From the IMG/VR virus record IMGVR_UViG_3300042860_004908, positions 1 through 46,701 of that record: a stretch of DNA of 46,701 nucleotides. The stretch is one strand, 5' to 3'. Under the pieces are notes generated by a model. It was not told the DNA's origin. It saw only the letters and a list, made by a program, of their open reading frames with translations, and made no database searches. Shown here in pieces: positions 1-46,701 of this stretch. The position numbers were made by a program, and so were the translations under genes. Source of the stretch: a virus. Each line of letters opens with the position of its first letter. Position 1 is the first letter of the stretch.

Positions 1-318
1 TTCGGGTATGGATGCGTAGGGTAATACAATATTTCCGTTTCTGTAAGTATGTTTTCCCCTATATCTGAATACAAGTCCCTGTAAGGGACCCCTTCCGTTA
101 TAGTCATAAGAGTAAATGCTATGTTTTCTTAGGTCTGTAAGTTCGGGAATATTATTTGCAACGTATTCGATAATATTGCCATTATATACTATGTTCACAT
201 AGTCCTCTAAACTCATTCCGAACGATTCTTGAGCTTTCTTGGGACCCCTTGATATAAGTTCCTTTCTTAAATTTGTGGAAGCCATTTCTCTTAGAATCCT
301 TCTTATTGTTGACCTCAT
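1..318 (-). CDS. N-terminally tagged phage protein, partial
   Basis: Read on the minus strand, an ATG opens an uninterrupted frame of 106 codons that leaves the window without a stop, so the C-terminus is missing. The first residues, MRSTIRRILREM, match the arginine-rich form of the tag seen on the genes at 1964 and 13585, and include I-L-R-E, a possible (I/L)-x-E cleavage site. I recognise no domain in the rest. A box ATATTTAT lies 7 bases before the ATG. It is divergent from the tagged gene at 547. Function unknown. Confidence 0.75.
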   Translation of the reverse strand, partial: MRSTIRRILREMASTNLRKELISRGPKKAQESFGMSLEDYVNIVYNGNIIEYVANNIPELTDLRKHSIYSYDYNGRGPLQGLVFRYRGKHTYRNGNIVLPYASIPE

Positions 319-324
319 AATAAT

Positions 325-332
325 ATAAATAT
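325..332 (-). promoter_or_regulatory. phage box ATATTTAT before the tagged gene at 318
   Basis: On the minus strand ATATTTAT lies just before the ATG. It is one of about 35 such boxes in the window directly upstream of start codons. Confidence 0.5.
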
Positions 333-470
333 CTTTTTTTCATCTTTTGGGGGGATATTCGCAAACCGAACCACCTTCGGTGGATTTTCCTCCGTTTTTT
401 TCGACCGACGGTCCCCGACCGTCCTTCGGACGGACGTGTCCTTTCCTCATTTATGGACCTCCTCATATTT

Positions 471-519
471 GACCCCTCATGACGGACCATCTCAGATGAA
501 GGGGTCGTCTTTTTTTTTT
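471..519 (+). terminator. rho-independent terminator
   Basis: GACCCCTCAT pairs with ATGAAGGGGTC, with one bulged A, and a run of about ten T follows. The loop contains GGACCATCTCAGAT, the core of an intergenic repeat seen again near 2792, 3092 and 3512. What transcript it ends is unclear because no plus-strand gene precedes it in the window. Confidence 0.7.
484..509 (+). repeat. intergenic cassette repeat, copy 1
   Basis: GGACCATCTCAGAT followed by GGGGTCG. The same core recurs near 2792, 3092 and 3512, each time before a tagged gene. This copy is the only one with a T-run directly behind it. It shares the prefix TCATGAC with copy 2. Confidence 0.7.
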
Positions 520-520
520 G

Positions 521-531
521 ATATATTTATT
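521..531 (+). promoter_or_regulatory. phage box ATATATTTATT
   Basis: Full-length version of the recurrent box, 15 bases before the ATG at 547. Confidence 0.5.
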
Positions 532-546
532 GTGAAATAGATTTAT

Positions 547-1137
547 ATGAGTAAAATTATCAGATTGACTGAGTCAGATTTGATTAAATTAGTTAAACGT
601 GTCATTAGTGAACAAAGCGGAGGTAATCCAATAACATTTTCTAAAGTTGTTGATGTTCCGAATATGTCGAAAGACCAACTGTTTGACTTGATTATGGAAT
701 GGCTTACAACAGCCTATAAAAATATTTCATCCGTTATCCAATTATCGAATAAACAACAAGGTCTGATAGTTTTGAAGGGTGCTCACACCTGGTCTGCGCC
801 CAAAGGTTTTGGGGGGAGAGGTTGGGATGGTAGAATAACACACACAATAAAGCTACAGGTCAAAGATAATAAATTCAAAATTGATATGTTTGATTTATAT
901 CATGACTCAAGTGCCACATTGGGGGATAACTCCGCTATGGGAGGTATGCAGGTTGTTTTAGATTTGGGACTTTTGACCGATAGACCAACTTATGGTGACA
1001 AGCCAAGATATTCTTTATATCAAAATAAAGCTTGGCCTTTGTTGAAAGATAGTGCACAGAAAAACTTTGATGATTTTGTTACCTCCTTGACATCAGGAAT
1101 ACAAAACTTCAAAAAAGACGACGATTTTCAACCATAA
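547..1137 (+). CDS. tagged protein with DUF4468-like domain
   Basis: 196 residues. The N-terminus, MSKIIRLTESDLIKLVKRV followed by ISEQ, is the long basic form of the shared tag; I-S-E at about residue 22 would be the cleavage site. The body, about residues 28-190, begins VVDVPNMSKDQLFDLIMEWL and continues into a segment like the DUF4468 (TBP-like fold) domain common in Bacteroidota exported proteins; this family call is from memory of its pattern. No signal peptide or membrane helix is present. A phage box precedes it. Biochemical role unknown. Confidence 0.75.
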   Translation: MSKIIRLTESDLIKLVKRVISEQSGGNPITFSKVVDVPNMSKDQLFDLIMEWLTTAYKNISSVIQLSNKQQGLIVLKGAHTWSAPKGFGGRGWDGRITHTIKLQVKDNKFKIDMFDLYHDSSATLGDNSAMGGMQVVLDLGLLTDRPTYGDKPRYSLYQNKAWPLLKDSAQKNFDDFVTSLTSGIQNFKKDDDFQP

Positions 1138-1166
1138 AAAAAATTTTTTGTAAATAAAATGTTTCA

Positions 1167-1174
1167 TATATTTG
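1167..1174 (+). promoter_or_regulatory. host-type -7 element TATATTTG
   Basis: Matches the Bacteroidota -7 consensus TAnnTTTG. A TTTG lies upstream at 1147-1150, but at 16 bases the spacer is shorter than the usual 19-21, so the -33 match is weak. It would drive the gene at 1197. Confidence 0.5.
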
Positions 1175-1196
1175 TGGTCTAAAACAAATAAATTAT

Positions 1197-1919
1197 ATGA
1201 AACGAATCCTTGTGGTCGCAATCGCCCTAATTTCATCAACTACTTTATTTGCACAATCTGACGAGTATGGTTCATCAGAATATTGGGCATCTAATGGAAC
1301 GAAGACGAAAAAATCGCAATCCGTCACTCCCGAAAAAAATATAGTAAGTAAAACTCCTCAGAACAACTACAATTCTGACGATACACTTTTTGTTAGTCAG
1401 TTGAGTGACCGTGAGTATTACAAAAAATTCAAAGACAACTATGAATTCAAATACATTAAACTTATGGATGGTTCCGTACTCGGAGTTGGAGACGAAGTGA
1501 AATTCGGTAAACCCGTAGGTGGAAATAGAGTTGCTCAAACAAATATAGGGATTGGGTCAGGAAGTGTTCATACAACCGAAGCTTATTCAACTATGGTTCT
1601 TGGACGTTTAGGATTGTCTGTGATGGGTGGTATGCAGTGGTTACCTTCCGCAGGTATTGTTGGTACAAAAATAAAAATATTGGAAATCAAAAGAAGTCGT
1701 ATTATTTTAGGAACAGAAAGGGCCTTTGCAACTGTCTTGAACCTTGAACAAGCATTCCTTATTGGCGAGTTGGAAAATCTTAAAAGACCCATGAACCGTA
1801 ATGAGGCGATTGCTAAGTTGAAAGAGTCGAAAGACCTTTTGGATTTGGGAATGATGCAACAAGAAGACTATAATAAATTAAAATCGGAATTGACCCCGAT
1901 TATCATGGGAAATAAGTAA
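1197..1919 (+). CDS. exported protein with C-terminal SHOCT-like segment
   Basis: 240 residues. The first 20, MKRILVVAIALISSTTLFAQ, form a clear signal peptide with a Bacteroidota-style FAQ end. A polar low-complexity region follows to about residue 60, then a mixed domain with a glycine-rich hydrophobic stretch near residues 100-150. The last 40 residues (AIAKLKESKDLLDLGMMQQE onward) resemble a SHOCT motif, a short helical module often found at the ends of membrane or exported proteins. It has a host-type rather than phage-type promoter, unlike its tagged neighbours. Probably periplasmic or envelope-associated; function unknown. Confidence 0.75.
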   Translation: MKRILVVAIALISSTTLFAQSDEYGSSEYWASNGTKTKKSQSVTPEKNIVSKTPQNNYNSDDTLFVSQLSDREYYKKFKDNYEFKYIKLMDGSVLGVGDEVKFGKPVGGNRVAQTNIGIGSGSVHTTEAYSTMVLGRLGLSVMGGMQWLPSAGIVGTKIKILEIKRSRIILGTERAFATVLNLEQAFLIGELENLKRPMNRNEAIAKLKESKDLLDLGMMQQEDYNKLKSELTPIIMGNK

Positions 1920-1924
1920 TTTCG

Positions 1925-1949
1925 AACCCTCACCAATCGGTGGGGGTTT
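1925..1949 (+). terminator. terminator after the exported SHOCT-like protein
   Basis: CCCTCACC-AATC-GGTGGGGG hairpin flanked by AA and TTT. The U-tract is short, so efficiency is uncertain. A phage box follows directly. Confidence 0.55.
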
Positions 1950-1950
1950 A

Positions 1951-1959
1951 ATATTTATC
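1951..1959 (+). promoter_or_regulatory. phage box ATATTTATC
   Basis: Ends four bases before the ATG of the tagged GIY-YIG-like gene, directly behind a terminator hairpin, so this gene has its own start signal. Confidence 0.5.
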
Positions 1960-1963
1960 AAAG

Positions 1964-2776
1964 ATGAGACAACTTATCAGGAATATTATTAGAGAACATC
2001 TTACTGAAATGGCTAAAAAAGCTGAGTGGGAAAATTATACTAAGGAAATGGTTATTGCTGATGTTGCTAAATCTTACAACAAAGTAGATTTTAGGGCAAG
2101 ATTTCCAAACTCATACAGGGCTGCGAGAAATAAAGGTTGGTATGACGAGGTCACCGAACCTTTGGTAAAGGTTAAAGACGATAGAGGTAGAATTATATAC
2201 GCTTTTGAATTTCCTGATAAATCAGTTTATGTGGGATTAACGGTGGTTGAAAAAAGAAGGTATAATTCTCACATATTTGGAAATTCACCAGTTGCCTTAC
2301 ACTCCATTTTAACCTCAAAAGAACCAACCTATAAAATTATTGCAAGCAATTTATCACCTGAAGAGTCAAGAGAGATGGAAGCTTGCACTGTAGAAAAGTA
2401 TAAAATTGATGGATGGAAAATATTGAACAAGTATGCAACAGGTAGTTTAGGAAAATGTAGAAATTTTTGGACAAAGGAGTTGGTGAAAAAAATTGCGGAT
2501 AAGTACGAGAAAAGAATCGATTTCAAAAACAAAGACAATAATGCGTATCAAGCAGCTCAAAAATATGGTTGGTTGGACAATGTAACTTCTCATATGGATT
2601 ATGTTGATAGAACAATTTGGACATATGAAAAAACAAAGGATTTTGCAAAAAAATTTAAGACACGTTCCGAATTCAAAAGGGGGAATTACCAAGCATGGGC
2701 TAATTCTTGGAAAAACGGATGGTTAGATGAATTTTTTCCAATAAAATTGAAGAATCAATTTGATAATAGATTATGA
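1964..2776 (+). CDS. tagged GIY-YIG-like endonuclease with three repeated DNA-binding-like modules
   Basis: 270 residues. The N-terminus, MRQLIRNIIREHLTEMAKK, is the arginine-rich tag with two candidate sites (I-R-E, L-T-E). Residues about 75-155 look like a GIY-YIG nuclease: a strand IIYAFEF, then VYVGLT with following R and H residues, and a late glutamate in SREMEACTVEKY. The core is flanked by three copies of a helical module of about 40 residues, with a W/Y at its start and GW(Y/L)DE or GWLDN at its end. One copy lies before the nuclease and two after. Such modules occur with phage GIY-YIG and VSR-like nucleases and probably bind DNA. The tag suggests delivery with the virion rather than a homing role. 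Confidence 0.7.
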   Translation: MRQLIRNIIREHLTEMAKKAEWENYTKEMVIADVAKSYNKVDFRARFPNSYRAARNKGWYDEVTEPLVKVKDDRGRIIYAFEFPDKSVYVGLTVVEKRRYNSHIFGNSPVALHSILTSKEPTYKIIASNLSPEESREMEACTVEKYKIDGWKILNKYATGSLGKCRNFWTKELVKKIADKYEKRIDFKNKDNNAYQAAQKYGWLDNVTSHMDYVDRTIWTYEKTKDFAKKFKTRSEFKRGNYQAWANSWKNGWLDEFFPIKLKNQFDNRL

Positions 2777-2784
2777 CCACATTC

Positions 2785-2816
2785 TCATGACGGACCATCT
2801 CAGAGAGTGGGGTCGG
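2785..2816 (+). repeat. intergenic cassette repeat, copy 2
   Basis: TCATGACGGACCATCTCAG followed by GGGGTCGG, then phage box, ATG and the tag. CCA and TGG flanking the CTCAGAGAG loop can pair, as can GA/TC outside. No T-run follows here. Confidence 0.65.
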
Positions 2817-2830
2817 ACTATTTATTGTTG

Positions 2831-3094
2831 ATGAAATATATTGTAACTGAACCACAACTTTCTGTTTTTTTGAGAAGAAGGGTTTCCCCTGAGGAACTTG
2901 AAGAGATGGTGAATCATACAAAAAAACAAATCGATGGTGGTGAAAAAGTTGGTTATGCCGTTAGAGAATCTATACGTTCGTTTTTGGACAAAACTCTTCC
3001 CGAAACCCACGATGTTGCAGAGTATTGGAATTATTATCATATGTTGGAAAAACCACTTGTTGCTTATATCAAGTTTCAGCTAGGTTTCAGGTGA
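2831..3094 (+). CDS. small tagged helical protein, RRR-type paralogue
   Basis: 87 residues. The ATG directly after TATTTATTGTTG is preferred over an upstream in-frame start that would run through the repeat. The tag MKYIVTEPQLSVFL leads straight into RRRVSPEELEEM; there is no clean (I/L)-x-E inside the tag itself. The body is predicted helical and charged, ending in KFQLGFR. The layout tag, then R-R-R, then (E)-E-x-L is shared with the genes at 3550 and 7868 and loosely with 3899 and 5602. Function unknown. The stop codon lies inside the next cassette repeat. Confidence 0.7.
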   Translation: MKYIVTEPQLSVFLRRRVSPEELEEMVNHTKKQIDGGEKVGYAVRESIRSFLDKTLPETHDVAEYWNYYHMLEKPLVAYIKFQLGFR

Positions 3095-3116
3095 CCATCT
3101 CAGATAATGGGGTCGT
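3092..3116 (+). repeat. intergenic cassette repeat, copy 3
   Basis: TGACCATCTCAGAT followed by GGGGTCGTG, then ATATTTATT, ATG and the tag. The TGA at its left edge is the stop codon of the preceding gene, so the repeat starts inside the coding region. Confidence 0.65.
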
Positions 3117-3130
3117 GATATTTATTTTTG

Positions 3131-3526
3131 ATGAAATATATTATTTCTGAAAACCAATACAATTTTCTTCTTGAGGGTCTTCACGACACGTCATGGCAGA
3201 ATGAAGAGGGTGATAAAATTACTCTTATTAATTTGTTGGATGCAACAAAAGACATCCCCGTTCAGGAACTATCTGTAAAGCAATTACAACCTCATCTTTT
3301 GACTTGGGATGGTAATGATGAGGAGATTACCAAAATTGAAAAGGCGGACTTAAAATACCCCATATTGATTTTCGTGAATGATGATGGTGAGTTCATAACA
3401 ATTATTGATGGACATCATAGAGCTCAAAAAGCAGTCAGAAAAGGTTTGGATACAATCAAAGCTAAAGTTATTACGCTTAGTTCTTTACCCAAGAAAATTA
3501 GAAAAGTATTTTCACATCTCAGATAA
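3131..3526 (+). CDS. tagged ParB/sulfiredoxin-like protein
   Basis: 131 residues. Tag MKYIISENQYNFLLEG with L-L-E at residues 13-15. The C-terminal half reads YPILIFVNDDGEFITIIDGH then HRAQKAVRKG, the strand-turn-helix with D-G-H-H-R that marks ParB/Srx-fold domains; the histidines and arginine would line the nucleotide/DNA phosphate site. The domain spans about residues 75-120. ParB-like folds include nucleases, CTPases and kinases, so the reaction is not fixed. The last residues (FSHLR and stop) are encoded by cassette copy 4. A shorter relative lies at 7088. Confidence 0.7.
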   Translation: MKYIISENQYNFLLEGLHDTSWQNEEGDKITLINLLDATKDIPVQELSVKQLQPHLLTWDGNDEEITKIEKADLKYPILIFVNDDGEFITIIDGHHRAQKAVRKGLDTIKAKVITLSSLPKKIRKVFSHLR

Positions 3527-3535
3527 AGGGGTAAG
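3512..3535 (+). repeat. intergenic cassette repeat, copy 4
   Basis: CACATCTCAGATAAAGGGGT followed by AAGAC, then TATTTATTGTTGATG. Its left part codes for the C-terminus and stop of the ParB-like protein, so the repeat straddles a gene end. Confidence 0.6.
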
Positions 3536-3549
3536 ACTATTTATTGTTG

Positions 3550-3876
3550 ATGAAATACGTTATCACAGAATCCCAATATAATTTTCTAAAAGAATCGTTT
3601 GTTCCAATCTCAATTAGAAGAAGAGCGAATGAAGAAACTCTGAAACAATATATAAGTTTGGGAGAAATGAATTACCCCACCCTTTGTGATGATTTCGGTG
3701 ATGCCTATGACTATGCCGATGCGGTTATTGATTATGGTCTCGATGAATTTCTTGGTGATGCTTTGGAGGACGAGGACTATTATAGTTATATAATGGATTA
3801 TCTTAGAACCTTATGTAGAGATTTATTTGGTCAATATCTGATTGACATCTATGAACAAACTTGTTCAGAGGAATAA
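3550..3876 (+). CDS. small strongly acidic tagged protein, RRR-type paralogue
   Basis: 108 residues. Tag MKYVITESQYNFLKES, then SIRRRANEETL, then an acidic helical body rich in Asp, Glu and Tyr (for example DEFLGDALEDEDYY). Apart from the R-R-R patch it has few basic residues. The same order (tag, R-R-R, acidic helices with an FADxV/YADAV motif) occurs in the protein at 7868; the two are probably paralogues. Acidity and small size would suit a DNA-mimic inhibitor delivered with phage DNA, but nothing in the sequence proves this. Confidence 0.7.
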   Translation: MKYVITESQYNFLKESFVPISIRRRANEETLKQYISLGEMNYPTLCDDFGDAYDYADAVIDYGLDEFLGDALEDEDYYSYIMDYLRTLCRDLFGQYLIDIYEQTCSEE

Positions 3877-3898
3877 ATGGTCGGACTATTTATTGTTG
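3873..3898 (+). repeat. intergenic cassette repeat, partial copy 5
   Basis: Only the right end remains: TGGTCGGAC followed by TATTTATTGTTG and the ATG. The hairpin half is missing because the preceding gene ends inside it. Confidence 0.5.
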
Positions 3899-4204
3899 AT
3901 GAAATATATCATTACAGAAAGACAACTCAAAAATTTGAGAGTAAGAAGAAATATTTTTGATGAATTACCAAAATATGTTACTTCTACATTTAAATGGTTA
4001 AATCCAAAAGCATTCAATAATTTTGATGAATTTATAGAAAGAGTTATTTTTTCTACAACGAGAGATTATGTTGGTGAATTTATAGACGGTCCCGAAGAAT
4101 TCGATGATTTAACAAATATGATTGAACCCACAGTTAGAGACATGGTGATGGGTCGATATTATGATGAGATTTTGGATTATTATAATAATCATTTCAAAAC
4201 CTAA
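3899..4204 (+). CDS. small tagged protein
   Basis: 101 residues. Tag MKYIITERQLKNLRVRRN; the glutamate expected at the tag end is absent and an R-V-R-R patch takes its place. The rest is predicted helical with alternating acidic and aromatic residues, ending LDYYNNHFKT. It probably belongs to the family of small helical proteins at 2831, 3550, 5602 and 7868, though similarity outside the tag is weak. The start is the ATG four bases after the phage box. Function unknown. Confidence 0.65.
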   Translation: MKYIITERQLKNLRVRRNIFDELPKYVTSTFKWLNPKAFNNFDEFIERVIFSTTRDYVGEFIDGPEEFDDLTNMIEPTVRDMVMGRYYDEILDYYNNHFKT

Positions 4205-4205
4205 C

Positions 4206-4213
4206 TATTTATT
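4206..4213 (+). promoter_or_regulatory. phage box TATTTATT before the LamG protein
   Basis: Three bases separate the box from the ATG, one of the shortest distances in the window. This gene is not tagged, so the box is not restricted to tagged genes. Confidence 0.5.
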
Positions 4214-4216
4214 GTT

Positions 4217-5236
4217 ATGCCAAATGTATTCAAATCAGGAAGCACTTCAACCAACGGGAGTATCTACAAAGGCCAATTTACAATTGGAGTTGACACAAGT
4301 AGGGATTTCGGGCCAACCTCAGCAACAAGTTTTTGGAATGGGATTGTGCCAGCAGCAAGTGGTTACACAATATATCAAAACAAAGCAGCAAATGGACCGA
4401 GCATCAGAACTGCTGCAAACGACTCGGCTTTAGTTAGTATTTTACAGAGTATGGGCTCGACAGGTTCGACAGCCGCAAACGTTTTGGATTGGGCTTCACA
4501 ACAATCAAGCATAATGGTTGCTAATATTGATTATCCAAGTATTAGAATGACAACCCAAATTCCCTACCAGACCATGTTATTAGATGCGGGTTATGTTTCT
4601 TCATATCCGAGACAAGGAACAACATGGAGAGATTTGGGCGGATTTAATCAAAATGGGACTTTGGTAAATGGACCGACATTTAGCTCCGTAGATGGAGGGA
4701 GTATTGTTTTTGATGGAACAAATGACTCAGTAACATTATCAACAACCCCTTTGAAACTTGGAACCGGTGCTTGGTCATTATCTTGTTGGTGGAAGGCAAA
4801 TGGTACTCAAGCCGACTTCTCATCGATTATGAGTCTCAATTTCGTTGCTAGTAATATCTCACAAGGTTCTTGGGCCTTCAAAGTCAAAAATGCTACCGCT
4901 CAAAACGTGTTTTCATTTTCATACGCTTCTGCACTAAACACCATTGTTGATGTTACAAGTTCTGCTGCGTGTAATGATGGAAACTGGCACAATCTCGTAA
5001 TTACAAGGAGCGGTACGTCCTGTATAATGTATATGGATGCGGTTAGCGTGGGAACCTTTACATTACCGAATAACTTCAATTTGACAGGGACTGCTAATGC
5101 AAACTTAGGATTTACTCCAAGAGATAATGCTTATATAAAAGGTAATGTTGCATTTTGTTCTATTAATGGTTTTGCTTTGACTGCGGAACAGGTGACCTCA
5201 AACTTTAACGCCCTCAAGGGTAGGTTCGGATTATAA
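4217..5236 (+). CDS. fibre/adhesin-like virion protein with C-terminal LamG domain
   Basis: 339 residues, no signal peptide. The N-terminal 110 residues (Y-K-G-Q-F-T-I-G, then FWNGIVPAASGYTIY) share a layout with the N-terminus of the 389-residue protein at 23047, which suggests a common virion-attachment part. From about residue 145 a concanavalin-A-like/LamG domain follows: GSIVFDGTNDSVTL, WSLSCWWKA, NWHNLVITRSG, then YIKGNVAFCSINGFALTAEQ, the typical strand order. Such domains bind glycans, so this may be a receptor-binding or decoration protein. It has its own phage box. Confidence 0.7.
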   Translation: MPNVFKSGSTSTNGSIYKGQFTIGVDTSRDFGPTSATSFWNGIVPAASGYTIYQNKAANGPSIRTAANDSALVSILQSMGSTGSTAANVLDWASQQSSIMVANIDYPSIRMTTQIPYQTMLLDAGYVSSYPRQGTTWRDLGGFNQNGTLVNGPTFSSVDGGSIVFDGTNDSVTLSTTPLKLGTGAWSLSCWWKANGTQADFSSIMSLNFVASNISQGSWAFKVKNATAQNVFSFSYASALNTIVDVTSSAACNDGNWHNLVITRSGTSCIMYMDAVSVGTFTLPNNFNLTGTANANLGFTPRDNAYIKGNVAFCSINGFALTAEQVTSNFNALKGRFGL

Positions 5237-5269
5237 AAATCAAATTTTATGTATAACGAGAGGAAATTT

Positions 5270-5506
5270 ATGATATTTAATGTTTCAGAGTTAGGAAATA
5301 TTGATTTCACACAAGTACAAGAAACATCCGTTGAAACTGTTAGAGTTTCTGTGGATGGAACTAAAACGTTTGTAAAGTGGGATGGAGAGGATATACCTAC
5401 GTCTGTAAACTCTTTAACAACGAAAGAAGGCCCTTATACCTATTCAGAGATTTTAGAAATACTTGCCACTCTAGAATGGACTGACCCTCTTTCATATAAC
5501 CAATAG
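5270..5506 (+). CDS. small conserved phage protein following the fibre gene
   Basis: 78 residues from the ATG giving MIFNVSELGNIDFTQVQ; an AGAGG stretch lies 6-11 bases before it, which is why I prefer it to an ATG seven codons upstream. The body, with VRVSVDGTKTFVKWDGE and EGPYTYSEILEILATLEWT, resembles small proteins encoded next to tail-fibre genes in other phages, a recollection I cannot check here. It may be a fibre chaperone or assembly factor. It lies 33 bases downstream of the LamG gene and has no box of its own. Confidence 0.6.
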   Translation: MIFNVSELGNIDFTQVQETSVETVRVSVDGTKTFVKWDGEDIPTSVNSLTTKEGPYTYSEILEILATLEWTDPLSYNQ

Positions 5507-5519
5507 TATATTAATCATC

Positions 5520-5555
5520 ATGAATTTGAATGAAAACATATCACGAGTAAAATAA
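5520..5555 (+). pseudogene. remnant of a tag sequence interrupted by TAA
   Basis: An ATG opens MNLNENISRVK and meets a TAA. Read through, the frame continues L-M-G-L, so the whole reads ENISRVK-stop-LMGL. This parallels the tag of the PPK2 gene at 37393 (EEIEKIKIVMGIS). After that the frame loses any likeness and ends 50 bases later inside the gene at 5602. I take it as the dead start of a lost tagged gene; it is very short and could be chance. Confidence 0.35.
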
Positions 5556-5601
5556 TTGATGGGTCTAACAATACAAATCTTTTTAAATTATAACAAGGTA
5601 A

Positions 5602-5859
5602 ATGAAAATTTTAATTACCGAAACACAAAAAACTTGGTTATTAAGAAGGCTGGGAGAAATCGATGATTATGTTGATTTGGCTTTGAGACGTGTTGACCCA
5701 CACGACTATACATTTCATGATTATATCGAAGAGATTGCTTGGCAAGTTGCGGATGAGTATGGAAATTTAAAGAAAGATGATATAGAAACAATTTTGGATT
5801 ATGTTCGTGAGAAATATTGGAAAATAATAGAATTACGTTATTTGAAACAAAACGATTAA
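5602..5859 (+). CDS. small tagged helical protein
   Basis: 85 residues. Tag MKILITETQKTWLLRRLGEI, with L-G-E and an arginine pair at the tag end. The remainder is helical and acidic with basic patches (WQVADEYGNLKKDDIETILD), ending RYLKQND. It groups with the small tagged proteins at 2831-3899 and 7868. No clear phage box precedes it (only TTTAAATTATAAC), which is unusual for a tagged gene. Function unknown. Confidence 0.65.
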   Translation: MKILITETQKTWLLRRLGEIDDYVDLALRRVDPHDYTFHDYIEEIAWQVADEYGNLKKDDIETILDYVREKYWKIIELRYLKQND

Positions 5860-5883
5860 ATGAATTCAGAAGGTATAATTCTC

Positions 5884-5892
5884 ATATTTATT
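5884..5892 (+). promoter_or_regulatory. phage box ATATTTATT
   Basis: Four bases before the ATG at 5897. The spacing and the following A-rich TAAG are typical of the set. Confidence 0.5.
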
Positions 5893-5896
5893 TAAG

Positions 5897-6403
5897 ATGA
5901 GATACATCATAACAGAATCACAATTAAAAAGGATAATCGAGCAAGACGATTGGGTGAGAAAGGCTGCATCAGGACCACAAAAGTGTGGTAAAGACGCCAA
6001 ATGGTGCGGTGATAATGAAGGTTCAAGTGACGGTGGGAAAGTTCGTAGAGAAAAAACCATGAGTCCGAGACAACAAGAAAAATATAACGAAACTGAATAT
6101 TGGAATAATCAACTTCTTGGGGATGTAACTGGGTTACCTGATTATTCTCAAAGAGTTGATGTAATTAAAAATCAAATAGGGTCTTTGTCCGGAAAATTAT
6201 CAATGGATGATAGAATCAAACTTGTTATCAATTTAACTAACAAATTGAACAAACCCTCACCATGGTGGTTTACTAACGCGGTGAAAAAAATGGTACAACC
6301 GAAGGGTGAAAAATTTACTGATAGTGATATTATAAAACTTGTGAATATGAAAGGTGGATTCGATGCATTCAAAAAGTATTATCTGTCGGATGTGATAATC
6401 TGA
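5897..6403 (+). CDS. tagged protein of unknown function
   Basis: 168 residues with one of the cleanest tags, MRYIITESQLKRIIEQDDW, where I-I-E precedes the glutamine. A short segment with two cysteines (KCGKDAKWCGDN) and a lysine/arginine-rich linker follow. From about residue 60 comes a helical domain with LPDYSQRVDVIKNQ, PSPWWFTNAVKKM and FDAFKKYYLSDVI. I do not recognise the family. It has its own phage box, with the next tagged gene 23 bases downstream. Confidence 0.75.
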   Translation: MRYIITESQLKRIIEQDDWVRKAASGPQKCGKDAKWCGDNEGSSDGGKVRREKTMSPRQQEKYNETEYWNNQLLGDVTGLPDYSQRVDVIKNQIGSLSGKLSMDDRIKLVINLTNKLNKPSPWWFTNAVKKMVQPKGEKFTDSDIIKLVNMKGGFDAFKKYYLSDVII

Positions 6404-6411
6404 TATTTATT
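6403..6411 (+). promoter_or_regulatory. phage box ATATTTATT overlapping the previous stop
   Basis: The box begins on the last base of the preceding stop codon and lies 15 bases before the ATG at 6427. Confidence 0.5.
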
Positions 6412-6426
6412 TTCAACCACCCTAAC

Positions 6427-7065
6427 ATGAAATATTTTATTACAGAGTCACAATTAAAGGTTTTACTTGAACAAAATCCATCAGTGAACTCTAATCAATC
6501 ACAAAGATGTGATGAATGGAAAAATAAAACGTTTGTTCAGGGAGATGGTGTAAATACTCCAAAAATCACTATAACAAAAACACCAAAACTAATTGAAGGT
6601 TTGTATGAAGGACCTGATAAAGGTGGATGTATACAAAGAGCAAGTAAGAATGATTACGATTCTCCTCATCAACTTGCGGGAATCACAGTATTTTATGAGG
6701 CGGCCCCCTATCTAAAAGAGCTTTATAAAAATGGGATTTTTGTAAAACCGGACATGGATAATATTTCCATGGAAAGAATAAGAAACAAAAAATTCAAAAT
6801 ATCAATTCCATTATTACCTACCACCGAAGATAAGGCGGTCACGAGTATAAATGAAAGAGGTGGTATGGGACACGAAGGAGATTTAACTGAAATTGATAAC
6901 ATTTTCAACAACCCCGACCACATTTACGTAACGAAAAAAAGATTGCAAGAAGGTGATATGACTGAAACGTTTGTAAGTTTCAGAAATATTAAAAATTTTC
7001 CCATCAAAACAACACAACAAAAAGCCGATAGATTTGCCTCAGAGAAAACAAAATTTGAGCCGTAA
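6427..7065 (+). CDS. tagged protein of unknown function
   Basis: 212 residues. Tag MKYFITESQLKVLLEQNPS with L-L-E-Q. The mature part holds two cysteines (RCDEW, GGCIQRAS) and a mixed alpha/beta body with ITVFYEAAPYLKELYKNGIF and a glycine-rich turn NERGGMGHEGDLTEI. Histidine and acidic residues in that turn could form an active site, but no known motif is evident. It has its own phage box and is followed by another tagged gene. Confidence 0.75.
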   Translation: MKYFITESQLKVLLEQNPSVNSNQSQRCDEWKNKTFVQGDGVNTPKITITKTPKLIEGLYEGPDKGGCIQRASKNDYDSPHQLAGITVFYEAAPYLKELYKNGIFVKPDMDNISMERIRNKKFKISIPLLPTTEDKAVTSINERGGMGHEGDLTEIDNIFNNPDHIYVTKKRLQEGDMTETFVSFRNIKNFPIKTTQQKADRFASEKTKFEP

Positions 7066-7087
7066 ATAAAAACAAAGTATTTAATTT

Positions 7088-7345
7088 ATGGAATACATTT
7101 TGACAGAGACACAATTACTTAGTATAATTGAAAACAATTCACCTGAAAAGGATAATACTGTGAAAATAACGGGTAAAATTTTAGACCCTACCAACATGAC
7201 TCCCGATGAAAAAGAGGAGTTTAAATTGAAGGAAAAGGTGGTTTTAGACAAGTCTGAGTTGGAGTATCCAATAGTTTTAGTTCAACTCAAAGATGGTAAG
7301 TATATTATCTTTGATGTAAATCATGGTATCGATTTAGATTCGTAA
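7088..7345 (+). CDS. short tagged ParB/Srx-like paralogue, probably truncated
   Basis: 85 residues. Tag MEYILTETQLLSIIENNSP with I-I-E. The C-terminal part, SELEYPIVLVQLKDGKYIIF then DVNHG, aligns with ADLKYPILIFVNDDGEFITI then IDGHH of the protein at 3131. It stops right after the histidine, so the helix carrying the conserved arginine is missing. Either it is decaying or the stub has kept another role. A weaker box, TATTTAATT, lies just before the ATG. Confidence 0.65.
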   Translation: MEYILTETQLLSIIENNSPEKDNTVKITGKILDPTNMTPDEKEEFKLKEKVVLDKSELEYPIVLVQLKDGKYIIFDVNHGIDLDS

Positions 7346-7349
7346 TTCT

Positions 7350-7670
7350 ATGGAGGGATTCGAAAGATTTTTGGAAATGTTGAATTTAGTTTACTATGTG
7401 GACTATTCTACTATGGGTATAAATAACAAGGGTATACCTTGGTGTTGTATAAAAGTTTCAGTTTATCAAGATAAAAAGCCTCAGTATTTACAACATCATT
7501 GTTATGAAAAAAATGGTAAGTTTGCAATATATTCCGAAGGAAACCAAGAGATGGGAGTAAACGAGGGTAAATTGAAAATTTGGGGTGATGACCTAGCTGT
7601 GGACAATTATTTTGAAAAATTAGCAAGAACTTTAGCAAAAGAACATTTCTATGATATCAACGAAGAATAA
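7350..7670 (+). CDS. small protein of unknown function
   Basis: 106 residues, untagged, four bases after the preceding stop and with no box, so probably co-transcribed. The sequence has many aromatic and cysteine residues (YYVDYSTMGINNKGIPWCCI, HHCYEKNG) and looks like a single alpha/beta domain. The C-terminal helix NYFEKLARTLAKEHF is amphipathic. I recognise no family. The next frame overlaps its end by 20 bases. Confidence 0.55.
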   Translation: MEGFERFLEMLNLVYYVDYSTMGINNKGIPWCCIKVSVYQDKKPQYLQHHCYEKNGKFAIYSEGNQEMGVNEGKLKIWGDDLAVDNYFEKLARTLAKEHFYDINEE

Positions 7671-7842
7671 AAAAATTATAGAAGGTTTAATATCTCGTAA
7701 TAGAGAAGATAATTTTACTTTCACTGAAGAAGACTTGTTGAGGGTATATAGGGCAACAGGTATACCAGAAAGTAAATTTTTTATAGATTATTATTTGAGA
7801 GGAATTGAAAATCTAACCAACAGAACTATCCACATAATCTAA
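7651..7842 (+). CDS. small protein of unknown function
   Basis: 63 residues starting inside the end of the preceding gene in another frame. It is basic at the start (MISTKNKKIIEGLISRNRED) and then resembles a helix-turn-helix arrangement (FTEEDLLRVYRATGIPESKF). A small DNA-binding role is conceivable but not supported by a recognised motif. Translational coupling through the overlap is likely. Confidence 0.45.
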   Translation: MISTKNKKIIEGLISRNREDNFTFTEEDLLRVYRATGIPESKFFIDYYLRGIENLTNRTIHII

Positions 7843-7851
7843 TTTTTTCTG

Positions 7852-7862
7852 ATATATTTATT
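7852..7862 (+). promoter_or_regulatory. phage box ATATATTTATT
   Basis: Full-length box, five bases before the ATG at 7868. Confidence 0.5.
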
Positions 7863-7867
7863 TTATT

Positions 7868-8218
7868 ATGAAATATATCATTACAGAAGAACAACTAAAA
7901 AGTTTATCTGAGCAAAAAATACCCAGGTCCCTCAGGAGACGATTGACGGAAGATAATCTAAGAAAACACGTTGAAAGGGCGATAGAAGATGAAGGGGAGG
8001 ATTTTTGTGAAATTTACGACGATGGTTTTGAATTTGCAGATGAAGTAATTTCCAACGCGGTTGAGTCCTTTTTACAAGACGAGGAAAACGTTTCAGACTT
8101 AGATTTCAACATTGACAACGAAATTGATTATATGTTAAAAGATGTAATTAAAGAAATGTTCAGTGAGGAAATTTTTGACAGATACGTTGAGGTCTGTGGA
8201 AATGAATGGATGTCCTAA
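7868..8218 (+). CDS. small strongly acidic tagged protein, RRR-type paralogue
   Basis: 116 residues. Tag MKYIITEEQLKSLSEQKIP with L-S-E-Q, then RSLRRRLTEDNLRKH and a very acidic helical body (EDEGEDFCEIYDDGFEFADE, LQDEENVSDLDF). It parallels the protein at 3550 in the R-R-R patch, the E-x-L helix start, a CxxxxDDGFEFADEV / CDDFGDAYDYADAV motif and a C-terminal FxRYVEVC / YLIDIYEQTC motif. This pair is the clearest paralogous payload in the tagged set. Function unknown; DNA mimicry is one idea. Confidence 0.75.
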   Translation: MKYIITEEQLKSLSEQKIPRSLRRRLTEDNLRKHVERAIEDEGEDFCEIYDDGFEFADEVISNAVESFLQDEENVSDLDFNIDNEIDYMLKDVIKEMFSEEIFDRYVEVCGNEWMS

Positions 8219-8227
8219 TTTATCATC

Positions 8228-8962
8228 ATGAAATTTTATATATCAGATTATCAATATAAGGTTCTTACTGAAATTTCAAGAACAAGTGGACATTATCACT
8301 CACAACCAATATATGAACTTATAGACTATTTCGATAATTCTCTTACACGCAAACAGAAAATAAAAATTTTTAAAGAATTTACTTCAAAGGTTTTTGGAGA
8401 TGTTGAAAAACTACCTAAATCTAACATTCTAAATTTTTATTCATACCCCTATACAAGTAGTGCGGAACTTCCAGAACAATTTTTAAAAAAAGATTTTTTA
8501 TCTGGTTTTGCGTTTTATGTTGCAAAAAATTATTTTAATCTTAAATCTGGAGTACAATTGGATTATATCGAAGAAAATGATGAAGGTTTAATAACATATT
8601 ATTTTTTTGATTCAGGATTGAAGATATTCATAGGTAAAATTGCAACAAAACCCAATGATGAATTTTCAGGTGTATCTTTGAGAGTTTCATTATCAACCGC
8701 AGACGATGAGTTGATTGGGACAGGATATGGAACAAAAATGTACTTGAGTATTATAGATGACATTGACTACCTTTCGTCGGATTATACTCTTTTCACAGGT
8801 GCCTACAGAATATGGAAACACACTTTACCAAAATATGTAAATGTTTGGGGAGTAACGGAAAAAGAGATGGGTGCAGAATTTAAAAAAATAGAACCGTCAG
8901 ATAAGAAAGAAGTTAGAAAATATGATTATTTTGTGGCCTCAACCCATTCAGAACTCAGATAA
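8228..8962 (+). CDS. tagged protein with GNAT-like C-terminal domain
   Basis: 244 residues. Tag MKFYISDYQYKVLTEISRT, with L-T-E. The middle is alpha/beta with no recognised motif. Near residue 160-200 the run VSLSTADDELIGTGYGTKMY then LSSDYTLFTGAYRIWKHTLP resembles the acetyl-CoA-binding loop and following strand/helix of phage-encoded GNAT acetyltransferases (GxGxGTxMY, later LxSD and IW). The call rests on that one region. The box is short (ATTTATC), three bases from the ATG. Confidence 0.6.
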   Translation: MKFYISDYQYKVLTEISRTSGHYHSQPIYELIDYFDNSLTRKQKIKIFKEFTSKVFGDVEKLPKSNILNFYSYPYTSSAELPEQFLKKDFLSGFAFYVAKNYFNLKSGVQLDYIEENDEGLITYYFFDSGLKIFIGKIATKPNDEFSGVSLRVSLSTADDELIGTGYGTKMYLSIIDDIDYLSSDYTLFTGAYRIWKHTLPKYVNVWGVTEKEMGAEFKKIEPSDKKEVRKYDYFVASTHSELR

Positions 8963-8982
8963 ATTTTTTTAAAATTATTCCT

Positions 8983-9315
8983 ATGGAACTTTTTAACGAG
9001 TTTTTTGTGTCGTTTGAAGTTGTAATAGGACCAAAAATTGTTTTTATTTCCAAAAGTAAAATTGGTAATATAATTTTGTTTCCCTCACAAAAGAACATTT
9101 TTGTTAAAGAGCCCTCACATTGTTTCATTTATGATAACGGAGATATAGAACTGTCTGAAGCAATACAAAAATTTTCTCTATACACAGATACACCAATTGT
9201 AGAAATCAAAAGTCTTTGTAATTCAATATGGTCTGAAGAAATAGGATTTGAAGAACTATTTATTGAAAACAATCAAACATCCAAAAAATTATGGACCAAA
9301 CATATCAGATTTTGA
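8983..9315 (+). CDS. small protein of unknown function
   Basis: 110 residues, untagged and without a box, 20 bases downstream of the GNAT-like gene. Strand-rich N-terminus (FFVSFEVVIGPKIVFISKSK) and an acidic helix (DIELSEAIQKFSLY). No family recognised. The following gene begins inside its last codons. Confidence 0.5.
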   Translation: MELFNEFFVSFEVVIGPKIVFISKSKIGNIILFPSQKNIFVKEPSHCFIYDNGDIELSEAIQKFSLYTDTPIVEIKSLCNSIWSEEIGFEELFIENNQTSKKLWTKHIRF

Positions 9316-9611
9316 GAACTATGATTGAACGTTTAATAATCCCACAATACCCGTCAGTCCGAATTCATAAAATAGATAGTTACAAACTTACAAATAACAC
9401 AGAATATGATGTCTATATTTCAACTAAAAATAAGTTACCTATAGAGGACCAAATGAGGATAGATAGTGAGGTTAAAAATTTTTTTAAAATGGCTGGACTT
9501 GACAAAATTGGTCAGAACAAAACTCAAAAAGATACTATTTTAGTTTGGTTCAAAACACCACGTGCTAAAGAATGGTCTTTCCATGGGTCACCAGATTACA
9601 AACATCATTAA
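9291..9611 (+). CDS. small alpha/beta protein, member of a possible three-gene family
   Basis: 106 residues from an ATG inside the previous gene. An ATG ten codons further on would avoid the overlap, but the helix before LIIPQYPSV matches the helix before LIPPQFPQI in the protein at 16878, which favours the longer form. The C-terminal part (SEVKNFFKMAGL, then VWFKTP) matches EKDVEDFFKLLSL then VHWNKRP in the protein at 39351. The three may be distant paralogues. Function unknown. Confidence 0.5.
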   Translation: MDQTYQILRTMIERLIIPQYPSVRIHKIDSYKLTNNTEYDVYISTKNKLPIEDQMRIDSEVKNFFKMAGLDKIGQNKTQKDTILVWFKTPRAKEWSFHGSPDYKHH

Positions 9612-9652
9612 ACGTAGTTCAGTTTTGTTCTATTTTTTTTATATTTTGGGTA

Positions 9653-10369
9653 ATGCACAATACTTTCCCTAAGTTTTCAGATTTCCCTGAAATTTCCATG
9701 AAGTTCAATTTGAACTTTTATATAATGCCTTGGCATGGTTCTCATTCTTTGAGACTGAACAATCATCTTTTTCCATGGTCATTGTCAGAACAAGAGGCAA
9801 ATATTTTGTATGATTGTATTATAAAATATAATTTGAAATCCGGTTTTGAAATTGCAACCGCTTTTGGAATTTCGTCGACATTCATGGGCTTAGCATTAAA
9901 AGAAACTAATGGAAAACTTGTCACAATGGATGCTTATATTGAAGAGCTTTTTAACAGTGAAACCGAAATTAAAAATTATGGGGTAAATGATGAAAATACA
10001 TACGAGAATGCCGATGGTTATAAAATGGCAAGTAAATTGATAGAATATTTCAAAATAAAAGAATTCGTAAACTTGAAAATTGGGTGGTCTCCAACTGATA
10101 CAGGAAGAGTAATAGAAGAGGTTCATGGGTCAAATAAGTTAGATTTCGCCTTTATTGACGGAGGACATAGTGCGGAACAAATACAATATGATACAGAAGC
10201 AATAATGGAGTATCTTGATGAAGATTGTGTTTTATTTTATCATGACCATTTTTCTTTAGCGGGAGAAACAATAATTTATTTAAATAAAAATAAGTTTAAA
10301 TTCATGGAGAATTTCCGCACAAAGTTTAATTTGTGTATGTATGGTAGAGGAAAATTTTTAAATTCATAA
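9653..10369 (+). CDS. class I SAM-dependent methyltransferase-like protein
   Basis: 238 residues from the ATG after the T-rich gap; an in-frame ATG at MPWHGSHSLRL would also work. The Rossmann core is clear: GFEIATAFGISSTFMGLAL is the SAM-binding loop, KLVTMDAY the acidic end of strand 2, FAFIDGGHSAEQIQYD the strand-4 region, and VLFYHDHF strand 5. This is the pattern of the methyltransferase-24 type, often acting on small molecules or sugars. Substrate unknown. A second, unrelated methyltransferase starts four bases downstream. Confidence 0.75.
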   Translation: MHNTFPKFSDFPEISMKFNLNFYIMPWHGSHSLRLNNHLFPWSLSEQEANILYDCIIKYNLKSGFEIATAFGISSTFMGLALKETNGKLVTMDAYIEELFNSETEIKNYGVNDENTYENADGYKMASKLIEYFKIKEFVNLKIGWSPTDTGRVIEEVHGSNKLDFAFIDGGHSAEQIQYDTEAIMEYLDEDCVLFYHDHFSLAGETIIYLNKNKFKFMENFRTKFNLCMYGRGKFLNS

Positions 10370-10372
10370 ATT

Positions 10373-10966
10373 ATGGACGGAGAAGAATATTTGTTTTTTT
10401 ATCCTGGTGCCATTTATACAAACAATGGACAAAATGATTGTGTGATGCATGTTGGTGAAAAAAAGTTGATGGAGTTCATGGCAAGTTTAGCTTGTGTAAA
10501 TGGTGGTGATATTTTGGAAATAGGTTTTGGATTAAACTTGTCTGCGGATGAAGTTCAAAATAAAAGTTCAGTTACATCCCACACAATTATTGAGGTTCAC
10601 CCTGAAATTTACGAGAGGGCTCTTTATTGGAAAAAAGACAAGAAAAATGTTGAAGTTTTATTGGGGGATTGGTATGAAATCTTACCCTTAAAGAATAAAA
10701 TTTTTGACGGTATCATTCACGACACTCATAACGATAGAAACATTCCAAATTTCCTTGATATAGTAAAACCAAATTGTAAAGAAGGTACAATTGTGGTTTT
10801 TTTTGAGAACCAAGCCAATGACCTTAGATTACGTGAAATAAAGTATGATATGGACCCAAATGATGTAGAGGTTCTACCATACAGAGATAGTTTTAGAAAC
10901 AACAATTACACACTGAAATACTCCGTATTCAATGGAATTCAATTTGTTCCGATACCTATTTTTTAA
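10373..10966 (+). CDS. SAM-dependent methyltransferase, arginine/guanidinoacetate-type fold
   Basis: 197 residues. GDILEIGFGLNLSADEVQ is the SAM loop, then HTIIEVHPEIYERALYW, VEVLLGDWYEI and FDGIIHDTHND. The E-x-G-F-G, H-T-I-I-E-x-H-P and G-D-W signatures are those of guanidinoacetate and arginine-delta methyltransferases, so a guanidino or amino nitrogen acceptor is possible. It is coupled to the preceding methyltransferase and convergent with the minus-strand gene after it. Confidence 0.75.
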   Translation: MDGEEYLFFYPGAIYTNNGQNDCVMHVGEKKLMEFMASLACVNGGDILEIGFGLNLSADEVQNKSSVTSHTIIEVHPEIYERALYWKKDKKNVEVLLGDWYEILPLKNKIFDGIIHDTHNDRNIPNFLDIVKPNCKEGTIVVFFENQANDLRLREIKYDMDPNDVEVLPYRDSFRNNNYTLKYSVFNGIQFVPIPIF

Positions 10967-10969
10967 ATA

Positions 10970-11995
10970 TTATTTTTTTAAATGATTAAATTCCAAAGTT
11001 ATAAGGGAATCTTTAGGAATATTTGCTTGGTACCAATGGAATCTTGGACCTATGAAACCTCTCAAGTCCGATAACAACTTTCTTCTTATGGATTCCTCAA
11101 CTTTTTCTCTTGTCACATTTGGGATTTCCCCTTTCAAATAATTTTCAGGAGTAAGTATACTTTTACCATGTAAAGTTTTAACAACGTCATAAATATCAAT
11201 AACTATCGTTGCTTTATCACCTTCCGTTTTTATTGAATTTATTTTAAATTTTGCTCTGAAATTTGGTGCTTGATTTTCATTTTGACGCCAATACCAATCT
11301 TTATGTTGTGCAGATGATATCCTTTTAGATTGAAATTCTTTTTCTTTAGATTTCAATCTTTCGATTTTACTGTTCATTATCTCATCGTGAGTTGCACCAG
11401 ATTTTAATCTCTTCATTTCTGGCTCATCCAAAACATATACAGTTTCACCCAAATCTTCATTCCAAGACCTTTCCACGGGATTTGCATTACTCATTTGTCT
11501 ACCCGTTGACGAGGAATATCTATTTAAATTTTCGTACCAAATTCCATTTTTAAAAATATAGATTGGGTACCAACCATATGATGTAACTTCGTAATATCCA
11601 ACACCCTTTGGGTCTGTCTTCCATATACCTTCCAAATTCGAACCACGGAAGGGTAGTTGTGCAACAGTAAATAAGTTCGACTTTGTGTTAGGAGTCCACT
11701 TTTGTCTATTTGTTTTTCTTGGGTCAATAAAATTTTCTTTTGTGAGACCAGAATAATCTCCATCTTTTCGAAAATTTAAAAGATAGGATTCCAAAACAAA
11801 AAGAGAGTATTCCTCGGAAATACCCATCAAAGTGAGGGTTTTTTTTATAAATTGTAATAAATCTTCCCTATTTCTTCCTTTTTTCTTGTATGCTTGAATA
11901 TACTTGAAAAGTTTGAAAATCACCGTTTCAGGAACCTTATCATATATGTTCTCGAATAAAAACTCAAATTGACTTTCAGTCAGTCTAAACTTCAT
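10970..11995 (-). CDS. large tagged protein of unknown function
   Basis: 341 residues, starting at the ATG four bases after a phage box and giving the tag MKFRLTESQFEFLFENIYDK (L-F-E). The longer open frame upstream is ignored because it would cross two promoters. Residues 20-80 are helical; the middle has a tryptophan/tyrosine-rich segment (YYEVTSYGWYPIYIFKNGIW) and a lysine-rich helix (NSKIERLKSKEKEFQSKR). The C-terminal 100 residues are alpha/beta (FKINSIKTEGDKATIVIDIY). No family recognised. Confidence 0.7.
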   Translation of the reverse strand: MKFRLTESQFEFLFENIYDKVPETVIFKLFKYIQAYKKKGRNREDLLQFIKKTLTLMGISEEYSLFVLESYLLNFRKDGDYSGLTKENFIDPRKTNRQKWTPNTKSNLFTVAQLPFRGSNLEGIWKTDPKGVGYYEVTSYGWYPIYIFKNGIWYENLNRYSSSTGRQMSNANPVERSWNEDLGETVYVLDEPEMKRLKSGATHDEIMNSKIERLKSKEKEFQSKRISSAQHKDWYWRQNENQAPNFRAKFKINSIKTEGDKATIVIDIYDVVKTLHGKSILTPENYLKGEIPNVTREKVEESIRRKLLSDLRGFIGPRFHWYQANIPKDSLITLEFNHLKK

Positions 11996-12000
11996 AATTG

Positions 12001-12028
12001 ATAAATATACCTGAGGTTTATATTTATT
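12001..12028. promoter_or_regulatory. divergent pair of phage boxes
   Basis: TATATTTAT on the minus strand (12001-12009) serves the gene at 11995, and TATATTTATT on the plus strand (12019-12028) serves the gene at 12033. Each is 4-5 bases from its ATG and the two are only nine bases apart. This placement shows the box belongs to the start region of each gene and has a direction. Confidence 0.6.
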
Positions 12029-12032
12029 ATTT

Positions 12033-12317
12033 ATGAAAACATTTGATGATTTACAAAAAGATAGAGGAATAATCAAAGACCTTTTTTCTAAATTTACAAA
12101 TGGTGAAATCGACGATTTCGATTTCATAGTAGACTTCCTATCAAGAGGAAAACCAAAAGTAACTTTTTTGTTAGGCGTTCCGGCTATGATTAAAAGAAAA
12201 TATAACATGAAATTTGATGAAATTATCGAAAAGCATCTTAGGAATATGAGGTTTGTTCTCTCTACTTTGGGTTATGGAGATATTTTGAAAAAACCAATAG
12301 ATTTCCAAATATTATGA
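12033..12317 (+). CDS. small protein of unknown function
   Basis: 94 residues, untagged (MKTFDDLQKDRGIIKDLFSK). Two helical segments flank a short hydrophobic stretch KVTFLLGVPAMIK, too short and charged at its edges for a membrane helix. The stop overlaps the next start as ATGA, so the two genes are translationally coupled. No family recognised. Confidence 0.6.
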   Translation: MKTFDDLQKDRGIIKDLFSKFTNGEIDDFDFIVDFLSRGKPKVTFLLGVPAMIKRKYNMKFDEIIEKHLRNMRFVLSTLGYGDILKKPIDFQIL

Positions 12318-13144
12318 GTCTTTTAAAAAGTAATATAAGATTATTGATTGAGACAGTCTCGTTAGAGGATTTGGATTATGATGACATACATGATATTATC
12401 AATGTTTTTTTTAGAAGTTGGTTACAAGAGAAAAAACCAGAGATAAATCAAAAAAGATTTGCAATTACTTACCTTCAAAGAAGGTATTTCAATGAATTTC
12501 TGAAAGATATAGGTTTACTTGATTCAGGTGACCAAGATGAATACGATTTTGATAAAAAAGATATACTTAGACATCTACTCAGTTTAGGTCGTATAGAATT
12601 ACCTCTATATCACGAACACGAAACTAAATTCTTGGAGACATATAGAAAAAATTTTGAATTTCTTGTTAAAAGATTGGATTTACCAAAATTTGTAAAATTA
12701 GAATTTACCGAACCAAAACCATTTGAGTTAGAATGTAGTGTTGAGGTTGATTTCGAGAGTTGGATTAAATCCAACGAGACATTCCCAACAAGATTTTCGT
12801 TGGATAGAGACATAGAGAGACTTTTACAGAATTATATGGGTATTGAGGTTGGAGAATCTAGATTTGGAGGTATTCAAATTTCAGTCCAAGAATATGACTA
12901 TGTCGGATACAATAATTGGGTTAAAAATATATTTCCTAAAATAAAAAAAGAAATTAAACAAATCCCTAAATTAGCTAACGTTCGTGCTATTCGGGGTAAA
13001 ATTGAAAATAATAGGAAATTTATTATCGGTGTGTCTTTCGTGTCTTTCAGCCCCTACGGATATCTGAGCATTGACCACAAAAAAGAGATAAGAGAAATTT
13101 GGAAAAATCATGGGTATTCAGAAGATAAATTAGGTTTCTCATAA
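12314..13144 (+). CDS. tagged protein of unknown function
   Basis: 276 residues. The start MSLLKSNIRLLIETVSLED fits the looser basic form of the tag, with L-I-E-T at about residues 11-14. It has no box of its own and is coupled to the gene before it through ATGA. An acidic linker DYDDIHDII leads to a helical region with QKRFAITYLQRRYFNEFL, then two long mixed alpha/beta segments with SWIKSNETFPTRFSLDRDIE and VSFVSFSPYGYLSID. I do not recognise the fold. Confidence 0.6.
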   Translation: MSLLKSNIRLLIETVSLEDLDYDDIHDIINVFFRSWLQEKKPEINQKRFAITYLQRRYFNEFLKDIGLLDSGDQDEYDFDKKDILRHLLSLGRIELPLYHEHETKFLETYRKNFEFLVKRLDLPKFVKLEFTEPKPFELECSVEVDFESWIKSNETFPTRFSLDRDIERLLQNYMGIEVGESRFGGIQISVQEYDYVGYNNWVKNIFPKIKKEIKQIPKLANVRAIRGKIENNRKFIIGVSFVSFSPYGYLSIDHKKEIREIWKNHGYSEDKLGFS

Positions 13145-13169
13145 ACTTTATTATTTCAAAAAAAAGTGT

Positions 13170-13177
13170 TACTTTTG
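13170..13177 (+). promoter_or_regulatory. host-type -7 element TACTTTTG
   Basis: Fits TAnnTTTG. Only TTTA (13147-13150) is found at the -33 position, 19 bases upstream. The ATG at 13190 follows 12 bases after it. Confidence 0.45.
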
Positions 13178-13189
13178 AAAAAAAAACAT

Positions 13190-13405
13190 ATGTATATTGA
13201 CTACGAATCACCAAAAACAGTTTCTAAAACTGTAATGTTTAACGGAGAAACCGAAGACGGAAAAAAGTTCACAATCAACGCTAATTGGAATGATTGGGAT
13301 GACTGGAATGTAACTACAGATGAGATTTCTTGGGATGATGAAGAAGGGAATGAAGATGAAATTCAAGAAATTATCCACGAATTCTTGAATGAAATGAATG
13401 GATAG
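13190..13405 (+). CDS. small acidic protein
   Basis: 71 residues from the ATG giving MYIDYESPKTVSKTV; an upstream GTG in frame would overlap the host-type -7 element. Very acidic with several tryptophans (NWNDWDDWNVTTDEISWDDE, then EGNEDEIQEIIHEFLNEM). It looks like a beta sheet followed by one helix. The host-type promoter suggests early expression, and its acidity would suit a nucleic-acid mimic or inhibitor. No family recognised. Confidence 0.6.
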   Translation: MYIDYESPKTVSKTVMFNGETEDGKKFTINANWNDWDDWNVTTDEISWDDEEGNEDEIQEIIHEFLNEMNG

Positions 13406-13436
13406 GTCAAACGATGTATTTATTGAAAAAAACATC

Positions 13437-13547
13437 ATGGCTAGAACAAAAAAGTTTTTCAAACCTACGAGAAGTAAAAAATCAGGAAGAAAAACAAACA
13501 AAAGAATCGCAGCTAATAATCAAATATTAAAAAAGTACCTCGGATAA
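13437..13547 (+). CDS. very small basic protein
   Basis: 36 residues (MARTKKFFKPTRSKKSGRKT then NKRIAANNQILKKYLG), with about a third Lys or Arg. A box TATTTATT lies 13-20 bases before the ATG, and a perfect terminator overlaps the stop codon, so it is a complete single-gene unit. It has no domain; a nucleic-acid-binding or packaged DNA-compacting peptide is a reasonable guess. A second tiny basic protein lies at 21712. Confidence 0.6.
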   Translation: MARTKKFFKPTRSKKSGRKTNKRIAANNQILKKYLG

Positions 13548-13563
13548 AATCCGAGGTTTTTTT
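13538..13563 (+). terminator. rho-independent terminator
   Basis: CCTCGG-ATAAAAT-CCGAGG followed by seven T; its left arm overlaps the end of the small basic gene. Confidence 0.85.
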
Positions 13564-13584
13564 ATTCCTACGGGTATTTATATT

Positions 13585-15165
13585 GTGATTTTACGCGAAA
13601 CAATAAGAAGAATATTGTTGGAGGATTTAGCTTCACAATTACAACAATTAAAGGACAAATATGTTGGTGATGGTAAACCCATGACTGAAAAGGATTTTGA
13701 AAAAATCTTAGAGGTTGCGGCAAATAAATTTTATATAATTGCTTGGCTCGCTAAAAGAGTAGGTACCGGCATGATTAAAGCCGAGGATATATACAAGTAC
13801 AAAGAATATTTCGACATATTCGAAAAAAACAAAAAGAAATTTACTCACAAGGATATAAATCTTTATAAAACTGCAGAGGACCTTCAAAAATTTTTAGATG
13901 AAGTTTTCAATGTTCGTGAAGGTGATTTAACTTTTACAGAAATTCAAGGTAAAGACAATTTTGTAAGTAAAAATGATATCGAAAAATTAGAAAATACAGG
14001 AGGAATAAAATATTTGGGGATATATGACAATGGAAATTTTCAATATCAAGTTTTTCAAATTTTTCGAGTAGGGAAAGAAGTTTGGAAACAATACAGAGAC
14101 ATTCTAGGTAGATGTAAAGGAAGAAACAGAGGAGCTAAAATTGATATTTGTACGATAGGTCAATATCATTACTTTAGAGAATATCTGACCGACCCAAGAG
14201 GTTCAAGTTATTTTTTGTTGTTTAATTTAGACGACTCAAGGTCACCATACCAATTGCACTACGAGTCCGGTCAATTCATGGACAAAAACGATAGAGAAAG
14301 ACACAACATAAAACAATTAAAATTTTTCGAATGGGTCGGCGATATGGTTCCAAAATATAGTATTGAAAATCCTAAATTTCCTGGTAATTTCGAAATACCT
14401 GTGAAGGGTAAGGGCACCCTCGATGACAGAGGACGTAAACAAGGTTTATGGAAAGAATTTGATAGGGGTAGACTTGATGCTATAAGAACTTATGTAAATA
14501 GTGTTGTTCGTGGTCCTTATGTAGAATATTTTGATGAAAAAAAAATACAAGAAAAAGGATTTATTGGTCCGAATGACAGATTAGATGGTGAATTTGAATC
14601 TTACCATCCAAATGGAGAAGTACACAAAAAAGGAAAATATAAACTCGGGGAGAGAGTTGGGGTTTGGATTATGGGAGATGAAGACGGTGTATATAGAATG
14701 ATTGATTATGACAATAATCCAATTGAGGTAACCGGTTTTACTTCAACAGGAAAAGTTAGATATGTGAGTACTGCAAGAAGGCAAGATAATGAAAGATGGA
14801 GACCAAATCCAGCTTACGGAAAAACTATATTTTTCAACCCTTCAGGAAGTGTAAATGCAATAGGTACGCTAGGTGTTGATAATTCACAACTGGGTGAGTG
14901 GACATACTATTTTGCTGATGGTAGTATCAAATCACAAGGTAAATTTTTAAGAGGAATGCGCGAAGGTGAGTGGACTGATGTTTTGAAAGGTAAAGATGGT
15001 AAAAAATACATATTTGTTGCGAATTTTCGGAGAAATATACCTAATGAAAAAATAAAAATATATGATGAAAAGGGTAATTTTTTGAAAAAGAAGAATGCTT
15101 TTGATTTGAAAAGTAGATATTGGAATGATATGTCCCCTGATTTAGAATCTTTCAGACTTTACTAA
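13585..15165 (+). CDS. tagged protein with MORN/YwqK-like repeats
   Basis: 526 residues from a GTG that follows the phage box TATTTATA. Tag MILRETIRRILLEDLASQ with L-L-E-D. Residues about 150-265 form a domain with DICTIGQYHYFREYL, SSYFLLFNLDDS and YQLHYESGQFMD; it resembles the WCT-containing domain of the protein at 39968. From about residue 270 to 490 come MORN-like beta-hairpin repeats: RKQGLWKEFDRGRL, YHPNGEVHKKGKYKLGERVG, GEWTYYFADGSIKSQGKFL. In bacteria such repeats occur in antitoxin-like and surface proteins. The two-part design suggests an effector with a repeat scaffold; activity unknown. Confidence 0.7.
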   Translation: MILRETIRRILLEDLASQLQQLKDKYVGDGKPMTEKDFEKILEVAANKFYIIAWLAKRVGTGMIKAEDIYKYKEYFDIFEKNKKKFTHKDINLYKTAEDLQKFLDEVFNVREGDLTFTEIQGKDNFVSKNDIEKLENTGGIKYLGIYDNGNFQYQVFQIFRVGKEVWKQYRDILGRCKGRNRGAKIDICTIGQYHYFREYLTDPRGSSYFLLFNLDDSRSPYQLHYESGQFMDKNDRERHNIKQLKFFEWVGDMVPKYSIENPKFPGNFEIPVKGKGTLDDRGRKQGLWKEFDRGRLDAIRTYVNSVVRGPYVEYFDEKKIQEKGFIGPNDRLDGEFESYHPNGEVHKKGKYKLGERVGVWIMGDEDGVYRMIDYDNNPIEVTGFTSTGKVRYVSTARRQDNERWRPNPAYGKTIFFNPSGSVNAIGTLGVDNSQLGEWTYYFADGSIKSQGKFLRGMREGEWTDVLKGKDGKKYIFVANFRRNIPNEKIKIYDEKGNFLKKKNAFDLKSRYWNDMSPDLESFRLY

Positions 15166-15205
15166 TTTTTTCTTCTGAGAGATATATTTATATAAAAAAT
15201 CGATT

Positions 15206-15691
15206 ATGAAAAGTACTTTTTTTGTTAGTGAAGAAGAAAAAATGAGAATATTAGAAATGCATTCTCCAAAAAGAACTATTGTTGAACAAGTTTTAATGCC
15301 CACAGTACCTGATATCAAAAGAGGTGAAACAATAAATCTTTATGATGAAACTAATAAATTAGATAAAAGATTTGTGATTTCTAAAGTTGTACAGGATTTG
15401 AATGGTGTTGTAAGAATAGATGTCAAATCTTCACAAACTTCATTAGGTGGTAAATCTCAAAAACAAGAAGTTAAAGTTTCTTACAAATGTGCAGATGAAC
15501 ATTTGGAAACAGACATAGAGAAAGAAGTTGAAGGTGCAAAAGAAGGAGACGCTCCTCAAGTTATAAAATACAAATCTGATTCTTTTGTTAAAAGACTCAG
15601 AAAAAAATTCTGTATGAAAAATTCGAAAGACGAATGGGTACCTAAAGCAGATTTTGCTAGTACTGGTGTTGAACCTTCTGATATGGTTTAA
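15206..15691 (+). CDS. tagged protein, V-S-E-E-E-K subtype
   Basis: 161 residues. MKSTFFVSEEEKMRILEMHS is the second tag subtype, shared with 19982 (FIVSEQEKNKIRKLY) and 45195 (VSNEEKENILSKH). I-L-E-M and the later I-V-E-Q are possible cleavage sites. The body has a strand-rich region (LDKRFVISKVVQDLNGVVRI) and a basic segment RLRKKFCMKNSKDE. No family recognised. It has its own box and a strong terminator, so it is a single-gene unit. Confidence 0.7.
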   Translation: MKSTFFVSEEEKMRILEMHSPKRTIVEQVLMPTVPDIKRGETINLYDETNKLDKRFVISKVVQDLNGVVRIDVKSSQTSLGGKSQKQEVKVSYKCADEHLETDIEKEVEGAKEGDAPQVIKYKSDSFVKRLRKKFCMKNSKDEWVPKADFASTGVEPSDMV

Positions 15692-15714
15692 AAAATCAAA
15701 TAATTTATATAAAA

Positions 15715-15738
15715 CCCTCTCAAACGAGAGGGTTTTTT
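15715..15738 (+). terminator. rho-independent terminator
   Basis: CCCTCTC-AAAC-GAGAGGG then six T; perfect seven-pair stem. Confidence 0.9.
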
Positions 15739-15760
15739 GTTTATTGCCCTATTTATCAAT

Positions 15761-15928
15761 ATGAGTCGTACAATAGGAAGTATTTTTTTTAGTGAAAATG
15801 AAATTATTATCAAATACGACGTAGGTTACTCAAAAATATTTAAAATCAAAAATTCACCAAAGTATCAAGTTGGAACTGAGTGGATTGATTTCAACGGGTC
15901 GAGATTTTTTCTTTGTGAAGATGAATAA
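15761..15928 (+). CDS. small protein of unknown function
   Basis: 55 residues from the ATG after the box TATTTATC, giving MSRTIGSIFFSENEIIIKYD. The sequence is mostly strands with aromatic residues (GTEWIDFNGSRFFL), like a small SH3- or OB-type barrel. It lies right after a terminator and has its own box. No family recognised. Confidence 0.55.
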   Translation: MSRTIGSIFFSENEIIIKYDVGYSKIFKIKNSPKYQVGTEWIDFNGSRFFLCEDE

Positions 15929-15975
15929 TTGTTGTTTTTATCAAAACAAAAACTTATTCTTATCAAAAATAATAT

Positions 15976-16407
15976 ATGTCAAAAATTAAAATTTCACTAG
16001 ACCGAGGTGATATGGTATGTGAGTTATATGATAACGAAACCCCTATCACAGTAAAAAATTTCTTAGATTTAATTTCCAAAAACTTCTACGACGGACTAAG
16101 TTTTCACAGGGTAATTCCTGGATTTGTTTGTCAAGGAGGATGTCCTCGTGGAGACGGTACCGGTGGACCTGGATACACAATTTCATGTGAAGTAAATGCT
16201 CAAAAACAATTTCACGACAAGGGAGTCTTATCTATGGCTCATGCAGGTAGAGATACCGGAGGTTCTCAATTTTTTATCTGTCACAACAGACAAAATACTC
16301 AACATCTTGATAGAAACCATACATGTTTTGGTAAAGTTATTGAGGGTTTGGAACTTATTGACCAAATTAAACAAGGTGAGAAAATCAATTCAATTACCGT
16401 AATCTAA
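15976..16407 (+). CDS. cyclophilin-type peptidyl-prolyl cis-trans isomerase
   Basis: 143 residues, the size of small bacterial cytoplasmic cyclophilins. The signature is complete: FHRVIPGFVCQGGCPRGDGT, GPGYTISCEV, LSMAHAGRDTGGSQFFIC and HLDRNHTCFGKVIEGLELID. The catalytic Arg in FHR and the Q-F-F-I stretch are both present. There is no signal peptide, so it acts in the host cytoplasm, perhaps in folding phage proteins. Cyclophilins are rare in phages, which makes transfer from the host likely. No clear promoter of either class precedes it. Confidence 0.95.
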   Translation: MSKIKISLDRGDMVCELYDNETPITVKNFLDLISKNFYDGLSFHRVIPGFVCQGGCPRGDGTGGPGYTISCEVNAQKQFHDKGVLSMAHAGRDTGGSQFFICHNRQNTQHLDRNHTCFGKVIEGLELIDQIKQGEKINSITVI

Positions 16408-16415
16408 TACAAAAA

Positions 16416-16826
16416 ATGAAAAATTTAATCCTCAGTGTTATTCTTATTTTTTCGTCTATTTTTGGTTTCACTCAAACCTATTACAAAGCATCGATTACAG
16501 AAATGTATACTTGGAATAGAGTCGAAAAGGAGTGGGAACTTTATCAAAAAAATTCAGATGTCAACATAACGGTGGTAATTGAAGACCAGTTCATCAACAT
16601 TCAGGCAAAAAACCCTAGCATGTACAAAATATATTTGAACAGTAAAGAAGAACTCAAAACAAAAACTTTATCAGGGTTTAGATATTCAGCTAAAAATCTA
16701 AAAGAAGATAATATTGTTAAAATAGATGTACTTGTGAGTAATGAGTCTCCGATTGCTGTGGTATCCATAATAGATATGGATGAAGGATATAATTTAAGAT
16801 TTTTTCTAACTAAAGTTATAGAATAA
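16416..16826 (+). CDS. exported protein of unknown function
   Basis: 136 residues. MKNLILSVILIFSSIFGFTQ is a signal peptide with a Bacteroidota-style FTQ end. The mature part is strand-rich (YYKASITEMYTWNRVEKEWE, NVTVVIEDQFINIQA-like) and resembles small periplasmic Bacteroidota proteins. It starts eight bases after the cyclophilin stop, so the two are probably co-transcribed, and a strong terminator follows. Function unknown. Confidence 0.65.
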   Translation: MKNLILSVILIFSSIFGFTQTYYKASITEMYTWNRVEKEWELYQKNSDVNITVVIEDQFINIQAKNPSMYKIYLNSKEELKTKTLSGFRYSAKNLKEDNIVKIDVLVSNESPIAVVSIIDMDEGYNLRFFLTKVIE

Positions 16827-16833
16827 AAACAAA

Positions 16834-16855
16834 CCCTCCCTACGGAGGGTTTTTT
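16834..16855 (+). terminator. rho-independent terminator
   Basis: CCCTCC-CTAC-GGAGGG then six T. Confidence 0.9.
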
Positions 16856-16877
16856 AATGTGTTTTGTATTTATGAGT

Positions 16878-17288
16878 ATGAAACAAGAATCTCAATATAC
16901 TTGGACTGATAAAGATAAGGTCGTTGATTACACTGAACCGTTGAAAAAATTATGGGATAACCTTATACCGCCACAGTTCCCACAAATAAAGACATTTGAA
17001 ACTAAAGGCGCTAAATGGGTTGAGCATAAAAAGACTTTAGGTGGTGATTTGTATTACATTTGGGAGGAGGATTTGAAATATTTGGTAAGAATTACCATGA
17101 AGAAAGAACTTTTAATAGATTCTGGTTGGAACGGTACAGACAAAGTAACTCAGAAATTATTTAATAAAGCATACGGGGAGGATATTTTTCCTAATATCAG
17201 ATATAAAATGTTACATTTTGCAAAATTTGTTGGATTGAAATTATCTCAGTTTGATTTGGAAGGTGATTTTAAAGTTTTTATTGATTAA
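16878..17288 (+). CDS. protein of unknown function, possible relative of the gene at 9291
   Basis: 136 residues from the second ATG after the box (MKQESQYTWTDKDK); the first ATG overlaps the box. The helix and turn LKKLWDNLIPPQFPQIKTFE recall the protein at 9291. Further on come strand-rich segments (GGDLYYIWEEDLKYLVRITM) and a C-terminal helix. No family recognised. It follows a terminator and has its own box. Confidence 0.55.
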   Translation: MKQESQYTWTDKDKVVDYTEPLKKLWDNLIPPQFPQIKTFETKGAKWVEHKKTLGGDLYYIWEEDLKYLVRITMKKELLIDSGWNGTDKVTQKLFNKAYGEDIFPNIRYKMLHFAKFVGLKLSQFDLEGDFKVFID

Positions 17289-17314
17289 AACGTCATAACC
17301 TCTATTATTTTTTA

Positions 17315-17758
17315 ATGGAAATTAGTGACAGATTTAGAGAAATAATTTTCAAAAAACTCAATTCGGACTTATCGGAGTGTGTTTTTTTTCCATCAGGAAG
17401 AGAGACTTGGATTGTAAATACAGACGACAAATATTGGTATTTCTTATCAAATTGTGATGGTGAAGTACATTATAATTCGGAGTTTTTCAATCGTTTTTTC
17501 AGGTTATTTTCTCTCAAACAAGAAGAGTACCAAGATGTTCTAAAGCAGTGGTTTGAATTTATAACTTCGCAAAAAATTAGAATTATTTCGAGAAGGGGAG
17601 GTAATTTCGATTACATCTTGGAGGTTTTGTTCAAGAAACACCAAGATGAATGGACAATATTTGAAAGGTATGGATGGAGTTATCACATCGTAAAAAAGTA
17701 CACTGATATGAAAAAAAACCTGAATAAAAAATATATTACCGTTTCAGATTTTATTTGA
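17315..17758 (+). CDS. protein of unknown function
   Basis: 147 residues, untagged. MEISDRFREIIFKKLNSDLS starts a helical segment, followed by strands with TWIVNTDDKYWYFLSNCDGE, an F/Y-rich helix region and a C-terminal KKYITVSDFI. Rich in aromatic residues. A short gap separates it from the preceding gene, with no clear box. No family recognised. Confidence 0.55.
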   Translation: MEISDRFREIIFKKLNSDLSECVFFPSGRETWIVNTDDKYWYFLSNCDGEVHYNSEFFNRFFRLFSLKQEEYQDVLKQWFEFITSQKIRIISRRGGNFDYILEVLFKKHQDEWTIFERYGWSYHIVKKYTDMKKNLNKKYITVSDFI

Positions 17759-17812
17759 AAAGTAGGATTCTAGTCCATTTATTATTTTGACTATTTATAT
17801 TTATTGTACAAG

Positions 17813-18097
17813 ATGAAGTCAATTATAATAACAGAATCCCAATTAGTGAAACTATTAGAAACGGCTATGGATTTAGACATCTATGTTCAACCTGTTGATT
17901 ATTCAACTTCTGCAGGAAATGATAGTTTGATTGATTCAATTGATGATAATATTTCCAAACTGGATGAATTAAAACAAATGTTCAAAACTGGTAAGACAAT
18001 TTCTACTGAATCTGAAGGAGAATTTTACAAATTGACTAATAAAATAAATAAATTGTACGACCAAACAAAATTTCAAGACCAATTTACAAGTTTATAA
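17813..18097 (+). CDS. small tagged protein
   Basis: 94 residues from the ATG after a doubled box (TATTTATATTTATT). Tag MKSIIITESQLVKLLETAMD with L-L-E-T. The mature part is acidic and helical, with a serine/aspartate-rich turn (GNDSLIDSIDDNISKLDELK), and could form a coiled coil. Unrecognised. The following small gene is also helical and may be co-transcribed. Confidence 0.7.
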   Translation: MKSIIITESQLVKLLETAMDLDIYVQPVDYSTSAGNDSLIDSIDDNISKLDELKQMFKTGKTISTESEGEFYKLTNKINKLYDQTKFQDQFTSL

Positions 18098-18124
18098 AGT
18101 AGTGTATTTTTAAAAAAAAACTTT

Positions 18125-18319
18125 ATGTATCAAAATTTATCAAATAATCAGAAAGCTCAGATTTATAACAAATTATTAAATCAATATGAAAGATTACAAG
18201 AACAAGTTAGACTGATTAAATCGGAGGATATCAATGTATCACCTGAAAATCAGAAAAAAATTGATTTTTTAGAGCACGAAATGAAAAGAGTGTTCAATGA
18301 AACTAAAAAACTATATTAA
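18125..18319 (+). CDS. small helical protein
   Basis: 64 residues (MYQNLSNNQKAQIYNKLLNQ onward), almost entirely charged helix with heptad-like leucines, so probably a coiled coil. It lies 27 bases after the preceding stop and is followed by a terminator, so it likely ends that unit. No family recognised. Confidence 0.55.
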   Translation: MYQNLSNNQKAQIYNKLLNQYERLQEQVRLIKSEDINVSPENQKKIDFLEHEMKRVFNETKKLY

Positions 18320-18328
18320 AATATTCAC

Positions 18329-18353
18329 ACCCCTCTCAAATGAGGGGTTTTTT
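18329..18353 (+). terminator. rho-independent terminator
   Basis: CCCCTC-TCAAAT-GAGGGG then six T. Confidence 0.85.
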
Positions 18354-18358
18354 ATGTT

Positions 18359-18577
18359 ATGTTTAAAATGTTATTGAAAATTAAAAGTTTATTTGCGGAA
18401 AAACCTTCAAGTAAACTAACATGGACTGTAAAAGATTATGAAAAAGGAAGAAATTGGTCTAAAACACAACCACATCCCTTCATCAAAAACAAAACTTTAT
18501 GGGACTTGTGTTATGACAAAGCGGATTCAGCCAACACAATTCATAATTTGAACAAATTTTTGTTCAACGAAATCTGA
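18359..18577 (+). CDS. small protein of unknown function
   Basis: 72 residues (MFKMLLKIKSLFAEKPSSKL), starting just after a terminator. The body has TWTVKDYEKGRNWSKTQPHP and a helical end. Its last 14 bases overlap the end of the converging nuclease gene. No signal or membrane segment is clear. Unrecognised. Confidence 0.5.
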   Translation: MFKMLLKIKSLFAEKPSSKLTWTVKDYEKGRNWSKTQPHPFIKNKTLWDLCYDKADSANTIHNLNKFLFNEI

Positions 18578-19199
18578 ATCCAGTCAATTTTGTTATTTCT
18601 TCAACGGTAACCTCGTTGTTTTTGAAACCGTCGGGTTTTGAGGTTGAATTTTCGAATAGAAATGCAGACCAAAGGTTCTCTTTTTTGATAAAAATCACTT
18701 TCCAACAATATTTTGGTACTGTAACTTTCCCAATTTTCTTCAATTCACCTAAATTTCCACACCATACCATTATTGAGTCTTTTACTTTAGCGGTTTCTCT
18801 TACATAAACCTCCAAAGATTTCCAATCACCAGCATTTAATGAATGATATTGAGCAGAAATGTTTGAAAAGTAAAAACATTCATCTTGGATTTGTTGTGTT
18901 TGACATAAATTGTCTGCTGCTGGCATCATATGACCTCGGTCTGTCCCACTATTTACAAAATCCTTCATATTATCAGTTTCATTTGGTAATAAGGGGTCTG
19001 GTTTGAAACTATCTTTTCTTTTTAAAGGTGTTTTGCAGTCAACCATACTCTTTGTCACCCAAAATTCTACTAAAACAGGGTATTTTTTTGATTTACTGTA
19101 AATTGACGTGTAGTTTGTGTGTTTTAACCTTATTGTGTCTTGTGAGAGACATAAATTAGTTAAAAAAAGGAATACCAATCCAAAATATAGTCTGAACAT
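18564..19199 (-). CDS. secreted DNA/RNA non-specific endonuclease
   Basis: 211 residues. The start chosen gives the signal peptide MFRLYFGLVFLFLTNLCLSQ and follows a box GTATTTATTT; an ATG six codons earlier would spoil it. The catalytic signature DRGHMMPAADN (the D-R-G-H motif with the general-base His) is present, as is the metal-ligand region FSNISAQYHSLNAGDWKSLE. This is the NucA/EndoG beta-beta-alpha-metal family. Export means it acts in the periplasm or outside, perhaps scavenging nucleotides or destroying competing DNA. It is convergent with the gene before it and divergent from the sulfotransferase. Confidence 0.9.
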   Translation of the reverse strand: MFRLYFGLVFLFLTNLCLSQDTIRLKHTNYTSIYSKSKKYPVLVEFWVTKSMVDCKTPLKRKDSFKPDPLLPNETDNMKDFVNSGTDRGHMMPAADNLCQTQQIQDECFYFSNISAQYHSLNAGDWKSLEVYVRETAKVKDSIMVWCGNLGELKKIGKVTVPKYCWKVIFIKKENLWSAFLFENSTSKPDGFKNNEVTVEEITKLTGFRFR

Positions 19200-19247
19200 A
19201 GAAATAAATACGTTCAAAAATTAGTTTTTTGACTTATTTTTAAATTT

Positions 19248-19961
19248 ATGAACGTATCTCATGAACACAAAATAATTTGGTGGGCACCAGAGAGGACTGC
19301 GACCAAATTGACAGCACAAATACTGAAAAATTTCAATTTTGAATATTTCGTTGGAAAAAATGATTGGAAAAAACTCGGTGACCCCTACCATTCCCATCAT
19401 TTGAACATACCTGAGGGTTGCGAAGATTATAAGATAATTTGTAACATGCGTAATCCTTATGACAGAGTTTTGGGATTGTATTTAAATTTTACATCAGTAG
19501 GGATAAACTCTGTTTTTAAGAGAGACTCTAAAGAAAAATTTATAAAACGTTTTAATTACTTTGTTAAAGAACTTTATCATTATGCAATTTTGACTAACAA
19601 AATTGTTAATTTAGAAAGAGATAAACCCGTAAAGGATTATATTTCTTCACTGAATTTTGAAAGTAGAATTCCTGATTTTTTTATAAGAACTGAAAATATG
19701 ATTGAAGATTTACAAAAAATTGATTTCATAAATCAAAGTGATTTATGGCAATCAGGTAAAATTCAAGAAATGATTCACAATAATAATTTTAAAATAAATC
19801 GTCCCTTCAGTTTCAATGAAGTTTATTCATTTGAAAGTGCTAATAAGGTCTATCAGTACCAAAAAAAGTTATTTTTTATTTGTGACTATGACCCATTCTC
19901 TTTTACGTTAGATGAAATCAATGATGAAAACAGAAAAAGTTTTTTACATGAAACATTCTGA
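19248..19961 (+). CDS. sulfotransferase-family protein
   Basis: 237 residues. WWAPERTATKLTAQIL fits the 5'-phosphosulfate-binding loop at the start of PAPS-dependent sulfotransferases, and ICNMRNPYDRVLGLYLNF fits the 3'-phosphate-binding R-N-P-Y-D-R motif. No signal peptide or membrane anchor is seen, so it acts in the cytoplasm. Possible targets are surface glycans or small molecules; a phage could use it to alter receptors. A box-like TTATTTTTAAATTT precedes it. Confidence in the fold is good, in the substrate none. Confidence 0.75.
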   Translation: MNVSHEHKIIWWAPERTATKLTAQILKNFNFEYFVGKNDWKKLGDPYHSHHLNIPEGCEDYKIICNMRNPYDRVLGLYLNFTSVGINSVFKRDSKEKFIKRFNYFVKELYHYAILTNKIVNLERDKPVKDYISSLNFESRIPDFFIRTENMIEDLQKIDFINQSDLWQSGKIQEMIHNNNFKINRPFSFNEVYSFESANKVYQYQKKLFFICDYDPFSFTLDEINDENRKSFLHETF

Positions 19962-19967
19962 TTTGAG

Positions 19968-19977
19968 ATATATTTAT
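19968..19977 (+). promoter_or_regulatory. phage box ATATATTTAT
   Basis: Four bases before the ATG at 19982. Confidence 0.5.
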
Positions 19978-19981
19978 AGTC

Positions 19982-20473
19982 ATGAGTAAAAGATTTATCG
20001 TTTCTGAACAAGAAAAAAACAAAATTAGAAAATTATATCTGATGGAAGAACCAAAGGAGGACAGAAAATTTTGTCACAGTGGAAATGTAAAAACTTTGGA
20101 AGAAATTATGGGTGATGAGGAAGATGATGATTACATTGATGGTATAAGAATGAGAAAGAATGGTGTTCGTGGTTTAGTAGACAAATTAGAACTTTTAAAA
20201 TCTGTAAGACTTTTGAAAAACGTTTCTGATGGTGGAGTTCATTTAGCAAATCAAATTATGGATAATTTGAAATCTTACAAACCTTACAACTATTTCGACG
20301 AAACCAAGAAAGAGTGTAATAGAGCTATGGATAAAATTATTGAACTTTACAAAGAAAACGAACACGGAGAAGAATTAGTGAAGGACATCGAAAAGGTTTA
20401 TACTTTACAAAGTCTAAATCCGAGAGCTAAGGAATTTCTCAAACAATCTTTGAATATAATCAAAGGGGAATAA
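19982..20473 (+). CDS. tagged protein, V-S-E-x-E-K subtype
   Basis: 163 residues. MSKRFIVSEQEKNKIRKLYL then M-E-E-P is the second tag subtype; L-M-E could be the cleavage site. The mature part begins with a cysteine-histidine pair (KFCHSGN), an acidic stretch DEEDDDYIDG, and then a helical domain (LVDKLELLKSVRLLKNVSDG) with a C-terminal helix. It looks like a small regulatory or binding domain; unrecognised. It has its own box and a terminator behind it. Confidence 0.7.
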   Translation: MSKRFIVSEQEKNKIRKLYLMEEPKEDRKFCHSGNVKTLEEIMGDEEDDDYIDGIRMRKNGVRGLVDKLELLKSVRLLKNVSDGGVHLANQIMDNLKSYKPYNYFDETKKECNRAMDKIIELYKENEHGEELVKDIEKVYTLQSLNPRAKEFLKQSLNIIKGE

Positions 20474-20503
20474 TTTGGATAATAAAATATTTTTCTTATA
20501 TTG

Positions 20504-20529
20504 ATGTCCCATATCGGGACATTTTTTTT
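20504..20529 (+). terminator. rho-independent terminator
   Basis: ATGTCCC-ATATC-GGGACAT then seven or more T, ending at the start codon of the next gene. Confidence 0.85.
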
Positions 20530-20910
20530 ATGTCAACTCAATCACATATAGACAAAGTGAATCTTCAACCGATGTCGATTCCATACCCAACCCATGTCGG
20601 AGCACCCAAGATTGAACCCCAAGATTTGACCTCCTTTAAAAAACATGGTTTAAACAAAGTGGATAGGGTGATGAAGAGAAAATTCACCGAACTTGTTAAA
20701 GAGGCAGAAACCCTCCAAAATTCGATTTATTTGCAAGAGGAGGTATATCAGTCAACTTATAAATTTGAACCCAAAATTGGGGAGATATATCATTTATACG
20801 AAGAGACAGATGGGTCAAAGACCCTCTCTTTAATTGGACCCACCGAATGGTCGAAGTCCTTTTTGTATTCGGTTGTTTTAAATTCAGATATGACATGGTC
20901 TAAGGTGTGA
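20530..20910 (+). CDS. DUF2452-like protein
   Basis: 126 residues. The sequence IPYPTHVGAPKIEPQDLTSF, then a long charged helix, then GEIYHLYEETDGSKTLSLIG followed by P-T-E-W, matches my recollection of the DUF2452 family found in many bacteria and some phages. Function of that family is unknown. The ATG lies directly at the end of the preceding terminator with no box between, so its transcription start is unclear. Confidence 0.65.
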   Translation: MSTQSHIDKVNLQPMSIPYPTHVGAPKIEPQDLTSFKKHGLNKVDRVMKRKFTELVKEAETLQNSIYLQEEVYQSTYKFEPKIGEIYHLYEETDGSKTLSLIGPTEWSKSFLYSVVLNSDMTWSKV

Positions 20911-20934
20911 CCATCCAAAAAAAACGGAAAATTC

Positions 20935-20959
20935 CTAGAACTAGTATTCTAGTTTTTTT
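20935..20959 (+). terminator. rho-independent terminator
   Basis: CTAGAA-CTAGTA-TTCTAG then seven T. An A/T-only perfect inverted repeat of ten pairs follows at 20976-21000. Confidence 0.65.
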
Positions 20960-20975
20960 ATTTATTTAATATTTT

Positions 20976-21000
20976 ATTATTATTCTAAAAGAATAATAAT
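20976..21000. repeat. AT-rich perfect inverted repeat
   Basis: ATTATTATTC-TAAAA-GAATAATAAT, ten pairs around a five-base loop, in a 175-base gap with no gene. It could be an operator, a weak second terminator, or a replication-related hairpin. I see nothing else in this gap apart from the terminator and a box near 21060. Confidence 0.5.
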
Positions 21001-21085
21001 TATTGTCTTATGAGTGAAAATCTTTTTTTTCTCAAAAAATTTTTTTTAATTCTTTTTCGTATTTATTGAAAGTAAATTTTATTAT

Positions 21086-21385
21086 ATGGCACAAGAATCG
21101 TTTTGGACTGTTCTCATAACTGTTGTTACTGTTTTAGGTTCCGCTAGTGCGTGGAGATTTTATGAAAAAAGAGCAATGAGAAAAGAAAGGGATGAAGAAT
21201 TTATACGTCACGATTGCAAAGATAGAATTGCTAAGCTTGAAGTGCTATTACAAGAATCATCTAGAGAAAAGGATGAAATGAGAGCCACAATACTAAAACT
21301 AACGGAACAAGTTTCTGCGTTAGCGGTAAAAGTTGAATTTTTACAAAGAGAAAACAACGAACTTATCAAAACTATCAAAGGGTAA
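21086..21385 (+). CDS. membrane-anchored coiled-coil protein, spanin- or holin-accessory-like
   Basis: 99 residues. One hydrophobic helix at residues 5-25 (SFWTVLITVVTVLGSASAWR) is followed by a long charged coiled coil to the C-terminus (KVEFLQRENNELIKTIKG). This is the shape of inner-membrane spanins or small holin-accessory proteins in phages, but lysis function is only an inference. A box TATTTATT lies upstream. It is convergent with the gene at 21389. Confidence 0.6.
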   Translation: MAQESFWTVLITVVTVLGSASAWRFYEKRAMRKERDEEFIRHDCKDRIAKLEVLLQESSREKDEMRATILKLTEQVSALAVKVEFLQRENNELIKTIKG

Positions 21386-21388
21386 TTT

Positions 21389-21673
21389 TTATACGTCCCA
21401 CCTTACCATAGTTTTTACACTGTAATCTGAAAAGAATAAAGGGATTGCATCTTGAATTAAAACATCGGCTAATTCTCTGTCTAAAACTTCTTCTGTAATT
21501 ATATTCCCCAAAATAATTACAGCCTCCACGACAACCGATTTCTGTGTTGGTGAAAAAATAACGTTATGAATTTTGATTGTTGTACCTTGACCATACATTT
21601 CTTCCACTGCACTTCCTCGATGACCGTTGATGTATAGTTCTAAAAGACGTATGAATCTTCTTTTCTCATCCAT
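21389..21673 (-). CDS. small conserved-looking protein of unknown function
   Basis: 94 residues (MDEKRRFIRLLELYINGHRG). A helix, a glycine-rich turn, then strand-rich hydrophobic segments (SVVVEAVIILGNIITEEVLD) and an IPLFFSDYSVKTMVRWDV end. It looks like a compact alpha/beta virion or assembly protein. Only 38 bases separate it from the tiny basic gene upstream on the same strand, so they are likely co-transcribed. Unrecognised. Confidence 0.65.
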   Translation of the reverse strand: MDEKRRFIRLLELYINGHRGSAVEEMYGQGTTIKIHNVIFSPTQKSVVVEAVIILGNIITEEVLDRELADVLIQDAIPLFFSDYSVKTMVRWDV

Positions 21674-21711
21674 AATGAGATATTATAGAATAAAAACAGT
21701 AAAAAGTAATC

Positions 21712-21843
21712 TTATCTTCCTTGTCCGCGATATGCTTTAGGTCTTGGAGAATGTTTGTTATAAGATTTCTTTGCATTTCCACCTTTTCTTTTTCCAAATG
21801 TTATTTTTCTTGATGATACTGAAGATTTTGAACCTTTTGCCAT
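21712..21843 (-). CDS. very small basic protein
   Basis: 43 residues (MAKGSKSSVSSRKITFGKRK then GGNAKKSYNKHSPRPKAYRG), Lys/Arg/Ser/Gly-rich with almost no acidic residues, and no domain. A box GGTATTTATTTT precedes it on the minus strand. Like the 36-residue protein at 13437 it may bind nucleic acid or be packaged with the DNA. The gene fits its start, box and stop exactly, which is why I accept so short a frame. Confidence 0.6.
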   Translation of the reverse strand: MAKGSKSSVSSRKITFGKRKGGNAKKSYNKHSPRPKAYRGQGR

Positions 21844-21845
21844 AG

Positions 21846-21877
21846 TTTGAATTTTAAAATAAATACCTATATATTTG
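21846..21877 (+). promoter_or_regulatory. host-type promoter TTTG-N20-TATATTTG
   Basis: TTTG at 21846-21849 and TATATTTG at 21870-21877 with exactly 20 bases between them, the Bacteroidota primary sigma consensus. The ATG of the next gene starts five bases later, so the mRNA would have almost no leader. Confidence 0.75.
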
Positions 21878-21882
21878 ATATT

Positions 21883-22173
21883 ATGAATTCTCTTTACGAA
21901 GAAAAATTAAAGTTATTGTCCAAATATTCTGGAGACACATCAGACGAACTTTTACTTCATCTGAAAAGACATTTTCCTGTAACCCAAGTAAATCATGATT
22001 GGATGGGGGAGCCTGTAAAATTCATAAAGGTGGATGATAAAACAAGGATATTAAAAGATAATAAAAAATATTTGGTCTCTAAAATTTATGATATTGTCCA
22101 TGAATTATGGGATTCCTTAGGTGAGAGAAAAATTCGAAGGACAATAAAAAAGTATCTCGACGGGATTAGTTAA
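21883..22173 (+). CDS. small protein of unknown function
   Basis: 96 residues from the ATG after the host-type promoter (MNSLYEEKLKLLSKYSGDTS); an in-frame upstream start would lie inside that promoter. The body includes LLLHLKRHFPVTQVNHDWMG, then WDSLGERKIRRTIKKYLDG with a basic C-terminal helix. The host-type promoter suggests early expression. Unrecognised; DNA binding is possible from the basic end. Confidence 0.6.
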   Translation: MNSLYEEKLKLLSKYSGDTSDELLLHLKRHFPVTQVNHDWMGEPVKFIKVDDKTRILKDNKKYLVSKIYDIVHELWDSLGERKIRRTIKKYLDGIS

Positions 22174-22191
22174 ATTGATATATTTATAACT

Positions 22192-22398
22192 ATGATAGTT
22201 TACACAATACAAGAATTCTGTAGTTATTTACAAAGCGGACATACAGAAGTTGTTACTTATGATTTTGTCGATGACATTTATTTTATTTTATTGGATACAA
22301 AACCTACCTCCTTCATAATTTCACCTGCAAGATTAGCAGTTGGTTTTACTGCAGCTGAACTTGAAGAATGGAAACAATTTTTTTGGGACTCCTTTTAA
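22192..22398 (+). CDS. small protein of unknown function
   Basis: 68 residues (MIVYTIQEFCSYLQSGHTEV), ending ELEEWKQFFWDSF. It has a box ATATATTTAT four bases before the ATG and no membrane segment. Unrecognised. The RNA locus starts right after its stop. Confidence 0.55.
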   Translation: MIVYTIQEFCSYLQSGHTEVVTYDFVDDIYFILLDTKPTSFIISPARLAVGFTAAELEEWKQFFWDSF

Positions 22399-22401
22399 AA
22401 A

Positions 22402-22433
22402 TTTGACAGTTATTTTTTTTCTCCTTATCTTTG
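22402..22433 (+). promoter_or_regulatory. host-type promoter TTTG-N20-TATCTTTG (RNA locus, first)
   Basis: TTTG at 22402-22405 and TATCTTTG at 22426-22433, spacer 20. No gene follows before the second promoter at 22502, so it should make a short RNA or a long tRNA precursor. Confidence 0.75.
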
Positions 22434-22438
22434 TAAAA

Positions 22439-22500
22439 CAATTCGGGACTTACAGGCGATGAAAGATACTCGGTACTCGAATAAAAAAAGCTCTTACAAA
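22439..22500 (+). ncRNA. possible short RNA between the first two promoters
   Basis: After the first promoter, ATTCGGG (22441-22447) can pair with CTCGAAT (22476-22482), including one G-T pair, enclosing a 28-base loop; AAAAAAAGC follows. There is no U-run, so the transcript may continue into the tRNA. It may be only a leader. Confidence 0.35.
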
Positions 22501-22501
22501 T

Positions 22502-22532
22502 TTTGGCGGTCTAAAAAGATTTCTTATCTTTG
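22502..22532 (+). promoter_or_regulatory. host-type promoter TTTG-N19-TATCTTTG (tRNA-Phe)
   Basis: TTTG at 22502-22505 and TATCTTTG at 22525-22532, spacer 19. The tRNA-like sequence begins ten bases after it, close to the expected transcription start. Confidence 0.8.
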
Positions 22533-22542
22533 TAAGACATTT

Positions 22543-22631
22543 GGTTGAGGTAGCTCAGTAACTCTTTAGGGTTTTGGTAGAGCAAGGACCTGAACAGTCT
22601 TGTGCCGGTGGTTCGACTCCACCCCCAACCA
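22543..22631 (+). tRNA. trnF(gaa): tRNA-Phe(GAA) with a hairpin insert in the D-loop
   Basis: D-stem GCTC/GAGC, anticodon stem AGGAC/GTCTT with loop CTGAACA (anticodon GAA), five-base variable region and T-arm GGTGG-TTCGACT-CCACC are all in place. Two oddities stand out. The acceptor stem pairs perfectly only if one A (position 6 of GGTTGAGG) is bulged. The D-loop also contains 14 extra bases, AACTC-TTTA-GGGTT, that form their own hairpin; without them the loop is a normal AGTTTGGTA. C at position 37 is unusual too. No CCA is encoded. It may be a functional variant, a damaged gene, or a tRNA mimic. Confidence 0.75.
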
Positions 22632-22640
22632 CGAAAAAAC

Positions 22641-22660
22641 TCAGATTTTTATCTGAATTT
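22641..22660 (+). terminator. weak terminator after tRNA-Phe
   Basis: TCAGAT-TTTT-ATCTGA followed by ATTTT. Short and AT-rich, so uncertain. Confidence 0.5.
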
Positions 22661-22671
22661 TCATCAAAGAA

Positions 22672-22703
22672 TTTGGAAGGCATTAAAATCTTTCTTATCT
22701 TTG
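22672..22703 (+). promoter_or_regulatory. host-type promoter TTTG-N20-TATCTTTG (structured RNA)
   Basis: TTTG at 22672-22675 and TATCTTTG at 22696-22703, spacer 20. It is the third promoter of the locus with an almost identical TCTTATCTTTGTAA core. Confidence 0.8.
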
Positions 22704-22707
22704 TAAC

Positions 22708-23015
22708 ATGGACAGCGGAATGTTTACTTGTGGTGGTTCCCCATACTCACCCCGTCTAACTTTCTTCTCCGCTTTATAAATCAGAAATACAGAGACGACT
22801 AAAACACGGGAGGTTTAGGTGGAAAGGTCATTCCTGTTTAATCCTTGATAAACTAACAACCATGTCTTTTTTCGGATGTTTTGTGACACATAATCAAAAC
22901 AGGATATGTCCAATCCCACGGGGTTCTTTCGGTCTCACCTCCCTATCCGATTAAAAACTTAGACCACACATTTCTCGACGGAGATATAAGGGGACACGAC
23001 GGTGTCCCCTTTTTT
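22708..23015 (+). ncRNA. structured non-coding RNA of about 300 nt, family unknown
   Basis: Bounded by a host-type promoter and a perfect terminator, with no gene longer than 23 codons inside. Pairings seen by eye: AGCGGA (22714) with TCCGCT (22768), GGGAGGT (22808) with ACCTCCC (22937), GTTTTG (22878) with CAAAAC (22895), TGGACA (22709) with TGTCCA (22907), and local hairpins GGAA/TTCC and TCTC-GACG-GAGA. The last two long-range pairings may not coexist with the first. Conserved motifs of tmRNA and RNase P RNA were looked for and not found. A 23-codon frame at its very start (MDSGMFTCGG onward) could be a leader peptide. Confidence 0.65.
22990..23015 (+). terminator. rho-independent terminator of the structured RNA
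   Basis: GGGGACAC-GACG-GTGTCCCC followed by six T, a perfect eight-pair stem. Confidence 0.95.
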
Positions 23016-23027
23016 GTTATCATTTAA

Positions 23028-23036
23028 ATATTTATT
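23028..23036 (+). promoter_or_regulatory. phage box ATATTTATT
   Basis: Ten bases before the ATG of the adhesin-like gene, just after the RNA terminator. Confidence 0.5.
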
Positions 23037-23046
23037 ATAGAAAAAT

Positions 23047-24216
23047 ATGGCTACTATAACTCCCGTTGCGTACAAACCAGTTGGTTCAATACCTGGAACA
23101 ACTAAAGTTGGAAATTTAATTGCAGGAACAACTCCACAAGATTATGGTGTTGTTGGTGCTAACTATGGTGTTACGTTTTGGTCAACTCCAGACCAAGATT
23201 TAGGATATGTGATTGCTCATGAGGATACAATTGGTTCACACACAGGTAATACAGCATCGGGAGATGTGTCAGCGTTTGTTGGTTTTTGGAGAAGCGAATT
23301 AAAAACTGAAGAGTCATTTATAAGTTTGGCAGAATCCGTTTCTGATTGGGATGATGACCCTCAAACTTTTTTAGATGGTACTGAAGCTGTAACTTGGTTG
23401 AATAACAATGGTTATTGGACCTCATTTACACCCAAAACACCCTACACCGAATTACAAATAATTGCAGAATATTTGAGAGGATTCATGCCTGAGTTTAGAA
23501 ATCCAAGTTTTTATCCTTATCAACTTGATGGGGATGGTTATTATATAAATGATGGAGGTGGTGACATGTACGACAATGGAAATATTTCTTCTCCTTGGGT
23601 TATTTCTAATACTGAATATATAGGCGCTGATGTATATAGCTCAAGTTCGTATCCTTTCGCCGTAAACTATACTAATTCTGCAACTACAGTAAATTTAGAT
23701 ACAAGCTTCGGATATATAAGTTTAGGTTATCAACAATATCCTGGTGGAGTTCAACCTCTAACATATCTACCACTTACGGTTTTGGGTTCAAGAGATAATG
23801 ATACATTTGGACCTGGACTTCCTGTTGGATTTCAGACAGGTGGTAACTCTGGTGCAGACGGAGGAGGGACCTTAGCTAGTGGTACAATTTATAGCGGAGC
23901 AACTGTGAGTGGATTTACCGTATACGCATTTTTTAGAGAAACTTATAATGCTAGCGACCCATCTCACTGTGATTTGTATATTTTGTTGGGACACCCAAGT
24001 TGGAACTCAACATTCGGAACAGTTACATCATTTGCTCAACCAACAAACGTTGGTGGATGCGGAGGTTATTTATATACAACAGGTGCAGGAACAGAAAATA
24101 TATTGGCAATCAAAACATTATTGAGTAAAAACGGTGGTACGCTTGTTACACAAGCTGAATGTCAAACTGTGGTTGATAATTTCGTTATTAGAGTAAAACA
24201 ATCACAGGGATTTTAA
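23047..24216 (+). CDS. adhesin/fibre-like virion protein
   Basis: 389 residues, no signal peptide, low in charge and rich in Gly, Ser, Thr and Tyr, as in phage fibre and tip proteins. The N-terminal 110 residues (TTKVGNLIAGTTPQDYGVVG, FWSTPDQDLGYVIAHED) parallel the start of the LamG protein at 4217. The C-terminal half is unrelated to LamG and contains paired cysteines (DPSHCDLYILLGHPSW, GGCGGYL, EAECQTV-like). So the two share a possible attachment domain with different distal domains. Receptor-binding or head decoration is an inference. Confidence 0.65.
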   Translation: MATITPVAYKPVGSIPGTTKVGNLIAGTTPQDYGVVGANYGVTFWSTPDQDLGYVIAHEDTIGSHTGNTASGDVSAFVGFWRSELKTEESFISLAESVSDWDDDPQTFLDGTEAVTWLNNNGYWTSFTPKTPYTELQIIAEYLRGFMPEFRNPSFYPYQLDGDGYYINDGGGDMYDNGNISSPWVISNTEYIGADVYSSSSYPFAVNYTNSATTVNLDTSFGYISLGYQQYPGGVQPLTYLPLTVLGSRDNDTFGPGLPVGFQTGGNSGADGGGTLASGTIYSGATVSGFTVYAFFRETYNASDPSHCDLYILLGHPSWNSTFGTVTSFAQPTNVGGCGGYLYTTGAGTENILAIKTLLSKNGGTLVTQAECQTVVDNFVIRVKQSQGF

Positions 24217-24244
24217 TATTTATTGGTAAGTAAATTACCAAATT

Positions 24245-24505
24245 ATGAAAAAATTTTTCTCACAGTTGTTTAACGACGACAACTCAATCAATGAAAAAAG
24301 TGTCGTTGGATTCTTAGCTTTTGTCATGATGATTATATTTGCTATTGCAGATATTGTCACAGGTACACTTGGAAAAGACCTGATAATAAATGAATTCATT
24401 TTCAATTCTTTCCTTTGGTTAGTTTTGGGTTCATTTGGTATAGGTTCGGTCGACAAGTGGATAAACAAAACAAAAGGGTCCAACGAAGAAACAACAGAAA
24501 TTTAA
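24245..24505 (+). CDS. two-helix membrane protein, holin candidate
   Basis: 86 residues. A short charged N-terminus, then hydrophobic helices at about residues 21-42 (VVGFLAFVMMIIFAIADIVT) and 52-70 (FIFNSFLWLVLGSFGIGSV), and a charged C-terminal tail KWINKTKGSNEETTEI. This is the layout of class II holins. It lies after a fibre gene, has its own box and ends at a terminator. No endolysin is adjacent; the likely endolysin is at 29586. Confidence 0.6.
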   Translation: MKKFFSQLFNDDNSINEKSVVGFLAFVMMIIFAIADIVTGTLGKDLIINEFIFNSFLWLVLGSFGIGSVDKWINKTKGSNEETTEI

Positions 24506-24510
24506 AAGAA

Positions 24511-24536
24511 TCCCCTCCTTAGTGAGGGGATTTTTT
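24511..24536 (+). terminator. rho-independent terminator
   Basis: TCCCCTC-CTTAGT-GAGGGGA then six T. Confidence 0.9.
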
Positions 24537-24558
24537 AATTACAATCTATTTATCTCAT

Positions 24559-25434
24559 ATGTCCAATAAAAGAACGGAATGGGGTTGTAATAGATTTCCA
24601 GCATATTCAGAAGAAAGAGATTTCTGTCAACTTGCATCAAAAAAAATAAAATTCAAAGTCAAGAGTGTAAAAAAACTTTTAGACGATATTGCCTTTATTG
24701 TAATAATGGATGTAAATGATGAAATTTCGAAAAAAATCAAGTATGTCAAAGAAGATGATGAATATTTCACAGAAAATTTTAATAATTTTAGAATTTTAGA
24801 AGAGAAACTATCGGAGCAATGCGAATTGAATAAAGAAACGTTTGATGATTTCAGACTCAAAATATCATCAAAATTTGTTATTCTAAAAGAATTGAATGAA
24901 AAATTTGTTTGGGATGAAATGAGTATGTTGGAAACAAATTATTCAGCCTTGGCTTATGTTTTGACAAAATTTAGAGAAAAAGATAAATCAAAAAATAGTT
25001 TTGACTCTTGTTTTCAAAAATACTTTTTGGGGTCTTACATGCAAGACTTACCTGAATCCAAACAGGATTTAACCATTTTTCAAAAACTTGTATTGAGTTA
25101 TTTAGCAGATTCTTTGGATGAGTTTGACAACGAAATAATTGAAGGTGTTGTTGATACAATCAAAGGTACATATGGAATGGGAAAACGTTCAGAAATAGAA
25201 GCCTATGAAGAATTAAAAAATTCTTTTTCAAAAGTAATCAAATTCAGTGGTGACTTTTCTTTTGCAGATTCTTTAGGAGTTGACTTTTTGATTTTTGATG
25301 ATGGACTTGGTTGGATACCTGTACAGGTAAAAACTTCATTTATGAATTGTTATAGAAATACAAAATTTTGTAATAGTGTGTGTATGGGTAAGGAAAACGG
25401 TAGATGGAAAACCCAAACATACGAACAAGAATAA
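24559..25434 (+). CDS. possible PD-(D/E)XK-fold nuclease
   Basis: 291 residues. The first 200 are mostly charged helix without a known motif. Near residue 250, SLGVDFLIFDDGLGWIPVQV then K-T-S-F reads as D-x(n)-Q-x-K, a variant of the PD-(D/E)XK catalytic motif in which Glu is replaced by Gln, as happens in some restriction and Holliday-junction enzymes. Cysteines follow (MNCYRNTKFCNSVCMG) and could bind metal. Box TATTTATC precedes. The call depends on one motif and the Gln lowers certainty. It could be a phage nuclease acting on host or rival DNA. Confidence 0.5.
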   Translation: MSNKRTEWGCNRFPAYSEERDFCQLASKKIKFKVKSVKKLLDDIAFIVIMDVNDEISKKIKYVKEDDEYFTENFNNFRILEEKLSEQCELNKETFDDFRLKISSKFVILKELNEKFVWDEMSMLETNYSALAYVLTKFREKDKSKNSFDSCFQKYFLGSYMQDLPESKQDLTIFQKLVLSYLADSLDEFDNEIIEGVVDTIKGTYGMGKRSEIEAYEELKNSFSKVIKFSGDFSFADSLGVDFLIFDDGLGWIPVQVKTSFMNCYRNTKFCNSVCMGKENGRWKTQTYEQE

Positions 25435-25441
25435 TTTTCCT

Positions 25442-25449
25442 TATATTTG
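25442..25449 (+). promoter_or_regulatory. host-type -7 element TATATTTG
   Basis: Matches TAnnTTTG five bases before the ATG at 25454; no TTTG stands at the right distance upstream, so the promoter is incomplete. Confidence 0.4.
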
Positions 25450-25453
25450 CCAT

Positions 25454-25666
25454 ATGCCATTCGAAAAAAAACCTGAACCTAAACCCATCAAATGGGAAGT
25501 TGTCTATGAAGACGAAGATACAATCTCTATATGGAGATACAACTCAAATAAAAACCCAAATGGTCCTGTAGAGGTGGAATACAAGTATAAAAGGGGTTAT
25601 CAACATCCATCCAACAAAAAGAAAAAAACCCTTGGAGATTTGGTCAAAGACTCAAAATCAAAGTGA
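25454..25666 (+). CDS. small lysine- and proline-rich protein
   Basis: 70 residues from MPFEKKPEPKPIKWEVVYED; the longer frame upstream would overlap the previous gene in another frame. A strand-rich centre (EDEDTISIWRYNSNKNPNGP) is flanked by very basic ends (SNKKKKTLGDLVKDSKSK). It may bind nucleic acid. Its last nine bases overlap the end of the converging gene at 25658. Unrecognised. Confidence 0.55.
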   Translation: MPFEKKPEPKPIKWEVVYEDEDTISIWRYNSNKNPNGPVEVEYKYKRGYQHPSNKKKKTLGDLVKDSKSK

Positions 25667-26290
25667 TTTTAATTTAGTATCGATAATTTTTTTAATGTTT
25701 AATAGGGTTTTTTTATCGAAATTTTCGATAACCTTTTCTGTGTTTTCAGACAATAATTTAAGAATATTATTTTCAACGGACTCAGTATTCAAATCTTTCA
25801 TAGATTTAACAGATTCAATTTTGAAATTAGTATTATCAGAATCGATAACTTCTCTTTCGATTGGGGATTCACTAAAATAATCCCATGAGCCCTCGTTTAA
25901 AGAATCGGTGATTGAATCTTCAACCCATTCTTTTTTAAAACATTTCCAATCAGTTTTGTAATATTCAACTACATATTCTCTAATACTTACTTGATAGAGA
26001 ATTTCAAATTCTTCTATTTGAGGTAGTTTGAGACGGCTTGAAATATTTGAATATGACAGGTTACCATCAATCCAAGATTGTAAAATATGATAGTTGTCAA
26101 CAATAAATGCACAAATGACTTCCACGTCATATATGTCAATATTAGAGTATCCAAAAAGCTTCGATACCGATTTAACGATATCATAGTTTGAATCTCTATA
26201 GGGCTCATTAAATTTCAAGCCCTTTTCTAAACAGATTTTCGCAATTGTTGCAAGTTCTTTACGGTCGGCTATTTCGAATTGAGATTCCAT
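25658..26290 (-). CDS. protein of unknown function
   Basis: 210 residues (MESQFEIADRKELATIAKIC), helical, acidic, with tryptophans in SWIDGNLSYSNISSRLKLPQ and DWKCFKKEWVEDSITDSL, and a C-terminal coiled-coil-like segment (KVIENFDKKTLLNIKKIIDT). A box GTATTTAT precedes it on the minus strand, so it is separate from the host-promoter operon to its right. Unrecognised. Confidence 0.6.
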   Translation of the reverse strand: MESQFEIADRKELATIAKICLEKGLKFNEPYRDSNYDIVKSVSKLFGYSNIDIYDVEVICAFIVDNYHILQSWIDGNLSYSNISSRLKLPQIEEFEILYQVSIREYVVEYYKTDWKCFKKEWVEDSITDSLNEGSWDYFSESPIEREVIDSDNTNFKIESVKSMKDLNTESVENNILKLLSENTEKVIENFDKKTLLNIKKIIDTKLKSL

Positions 26291-26303
26291 AACTTATAAA
26301 TAC

Positions 26304-26333
26304 AAAAAAAGGTGAGATTTCTCTCACCTTTAA
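26304..26333 (-). terminator. terminator ending the 29.4-26.3 kb minus operon
   Basis: AAGGTGAGA-GAAA-TCTCACCTT followed by a T-run on the minus strand. It overlaps the stop of the receiver-like gene. Confidence 0.85.
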
Positions 26334-26698
26334 TAATTCAATTTTTTTTGGAAGTTCTCGATGAGTTGAACAATATTATCACGACCAACAGGATTTGCGG
26401 AATGAACATTCCAAGTGGGGACAGGGAGTCCATTAGTCCAACAATATTCGCATAACCATTTAGCACAATCATATCCGGTTTTTTCGTGATATACAAACCC
26501 TTGTTTGAACGTTTCAGGGTCATAATGAACATCAGCTAAATCATGGTCAAAGGAAACTTCTTCAGGTAAACCGTTTTCTTCGATATGTTTTACAAATTCA
26601 TCGTAGTTTCTGACGACGGTCCAGCCTGTTGTCTTCGGATTTCTCACGTCGTCCAGAAACAACTTCACTAATTGACGGTCTTTCAAATTCTTTTTCAT
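26330..26698 (-). CDS. cyclic-phosphate-processing receiver (cPPR)-like protein
   Basis: 122 residues. LFLDDVRNPKTTGWTVVRNY is the first motif, then VSFDHDLADVHYDPETF and TGYDCAKWLCEYCWTNGLPV followed by P-T-W-N-V-H-S-A-N-P. This D-D-R, F-D-H-D-L and H-x-x-N-P pattern is that of small receiver-like proteins predicted to act on cyclic phosphate ends of RNA. The start overlaps the preceding gene by 101 bases in another frame; no later start would keep the first motif. It is the last gene of the operon, next to a terminator. The calcineurin-like enzyme three genes upstream could act in the same phosphate chemistry. Confidence 0.8.
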   Translation of the reverse strand: MKKNLKDRQLVKLFLDDVRNPKTTGWTVVRNYDEFVKHIEENGLPEEVSFDHDLADVHYDPETFKQGFVYHEKTGYDCAKWLCEYCWTNGLPVPTWNVHSANPVGRDNIVQLIENFQKKLNY

Positions 26699-26888
26699 AA
26701 GTGTTATTACCCACCCTTTGATAGGCTTCTAAAAGATTGATGATACTAAATTTAATCAATTTTTTTATTTCTTTATCCTTTTTTATTACAGGGTGTGACA
26801 TAAGATACCTGTCCATAATATCTGTAACAAAAAATAATCTGTCGAGAGCTTCGACAAAATGTCCATCGTTTATTTTATTCTTTTTCAT
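26598..26888 (-). CDS. small helical protein
   Basis: 96 residues from MKKNKINDGHFVEALDRLFF; an ATG five codons earlier is possible. Helical with FVTDIMDRYLMSHPVIKKDK and a very basic end SGRREKSEDNRLDRRQKLR. That basic end is encoded in the overlap with the receiver-like gene, so either the overlap is genuine or the C-terminus is read-on. It overlaps the preceding acidic gene by 14 bases. Unrecognised. Confidence 0.55.
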   Translation of the reverse strand: MKKNKINDGHFVEALDRLFFVTDIMDRYLMSHPVIKKDKEIKKLIKFSIINLLEAYQRVGNNTYEKEFERPSISEVVSGRREKSEDNRLDRRQKLR

Positions 26889-27354
26889 CGGAAATTTTTG
26901 CAATTAAATTATCATCAGATTCAATAACCATGCTAAAAATACTACCTGTACTAAAATTCAACTCTGAGTCAGTAATTTCTGAATCCCAATATAGGTCATT
27001 AGAGACGAATCCTGACTCTTCTTCTTCGGTCAAGGGTTCTTCCCACTCAATGTTGGTAATGTCAACCTCGCCATCTGTAGTTGTTTCTATTGAAAGGTCA
27101 GGAAAATCTACATCTTGCATCTCAGTCAATTCCTTGGTTTCGAGTAATTCTATTAGTTCTGAAACAGTAAATTGTTCACAGACAAGACTAGCACCTCTCC
27201 AAGTAGTTTCTGAATCACAGGTGAATTTTTTATCAAATTTCGAACCTGTATGATAACAGACCTCTAATAAAGATTTTCGATAAAGGTCGATTGTCACCTT
27301 TACGGTCGATTCAGGGCCAAGTTTTTTTAATTCGATTACAGCATTTTCATTCAT
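26875..27354 (-). CDS. acidic protein of unknown function
   Basis: 159 residues, strongly acidic. The N-terminal half is alpha/beta (STVKVTIDLYRKSLLEVCYH) with three cysteines; the C-terminal half is rich in Asp, Glu, Ser and Thr (ITNIEWEEPLTEEEESGFVS). It overlaps the phosphoesterase gene by eight bases and lies in the same operon. Acidic early phage proteins are often inhibitors of host nucleic-acid enzymes, but I see no specific motif. Confidence 0.6.
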   Translation of the reverse strand: MNENAVIELKKLGPESTVKVTIDLYRKSLLEVCYHTGSKFDKKFTCDSETTWRGASLVCEQFTVSELIELLETKELTEMQDVDFPDLSIETTTDGEVDITNIEWEEPLTEEEESGFVSNDLYWDSEITDSELNFSTGSIFSMVIESDDNLIAKISDEKE

Positions 27355-28021
27355 AGTCTATTTGTTTAGTTTCCGTATCAAAAATAATTTTTATTGGTTC
27401 ATTTTCATATTGATACCTCTCATTCAAAACTGAGGCGTTTAAAAATTCAACACCAAAAAAATTTTTTTGACCATACGCCCAATGGATATGACCACAAACG
27501 TGAATTTTTGGTTGTACTTCCATAACCCTATTGAATAGGTCTTTACAACCCACGAGTTCTCCTTGAGGAGTATGGTCGAGCATTCCATGTGCGGGTCCAT
27601 GAGTAATAAGAACATCAGTGTTACCAGGTATCTTCTTCCATTTTTCTGCCAACTTTTCTCCTCTTGGAAGATTGAAAGCCCAATTATAAAATTCAGGTTG
27701 CCAAGGACTACCATAAAATTTGACACCATCGATTACTACTTCACTATCGAATAGATAATGAACACCCTTTTCTTTGTATTCAGGAGCAATATCCTGAACA
27801 ACCTCAAAACCAAAATCATGATTACCTGCGATAAAGATTTTGTGAGTGTAATCTGTATTTGAGAACCAATCAAGAAAATCCTTGATTTCACCAACTTTTC
27901 CAAGATTAGAAATATCCCCAGCGTGAATTATACAGTCCCCGCTTCCGAGTATGTTATTATACGCCTTGGAGGTTAGGTATTTATGTTTACCATGAGTGTC
28001 ACTTATAAAGGTCATTCTCAT
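27347..28021 (-). CDS. calcineurin-like metallophosphoesterase (MPPED-type)
   Basis: 224 residues, full length for the family. All metal-binding motifs are visible: FISDTHGKH, IHAGDISNLG, FIAGNHDFGF, LITHGPAHGM and HVCGHIHWAYG. The G-S-P-W-Q-P segment is typical of the MPPED1/2-like group, which hydrolyses cyclic nucleotides and phosphodiesters. No signal peptide, so cytoplasmic. In an operon with a cyclic-phosphate-processing receiver protein, it might counter cyclic-nucleotide defence signals or repair RNA ends; both are speculation. Confidence 0.92.
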   Translation of the reverse strand: MRMTFISDTHGKHKYLTSKAYNNILGSGDCIIHAGDISNLGKVGEIKDFLDWFSNTDYTHKIFIAGNHDFGFEVVQDIAPEYKEKGVHYLFDSEVVIDGVKFYGSPWQPEFYNWAFNLPRGEKLAEKWKKIPGNTDVLITHGPAHGMLDHTPQGELVGCKDLFNRVMEVQPKIHVCGHIHWAYGQKNFFGVEFLNASVLNERYQYENEPIKIIFDTETKQIDYE

Positions 28022-28160
28022 ATTTCTTCATTTTGTCCCAATTCAGAAAGTCTTCACCTTTGTAATCAGGATGATTTTTTTTCATATTATCAATCCCTCG
28101 AACCCAAACGATTGAAATTGTCAAAACGAAGATAAACATAAAAAACCAGAATGCAATCAT
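27999..28160 (-). CDS. small single-pass membrane protein
   Basis: 53 residues. A hydrophobic helix at the N-terminus (MIAFWFFMFIFVLTISIVWV) is followed by a charged cytoplasmic tail (KKNHPDYKGEDFLNWDKMKK). Start chosen at this ATG because the longer frame would overlap the PspC gene. The end overlaps the phosphoesterase start by 23 bases. Pairing with the PspC-domain protein directly upstream suggests membrane modification early in infection. Confidence 0.6.
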   Translation of the reverse strand: MIAFWFFMFIFVLTISIVWVRGIDNMKKNHPDYKGEDFLNWDKMKKYENDLYK

Positions 28161-28162
28161 TT

Positions 28163-28351
28163 TTATAAAATTTTGTTTTGAGGGATAACAATACAGGCTA
28201 AAAGATAAAATAGTACGGTAGGGAAGGGTGCAAAAATTAAAGCCAAAAAAAGTATTCTCCAAATTGTCGGGTCACTATTTGTATACTCTGCAAGACCGCC
28301 ACAAACACCACCTATTCTTTTATCGATAGTACTTCTATATAATTTTTTCAT
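28163..28351 (-). CDS. PspC-domain protein
   Basis: 62 residues. KKLYRSTIDKRIGGVCGGLA then EYTNSDPTIWRILFLALIFA is a textbook PspC domain: a conserved G-G-V-C-G-G-L-A-E turn before the first hydrophobic helix, then P-F-P-T-V-L-F-Y-L-L-A and V-I-P-Q. In bacteria PspC belongs to the envelope-stress response. A phage copy may stabilise or signal at the membrane during takeover or protect against superinfection. It lies in the host-promoter operon. Confidence 0.92.
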   Translation of the reverse strand: MKKLYRSTIDKRIGGVCGGLAEYTNSDPTIWRILFLALIFAPFPTVLFYLLACIVIPQNKIL

Positions 28352-28372
28352 ATCTCTTTTCTAATAAATTTT

Positions 28373-28999
28373 TTAATCCCACCAATTTTTTATACCTGAA
28401 CCATCGAACCAATTTTCCCAATGGTCGTGTTTCATTTTTTCTTCTTCAGAAAGTTGTTTGAATGTTTCATGGAACTCATCGTAGTTTTGACCCTTGAGTA
28501 TTATCCAAAGTTCTTCGAACTCATCTTTCTCGATTTCTCTGGCTCTTTCAAACACCTTACGATTATGTTCTTTTTCTTCAGGAGTTTCTTTGTCTAACAT
28601 TTGATAGCCACCACTTTCAACTTCTTGAAAATCCCAATCGTGTAAAATAAGTTCTCCTAGTTCGGTTTCCGCTCTGTTTATGTAGGTTGACTCTCTCATG
28701 TCATTTATTATTTTAATAACTCTTTGAATTTTTTCAACTTTTTTCAAACGAGTTATTTCTACCTCATGACCGTTTCTTAAAACATCAGAGGTCTTTTCTA
28801 AGGATTTTGCCAATAGAGATAGGTTGAAAGAATAATCCCAACCACGAAACTCCCACAGATTTTTTCTGAAAAACCAAATATTTTTCAGAAACACAGGAAT
28901 TTTAAATCGGACTGTTTCATATGTTTTGTACCACCAAGTCTCATGGCGTGATATAGTTTTTAATGATTCAAAAAAACTATTTTTTAACAAAATTTTCAT
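28373..28999 (-). CDS. protein of unknown function
   Basis: 208 residues. The N-terminal region has a W/F-rich stretch (FLKNIWFFRKNLWEFRGWDY) which I recall from other large-phage hypothetical proteins, then charged helices (LLAKSLEKTSDVLRNGHEVE) and an acidic C-terminal part rich in E, K and W. No signal peptide. It overlaps the upstream gene by 23 bases, so it is translationally coupled. Function unknown. Confidence 0.65.
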   Translation of the reverse strand: MKILLKNSFFESLKTISRHETWWYKTYETVRFKIPVFLKNIWFFRKNLWEFRGWDYSFNLSLLAKSLEKTSDVLRNGHEVEITRLKKVEKIQRVIKIINDMRESTYINRAETELGELILHDWDFQEVESGGYQMLDKETPEEKEHNRKVFERAREIEKDEFEELWIILKGQNYDEFHETFKQLSEEEKMKHDHWENWFDGSGIKNWWD

Positions 29000-29234
29000 C
29001 GTTCAATCTTTTAATGTCTATACAATCGTTCTTTCCTACATCGTCAAATGATTTCCAGAGGTTTAAACTTTTACCAATTCTTGGTAGAGGATGATGTTCC
29101 CTATGTCCACAACAAGTACATTCTCTAACAATTACCCTGACAAATTCTCTACCATTAGGGTGACCAGTACATTGATGTTTTTCTTTTCTGTATTCCCAAA
29201 AATGTATACCGAGGAAACAAAGAGGACTTTTCAT
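28977..29234 (-). CDS. small Cys/His-rich, probably zinc-binding protein
   Basis: 85 residues. Cysteines and histidines are arranged as C-x4-H near the start (PLCFLGIHFW), then HQCTGH and RECTCCGHREHH, enough for one zinc site. Such small zinc proteins in phage early operons can act on host RNA polymerase or ribosomes, but there is no direct evidence here. It overlaps both neighbours by a few bases. Confidence 0.65.
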   Translation of the reverse strand: MKSPLCFLGIHFWEYRKEKHQCTGHPNGREFVRVIVRECTCCGHREHHPLPRIGKSLNLWKSFDDVGKNDCIDIKRLNDENFVKK

Positions 29235-29431
29235 TTCTTTTGATATTTGAATTTTAAATATTCATCTCGAAGAGCCCAAGACAAAGTGATTAAATCTTCG
29301 TTTTTGTAAAGCCTCTCGAAGTTCAATAATAATCTTTCTGCGGCATCTTCTTGTTCCTTTGTTTGACATGAAAAATAGACTTTTCTTACCCATGCGAGTG
29401 AGTCTAACCAATGAGAGCTTCTTTTATCCAT
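29231..29431 (-). CDS. first gene of the host-promoter operon, small helical protein
   Basis: 66 residues from MDKRSSHWLDSLAWVRKVYF; the open frame extends upstream but crosses the promoter. Helical and charged (EDAAERLLLNFERLYKNEDL). The ATG lies 15 bases after the -7 element. The ATGA overlap with the next gene starts a chain of overlapping genes running to the terminator at 26.3 kb. Unrecognised. Confidence 0.65.
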   Translation of the reverse strand: MDKRSSHWLDSLAWVRKVYFSCQTKEQEDAAERLLLNFERLYKNEDLITLSWALRDEYLKFKYQKK

Positions 29432-29445
29432 AAAAATTATTTTTA

Positions 29446-29476
29446 CAAAGATAATAAAAAAAATAAGACCCACAAA
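29446..29476 (-). promoter_or_regulatory. host-type promoter TTTG-N19-TATCTTTG
   Basis: On the minus strand, TTTG (29473-29476) and TATCTTTG (29446-29453) with a 19-base spacer. It drives a run of nine minus-strand genes down to 26330. The -33 element lies inside the right arm of the terminator hairpin of the endolysin gene. Confidence 0.8.
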
Positions 29477-29494
29477 AAAATTTGCGGGTCTTTT
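29467..29494 (-). terminator. terminator of the endolysin gene
   Basis: GACCCGCAAA-TTTT-TTTGTGGGTC with one mismatch, followed on the minus strand by TTATTTTTTTT. On the plus strand TTTT also follows, so it may work in both directions. It overlaps the promoter of the next operon. Confidence 0.75.
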
Positions 29495-29585
29495 GGAAAG
29501 GATATATGAGAACACCTTACGGTGATAACACTCATAAATATATCAAAAATTGAAAAAAATACAAGTTTTGATAGCATTGAGACCA

Positions 29586-30425
29586 TTATTTTAACAAATT
29601 ATAGTATTCTTTAAAGTGTTTCAATCTGTCTGGTAATCCGATAGTTCCACCGTTCACACACTTTGTAACAGACGTAACTGTTGCATTTGAGTCATCCACA
29701 CATTTCTTTAGACAGTTTTTACTGAAAAACCACGCAGCTGACAACAGAGGATACTTCGATGAGACCAAATCAGGATTACCTGTAATATCTTCGTTTATAG
29801 CTTTCCCGAAAGCCGTGTAATTGTCTTTTCCTGTGAGCTGAATGTAACCTCTTCCTCTGAATTTGAATCCCTCACCTGTTGATTCAGGTCCATTACCCAT
29901 TCTACCACCATAAACTTTGGATGCAATCTTCTGAGGGTTACGTGCATATGACTCTGAAAGATTTCCTGGAAAATATTTTGGAAAAATGTTTTTTAGACCT
30001 TGTGCTGAGTAGTTCAAATTTTCCTGAGTAAGTCTGAATCCACCCGACTCATGACCACATTGAGCCAAGAAGTGAGCAAGTTTCAATGGGGTGTCAATAC
30101 CAAAAGTTTTTGCTGTATCAGGTATTTGAGCAATTACATTATCAGGAATATGACCTTTCAATTTTTCTAATTTCAAACCACCCACGTTAGCAACAGGTTG
30201 AGCCACTTGAGCGACAGGTGCGGGTTCTGTAATAAGAACGCCTTGACCCATAATTTTTTGCCAAGTTTGTTCACCCACAATTCCGTCAGGAGTCAATCCT
30301 GATTTTGTTTGAAAGTTTTTAACTGATTCTTCGGTTCCTTTTCCGAAAACACCATCAGCACCCAAACCAAGTTTTTGTTGGAGTTTTTTTACGTCTTCTC
30401 CCTTAGACCCCACTTTTAGTAGCAT
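29586..30425 (-). CDS. endolysin: peptidoglycan-binding domain plus GH19 chitinase-like/muramidase domain
   Basis: 279 residues. Residues 1-60 are a PG_binding_1 domain (VGSKGEDVKKLQQKLGLGAD, FQTKSGLTPDGIVGEQTWQK). A Pro/Ala/Val-rich linker leads to a GH19-type catalytic domain from about residue 85: AHFLAQCGHESGGF with the catalytic Glu, then GNGPESTGEGFKFRGRGYIQ with the second acidic residues, and AAWFFSKNCLKKCVDD. The family cleaves peptidoglycan glycan strands. No signal peptide, so release by a holin is needed; candidates are at 24245, 34061 and 34604. A phage box precedes it. Confidence 0.93.
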   Translation of the reverse strand: MLLKVGSKGEDVKKLQQKLGLGADGVFGKGTEESVKNFQTKSGLTPDGIVGEQTWQKIMGQGVLITEPAPVAQVAQPVANVGGLKLEKLKGHIPDNVIAQIPDTAKTFGIDTPLKLAHFLAQCGHESGGFRLTQENLNYSAQGLKNIFPKYFPGNLSESYARNPQKIASKVYGGRMGNGPESTGEGFKFRGRGYIQLTGKDNYTAFGKAINEDITGNPDLVSSKYPLLSAAWFFSKNCLKKCVDDSNATVTSVTKCVNGGTIGLPDRLKHFKEYYNLLK

Positions 30426-30442
30426 AGTAATTTACTTTTTCT

Positions 30443-30452
30443 ATAAATATAT
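30443..30452 (-). promoter_or_regulatory. phage box ATATATTTAT before the endolysin
   Basis: Minus-strand ATATATTTAT, 17 bases before the ATG, directly at the end of the preceding gene. Confidence 0.5.
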
Positions 30453-31891
30453 TACTGAGACGAGTGAGATAAATTTACGTCCCCCAAAACACAATATTTT
30501 ATGTTTTGAGTCACGTTTGATGTTGTCACGGAAATTGTAAAAAAGGTGACAGGTTGTATTGTTCCAAAATTATTTTTGGTTATTGAATCATAATTGGTTG
30601 GTGAGAACCACAAAACTTGTGTTGAGGGTCTAAATCCAGTAACGTGAGACAAGATTAAATAAGAATCACCCAAATCCAAAATTCCATTCTGATTGAAATC
30701 TGCTGCTTTCCATTGTTTTGTTCCCGTCATCACTAATCCAGGCGCAGTATTATTTGGGGTATTTACATTTTGTACCTCTTGAAATGCTAAATTGAAATCT
30801 GCCGTTGTAATTCCTTGAACACTTAAATTAGGTACCAATTTATAAGTTGAGTTCTGTGCGGGAAGAGTGAAAGAATAAGAACCTGATGATGAAACTGTTT
30901 TGGTCTCCACTAATACATCAGAGCCATTTACAATTCTGTATAAAGTTACCGTCGGTAGTGTGGATAACGTCGGAATAGATATTGTTCCGCTGAGAGTATT
31001 TGTAACCGCAACCATGTTAATTGTATTGGCTGCATAATATTCTGTGAATGTAGCATCAGAGGGATTTGACCAAGTACCAAACTCCACAACATACCCACTC
31101 GTCCAACCAGCTCCATCCGGTAAATCATTCCAACAATTTCCACCACCCCATTTTGTGACTGCATAATCCTCACCGCCAGCATCATTAGGTTCCCCACCAC
31201 ACCAATTTTGATAAGTCCCTGCTTGCGGATTACCGTTGTAGTTTCCTATATTGATTAAAGTACCATTTTCAGGTCCTGCATCTACTCTCCAATAACCTTC
31301 TTGAAGTCTATCGGAAAGGGCTATCCAAATGTTGTTTCCAGGTACGTTCGCACCTATGAAATTCTGTTCATCCTGTGATGTTATTGTAACCAGATAACCT
31401 GTTTGACCTTTGAATGTTTGCGTTGCAGAAGCGTTTTTCGCTGCAGTATATGTTGAGGTACCTGAAATGGGACGATAAAAGTGTCCGTTTGTCGCGTTAT
31501 AGTAATACCCTGATGGATTTACAGTAGTTGAGACGGATATCTGTACATTACCTGTAGATGAACCTGTGTTTATCTTTAGAGAAGCCAATGCATTGTTGAT
31601 ATTCGATTGGGTACCTGTAAAACTGATTCTCGTAATATTGGACCAACTGTTATACCCTGTTGCGAAGGATAATCCTGCTGTTGTTGTTATTGAAAATGTT
31701 ACACCTGCGGGAGGATTTACGAGCCCTACTGAAGTAAGTAGTGTTTCAGAGGTAAAACCATTTACAATAAATCCGCTAGCATCCTGACCCGAAGTGTTGA
31801 TTTGATAAGTTCTACCAACAGGAGCGGAAATAGATTGTGAAAATCCAAAACAAAAAATGAAAGAAAATAATATGGTAAAAATTATTCTCAT
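30452..31891 (-). CDS. exported protein with C-type-lectin-like and dockerin-like domains
   Basis: 479 residues. Signal peptide MRIIFTILFSFIFCFGFSQ. Residues about 130-280 form a C-type lectin fold: GHFYRPISGTSTYTAAKNAS, then GYLVTITSQDEQNFIGANVP, NNIWIALSDR and WCGGEPNDAGGEDYAVTKWG with GNCWNDLP, the classic W-I-G-L-x-D / E-P-N / W-N-D pattern. A beta-rich module and a D-x-N-x-N-x-x-x-D calcium loop (ADFNQNGILDLGDSYLILSH) resembling dockerin follow. It ends G-D-V-N-L-S-H-S-S-Q, just where the homologous part of the protein at 34933 (GDVDRSHSS) goes on. So it is a shortened paralogue lacking the cohesin-like and sorting domains. Confidence 0.8.
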   Translation of the reverse strand: MRIIFTILFSFIFCFGFSQSISAPVGRTYQINTSGQDASGFIVNGFTSETLLTSVGLVNPPAGVTFSITTTAGLSFATGYNSWSNITRISFTGTQSNINNALASLKINTGSSTGNVQISVSTTVNPSGYYYNATNGHFYRPISGTSTYTAAKNASATQTFKGQTGYLVTITSQDEQNFIGANVPGNNIWIALSDRLQEGYWRVDAGPENGTLINIGNYNGNPQAGTYQNWCGGEPNDAGGEDYAVTKWGGGNCWNDLPDGAGWTSGYVVEFGTWSNPSDATFTEYYAANTINMVAVTNTLSGTISIPTLSTLPTVTLYRIVNGSDVLVETKTVSSSGSYSFTLPAQNSTYKLVPNLSVQGITTADFNLAFQEVQNVNTPNNTAPGLVMTGTKQWKAADFNQNGILDLGDSYLILSHVTGFRPSTQVLWFSPTNYDSITKNNFGTIQPVTFFTISVTTSNVTQNIKYCVLGDVNLSHSSQ

Positions 31892-33342
31892 AGATTTACT
31901 TTACTACCAATTAGAAAAAAGGAAAGGATTGGAAAGTCAGGATTTGTTGAAAGATTGGCTTTGTAATTTACGTTGAACTTGAACCTCCTTGAAATTTGAT
32001 AATCAAATCCACTTCCCAAAAAAGCACTAAATGTTCTATCTGTCACGGTGATTTTATCTACAGAAGAATAAACAACGGGAGTTGATATTAAATAAATTTC
32101 AGGAGATATTGTAAGTTTTTTATTGGGTGAAAATGGTCTCGTATAAAATGCGGTAAATGACGGACTGATAAACAAATTACTATCCGATGGTAGTTTTGCA
32201 ATTGCTCCACTGACGTTAAATCCTGTAATACCCCATTTCTTTGCGTTTATTATCATACTATAACCCAAGAATGAAAATACGTTACCGTAGGAATATGCCC
32301 CCGTTAAATTGACGTTATGAACGAATTTGAGGGTTCCTGATTGATTCATTTTTATCTTGGTGTATCTTGAGTTGATTGCAAATTGTTTGAAGTTAAACCA
32401 AACCATTCCTGTTACACCCCAAGAACTTGTTCCCATAAGAGAGGTTCTTGACATTCCGATGTTTGCAATACCAGTAAAAGATTTATCTAAATTTTGTGCT
32501 GAGGTCAAATCAGAAGAAACGATAAGAGGATTTTGGTTTCCTGATTTTCCATTACCCTTTTTTCCTCCACCACTCGAACCACCACTTTCAGAACCTTTGT
32601 CGTTTCTGACCTCTACGTTCATTAGGGTTGTTGCAACTACCTCCGAACCTTTTTCCTTATCTTTCTCACTACCTCCCGAATTAGAATTTGAAGATACGCC
32701 ACCACCGCCACCATTCCCACCAGTGTTATTATTACCGCTCCCCCCACTATTATTACCGCCAGTTTGAGAACCTTGGCCACCAGTTTGAGAACCTCCCACA
32801 GGAACAGACCCGTTGCCTTGACCGCTTGAGTTATTTGATGAACTTGTAGAACCATTCCCATTAGAATTAGTAACAGAAGTGGAATTGCTAGAATTACTAC
32901 TTTCATTTTTATTTTTTTTCTTTTCTGAACTGCTGTTACTTCCTTTGGATGCTGCGTCGTTTCCACCCATAGATGAACCCTGCATCACAGAGGAATTTAT
33001 TTGACCCACAACACTACTAACAACATTACCGATAACTTGTGCTGTAATTTGATTTCTTGTAACTGTAACCGATTGAACTGAGCATGGGGTCAATTTTCTG
33101 TAATCGGCATATGCTTGATTGACCCAAGCGGCAAAGGCACCACTTGCCACATCTTGTGCGGTAAATGATGCCGAACGACCATAAAAATATACTACCGTAC
33201 CCCCTTGAATTGGAATTGAAAAGTTTGTTACTTCTTTTGTGCAGGGGTCGATGAATGTATAGACAACATTTTGTGCCTCAGCTTTGAAGCTGAGAAACAA
33301 GATAAAGGAAATACTTAAAAATGTTTTTAATCTTTTCCACAT
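31888..33342 (-). CDS. exported protein with low-complexity linker and outer-membrane-barrel-like C-terminus
   Basis: 484 residues. Signal peptide MWKRLKTFLSISFILFLSFK then AEAQ. A small N-terminal domain to about residue 120 (FYGRSASFTAQDVASGAFAA) precedes about 150 residues of Ser, Asn, Gly and Lys repeats. The last 200 residues alternate hydrophobic/polar strands (WGVTGMVWFNFKQFAINSRY, YTRPFSPNKKLTISPEIYLI) and end FFLIGSKVNL, like an outer-membrane beta barrel. The gene joins its neighbours by TAA-ATG and ATGA contacts. The N-terminal segment could form a channel partner of the CsgG-like protein upstream; that is conjecture. Confidence 0.7.
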   Translation of the reverse strand: MWKRLKTFLSISFILFLSFKAEAQNVVYTFIDPCTKEVTNFSIPIQGGTVVYFYGRSASFTAQDVASGAFAAWVNQAYADYRKLTPCSVQSVTVTRNQITAQVIGNVVSSVVGQINSSVMQGSSMGGNDAASKGSNSSSEKKKNKNESSNSSNSTSVTNSNGNGSTSSSNNSSGQGNGSVPVGGSQTGGQGSQTGGNNSGGSGNNNTGGNGGGGGVSSNSNSGGSEKDKEKGSEVVATTLMNVEVRNDKGSESGGSSGGGKKGNGKSGNQNPLIVSSDLTSAQNLDKSFTGIANIGMSRTSLMGTSSWGVTGMVWFNFKQFAINSRYTKIKMNQSGTLKFVHNVNLTGAYSYGNVFSFLGYSMIINAKKWGITGFNVSGAIAKLPSDSNLFISPSFTAFYTRPFSPNKKLTISPEIYLISTPVVYSSVDKITVTDRTFSAFLGSGFDYQISRRFKFNVNYKANLSTNPDFPILSFFLIGSKVNL

Positions 33343-34059
33343 TTATCTCGGAAACTTACCCTTTTTGATAAGTCTTACAAGAATTCTTGAACATGCAATG
33401 TCCAAAGCCTTCTTTGTTGTTATACCAATTGTAGATTGGTTGAATTTTACTTCACTCAAATTATCATCATTGAGAAGTGTAAGTTCTCTAACAGTCTTAG
33501 CTTCACCGAGACCACTTGCCGCAACAATTTCACCTGTCTCAGCATCTGTAAATCTTACCTGAAGACCAAGTCTTGTATTGACAGTATTCTTTACCCCATC
33601 CTTTAGATTTACAGTCTCATCTTCTGATACAGAAAAGTCATAAACCTCCACAGTCACAAAATAATGTGCAAGTCTAATCTTTCCTCTACCGTCCAACTTG
33701 TCCTGACTAATACCTGCCTGAGACGCTTGGAACTGCTTTACCATTCTGTTTTTTATCTCCGTCTTATCCTCAGTGAATGTAAATCTGTTGAGGTCAGAGA
33801 GATACTCCAAAACAATGTTTGCAACACCGAGTCCAACCTTTTTCTCCTTTAGTTCAGGATACTGCTCATAAACCTCATCACTTATACCGATAGTAAGGAT
33901 TTGAATTGGTACTTGAGGACCATCATAATCCATAAGTGAGTCGATATTGATTTTTGTTTCGAAGCTAGCCTTATACTGCTCAGTCTTCGTAGTCCCTAAC
34001 GTCTGAGAATAAACCGCAGACGTTAGAAACAAAGAAGTTAGAAATAAAATTTTTTTCAT
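33343..34059 (-). CDS. CsgG-family-like exported protein
   Basis: 238 residues. Signal peptide MKKILFLTSLFLTSAVYSQ without a lipobox cysteine. The mature part has the CsgG/HfaB layout: a strand VPIQILTIGISD, then KVGLGVANIVLEYLSDLNRF then T-F-T-E-D, a helix KNRMVKQFQASQAG, strand YFVTVEVYDFSV, and LGLQVRFTDAETGEIVAASG. CsgG proteins form outer-membrane secretion pores for curli subunits; lack of a lipid anchor makes that less sure. It follows directly on the 179-residue gene and is the middle of a seven-gene operon. Confidence 0.75.
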   Translation of the reverse strand: MKKILFLTSLFLTSAVYSQTLGTTKTEQYKASFETKINIDSLMDYDGPQVPIQILTIGISDEVYEQYPELKEKKVGLGVANIVLEYLSDLNRFTFTEDKTEIKNRMVKQFQASQAGISQDKLDGRGKIRLAHYFVTVEVYDFSVSEDETVNLKDGVKNTVNTRLGLQVRFTDAETGEIVAASGLGEAKTVRELTLLNDDNLSEVKFNQSTIGITTKKALDIACSRILVRLIKKGKFPR

Positions 34060-34060
34060 T

Positions 34061-34600
34061 TTAATCTTGTTTAATCAAACCACATTTAAGACACTCTTCA
34101 TCACCATCTCCATCAGCGTCACCCCATACGTGCTCACACTGACGATGTTCAAAATACATGTCTATAACTCCATCACCATCCTCGTCAATACCATCCATGA
34201 TACCATCACCATCTTCATCGATTTCTACACCGACTTGAGGGGTAACTTGAGGGGTGACTTGGGGGGTAATAGATTGTTGTTGTGGAGGTGCTTGAACACT
34301 ACCATCTTGGGTGTTGGAAAATGATACACCATCTTCTTCATCCATCTTTTGGACTAACATTTTGTCTTTGTCGGTATCACTGAACCAATAGTCAATGATT
34401 TTACCATAAGACCCGATGAAAGCACCAAGTAAAAGGAGAAGTAATTCTTTCCATTCACCACTGATAGCACTTTGTTCGAAAATTGCCATGAATATGGCAC
34501 CCATAATTACGACAAATCCACCTAACACTAAGGCGGTAATCCACCATCTTCTTTTCATCATGGAGTTTAATAACTCCTTAAATCCTGTGTTTGGTTGCAT
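34061..34600 (-). CDS. membrane protein with calcium-loop repeats and a zinc-finger-like end
   Basis: 179 residues. Two hydrophobic helices at about residues 20-45 (WITALVLGGFVVIMGAIFMA) and 50-68 (WKELLLLLLGAFIGSYGKII). A Gln/Pro-rich part contains three T-P-Q-V units. Then come two or more D-x-D-G-D-G-x-x-D loops, typical of thrombospondin-type-3 or dockerin-like calcium sites, and CEHVW/ CLKCG, enough for a zinc site. The N-terminus resembles phage holins. The mixture is odd: a holin-like membrane part with extracellular-type calcium motifs. Confidence 0.65.
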   Translation of the reverse strand: MQPNTGFKELLNSMMKRRWWITALVLGGFVVIMGAIFMAIFEQSAISGEWKELLLLLLGAFIGSYGKIIDYWFSDTDKDKMLVQKMDEEDGVSFSNTQDGSVQAPPQQQSITPQVTPQVTPQVGVEIDEDGDGIMDGIDEDGDGVIDMYFEHRQCEHVWGDADGDGDEECLKCGLIKQD

Positions 34601-34603
34601 ACA

Positions 34604-34927
34604 TTACCATTTTGGTTCCTCTTGGAAAGGTTTTGGTTTAGGAGCTGGTTCAGCAGGTTTTGCTGCAGGTTTTTCCACAACACGCTCGATAACTTTAGTA
34701 GTTCCACCCGCAGGTGTTGCTTGTTGTTGAGAGTTGTTGATTACGATTGTTGGTTGTGCTTGGACGGGTGCATCAGGTTGTTTTTCCTCATGATTTCCAC
34801 CATAAAGTAATGTTCCTAACCATACACCTCCACCTGTTACAACAGTTCCGAGGGTACCTACGATTGTTTTTTTAAGACCCGACCATGTTCCGTCGTTTTG
34901 GTCTTGTACTTGTGTTTCTTCTGACAT
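34604..34927 (-). CDS. small membrane protein with Pro/Ala-rich tail
   Basis: 107 residues. A glycine-rich hydrophobic helix at about 20-43 (IVGTLGTVVTGGGVWLGTLL) after a polar N-terminus, then a Gln/Pro/Ala/Lys-rich tail (EKPAAKPAEPAPKPKPFQEE) that would cross a periplasm or bind a wall, as in TonB-like or spanin proteins. No signal peptide cut is visible. Three bases separate it from the following gene, within the same operon. Confidence 0.6.
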   Translation of the reverse strand: MSEETQVQDQNDGTWSGLKKTIVGTLGTVVTGGGVWLGTLLYGGNHEEKQPDAPVQAQPTIVINNSQQQATPAGGTTKVIERVVEKPAAKPAEPAPKPKPFQEEPKW

Positions 34928-34932
34928 TTTTT

Positions 34933-36834
34933 TTAAATTTTTACAAATGGTTTAGTTATTCTTTGTTCATTATTAGCCATAACTAGCAAATATTTTCCTT
35001 GAGCTAGATTTTTGGCGTTAATGGCTCTTGTGATTACGTTTGTAAAATCATCTGTTTTGAAATCTCCTAAGTCCATAACTTTTCTTCCTTGATAATCATA
35101 AACGTAACCCTTCATCCAATAATTATTCGGAAATGTTACAGTCAACTCAAATTGTCCTGTGTTCGGATTGGGTCTAATTTCTGCAATCGGTTTTGAAAAT
35201 GTAGGTATTGGTCCTGCGGCTCTATAAGTCAAAACTATTCTTTCAGATGCTAATTCAATATTGAAGTGCTCTCCTTCAGAGTTAGAAGCATCCATTAGTT
35301 GTCTAACAAAAACAAACGATGAGATATCTTCGCTTGGGTCTATTGGCGTAAATTTTAAATTAAAGGGGGTGGATAAACCACTTATCCCCCCCTTTTTTTG
35401 ATTATTCATTCCCCCGAATCTTATTATTCCAGTACGTTCATCATGTGTTACATATTGTAACCATTCGTTTGGAACTTTCGAGATAATTTCTGAAAATTTG
35501 ACTTTGGTTGGTTCGTATTTCATTTCAAATTGTAATCCATAATTTACTAAACCATTTGTTGAAACGTTGAAGGGTACAAACATCGGTTGACCCACAGAGT
35601 AAGAATTTGGAATTTCAACAGTAAATCTTCCGGTGTAAATTGCTGCTCTTACGAGGTTACCGTTCGCATCGTAAACAGGAGAAGAGTGACTTCTATCCAC
35701 ATCACCTTGGATATAATACTTTAAATCAACAGTAATGTTTGAAGTTATTACAGTATCAAGAACAAAATTTAATCTTGAAGAGTAAGTAGTCCAATTTGTC
35801 CATTGATTTGCACCCAAAGCCAAACTATCAAATTCGTTTTTTGTAAAAACTTTAATTAAACTATTTGTTGCTATTGGTCTTAGTCCTGAAACTGAAGCGT
35901 AAATACCATATGGGTCACCACCATCAAATTTTTGATTCCAATTTATATCTCCAATCAAATAAGCTAAACCGTTTTGTAAATGTGTCCTCGGATAAGTTTG
36001 ATTTAAATCAGCGTTTATAAATTCGTTAAAAGATTTTACCGCATCGGTAATTGTGACTGAGTTATCTCTTATTGAAACCAAACTATCAGGATTGAATCTC
36101 AATTCAATTTTATATCTTGTATATTCGTCGATATTATCAAGAGTATATAGACCTGTGTTTATGTTCGGTATTGTGGTTGAAACCAAGTTTCCTGTTGCGT
36201 TCTCATAACAATAAAGAGTTGGGACCCATCCTCTTGATACTGCCGATGGAGGTAACCAAACTTTTCCAGAAATTGTTAGATTTCCGAGAAGTTTCACTCT
36301 CATAGTTCTGTTATTCAAAACAGCCACGTTGTCTCCGATTGTTATGCCATTTACATCAAACATTCTAGCCCAGTTAACATAAACTGAATCAGATTCGAAA
36401 TTTGGTATGACTGCGTTTATTTTGTATTTGTTATGTATGATATAACCGTTTGATAAAGCTGAAGCACCTGCGGGAACCACCAAGTAATTTCTTCCAACAG
36501 TCCAATTGGTGTCGGAAATATAGGTATAGTTCCCATTTGCGTAAGAGCTATATTTTTGATTTTCCCATGACCTATAGGAAATTTCTGCAGACCTACCATT
36601 CAGAGAAGCATCCACCGTTGTTTCAATATGAGTAAACAACCTTTTTTTATATTGCCAATCCACTTGGAAACTTCTTATATTATTTCCCGATGGTCTGAAA
36701 TACCAAGCCACATCTAAAGTGTCTCCACGTCTCACAGTAGATAGTTGTTGGAAATGACCAATTTCGGGAGATTGTGCAAGTCCCAAAAACGGAATCGACA
36801 ATAATGAAATAATTGATAAAATTTTTTTCATCAT
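34933..36834 (-). CDS. large exported protein with dockerin-like, cohesin-like and T9SS-type sorting domains
   Basis: 633 residues. Signal peptide MKKILSIISLLSIPFLGLAQ after an extra Met. Order: beta-rich domain (to about 180), an immunoglobulin-like carbohydrate-type module (GKVWLPPSAVSRGWVPTLYC), a dockerin-like calcium loop (GDINWNQKFDGGDPYGIYAS), then GDVDRSHSS, and a cohesin-like domain with VGQPMFVPFNVSTNGLVNYG and LQFEMKYEPTKVKFSEII. The end, EIRPNPNTGQFELTVTFPNN with YVYDYQGRKVMDLG and AQGKYLLVMANNEQRITKPF, is the T9SS type A C-terminal sorting domain pattern. Known T9SS cargoes go to the host cell surface, so this phage protein probably does too. The start overlaps the upstream stop (ATGATG/TGA). 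Confidence 0.85.
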   Translation of the reverse strand: MMKKILSIISLLSIPFLGLAQSPEIGHFQQLSTVRRGDTLDVAWYFRPSGNNIRSFQVDWQYKKRLFTHIETTVDASLNGRSAEISYRSWENQKYSSYANGNYTYISDTNWTVGRNYLVVPAGASALSNGYIIHNKYKINAVIPNFESDSVYVNWARMFDVNGITIGDNVAVLNNRTMRVKLLGNLTISGKVWLPPSAVSRGWVPTLYCYENATGNLVSTTIPNINTGLYTLDNIDEYTRYKIELRFNPDSLVSIRDNSVTITDAVKSFNEFINADLNQTYPRTHLQNGLAYLIGDINWNQKFDGGDPYGIYASVSGLRPIATNSLIKVFTKNEFDSLALGANQWTNWTTYSSRLNFVLDTVITSNITVDLKYYIQGDVDRSHSSPVYDANGNLVRAAIYTGRFTVEIPNSYSVGQPMFVPFNVSTNGLVNYGLQFEMKYEPTKVKFSEIISKVPNEWLQYVTHDERTGIIRFGGMNNQKKGGISGLSTPFNLKFTPIDPSEDISSFVFVRQLMDASNSEGEHFNIELASERIVLTYRAAGPIPTFSKPIAEIRPNPNTGQFELTVTFPNNYWMKGYVYDYQGRKVMDLGDFKTDDFTNVITRAINAKNLAQGKYLLVMANNEQRITKPFVKI

Positions 36835-37322
36835 TCGAATAAATTTTTGATTAATGTCTCGCAGGATTTTTTAATCACATTTGAGACGGATTGTTGATTT
36901 ATTTTACCTCCTTCTGAAATTATCAACGTTGACATTGAAATTTCAGAAGATTTTTCAGTTACGACAGTTTCTTTAATTTTCTTTCCTGATTCATTTAATA
37001 ATTTAGCTCTCACTCTCAATACTGTTTCATCATTTTCCTTGTGAATTACAGAGAAGCCCGTTTTGGTGTTCAAGACATCAAAAAAAATAAGTTCAATTTG
37101 TAATCTGTTATTAGCAAGATTACAACTATCAACCAATTCAAAATCTTTATCCTGAAGATATTCCAATAAAACATTTTTGAAGCCAAATGTTAGATTTCGA
37201 TTACCCAACATTTGTCCAATTTGTATTTTATTTTCTATGGAAGAAAGACATACTTTTCTATCTTGTGTAAAAGAAAAAATGGGTAATGAAAGCAATACAA
37301 ATGCAATAAGAAACTTTTTCAT
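36831..37322 (-). CDS. exported protein related to CsgG-like proteins
   Basis: 163 residues. Signal peptide MKKFLIAFVLLSLPIFSFTQ. The mature part has a helix-strand segment NLTFGFKNVLLEYLQDKDFE then L-V-D-S, reminiscent of the VANIVLEYLSDLNRF region of the CsgG-like protein at 33343, then strands ETVLRVRAKLLNESGKKIKE and a C-terminal helix. Probably a smaller relative or partner. It is first in the operon, with a phage box upstream on the minus strand. Confidence 0.6.
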   Translation of the reverse strand: MKKFLIAFVLLSLPIFSFTQDRKVCLSSIENKIQIGQMLGNRNLTFGFKNVLLEYLQDKDFELVDSCNLANNRLQIELIFFDVLNTKTGFSVIHKENDETVLRVRAKLLNESGKKIKETVVTEKSSEISMSTLIISEGGKINQQSVSNVIKKSCETLIKNLFE

Positions 37323-37345
37323 TTTCTGTCAATAACTTGGTAATC

Positions 37346-37380
37346 ATAAATATTCCATATCTAACTTATGGGATATTTAT
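37346..37380. promoter_or_regulatory. divergent pair of phage boxes
   Basis: Minus-strand ATATTTAT (37346-37353) serves the exported-protein operon and plus-strand ATATTTAT (37373-37380) serves the PPK2 gene, 19 bases apart. Confidence 0.55.
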
Positions 37381-37392
37381 AAAGAAAATTTT

Positions 37393-38496
37393 GTGCTAAT
37401 TCACGAGGAAATTGAAAAAATAAAAATTGTAATGGGGATTTCTGAAGCAAAAAAAACTTCAAACGATGCCCCTTTTATGAACGTCAATCTAAGAAAAGTT
37501 GTTGATACTCTAACCTTTCTGAAACTCTACAACAAAAAAATAGAAAATTTACTTTGGAAAATATCTAAATTGTCGGAGGACCGAATTATCGATTTTGAGA
37601 TGGTGGATAGAGGTTTAAGAAAAATTCTTCTCAAAAAAGGGGATAAAAAAAAGAATATTGAAGAATATTTCAGAAACATCCTTATCTCTTTGAAATTCAG
37701 AGAAAGAGGTGGTTATGGGGTCGAACCTGAAAGTGAAGATTATGAATTTGAACCCGAGGAACCGTCAATTTTACCTAAAAAGGTTTATAAGAAGGAATTA
37801 TATTTTCTACAAATTGAACTAGTGAAGATGCAGGAATGGTTGAGAAAAACGGGAAAAACTGTGATTATAGTTTTCGAGGGTAGAGATTCTGCGGGTAAGG
37901 GTTCCACAATCAAAAAATTTACAGAAAATTTAAATCCAAGATACTATAATGTAATTGCTTTAGGTATACCCAACCCCGAAGAAAGGAAAAATTGGTGGAA
38001 TAGATACCGAGACAAAATCAAACCAGGAATGATAAATTTCCTCGACAGAAGTTGGTATAATAGAGGTTTAGTCGAGCCTGTTATGGGATATGGTACCCCT
38101 GAAGAATATGAAGATTTCATGGAGAACGTTGAGGATTTCGAGAACGATTTGGTAAAAGAAGGAGATTATCTCTTTAAACTATGGTTTTCAATTGATAAAG
38201 AAACTCAAAAAAGAAGATTTCAGATGAGACAACAGTCTCCATTAAAATATTGGAAGTATTCCCCTAATGACGCTCAAATGCAAGATTTATGGGACAGATT
38301 CACAGAATTCAAAGAAAAATTGTTTGATAAAACTTCAACAGTAAATCACCCGTGGGTAATTATTGATTCACAAGATAAAAGAATCTCAGGGTTGAATTCA
38401 ATAAGATATGTTTTACAGAACATACCATATGAAGGTAAAAACGAAAAAGTTTTAGAGGGAGTTTATCCTGAAGTTTTAGCCGTTTTGAGGCCTTAA
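37393..38496 (+). CDS. ppk2: tagged polyphosphate kinase 2 (PPK2)-family protein
   Basis: 367 residues from a GTG after the box; no other start fits. Residues 1-20, LIHEEIEKIKIVMGISEAKK, are a tag (I-S-E-A). About 110 residues of charged helix follow. The PPK2 domain begins near residue 135: VIIVFEGRDSAGKGSTIKKF is the Walker A loop, LNPRYYNVIALGIPNPEERK and NWWNRYRDKIKPGMINFLDR follow, with SWYNRGLVEPVMGY as the lid/Walker B region and DAQMQDLWDRFTEFKEKLFD. PPK2 enzymes transfer phosphate between polyphosphate and nucleotides. The extra N-terminus means it could travel in the virion and supply nucleotides on entry. Related to known PPK2 throughout the core; the role is inferred. Confidence 0.93.
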   Translation: MLIHEEIEKIKIVMGISEAKKTSNDAPFMNVNLRKVVDTLTFLKLYNKKIENLLWKISKLSEDRIIDFEMVDRGLRKILLKKGDKKKNIEEYFRNILISLKFRERGGYGVEPESEDYEFEPEEPSILPKKVYKKELYFLQIELVKMQEWLRKTGKTVIIVFEGRDSAGKGSTIKKFTENLNPRYYNVIALGIPNPEERKNWWNRYRDKIKPGMINFLDRSWYNRGLVEPVMGYGTPEEYEDFMENVEDFENDLVKEGDYLFKLWFSIDKETQKRRFQMRQQSPLKYWKYSPNDAQMQDLWDRFTEFKEKLFDKTSTVNHPWVIIDSQDKRISGLNSIRYVLQNIPYEGKNEKVLEGVYPEVLAVLRP

Positions 38497-38684
38497 AAAT
38501 CTTTGTTTATATCTCGTATGGACATCATCATCCATATGTCAAAAATTATGAACACTAATATGTGTTCAATTTCTGATATGGGTAAACTATTCTTATAATA
38601 ACTCCGTTGGAATAACCACATGAATATTTTGTAACCACAATAAATTCTACAGAAAAGGAATAAAAATCCCACTAAATTTTTCAT
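38493..38684 (-). CDS. small membrane protein
   Basis: 63 residues, very hydrophobic: MKNLVGFLFLFCRIYCGYKI and LVFIIFDIWMMMSIRDINKD, two likely membrane helices. It converges on and overlaps the end of the PPK2 gene by four bases. Upstream on its strand is TATAAATAG. Could be a holin-like or superinfection-exclusion peptide; weakly supported as a gene because the region is short. Confidence 0.45.
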   Translation of the reverse strand: MKNLVGFLFLFCRIYCGYKIFMWLFQRSYYKNSLPISEIEHILVFIIFDIWMMMSIRDINKDF

Positions 38685-38724
38685 AACTAAAAATAAAACT
38701 ATTTATATAAAAAAACAATTTTTT

Positions 38725-39351
38725 ATGGATAAACTGAAAACCCTAATAAAAGAGAGTTTAGAAGAATACTTGGACAGGTCTTTAGTGATGAAAGAAAATG
38801 TTGAAATTTCTGATTCATTAAAATATCACATTGAAAACGGATTATCACTTACAAATAACATTTTTAGAGTTTATTCAGAGGGATATTTTAAATTGGTAAA
38901 TGAGGTGAGAACTCTTTGGGAAAACGGTTCTATTGAATTAAATGAAGAAGATACATTGATGGTTGAATCAGACTTAGGAAAGAAGGTAAAAATAGACGGA
39001 GAGATAGTTTATTTGGATGCACCCTATATTTTAGAGGAATGGACAGAGGAAGAAATCATCGAAGAAGCCAAACACAGAGGTAAAAATGTAAAATTAAATA
39101 AACCTTTCAGAACACCGGGTGGTCCTAAGAAATTTGCGGTTTATGTTAAATCAAAAGGGGGTGGTGTTAAAAAAGTAACCTTTGGTGACCCTAAATTGAA
39201 AGTTAGGAATAGAAATAAAGGTGCTGCCAAATCTTTCAGAGCACGACATAGATGTGACCAAAAAAAGGATAGAACTACCGCTGGTTATTGGTCATGTAAT
39301 GTTGGAAGATATGCAAAACAATTAGGTTTGGCTTCTAAAAATGCTTGGTGA
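38725..39351 (+). CDS. tagged protein with FRARH/YWSC-type C-terminal domain
   Basis: 208 residues. The N-terminus, MDKLKTLIKESLEEYLDRSL, resembles the basic tag with L-E-E. Helical middle. The C-terminal 85 residues, KPFRTPGGPKKFAVYVKSKG, VTFGDPKLKVRNRNKGAAK, SFRARHRCDQKKDRTTAGYW and SCN, form a domain I recall from many large phages, sometimes next to or fused to prohead proteases (function unknown). His, two Cys and Arg residues suggest metal or nucleic-acid binding. A box TATTTATAT precedes it. Confidence 0.7.
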   Translation: MDKLKTLIKESLEEYLDRSLVMKENVEISDSLKYHIENGLSLTNNIFRVYSEGYFKLVNEVRTLWENGSIELNEEDTLMVESDLGKKVKIDGEIVYLDAPYILEEWTEEEIIEEAKHRGKNVKLNKPFRTPGGPKKFAVYVKSKGGGVKKVTFGDPKLKVRNRNKGAAKSFRARHRCDQKKDRTTAGYWSCNVGRYAKQLGLASKNAW

Positions 39352-39692
39352 TGGATGTCGAAAGAATAAAAAAATATTTACAAAATTATTTGGATTCAGT
39401 TGTAACCTCTAGAATCAAACAAGATTTACCAGAAGGTGAAGATGTCAAGTTTATTGTTCACGATATCCTAAAGGGAAGTTATAATCCTCCAATAATTCAT
39501 GTTTTTATTGATACTGAGCCTGAGTCTTTTGTGTCTAAAGGTTGGGATGTCCCACATAGAAAACATAAATCTGTAGAAAAAGATGTAGAAGATTTTTTCA
39601 AACTATTATCTTTAGATAATAAGATAAAGGTACATTGGAACAAAAGACCCTTTTTCAGAAAAGGAAAACAGAGAAATGACTTTTCCATTTGA
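39351..39692 (+). CDS. small alpha/beta protein related to the gene at 9291
   Basis: 113 residues from the ATG overlapping the previous TGA (TGATG). A helix (VERIKKYLQNYLDSVV), then strands and VEDFFKLLSLDNKIKVHWNK, similar in order to the proteins at 9291 and 16878. Basic C-terminus FRKGKQRNDFSI. Function unknown. The next gene overlaps it by 17 bases, so three genes are coupled. Confidence 0.6.
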   Translation: MDVERIKKYLQNYLDSVVTSRIKQDLPEGEDVKFIVHDILKGSYNPPIIHVFIDTEPESFVSKGWDVPHRKHKSVEKDVEDFFKLLSLDNKIKVHWNKRPFFRKGKQRNDFSI

Positions 39693-39942
39693 ACAAAATA
39701 AAACGGAATCTGGGAAAATTATTAGAACTTTCTATCCTGATGTTGATACAGAGGAGTTGAAATGGCATCAAGATTTGAAAGACCGAAAAGTCACAATTGT
39801 TGAAGACGGAGGGTGGTCTTTTCAAATTGATGATGGATTGCCGAACAAATTGTCCGTTGCCGAGCAAATCTTTATCCCAAAACTTGTTTGGCATAGAGTT
39901 ATCAAAGGTACAGGAAAACTTATAGTTGAAATTGAAGAATAA
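39676..39942 (+). CDS. small cupin-like phage protein
   Basis: 88 residues. DGGWSFQIDDGLPNKLSVAE then QIFIPKLVWHRVIKGTGKLIV looks like the last strands of a small cupin barrel with the single H and the typical I-K-G-T turn. Small cupin-like proteins of this length occur in large phages next to structural genes; this is my recollection. The reaction, if any, is unknown. Confidence 0.55.
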   Translation: MTFPFEQNKTESGKIIRTFYPDVDTEELKWHQDLKDRKVTIVEDGGWSFQIDDGLPNKLSVAEQIFIPKLVWHRVIKGTGKLIVEIEE

Positions 39943-39968
39943 AACCCACCATCAGGTTGGTTTTATTT
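39941..39968. terminator. bidirectional terminator between converging genes
   Basis: AAAACCCACC-ATCA-GGTTGGTTTT with one mismatch, followed on the plus strand by ATTTT and on the minus strand by TTATTC. It separates the plus-strand genes from the minus-strand gene ending at 39968. Confidence 0.65.
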
Positions 39969-40927
39969 TACGCAATATCCGGTTGTTCGTAAATTGGAGG
40001 TGCAGTTTCAGTTACGAATAGATTTTGAATTTGGTTTTGATATGTCCTGTAATTTTGGGTTTCTTCGACAAATTCAATAGGAATGACTCTTGATTCAGTA
40101 GTCTCTTCAGTATAGTTTATACATTCTTGATGAACTTGTTCCTGTATTTCGGCGGAACATAAATTTTTGTTAGTTTCTTTAGATGAGAAAATTTTTCTCA
40201 CTGTGGAAAACAAATAATCATCTACATCTAATAAAAGATAATCAACCCTGCTATCTTCAGCATTCCAAAAACTAAGTTCTTTTTCTCCATCCAAAGATTT
40301 ATATCCTGCGAATTTATAACCTGAAATTTTATTGATGAAATAAACCAAAATACCCCGCCTCCAATACTTCTCGAAATATTGTTTTTCTCTACTGTAAGTT
40401 GTACACCATCTTGTTGTTGCACCATATTTTGCGGAAGCGGCAAAGGTCAAAGGTCTGATAATAACCCACTTGTCGTCCTCATATTCTTTTATAATTTCAC
40501 CCTCTAAATCTTTAGTCCATTCTTTCATTGAAGCGAGTGCGATGGCTCCTCTGATTGAATCTAAATCATCGTATTTTAGGACATCTTTGTTTTCAATCAA
40601 ACCCCTTTCCATATATTCCATAAATTGAGTGATTGAGTTTAGGTTGTCGTTGGTAAAATAATCAATCATATGGGTTATTACATAAATCTCGTTTGCATCT
40701 AAATCTTCCACGTCAAGTCCTGAAGAGGTCAATCTTGATTTGTATTCTTCGATTCGGGATTTTACTTCATTTTCATATTGATGATTTACGTCAAATCTTT
40801 TTGAAAAAATCTTACAAATTAGAGGTAAATATTTGTTTGATTTTGAAATGTCCAACCTTGTCATAATATCAAAAAAAGACAAGTTTAGATGAGGATACTT
40901 TTCTTTGAGTTCTTTTATACGAGACAT
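39968..40927 (-). CDS. large protein with WCT-type domain
   Basis: 319 residues from the ATG giving MSRIKELKEKYPHLNLSFFD; a TTG five codons earlier is possible. N-terminal 140 residues helical. A domain with VIIRPLTFAASAKYGATTRW then C-T-T-Y-S-R-E-K, YFEKYWRRGILVYFINKISG and SLDGEKELSFWN matches my memory of a phage domain with the pattern P-L-T-x-x-A-S-x-x-Y-G-x-x-T-x-W-C-T. The MORN-like protein at 13585 has a related block (DICTIGQYHYFREYL). Function unknown. A near-consensus host promoter lies just upstream, with one base too many in the -7 element. Confidence 0.65.
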   Translation of the reverse strand: MSRIKELKEKYPHLNLSFFDIMTRLDISKSNKYLPLICKIFSKRFDVNHQYENEVKSRIEEYKSRLTSSGLDVEDLDANEIYVITHMIDYFTNDNLNSITQFMEYMERGLIENKDVLKYDDLDSIRGAIALASMKEWTKDLEGEIIKEYEDDKWVIIRPLTFAASAKYGATTRWCTTYSREKQYFEKYWRRGILVYFINKISGYKFAGYKSLDGEKELSFWNAEDSRVDYLLLDVDDYLFSTVRKIFSSKETNKNLCSAEIQEQVHQECINYTEETTESRVIPIEFVEETQNYRTYQNQIQNLFVTETAPPIYEQPDIA

Positions 40928-40969
40928 GATATTTTTTTTCAAATGATAATCGAAAATTGAATTACAGTC

Positions 40970-41003
40970 AAAAAAAAAGAAGGTGAGTTATTCACCTTCT
41001 TTT
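40970..41003 (-). terminator. terminator of tRNA-Ser
   Basis: On the minus strand, AGAAGGTGAA-TAAC-TCACCTTCT followed by nine T; it begins two bases after the tRNA end. Confidence 0.9.
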
Positions 41004-41005
41004 AG

Positions 41006-41092
41006 CGGAGGCTCAGGGATTCGAACCCCAGTTACCCTCACGAGTAATTCAGTTTTCAAGACTGACGCATTCGACCGCTCTGCCAAACCTCC
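41006..41092 (-). tRNA. trnS(uga): tRNA-Ser(UGA)
   Basis: Canonical class II fold on the minus strand. The acceptor GGAGGTT pairs with AGCCTCC, the D-stem is GCA/TGC, the anticodon stem TCAGT/ACTGA has loop CTTGAAA (anticodon TGA), the long variable arm TTAC/GTAA is present, and the T-arm is TGGGG-TTCGAAT-CCCTG. Discriminator G is right for serine. No CCA encoded. A strong terminator follows. Unlike the tRNA-Phe it has no inserts. Confidence 0.97.
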
Positions 41093-41116
41093 GTTGGTTT
41101 TACAAAACAATAATAC

Positions 41117-41124
41117 TATATTTG
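41117..41124 (+). promoter_or_regulatory. host-type -7 element TATATTTG
   Basis: Matches TAnnTTTG, with GTTG (three of four) 20 bases upstream. The next ATG follows after four bases. The tRNA-Ser is divergent. Confidence 0.5.
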
Positions 41125-41128
41125 TGAT

Positions 41129-41554
41129 ATGAAAACAATATTTTTTATAATTTTTATTCTAACATTTCAGATTTCTTATTCACAAACATCTGACCTTCTT
41201 TATGTACCTGAGGATAAATCTCTTATTGTTACCTACAACAATAATTCAGGAGTTGGTTTTTACGTAGGAGGTAGTTTTATCACATATTTTAGTCAACAGT
41301 TCGTCTATACAAGACCAGTTGCTATTATAAACAGACTAGGTTTAAATTTAACTTATAAAAATAAAACCTCCGTTTTATTAGGAGCCTCGATAAATAAAAA
41401 TTTTAATTTATTAGATTTACAACCCGAGATGTGGTTAAAAATAAATCCTCTAAGAATTATTCTTAAAACACCTAAAGGGTTCGATTTATCGTTTGCTGTT
41501 GGATATTCACAGGACATCAAATATGGTCTCGGAATGTCAATAAACTATTGGTAA
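41129..41554 (+). CDS. exported small outer-membrane-barrel-like protein
   Basis: 141 residues. Signal peptide MKTIFFIIFILTFQISYSQ. The mature part is a series of amphipathic strands (GVGFYVGGSFITYFSQQFVY, LNLTYKNKTSVLLGASINKN) and ends with YGLGMSINYW, an aromatic terminal residue as in outer-membrane barrels. The host-type promoter suggests early expression; an early outer-membrane protein could block superinfection. That is inference. A phage box for the next gene overlaps its stop. Confidence 0.7.
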   Translation: MKTIFFIIFILTFQISYSQTSDLLYVPEDKSLIVTYNNNSGVGFYVGGSFITYFSQQFVYTRPVAIINRLGLNLTYKNKTSVLLGASINKNFNLLDLQPEMWLKINPLRIILKTPKGFDLSFAVGYSQDIKYGLGMSINYW

Positions 41555-41565
41555 TATTTATCAGT

Positions 41566-42309
41566 ATGTATGTAAATTTTTTTAAAAAGATAATTGTTGG
41601 AAAACCTATAATTGTTGGTACTTACCAATATAATTTTTTGGATGTAGTACCATATGAAGAAGGTCTTGAAGATACTCCTGCTTTTATTGTAAATGTTACA
41701 ACAAAGAATCCATTTCAATCTTATTGTAAACAAAAAATGTTGGACGATATCCAACAAATAATATACGATAAAATTAGATTGATTGGTTTAGATAATAAAT
41801 TATCGTTTGGTTTGGATTTAGAATTTAACGGCATGGAGCCTTTGAGCGTTTTTGTAAGTCAGGAGGACAGAGAAAAACTCATTTTCCAATTAAACAAAAA
41901 ACTAAAATTTTTCAAATATAAGAATCAAAAAAAACAAGAAGTTGTTTTTGAGGTTGAATTTTCAGCATCGGAAAACTTTGTAAACGTCGAACGGAGTGAT
42001 GAAATATATTTCAGTTTCGATTTGAATCTTAGACGTTTTGAAGTTGATGGTCAACCAATTCCTGTAATACAAAAATATGGGAATAGATTTAATGATTTTG
42101 CAACGATGATTCAGCAAGAAATATGTTCAAATGATGATACATTTCGTGTTGAAATTGAAAATATAATTTATGATGTGATAGAACCATCTATGCAATTGAC
42201 CTCAACAGAAATGTACTATGTTGCTAATTTTTTTGTTAGAAAAATAAATGGTGTTGAAGTAGAACAAAAATTCGGTGTTGACCCGGCAGACTATCCAGAA
42301 TTTATTTAG
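41566..42309 (+). CDS. protein of unknown function
   Basis: 247 residues from the ATG four bases after the box ATATTTATC (MYVNFFKKIIVGKPIIVGTY); an earlier in-frame start would cross that box. Alternating strands and helices with IIYDKIRLIGLDNKLSFGLD and YFSFDLNLRRFEVDGQPIPV, ending ADYPEFI. It looks like two similar alpha/beta halves (IQQIIYDKIR, MIQQEICSN), perhaps a duplicated domain. Unrecognised. Its end overlaps the converging tagged gene by eight bases. Confidence 0.6.
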   Translation: MYVNFFKKIIVGKPIIVGTYQYNFLDVVPYEEGLEDTPAFIVNVTTKNPFQSYCKQKMLDDIQQIIYDKIRLIGLDNKLSFGLDLEFNGMEPLSVFVSQEDREKLIFQLNKKLKFFKYKNQKKQEVVFEVEFSASENFVNVERSDEIYFSFDLNLRRFEVDGQPIPVIQKYGNRFNDFATMIQQEICSNDDTFRVEIENIIYDVIEPSMQLTSTEMYYVANFFVRKINGVEVEQKFGVDPADYPEFI

Positions 42310-42922
42310 AAATTCTGTTTTTTATTTGTAATAATAATTCTCTCAAAATTTCGGAAACGGCGAGAACTAATCCTGAACCTATAATTCTTGAAACAATCAA
42401 ATCCAAATTTTTTTCCAAATCTCCTGTTTTCAAAAAATCAACAATATCCATAACTATTGGGACTAGAAATCCGTAGGATACTATTTCTGAAATCGAACTC
42501 AAGCTGATTCTCAACGACTGAATAAAATTCATGAAAGATTTTTTTAACTGCAATCCTACTGATAGAACTTTCTCAAAAGGTTCTTCCAAATTTTGATTTT
42601 TGATTTCTTCATGAATTCTTTTGAAATACTTTTTGTTATCGTAGAAGATTGCCGCCGCACAACCAATCAATATCAAAGCGGCTTGATTTTCATCTAATTG
42701 AAAATTTCCTGTTTTTATCAGTTGGTCCAATGGTAGGACCATTCCACCTAATGCCGCGCCCCATGTAAGTAATAATTTTGTGTTGATGGAATATTTTTTC
42801 TTTACACGGTGTACAATATTTTTTGCAAAGGAATACATTTCCTTCATGTATTCGGAAAATTTCTCACTGTTGGTTTCCAACACTAATCTTCTAAATTGAT
42901 TTTCAGTAATTACAAAATCCAT
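42302..42922 (-). CDS. tagged integral membrane protein
   Basis: 206 residues. Tag MDFVITENQFRRLVLETNSE; the site reads V-L-E, a slight deviation. Hydrophobic segments at about residues 50-65 (LLLTWGAALGGMVLPLDQLI), 80-93 (ALILIGCAAAIFYDNK), 145-160 (VSYGFLVPIVMDIVDFLK) and 180-200 (IIGSGLVLAVSEILRELLLQ) suggest several membrane passes or amphipathic helices. A tagged membrane-active protein may help in DNA entry, as seen for some ejected proteins. Phage box immediately upstream. Confidence 0.7.
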   Translation of the reverse strand: MDFVITENQFRRLVLETNSEKFSEYMKEMYSFAKNIVHRVKKKYSINTKLLLTWGAALGGMVLPLDQLIKTGNFQLDENQAALILIGCAAAIFYDNKKYFKRIHEEIKNQNLEEPFEKVLSVGLQLKKSFMNFIQSLRISLSSISEIVSYGFLVPIVMDIVDFLKTGDLEKNLDLIVSRIIGSGLVLAVSEILRELLLQIKNRISK

Positions 42923-42926
42923 AACA

Positions 42927-42950
42927 ATAAATATACTCGTAGTATTTATT
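42927..42950. promoter_or_regulatory. divergent pair of phage boxes
   Basis: Minus-strand TATATTTAT (42927-42935) serves the tagged membrane protein and plus-strand TATTTATT (42943-42950) serves the gene at 42956. Confidence 0.6.
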
Positions 42951-42955
42951 ATAGT

Positions 42956-43555
42956 ATGAAAAGTATAACAAATGCTCCTTTGTCTGTTGGAGATAGAATA
43001 ATGTGTTTATACATGGAAGGTGAAACTTCTGTAACTCCTGGTACTTTGGGGAAAGTTACGGCAATAACAAAAGACCCTTTCGAAAAGGATTCGGAAATAA
43101 TTTCAGTAAAATGGGATAATGGCTCTTCACTTTCCTTACTTACTGTCACCGACGCATGGAAAAAAATTGTAGACGACAAAATCAATGAGTCCAGGGATTC
43201 GGCTTTGGAGTCTTTTAAAAGAAATAAAGAAATTTTCAAACATTTTGATTGGAGATTTTTTAGAGATTTCCTATACAAGTTGAGGGACACAGGAATTGTA
43301 AATATGTTCGGTGCAGCACCTTTGATTTATGCAGGTAAGGACCATATTGACCGGTATTACGGAGAAGGTAAAGAAGATGATGAGGATTTTCAAGAATTCT
43401 TGAACGATGCCGAAAAGGCTAGAAATCTTTTTATTTCAAACTTGATAGAATATATGGCGGCCAAAAATATGGATGTTGATAATATGGATTTGGTAAATTC
43501 AAAGGCCAGAGAAATCAGTAAGAAATTTTTAGATATATATATTTCCTTTAGTTAG
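42956..43555 (+). CDS. DUF4314-like protein with helical C-terminal domain
   Basis: 199 residues from the ATG five bases after the box (MKSITNAPLSVGDRIMCLYM); an upstream start would run through two boxes. Residues 10-65 match the DUF4314/SH3-like pattern: VGDRIMCLYMEGETSVTPGT, LGKVTAIT, VKWDNGSSLSLLTVTDAW. The rest is a helical domain with FDWRFFRDFLYKLRDTGIVN and acidic stretches. Such SH3-like domains in phages may bind RNA or other proteins. Its stop overlaps the end of the thymidylate synthase gene by eight bases. Confidence 0.65.
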   Translation: MKSITNAPLSVGDRIMCLYMEGETSVTPGTLGKVTAITKDPFEKDSEIISVKWDNGSSLSLLTVTDAWKKIVDDKINESRDSALESFKRNKEIFKHFDWRFFRDFLYKLRDTGIVNMFGAAPLIYAGKDHIDRYYGEGKEDDEDFQEFLNDAEKARNLFISNLIEYMAAKNMDVDNMDLVNSKAREISKKFLDIYISFS

Positions 43556-44612
43556 ATAAAGGTGCCTTGATTGATGGATGAAATTTATAATTTTTCAATT
43601 TCAAATCCTCAAATTTAATTTCATCCCAATCTACCAAATATCCATCTTTGAATTTGAAATCAAAATCTAAATCTAAGGTAGGTAAATTGAACGGTTCACG
43701 TTCAATTTGTTCTTTGGCTTGTTCGATGTGGTCAAGGTATAAATGTGTGTCACCCAAATTACCAATAAGTTGGTCAGGTATCATGTTTGTTAATTTGCCG
43801 AGCAACATAAGTAAAAGTCCATATGATGCGATATTGAAGGGCAACCCAAGAAATGTATCCACAGAACGTTGGTTCCACATAAGAGAAATTGCTCTTTTTG
43901 GAGTTTTGTCGTAATAATCATTCTCGAAATCAGGAACTACGTTTTCATCATACTCCATACCGGTTTCGTAGTTTTTATTGAACCAAAGTCTATACCTTTC
44001 AGAGTAAGAAAGTTCTCTTGTATAAACTTGAAACCCATAGTGACAAGGGGGTAAAACCATTTCATCAAGTTCAGCAACATTCCATGCATTTACCATGAGT
44101 CTTCGGCTATCAGGTTCATTCCTAAGTTGGTAAATCAATCTCGAGATTTGGTCATACCAAATTGAACCTCTTCTATCTCCATCATTCAAATCCATCCAAC
44201 CTTGCCAACATCTCCATTGTTTACCATAAATTGGACCTAACTCACCAAACTTTTTGGCAAAATCAGAATTTTTTTTGATTTCATCAATGAACCATTCTTT
44301 TGATGGAATATCCTCATGACCCATGAATACTTTTTGATAATTTTTGTAAGCATCACCATCCCAAATATGACATCCATTATCAACTAAGAATTTTATATTA
44401 GTATCACCTCTTAAAAACCACAATAGTTCAGTGACCATAGTCTTCCAAGCCATCTTTTTCGTCGTCAGTAAAGGAAATCCTTCACTCATATTGTGACGGA
44501 TTTGTCGTCCAAAAACTGATAACGTGCCTGTTCCTGTTCTATCTTTTTTTTCCACACCCCAATGAAGAATGTCTTCAAGTAGTGCTTGATATCTTGCATC
44601 TAAATTATTCAT
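43548..44612 (-). CDS. thyA: thymidylate synthase
   Basis: 354 residues, longer than the about 264 of E. coli ThyA. Signature parts are complete: KKDRTGTGTLSVFGRQIRHN, the catalytic Cys in VLPPCHYGFQVY, RRLMVNAWN, WNQRSVDTFLGLPFNIASYG and GDTHLYLDHIEQAKEQ. It converts dUMP to dTMP with methylene-tetrahydrofolate. The extra length lies in two inserts: one near FMGHEDIPSKEWFIDEIKKN and one of about 40 residues after QVYTRELS, before AISLMWN. It overlaps the upstream gene by eight bases and is the last of a three-gene operon from a host-type promoter. Confidence 0.97.
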   Translation of the reverse strand: MNNLDARYQALLEDILHWGVEKKDRTGTGTLSVFGRQIRHNMSEGFPLLTTKKMAWKTMVTELLWFLRGDTNIKFLVDNGCHIWDGDAYKNYQKVFMGHEDIPSKEWFIDEIKKNSDFAKKFGELGPIYGKQWRCWQGWMDLNDGDRRGSIWYDQISRLIYQLRNEPDSRRLMVNAWNVAELDEMVLPPCHYGFQVYTRELSYSERYRLWFNKNYETGMEYDENVVPDFENDYYDKTPKRAISLMWNQRSVDTFLGLPFNIASYGLLLMLLGKLTNMIPDQLIGNLGDTHLYLDHIEQAKEQIEREPFNLPTLDLDFDFKFKDGYLVDWDEIKFEDLKLKNYKFHPSIKAPLSN

Positions 44613-44796
44613 AGTTTCTCTTAGTAAAAAATCCTGAATGTAGTTTTGCGTTATTTAAAGCGAGTTGAACAGCATTCAATTTATCCATCTGAGGATTTAA
44701 TCTCATGAGATTTTCAACGGAATGTAGAACGTGGTCTTTAACCTTTAGTTTTTCGGCTTCTTTGAGTAAGCTTTCAATTAGTTCATCATTTTTCAT
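44605..44796 (-). CDS. small helical protein upstream of thymidylate synthase
   Basis: 63 residues from MKNDELIESLLKEAEKLKVK. Helical throughout (VLHSVENLMRLNPQMDKLNA), ending HSGFFTKRNYE. A TTG eight codons upstream is possible. It overlaps the thymidylate synthase start by eight bases, so translation is coupled. Unrecognised. Confidence 0.6.
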   Translation of the reverse strand: MKNDELIESLLKEAEKLKVKDHVLHSVENLMRLNPQMDKLNAVQLALNNAKLHSGFFTKRNYE

Positions 44797-44809
44797 AAAA
44801 AAAACAAAT

Positions 44810-45019
44810 TCATTTTTCAATCAACATGATTGTATTTTGGATAGGAAATCTTGCAACAGGTAGTCTACTTGATTCTTCATTTGTGGTTTCTTTCATTACC
44901 TCGTAGAACCCCTCTTCTTTCACTTTGACAGTTGGAACATTAGAACAGGAAAAAATGATTTTTGTGTTTTCGGTAACCTGTACGGTTTTGGTTGTTGTGT
45001 TAAATAATAATGTAAGCAT
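44810..45019 (-). CDS. small protein, first of the thymidylate synthase operon
   Basis: 69 residues from MLTLLFNTTTKTVQVTENTK; an ATG nine codons earlier (MFPFLKHNQ) is possible but lies against the leader inverted repeat. Strand-rich (IIFSCSNVPTVKVKEEGFYE) with a C-terminal FPIQNTIMLIEK. Unrecognised. Confidence 0.55.
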   Translation of the reverse strand: MLTLLFNTTTKTVQVTENTKIIFSCSNVPTVKVKEEGFYEVMKETTNEESSRLPVARFPIQNTIMLIEK

Positions 45020-45038
45020 TTGATTATGTTTTAAAAAT

Positions 45039-45114
45039 GGAAACAAGCGGATTTAAATAAGGCTACAAGCAAATTACCAAGTTACTAACAGAAATTTGAA
45101 TCACACTTGTTTCC
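45039..45114 (-). promoter_or_regulatory. leader inverted repeat of the thymidylate synthase operon
   Basis: On the minus strand GGAAACAAG (45106-45114) and CTTGTTTCC (45039-45047) form a perfect nine-pair stem around 58 bases, between the promoter and the first start codon. The RNA begins right at this stem. It has the size of a small riboswitch or protein-binding leader; the internal bases do not match one I know. Confidence 0.55.
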
Positions 45115-45119
45115 AAAAA

Positions 45120-45151
45120 CAAAATTACAACAATTTTTATTTCTAGTCAAA
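45120..45151 (-). promoter_or_regulatory. host-type promoter TTTG-N20-TAATTTTG
   Basis: On the minus strand, TTTG (45148-45151) and TAATTTTG (45120-45127) with a 20-base spacer, driving the thymidylate synthase operon. Fits early expression of nucleotide-synthesis genes. Confidence 0.75.
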
Positions 45152-45174
45152 TATAAAAAAAGATATTTTCAAAG

Positions 45175-45182
45175 ATATTTAT
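45175..45182 (+). promoter_or_regulatory. phage box ATATTTAT
   Basis: Twelve bases before the ATG at 45195. On the opposite strand the overlapping sequence reads TATCTTTG, another host-type -7 element. Confidence 0.45.
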
Positions 45183-45194
45183 AAAGAAAAAATT

Positions 45195-46701
45195 ATGAAT
45201 CCTTGGTTTTTACAACAAGTTTCTAACGAAGAAAAAGAAAATATTTTATCAAAACATAAAGAGCTCTATAATGGTTATCAAACGATGCAACCCAAAGTAT
45301 CGAATGAACAACCACTTTATGTTCAAGATTTTGCAAAAGATAAGTTGGGTGCTACTTTGACAAATGATGGTAAACTTGTTGGATACACTAATAAGATTTA
45401 TGAGCAGTTTGACCAACATATGACTGAAGAAAAGACTATGTGTTCCGAATGTGGTTCAGAAATGAGAGAAGGAGAATGTTCAGAGTGTGGTTACAGAATG
45501 GAAGAAATCGATGAAAATCAAATAGTTGTTAAAGGGATTTGTGACAATTGTGGAGGATTTTTAGAAGGGGGTGAATGTCCTGAATGTGGACATAAATTGG
45601 AAGGTGAAATGGAAGAGGAAACTGATACAAAGGAAAGAAAAAAATCTAGATTTGAAAAATGGATGGAGAGTGATGAAGATACAAAGTTGGAAAGGGCTTT
45701 GAAAAAATTCGGAGACTTTTTAATGGATTTGGAAGATGAAATAGACGGTAGAAAAAAAGAAAAAGAAGAAACTAATGAAGGAATTTTTGATATACCAGAC
45801 ATTAAAAAGGTTTTCAAAAAAAGAGAGGTTAAAGATAGGAGACCTTACGAACCTGAAGCAATTGAAAAAATAATCAGGCTAATACAAGACGCAAGAAATG
45901 AACAACATTTGGATTCTGCGATGAGAATGTTTAGAACCTTGGAGGACATGAACCCCGAAATGCACGAAATTTATAAAATGAGGGTCCTAAATGCATTCAA
46001 GAGAAGGGCTGATGAATTGGATTATTATTTGAAGAAGAAAAATATTGGTGAAGGTAAGGGTAAACTCAGTGACATCTATAGTGTAAAAGATTTAGACTTA
46101 AAAGGGGAGTTTGATTATGTGGAAGGTGGTGATAACTACGACAATTCATTTGAGAAAGACCATCACATGAAAAAAATCATGAGTAAGGAAAATGCAACCT
46201 CTAATGCTCCTATGGGAAAACACTACGATGAAATAGAAGAACCTTATAATTTTAAATCAGGCGGACCTGTTGGTGACGGAGGGACTTTGAGACAAAAACC
46301 AATATCTAGTATAAAATCGGCTGCAATTGGACTTAAAGAAGGTGGTTTCACGGGAGGTGGAAATGCTCCCGATATGGATTTGAGTAACGTGGACCCAGCT
46401 TTCAATTTCGATTCAGAAGGACCCGTTGATGATACATTCACAATTCCGGCTGATGATATGGATTTAGATGAGAAAGACGTAAAAAAACCATATAAATTTG
46501 TATCAGGTGGAGGTAACGAAAATGGTGGGGATGTTTACCCTGTGTATGAGGATATGTCCTCTGCTTGGGATGAAGAACTTGAAGAAGTTGATATTTCAGG
46601 GGCTCAAGCATCACAAACTTCAGCAAAAAAACCATATGCGTTTGTTAGCACAGGTCCAGGTAAAGCGGGTCCATATCAAACTCATAGTTGGGGTGGTGAA
46701 C
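45195..46701 (+). CDS. large tagged double zinc-ribbon protein, partial
   Basis: At least 502 residues, running off the window. The start MNPWFLQQVSNEEKENILSK matches the V-S-E-E-E-K tag subtype. About residues 75-145 carry eight cysteines as four C-x-x-C knuckles (CSECGSEMREGECSECG, CDNCGGFLEGGECPECG), two zinc ribbons of the kind that bind nucleic acid or protein. A charged helical region follows (RFEKWMESDEDTKLERALKK, LIQDARNEQHLDSAMRMFRT), then a disordered tail with F-K-S-G-G, F-V-S-G-G and F-V-S-T-G repeats. The repeated K-K-P-Y-x-F-V-S motif suggests a scaffold or linear binding motifs. Confidence 0.75.
   Translation, partial: MNPWFLQQVSNEEKENILSKHKELYNGYQTMQPKVSNEQPLYVQDFAKDKLGATLTNDGKLVGYTNKIYEQFDQHMTEEKTMCSECGSEMREGECSECGYRMEEIDENQIVVKGICDNCGGFLEGGECPECGHKLEGEMEEETDTKERKKSRFEKWMESDEDTKLERALKKFGDFLMDLEDEIDGRKKEKEETNEGIFDIPDIKKVFKKREVKDRRPYEPEAIEKIIRLIQDARNEQHLDSAMRMFRTLEDMNPEMHEIYKMRVLNAFKRRADELDYYLKKKNIGEGKGKLSDIYSVKDLDLKGEFDYVEGGDNYDNSFEKDHHMKKIMSKENATSNAPMGKHYDEIEEPYNFKSGGPVGDGGTLRQKPISSIKSAAIGLKEGGFTGGGNAPDMDLSNVDPAFNFDSEGPVDDTFTIPADDMDLDEKDVKKPYKFVSGGGNENGGDVYPVYEDMSSAWDEELEEVDISGAQASQTSAKKPYAFVSTGPGKAGPYQTHSWGGE

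Follow-up and report, generated by a model that had tools for sequence, protein, structure and literature searches.

One question raised by this locus is why much the same stretch of DNA should stand in front of one unrelated gene after another. The preliminary description of the window (the whole 46,701-nt viral contig analysed here) proposed that a cassette of hairpin core, box, start codon and tag, recurring four to five times between 484 and 3898, may drive gene duplication and swapping. A handle common to all units would allow recombination to replace the payload behind it. The features of the locus, based on our own codon-score gene calls, are as follows.

1 to 318, minus strand: divergent tagged gene (MRSTIRRILRE...) with a box upstream, running off the contig, as read from the sequence
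350 to 445, plus strand: GC-rich anchor containing a pair of short hairpins (CCACC-TTC-GGTGG and CCGTCC-TTC-GGACGG), kept upstream of the first core in each of five distinct phages
471 to 519, plus strand: hairpin copy 1, stem GACCCCTCAT/ATGAAGGGGTC followed by T10, terminator-like on folding
524 to 1137, plus strand: box TATTTAT (524-530) and tagged gene 547-1137 (MSKIIRLTESDLIKLVKRVISEQ joined to DUF4468)
1952 to 2776, plus strand: box and tagged gene 1964-2776 (MRQLIRNIIREHLTE joined to a phrog_20046 protein, GIY-YIG-like by eye)
2775 to 2814, plus strand: hairpin copy 2
2819 to 2827, plus strand: box TATTTATTG, belonging to the unit of gene 2831
2831 to 3094, plus strand: tagged gene (MKYIVTEPQ...), its payload exchanged with phage G012 according to the breakpoint comparison
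3093 to 3114, plus strand: core copy 3, overlapping the stop of gene 2831-3094
3119 to 3526, plus strand: box and tagged gene 3131-3526, MKYIISENQYNFLL|E joined to a ParB-like payload that has other tags in relatives
3515 to 3532, plus strand: core copy 4, providing the final codons of gene 3131-3526
3538 to 3876, plus strand: box and tagged gene 3550-3876, a paralogue of 7868-8218
3879 to 4204, plus strand: partial handle without core, and tagged gene 3899-4204
4206 to 5236, plus strand: box and untagged gene 4217-5236 (Laminin_G_3 domain)
5520 to 5564, plus strand: relic of another tag class (MNLNENISRVK-stop-LMG) with no payload
5602 to 8962, plus strand: more tagged genes, starting at 5602, 5897, 6427, 7088, 7868 and 8228

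The core ATCTCAGANNNNGGGGT occurs exactly at 489, 2797, 3097 and 3516, always on the plus strand, and at up to two mismatches it gives 5 matches against 0.91 expected, a number reached in 0 of 100 shuffles; the pattern ATCTCAGA-N4-GGGGT has four exact occurrences, with 0.9 near-matches expected. TATTTATTGTTGATGAA is found exactly at 2819, 3538 and 3887 and with one mismatch at 3119, and its 7 matches at up to three mismatches were likewise reached in 0 of 100 shuffles. Box, start and tag occur together four times in the window. The full composite of core, box, ATGAA and tag, which falls within a 73-nt family (D1), occurs just three times (2796, 3096 and 3515), and the recurrence first described holds only when partial copies are included: that at 484 has core, T10 run and box followed by a different tag, and that at 3887 retains GGTCGGACTATTTATTGTTGATGAAATA and has lost the core. 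The ends of the repeat do lie inside neighbouring coding regions, as had been noticed, since the TGA that ends gene 2831-3094 opens TGACCATCTCAGA, and CATCTCAGATAA contains the end of gene 3131-3526 (His-Leu-Arg-stop). The hairpin itself could be upheld for copies 1 and 2, in which the 5' arm is present and folding beats most shuffles (z -2.0 and -2.4), but not for copies 3 and 4, which have no 5' arm and no folding excess over shuffles (z -0.25 and -0.55). An Rfam search of window positions 1-6000 gave a single chance match, below the cut-off, and the exact 17-mer TGACGGACCATCTCAGA had no match when searched for.

The box TATTTAT precedes 297 of 1,032 ATG starts, where 16.8 would be expected and its reverse complement is found 60 times, in a count for which the gene caller was run without a box bonus. 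It is promoter-like, and in 143 counted cases it lies 4-6 nt upstream of the ATG. Since the caller favoured boxes in the tag survey, box rates of tagged and untagged genes were not used there.

Of 918 gene starts, 122 match the regular expressions by which tags were recognized; among 2,472 internal methionines, 9 do. The classes overlap (A with E), and some of the matches in relative G001 look like false positives. A short N-terminal leader is shared in this way by otherwise unrelated proteins. The payloads mostly had no Pfam match, and PHROGs returned ParB-like, ATPase-like and phrog_20046 assignments; homologues of gene 1964-2776 that were inspected, in a Vibrio phage and a 636-kb phage, are without the tag. 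One sub-threshold Pfam match, at 17813-18097 (17.0 bits against a cut-off of 27), was judged to be chance. The motif [ILM]xE is present at residues 10-30 in 83 of 122 tagged proteins versus 249 of 796 untagged ones, so a cleavage site of this type is not universal among tagged proteins. The ParB-like payload is preceded by 19 distinct sequences in 44 loci, from at least three tag classes, with (I/L)xE at the joint in 32 of 34 direct joins. An ORF follows it in 21 of the 44 loci; these neighbours fall into 13 payload clusters and are tagged in 20 of 21 cases. A test for homogenisation of the tags as DNA gave no support (38 codons identical with 31.7 expected, and 26 with 22.4). The tag is conserved as protein and barely as DNA, and the DNA handle is therefore mainly core, box and start.

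Gene order and breakpoints were compared with related genomes, and these do not show the conserved order and content, free of exchange near the repeats, that would have spoken against swapping. Positions 2856-3107 are identical to phage G012 at 251 of 252 nt (one mismatch), against a syntenic background of 72.8% identity over 19,556 nt, in which the best other 252-nt aligned window, among 1,540, reaches 88.5%. The handle just ahead (2794-2855) has 12 mismatches in 62 nt. The 5' breakpoint lies between 2845 and 2977, and on its 3' side the block stops within the following core (3108-3113). The exchanged stretch runs from within the tag to within the next hairpin, and each phage has kept its own handle. 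This is the one clear-cut payload exchange. Further boundaries come from the relatives: G012 and G013 share 98% identity over 151 nt of anchor and core and are unrelated beyond, a block of homology between G012 and G019 also stops at the end of the core, and the gene that comes after G013's anchor core is found some 980 nt farther on in G019. Seven of 24 homology-block ends are within 15 nt of a core, as against 1.3-6.2% of positions, although these ends are not independent because several share one anchor boundary. The breakpoints suggest that the repeat drives the exchange. Gene duplication, the other half of the original proposal, is weakly suggested, the only clear payload paralogues among the window's compared tagged genes being 3550 and 7868 (28% identity).

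Five distinct phages have in common a GC-rich anchor with a variable array of genes behind it, G020-G023 and 3300021599_002910 being counted once as the same virus in the compared stretches. In G022 there are six consecutive handle units, two tag classes among them, and in a 321-kb phage the same handle stands ahead of different payloads. The anchor pattern TATTCGCAAACCGAA was found in 36 stretches, but on inspection real anchors were confined to L099, L102 and L141; the core pattern was found in four, L100 and L101 being unrelated, and searches with proteins 10970-11995 and 2831-3094 returned only the same virus or G012. The core is absent from G001, G003, G004 and G008. It is evidently not required, since tagged arrays occur in core-less G001 and G003.

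Relatives of 290-321 kb carry both gp21 and gp23, a pair not found in the window's contig: the gp21 protease (S77) is present in 9 of 10 contigs of one set and 4 of 8 of another, and gp23 in 9 of 10 relatives' contigs, while no protease or capsid gene was seen in the window's own 46.7 kb. Six capsid records inspected have an N-terminus with FLINE|A near residue 60, and G001 and G003 have the gp23/gp21/UvsX/sigma set, with a recombinase resembling UvsX and a sigma factor. We consider it reasonably likely that the locus is a hypervariable array of capsid-targeted, probably injected cargo in a T4-related jumbo phage, shuffled at the handle by homologous recombination. The host is probably a Bacteroidota-type bacterium, and the tag probably addresses its protein to the virus head. 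Each unit would comprise a handle (short terminator-like core, promoter-like TATTTAT box 4-5 nt ahead of the ATG, start codon and a peptide of about 14-25 residues, usually ending in (I/L)xE) and an unrelated payload. Most likely the peptide is a propeptide that targets the capsid: it would bring the payload into the prohead and then be clipped off by a gp21-type protease, leaving the packed payload to be injected. UvsX-like recombination between co-infecting phages would replace the payload, and terminator, promoter and the first part of the tag would remain those of the recipient. A broader version, which we entertain only tentatively, is an anchored, expandable array through which Bacteroidota jumbo phages trade injected proteins behind a control-and-address handle, with interchangeable address peptides, one packaging machine and possibly dedicated recombination at anchor and core.

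The exchange might be real and yet the peptide direct nothing to the capsid; it could serve sorting or binding of another kind, or enhance the start of translation. This is rather doubtful. With the box so close to the ATG, messages would be leaderless, the opening codons are rich in A and T, and 39 of the 122 tagged proteins are without [ILM]xE at residues 10-30; yet an enhancer needs no conserved peptide, whereas conservation of the tag is chiefly at the protein level, several unrelated tags serve the same payload, joined at xE, and the gp21/gp23 system is present in these phages. Improbable, in our estimation, is a site-specific, integron-like system in which the anchor is attI-like, the core attC-like and a recombinase shuffles cassettes. 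The order of anchor and array in five phages and the blocks that stop at the core fit it, but tyrosine (PF00589) and serine (PF00239) recombinases were each found in 0 of 12 contigs, several being fragments, the clear exchange broke within the tag on its 5' side rather than at the core, and core-less relatives also have varied tagged neighbours.

Vertical descent with loss and decay, the repeats being reused terminators and promoters and the swapping differential loss, seems very unlikely. It would fit the 42 of 51 tagged homologous pairs that keep their class (the other 9 differ, some merely by regular expression) and the array flanks, which are syntenic among relatives; it is contradicted by the near identity at gene 2831 in a 73% background and by one payload under different tags, observations that require recombination. 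Least credible of all is a misjoin of the first 3.1 kb at the repeat. Contig L004 of the same virus does start at window position 3109, inside core copy 3, but the order of anchor and array is identical in four other viruses, and G012's own contig has the same gene between two cores.

If cargo shuffling at the handle is correct, tag and handle would list the probable injected cargo of uncultured jumbo phages from sequence alone, and dozens of small proteins without assigned function would become candidates for blocking host defences. The locus would also be a clear natural case of a protein swap in which promoter and address label are kept, and the differing address peptides could be used to test core recognition in T4-type proheads.

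A search of mostly open-access texts found no literature on these tags or this array. The T-even internal-protein loci, for which Repoila 1994 is cited, offer one comparison: T4 phages likewise swap the proteins that they inject. Passages in PMC9026906, PMC12373910 and PMC3012670 describe them (T4 IPI-IPIII and Alt) as variable hotspots of unrelated mature proteins with a common N-terminal leader, cut by gp21 after L/I-X-E; the T4 leaders have 10-19 residues in the relevant part of PMC9026906. The tagged proteins here are alike in sharing only an N-terminal leader, and in the direct joins of the ParB-like payload a motif of this kind mostly stands at the leader's end. The present array, whose products are predicted to be packaged, differs in its several leader classes, in its tagged genes, which can number dozens in one genome, and in the repeated core and box in front.

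A second comparison is with PeSLs (promoter-early stem-loops), cassettes reported from T4-type phages (Arbiol 2010; Comeau 2014). A passage in PMC4503421 ties these repeats of stem-loop and promoter to modular shuffling. Exchange of modules at the motif is found between the window and its relatives as well. Unlike in PeSLs, the handle here extends past the start codon to encode a peptide tag, the array begins with an anchor, and the box is a putative promoter that may or may not be early. Freshwater Bacteroidetes bS21 jumbo phages, as described in PMC9723584, have genomes of 293-331 kb, 31-34% GC and a gp21/MCP/portal cluster; they resemble the relatives here in size and in gp21 and capsid genes and may be their kin, and the word 'promoter' has 0 occurrences in the text of that paper. 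Integron arrays are similar in their anchor, repeated joints and variable genes, but here no integrase was found, the 5' breakpoint is inside the tag and each unit has its own promoter-like box. On the preferred reading, the locus would be a variation on T-even internal-protein loci and PeSL shuffling.

The first 9 kb of the window, a viral contig of 46.7 kb and 33% GC, hold an array of small genes, mainly on the + strand, among which a handle recurs: a core, a TATTTAT box, a start codon and an N-terminal peptide tag, with the payload being the protein behind the tag. The core, ATCTCAGA-N4-GGGGT, and the box-start sequence, TATTTATTGTTGATGAA, are placed as follows (genes are named by start coordinate).

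489: core copy 1, exact, leading to a different tag, MSKIIRLTESDL...
2797: core copy 2, exact
2819: box-start sequence
3097: core copy 3, exact
3119: box-start sequence with one mismatch
3516: core copy 4, exact
3538: box-start sequence
3887: box-start sequence of a unit that has lost its core
5520-5564: relic of a second tag class, with a stop

Three units are complete, with core, box, ATG and a MKYIITESQ-like tag. The preliminary description held that the repeat overlaps coding ends, and the window sequence bears this out: gene 2831 stops inside the repeat, and the final codons of gene 3131 belong to it too. The ParB-like payload encoded by gene 3131 has His-Leu/Ile/Met-Asn as its C-terminus in many relatives; in the window it has His-Leu-Arg, because there the core supplies the gene end, and the two sequences look as if they had been joined at CATCT, letters they have in common. 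Farther along, at 30452-36834, lies a run of minus-strand proteins, several with signal-peptide-like starts by eye.

A near-intact example of one exchange comes from comparison with the related phage G012. The alignment of window 2794-3113 spans core to core, with 12 mismatches in the 62 nt of the handle and one in the 252 nt of the payload. Elsewhere the two are collinear at 72.8% identity, the best 252-nt aligned stretch reaching at most 88.5%. The payload has therefore moved recently, whereas neither phage gave up its core, box, start or first tag codons; the 5' breakpoint falls somewhere from 2845 to 2977, and the 3' end is within the next core. G012 also shares 151 nt at 98% with G013, stopping at the core with unrelated sequence beyond, and 663 nt at 89% with G019, stopping where the G013 block does. 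A gene common to G013 and G019 directly follows the anchor core in the former and sits about 980 nt further along in the latter. Counting homology blocks of 100 nt or more, 7 of 24 ends fall within 15 nt of a core, compared with 1.3-6.2% of positions, some of these ends being one common boundary. A 321-kb phage (G022) carries a window-type anchor and six consecutive handle units of two tag classes. A 65-kb contig of the same virus starts exactly within core copy 3 (window 3109), perhaps reflecting neighbours that vary in the population there.

In five genomes, five tag patterns match 122 of 918 gene starts and 9 of 2,472 internal methionines. The main tag classes are:

MKxIITESQxxxLLE
MNLQENIxRIKxMMGxxxE
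MKKIIRLTESDLxxIVKRVIxE
MKELIKKILREE

Tag codons are barely more alike than codon usage predicts; peptide-level selection therefore keeps the tag, while the shared DNA comes from the non-coding handle. Gene 1964 (phrog_20046) is tagged in the window, and none of the three homologues examined, two Vibrio phage proteins and one from a 636-kb phage, has a tag at its start. Tag exchange is clearest for the ParB-like payload (EGLHDTSW...), followed through 44 loci, the window included and many of them near-identical copies, after four partial loci of 48 were excluded; one further locus lacks the motif. The window's tag, the MNLQEN tag and the MKKIIRLTE tag all occur on this payload. A tag joins it directly in 34 of the 44 loci, with (I/L)xE at 32 of these 34 joints; in ten more an intervening domain precedes it. 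The gene downstream varies as well: in 21 of the 44 loci an ORF begins near the stop of the ParB-like gene, these ORFs fall into 13 payload clusters, and 20 of the 21 are tagged. In L010, L021, L022 and similar relatives, the next tagged start abuts or overlaps the ParB-like stop (TAATG, ATGA) with no core between.

A 5' arm is present in core copies 1 and 2, whose folds are better than those of most shuffles, and ten T follow copy 1; copies 3 and 4 have no 5' arm and fold no better than most shuffles. The core is read as a terminator-like element that some copies preserve and others have in eroded form. Ten selected handles from three phages, not every handle, give the consensus TGACCATCTCAGAnAAAGGGGTCGTGATATTTATTGTTGATGAA. 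GC-rich anchors with hairpins lie at window 350-445, L111 5450-5540 and L165 6265-6356; two-sided changes affect 4 of 20 predicted pairs in three sequences, and window 1-6000 has no match in Rfam.

Across seven sequence sets, with genes called blind to the box, 297 of 1,032 ATG starts have TATTTAT within 40 nt (reverse complement, 60; expected, 16.8). The spacing of this box to the start peaks at 4-6 nt (143) and 13-17 nt (96), two preferred distances seen in the window, L068-L098, L111-L117 and L180-L184. The box behaves as a phage promoter's -10 element would, and at the short spacing messages would be leaderless, a point of possible relevance to ribosomal protein S21, which PMC9723584 reports in similar phages. 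G003 encodes a sigma factor. The box may be a late promoter, as in T4. At window 42923-42955, the 33-nt gap that separates a tagged gene from its neighbour contains two divergent boxes and is a candidate compact bidirectional promoter.

The tags probably target payloads to the capsid. Passages of PMC9026906 describe head-targeting leaders of 10-19 residues on T4 internal proteins and gp21 cleavage after L/I-X-E. Among relatives, a gp21-type protease occurs in 9 of 10 contigs, and in 4 of 8 in another set, and a gp23-type capsid in 9 of 10; six records of their capsid protein share a conserved motif around residue 60, FLINE|A (or YLINE|A), in agreement with the tag ends. Against this reading, [ILM]xE falls at residues 10-30 in only 83 of 122 tagged proteins, though above the 249 of 796 untagged, and the window's own contig showed neither gene. 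As to how payloads would move, homologous recombination across the common handle is preferred to an integron-like enzyme, since a search of 12 contigs gave neither a tyrosine nor a serine recombinase and G001 has a UvsX-like recombinase; RecA gave weak matches, under the family cut-off, in 6 of the 12. G001 and G003 have no core, yet possess tagged arrays in which the neighbours vary, the next start in some cases overlapping the stop. The core helps to define the handle of this clade and is not essential.

The T-even ip loci, as described in PMC12373910 and PMC3012670, are hotspots of variation that encode unrelated injected proteins with a common leader, and PeSLs, as cited in PMC4503421, are repeats of a promoter and a stem-loop that reportedly mediate shuffling. 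The array unites both ideas in another phage group, and goes beyond them in having several leader classes and an anchor.

What the first reader, a model, noticed from the sequence alone, without database searches (positions are those of the whole stretch)
2831..8218. Family of tiny tagged acidic proteins with an R-R-R patch after the tag; possible DNA mimics
Proteins at 3550 and 7868 share tag, R-R-R, and an acidic helical body with similar F/YADxV and C-terminal cysteine motifs; 2831, 3899 and 5602 share the layout loosely. Acidic ejected proteins that mimic DNA or block restriction, like T4 IPI, would be a natural cargo. The family expanded within 5 kb.
Basis: partly seen in the sequence, partly recalled or inferred. 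Interest (0 to 1): 0.6.

Follow-up and report, generated by a model that had tools for sequence, protein, structure and literature searches.

The report
Phage-packaged acidic helical protein family
A phage, probably a giant relative of T4 that infects Bacteroidota, carries five related small proteins that look tagged for packing into the virus head and delivery into the cell; the family is real and previously undescribed, but nothing shows that its members imitate DNA.

Summary
The proteins at 3550 and 7868 are true paralogs (32% identity, E 2e-17): tag, Arg-Arg-Arg, acidic helical body, [FY]ADxVI, two cysteines. 3899 is a secure remote member (blind profile E about 3e-6), 5602 probable (E 5e-4 to 2e-3), 2831 borderline (E about 0.01). 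I found about 30 further domains, only in uncultured phage contigs, including 304-321 kb T4-type phages with a gp21-type protease, gp23-type capsid protein and bS21. They are absent from 50,697 deposited phage records and from Pfam, PHROGs, NCBIfam and the PDB.

The Arg patch nearly always lies 5-9 residues after an [LIV]xE site of the T4 protease type, also inside multidomain ORFs. This fits a cleaved capsid-targeting peptide. The mature domain is predicted all-helical (pLDDT 87-88). Two cysteines co-occur perfectly (22 both, 9 neither, 0 single).

DNA mimicry is not supported: mature net charge runs from 0 to -22, the conserved residues are the Arg patch and hydrophobic core, and no DNA mimic appears among fold matches. 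T4 IPI is not reported to be a DNA mimic. Best reading: T4-like injected cargo, a new family, target unknown, most likely host takeover or anti-defence. The paralogs are old, not a recent 5-kb expansion.

The parts
3550..3876 (+). Core member 1 (108 aa, net -16): tag + RRR + helical domain with [DE][FY]ADxVI and two conserved Cys
   Evidence: AF2 model pLDDT 86.6
7868..8218 (+). Core member 2 (116 aa, net -20): same architecture; most acidic gene in the window
   Evidence: AF2 model of the mature part pLDDT 87.6
3899..4204 (+). Remote member (101 aa, net -4), patch RVRR joined directly to the tag, no Cys; nearest relative is a C-terminal domain in L076
   Evidence: blind profile E 2.7e-6, tree support 96/89
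5602..5859 (+). Probable remote member (85 aa, net -6), patch LLRR joined directly to the tag
   Evidence: blind profile E 5e-4 to 1.6e-3
2831..3094 (+). Borderline member (87 aa, net 0), patch FLRRR joined directly to the tag; has a relative in L050 (738-1010)
   Evidence: blind profile E 0.0085-0.015; relative E 6.5e-10
3550..3594 (+). Tag MKYVITESQYNFLKE of 3550; candidate cleavage after E7 (ITE/S) or E15 (LKE/S)
   Evidence: sequence; spacing test
7868..7912 (+). Tag MKYIITEEQLKSLSE of 7868; candidate cleavage after E7 (ITE/E) or E15 (LSE/Q)
   Evidence: sequence; spacing test
3616..3624 (+). Arg23-Arg24-Arg25 codons of 3550
   Evidence: columns 90/100/97% basic in 31 aligned domains
7934..7942 (+). 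Arg23-Arg24-Arg25 codons of 7868
3685..3687 (+). Mid-body Cys46 codon of 3550
   Evidence: co-occurs with the C-terminal Cys: 22 both, 9 neither, 0 single
3862..3864 (+). C-terminal Cys105 codon of 3550
8006..8008 (+). Mid-body Cys47 codon of 7868
8195..8197 (+). C-terminal Cys110 codon of 7868
2818..2838 (+). Copied leader plus tag start CTATTTATTGTTGATGAAATA (also identical at 3537-3557 and 3886-3906; 2 mismatches at 3118)

Best explanation
The five ORFs encode diverged copies of one small all-helical domain that is cargo of a T4-type jumbo phage head. The N-terminal tag (MKYxITExQ...) acts as a capsid-targeting peptide that recruits the protein into the prohead core. The gp21-type prohead protease then cuts after an [LIV]xE glutamate, leaving a mature domain that begins 5-9 residues before the Arg-Arg-Arg patch. 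The small domain leaves with the DNA at infection and acts early in the host by binding a specific host target, most likely a defence or takeover target, as T4 internal proteins do. The invariant Arg (R24) and its neighbours are probably structural or part of the binding site, and the two linked cysteines probably form a disulfide or a metal pair. Shown here: homology, conservation, cysteine linkage, confident helical fold, protease and capsid genes in relatives, site-to-patch spacing. Inferred: packaging, cleavage, ejection. Guessed: the target.
For: Homologous family across phages. Records carrying it encode Peptidase_S77 (E about 1e-22, 5 of 18) and Gp23 (E about 1e-62 or better, 4 of 19). 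In two of them gp23 has a prosequence with an LINE/A site of the same type as the tags. [LIVMF]xE lies 5-9 residues before the patch in 25 of 31 domains against 7.1 expected. That includes the four domains deep inside multidomain ORFs (L046, L076, L080 twice). When the tag has no E15, E7 (ITE) sits at nearly the same distance before the patch. Cys pair 22 both / 9 neither / 0 single, with about 4 changes on the tree. Two concordant AF2 models. Literature: T4 capsid-targeting sequences, gp21 cleavage logo, different cargoes sharing one tag (PMC9026906); Ip1-Ip3 each inhibit one GmrSD type (PMC12373910).
Against: No head gene is seen in the window itself or in its near-identical 65-kb neighbour record. 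The sub-family L007/L040/L071/L075 has no site near the patch, and L047 and L025 members start without any tag, so not every copy need be packaged. T4 internal proteins are described as basic, whereas 3550 and 7868 are acidic. No virion proteomics of these phages was found. The internal-site evidence alone is modest (four cases, roughly p 0.01). The Cys and charge statistics are not fully corrected for relatedness.
Confidence: 0.6

Rival explanations
1. DNA mimics: the acidic helical body imitates the DNA phosphate backbone and blocks restriction enzymes or other DNA-binding defence proteins soon after entry.
For: 7868 has an Ocr-like acidic content (33/116 against Ocr 34/116); nearly all mature domains are net negative; all-helical fold; T4 internal proteins are anti-restriction factors.
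Against: Mature net charge 0 to -22 and acidic fraction 0.17-0.37 across the family; surface acidic positions drift while core and Arg patch are fixed; a basic patch is the most conserved feature; no Ocr, ArdA or other DNA mimic among fold matches shown.
Confidence: 0.1
2. Head morphogenesis or DNA-packing protein: the tag places it in the core and the Arg patch binds gp22-like scaffold or packaged DNA; it has no role in the new host.
For: T4 IPIII loss slows head assembly (PMC9026906); the Arg patch is the most conserved part; several copies per phage.
Against: Copy number and sequence differ strongly between phages and one domain occurs next to unrelated domains in multidomain ORFs, more like interchangeable cargo than a core structural part; T4 internal proteins touch DNA through lysines (PMC3012670) and these bodies are acidic.
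Confidence: 0.2
3. Intracellular early or late regulator unrelated to the capsid, whose tag is a leftover or has another function, for example a regulatory or localisation peptide.
For: Two members lack a tag (L047, L025); one sub-family lacks a site close to the patch.
Against: The same tag types head on the order of a hundred otherwise different ORFs in these loci, and tags and internal junctions both carry [LIV]xE sites at a set distance.
Confidence: 0.1

Closest known systems
T4 internal proteins IPI/IPII/IPIII (Ip1-Ip3) with capsid-targeting sequences
   Same: Short shared N-terminal peptide with [LI]xE-type site on otherwise different small proteins; gp21-type protease and gp23 capsid in relatives; several copies in variable loci; small mature domain
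   Different: No sequence or fold similarity found; acidic rather than basic; all-helical whereas IPI* is mixed helix/sheet; domain also occurs in tandem or multidomain ORFs; packaging and function untested
T7 Ocr and other DNA-mimic anti-restriction proteins (ArdA)
   Same: Small, helical; 7868 has a similar share of Asp and Glu
   Different: Acidity not conserved in the family; invariant Arg patch and linked Cys pair; no fold match; no activity data
bS21-encoding freshwater Bacteroidetes phages (PMC9723584)
   Same: Relatives that carry the family have bS21 on the opposite strand beside the prohead protease, the arrangement that paper describes; similar genome size
   Different: That paper's abstract and the passages read here do not describe this protein family or the tags; the window fragment itself does not cover that region

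Membership tests
T4-type CTS-bearing internal (ejected) proteins | Conserved N-terminal peptide shared by otherwise unrelated proteins | tested here: met
   the same tag types head 115 non-redundant ORFs, most with different bodies
T4-type CTS-bearing internal (ejected) proteins | gp21-type (S77) prohead protease and gp23-type capsid encoded by the phage | tested here: met
   Met in relatives G001, G002, G003, G008 (protease also G016); not seen in the window fragment or G007
T4-type CTS-bearing internal (ejected) proteins | [LI]xE cleavage site at the end of the peptide | tested here: met
   25 of 31 domains have the motif 5-9 residues before the Arg patch, 7.1 expected; actual cleavage not shown
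T4-type CTS-bearing internal (ejected) proteins | Present in the virion, cleaved, injected | not testable with these tools
   needs virion proteomics
T4-type CTS-bearing internal (ejected) proteins | Homology of the mature part to a T4 internal protein | tested here: not met
   No PHROGs, Pfam, NCBIfam or PDB match and no tblastn hit in deposited phages; not a required feature, since the T4 internal proteins differ from one another in their mature regions
DNA-mimic anti-restriction proteins (Ocr, ArdA) | Strong, conserved surface acidity | tested here: not met
   Met by 7868 alone, not by the family: mature net charge 0 to -22, acidic columns not conserved
DNA-mimic anti-restriction proteins (Ocr, ArdA) | Fold like a known DNA mimic | tested here: not met
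   Foldseek against PDB: best E 1.3 and 6.7, none a DNA mimic among rows shown
DNA-mimic anti-restriction proteins (Ocr, ArdA) | Carboxylate spacing that matches B-DNA phosphates | not testable with these tools
DNA-mimic anti-restriction proteins (Ocr, ArdA) | Competes with DNA for a restriction or defence enzyme | not testable with these tools
   needs an assay
bS21-encoding Bacteroidetes jumbo phages | bS21 opposite in strand to and beside prohead protease/MCP | tested here: inconclusive
   Met in the relatives G001, G002, G003, G008, G016; the window fragment does not cover this region

The most novel reading that the evidence does not exclude
A new fold family of virion-delivered anti-defence domains, used both as single genes and as modules inside multidomain precursors that the prohead protease would cut inside the head, with the most acidic members acting as injected DNA mimics.
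Probability: 0.1. Interest if true: 0.75.

Novelty: new variant of a known kind. Interest (0 to 1): 0.45.

Why it matters
T4 internal proteins are known mainly from T4 and its close relatives. If this reading is right, uncultured Bacteroidota jumbo phages use the same delivery route with an unknown set of cargoes, including this helical family and multidomain precursors. The regular distance from [LIV]xE to the Arg patch predicts the mature N-terminus of dozens of unknown proteins, which one virion proteomics experiment can test. It also gives a defined list of small domains to screen against bacterial defence systems.

Tried and rejected
DNA mimicry as the default reading: rejected as unsupported, not excluded. 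Known families: Pfam, PHROGs, NCBIfam and PDB sequence searches gave only scattered weak hits to single members. Deposited phages: no tblastn match. Bacterial and archaeal genomes: 20 tag-pattern matches, none a relative; a body-only profile was too variable to scan with. Fold search: Bcl-2-like and other rows had E above 1 and TM at most about 0.4, taken as chance. Recent local expansion: rejected by the tree. A TATTTAT element as a late promoter: 60 of 114 tagged genes have it, mostly 10-13 nt before the ATG, against 36% of other ORFs (p 0.003); suggestive only in such AT-rich DNA. Literature search for the tag string found nothing.

Full report
WHAT IS THERE. The window is an IMG/VR virus record of 46.7 kb. 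The proteins at 3550 (108 aa) and 7868 (116 aa) align over their whole length, 32% identity, E 2e-17 for the pair. Shared features are Arg23-24-25, the [DE][FY]ADxVI motif and two cysteines. They rank third and first in negative charge per residue among 59 window genes.

THE LOOSER THREE. With a profile of the body only (tag excluded) and the test protein left out, 3899 scores E 3e-9 (2.7e-6 if its closest relative is also removed), 5602 scores 5e-4 to 1.6e-3, and 2831 scores 0.0085 to 0.015. An unrelated tagged control (3131) scores above 500. 3899 is therefore a member, 5602 a probable one and 2831 borderline; 2831 also has a relative in L050. In these three the Arg patch is joined directly to the tag.

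RELATIVES. Searches of viral contigs gave homologs in contigs up to 321 kb. Iterative profiles gave about 30 domains, aligned as A4 (31 domains). Counts per record include partial, tag-only matches, but several records hold more than one full domain. None was found in 50,697 deposited phage records. In bacterial and archaeal genomes the tag pattern matched 20 places, none a relative. No known protein family or PDB sequence matches.

CONSERVATION. In A4, position 24 is Arg in all 31 domains, 25 is basic in 97% and 23 in 90%. Conserved hydrophobic positions define a helical core; body acidic columns above 80% are only three (reference positions 54, 79, 91). The mid-body and C-terminal cysteines are both present in 22 domains, both absent in 9 and never single (Fisher p 5e-8, relatedness not corrected). 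The tree needs about four changes of this state, at least two of them forced by well-supported branches. A disulfide or shared metal site is the simple reading; it is inferred, not shown.

STRUCTURE. AlphaFold2 on 3550 with A4: mean pLDDT 86.6, pTM 0.78, five helices after the tag helix. On the mature part of 7868 with A5: pLDDT 87.6, pTM 0.80, the same helix order. Foldseek found nothing significant in the PDB (best E 1.3 and 6.7) or in BFVD (best 2.6). Either the fold is new or it is too small and simple to be recognised.

THE TAG AND DELIVERY. Records with this family encode a gp21-type protease (Peptidase_S77, E about 1e-22, 5 of 18 records) and a gp23-type capsid protein (E about 1e-62 to 1e-64, 4 of 19). 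In two of them the gp23 prosequence contains LINE/A, the same type of site as in the tags. An [LIVMF]xE motif ends 5-9 residues before the Arg patch in 25 of 31 domains against 7.1 expected. This holds for domains behind different tag types and for four domains deep inside longer ORFs (L046, L076, L080 twice). For members whose patch is joined to the tag, the ITE site at E7 gives nearly the same distance. Exceptions: the L007/L040/L071/L075 sub-family and two members without a tag (L047, L025). In T4, such peptides target proteins to the prohead and are removed by gp21; the mature parts differ between proteins (PMC9026906). Ip1, Ip2 and Ip3 each inhibit a different GmrSD restriction system (PMC12373910). 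That is the best model for what this family does; packaging, cleavage and target are inferred.

WHICH PHAGES. In the five records with the S77 protease, a bS21 gene lies beside it on the opposite strand, the arrangement reported for freshwater Bacteroidetes phages of up to 331 kb (PMC9723584). The window fragment and its near-identical 65-kb neighbour do not cover the head genes, so this is by relationship only.

THE DNA-MIMIC IDEA. For: 7868 has 33 acidic residues in 116, close to Ocr's 34 in 116 (PMC2806950), and nearly every mature domain is net negative. Against: the range is 0 to -22, acidic surface positions are not conserved, a basic patch is, and no DNA mimic appears in the fold searches. 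I give mimicry about 0.1.

HISTORY. The five copies are not a recent burst. 3550 pairs with a domain of another phage at 62% identity (support 100/99), 3899 with another (96/89), and 7868 sits on a long branch. Recent copying is seen only in the leader and tag start, an identical 21-mer at 2818, 3537 and 3886.

VERDICT. Observation confirmed with the limits above; interpretation partly supported: cargo likely, DNA mimic not supported. New family within a known kind of system, with a multidomain variant that deserves a test.

Noticed in passing
window 3131-3526 (+): Tagged 131-aa protein with an IIDGHHRA stretch that recalls ParB/GmrS-type DGxxR motifs; GmrS-like proteins are targets of T4 internal proteins, so a decoy is conceivable. 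No Pfam match above cut-off.
   Followed up: partly
window 37393-38496 (+): Polyphosphate kinase 2 (PF03976, E 6e-71) whose N-terminus MLIHEEIEKIKIVMGISE resembles a second tag type (MNLQENIxRIKEMMGxxE) seen in relatives: an enzyme possibly packaged in the head.
   Followed up: partly
L076, L080, L046, L028, L040: Tagged multidomain ORFs in which this domain is one of several, in L076, L080 and L046 lying directly behind an [LIV]xE site; they look like precursors cut into several cargoes.
   Followed up: partly
window 487-506, 2795-2814, 3095-3114 (+): Repeated intergenic element CCATCTCAGAN4GGGGTC, 0 expected by chance; with GACC upstream it could form a hairpin. Function unknown.
   Followed up: no
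upstream of 2831, 3550, 3899, 7868 and many tagged genes in related loci: TATTTA(T/A) mostly 10-13 nt before the ATG of tagged genes, also further upstream of portal, gp21 and gp22 genes in relatives; possible late promoter.
   Followed up: partly
L073 and L081: C-terminal module E(I/L)TE-RCW(K/A)GYTQKGMKTMFGKRYPNCVKKKK, nearly identical behind two different members of this family.
   Followed up: no
window 547-1137 (+): Tagged protein with DUF4468 (E 5e-15), a domain of unknown function with a TBP-like fold.
   Followed up: no
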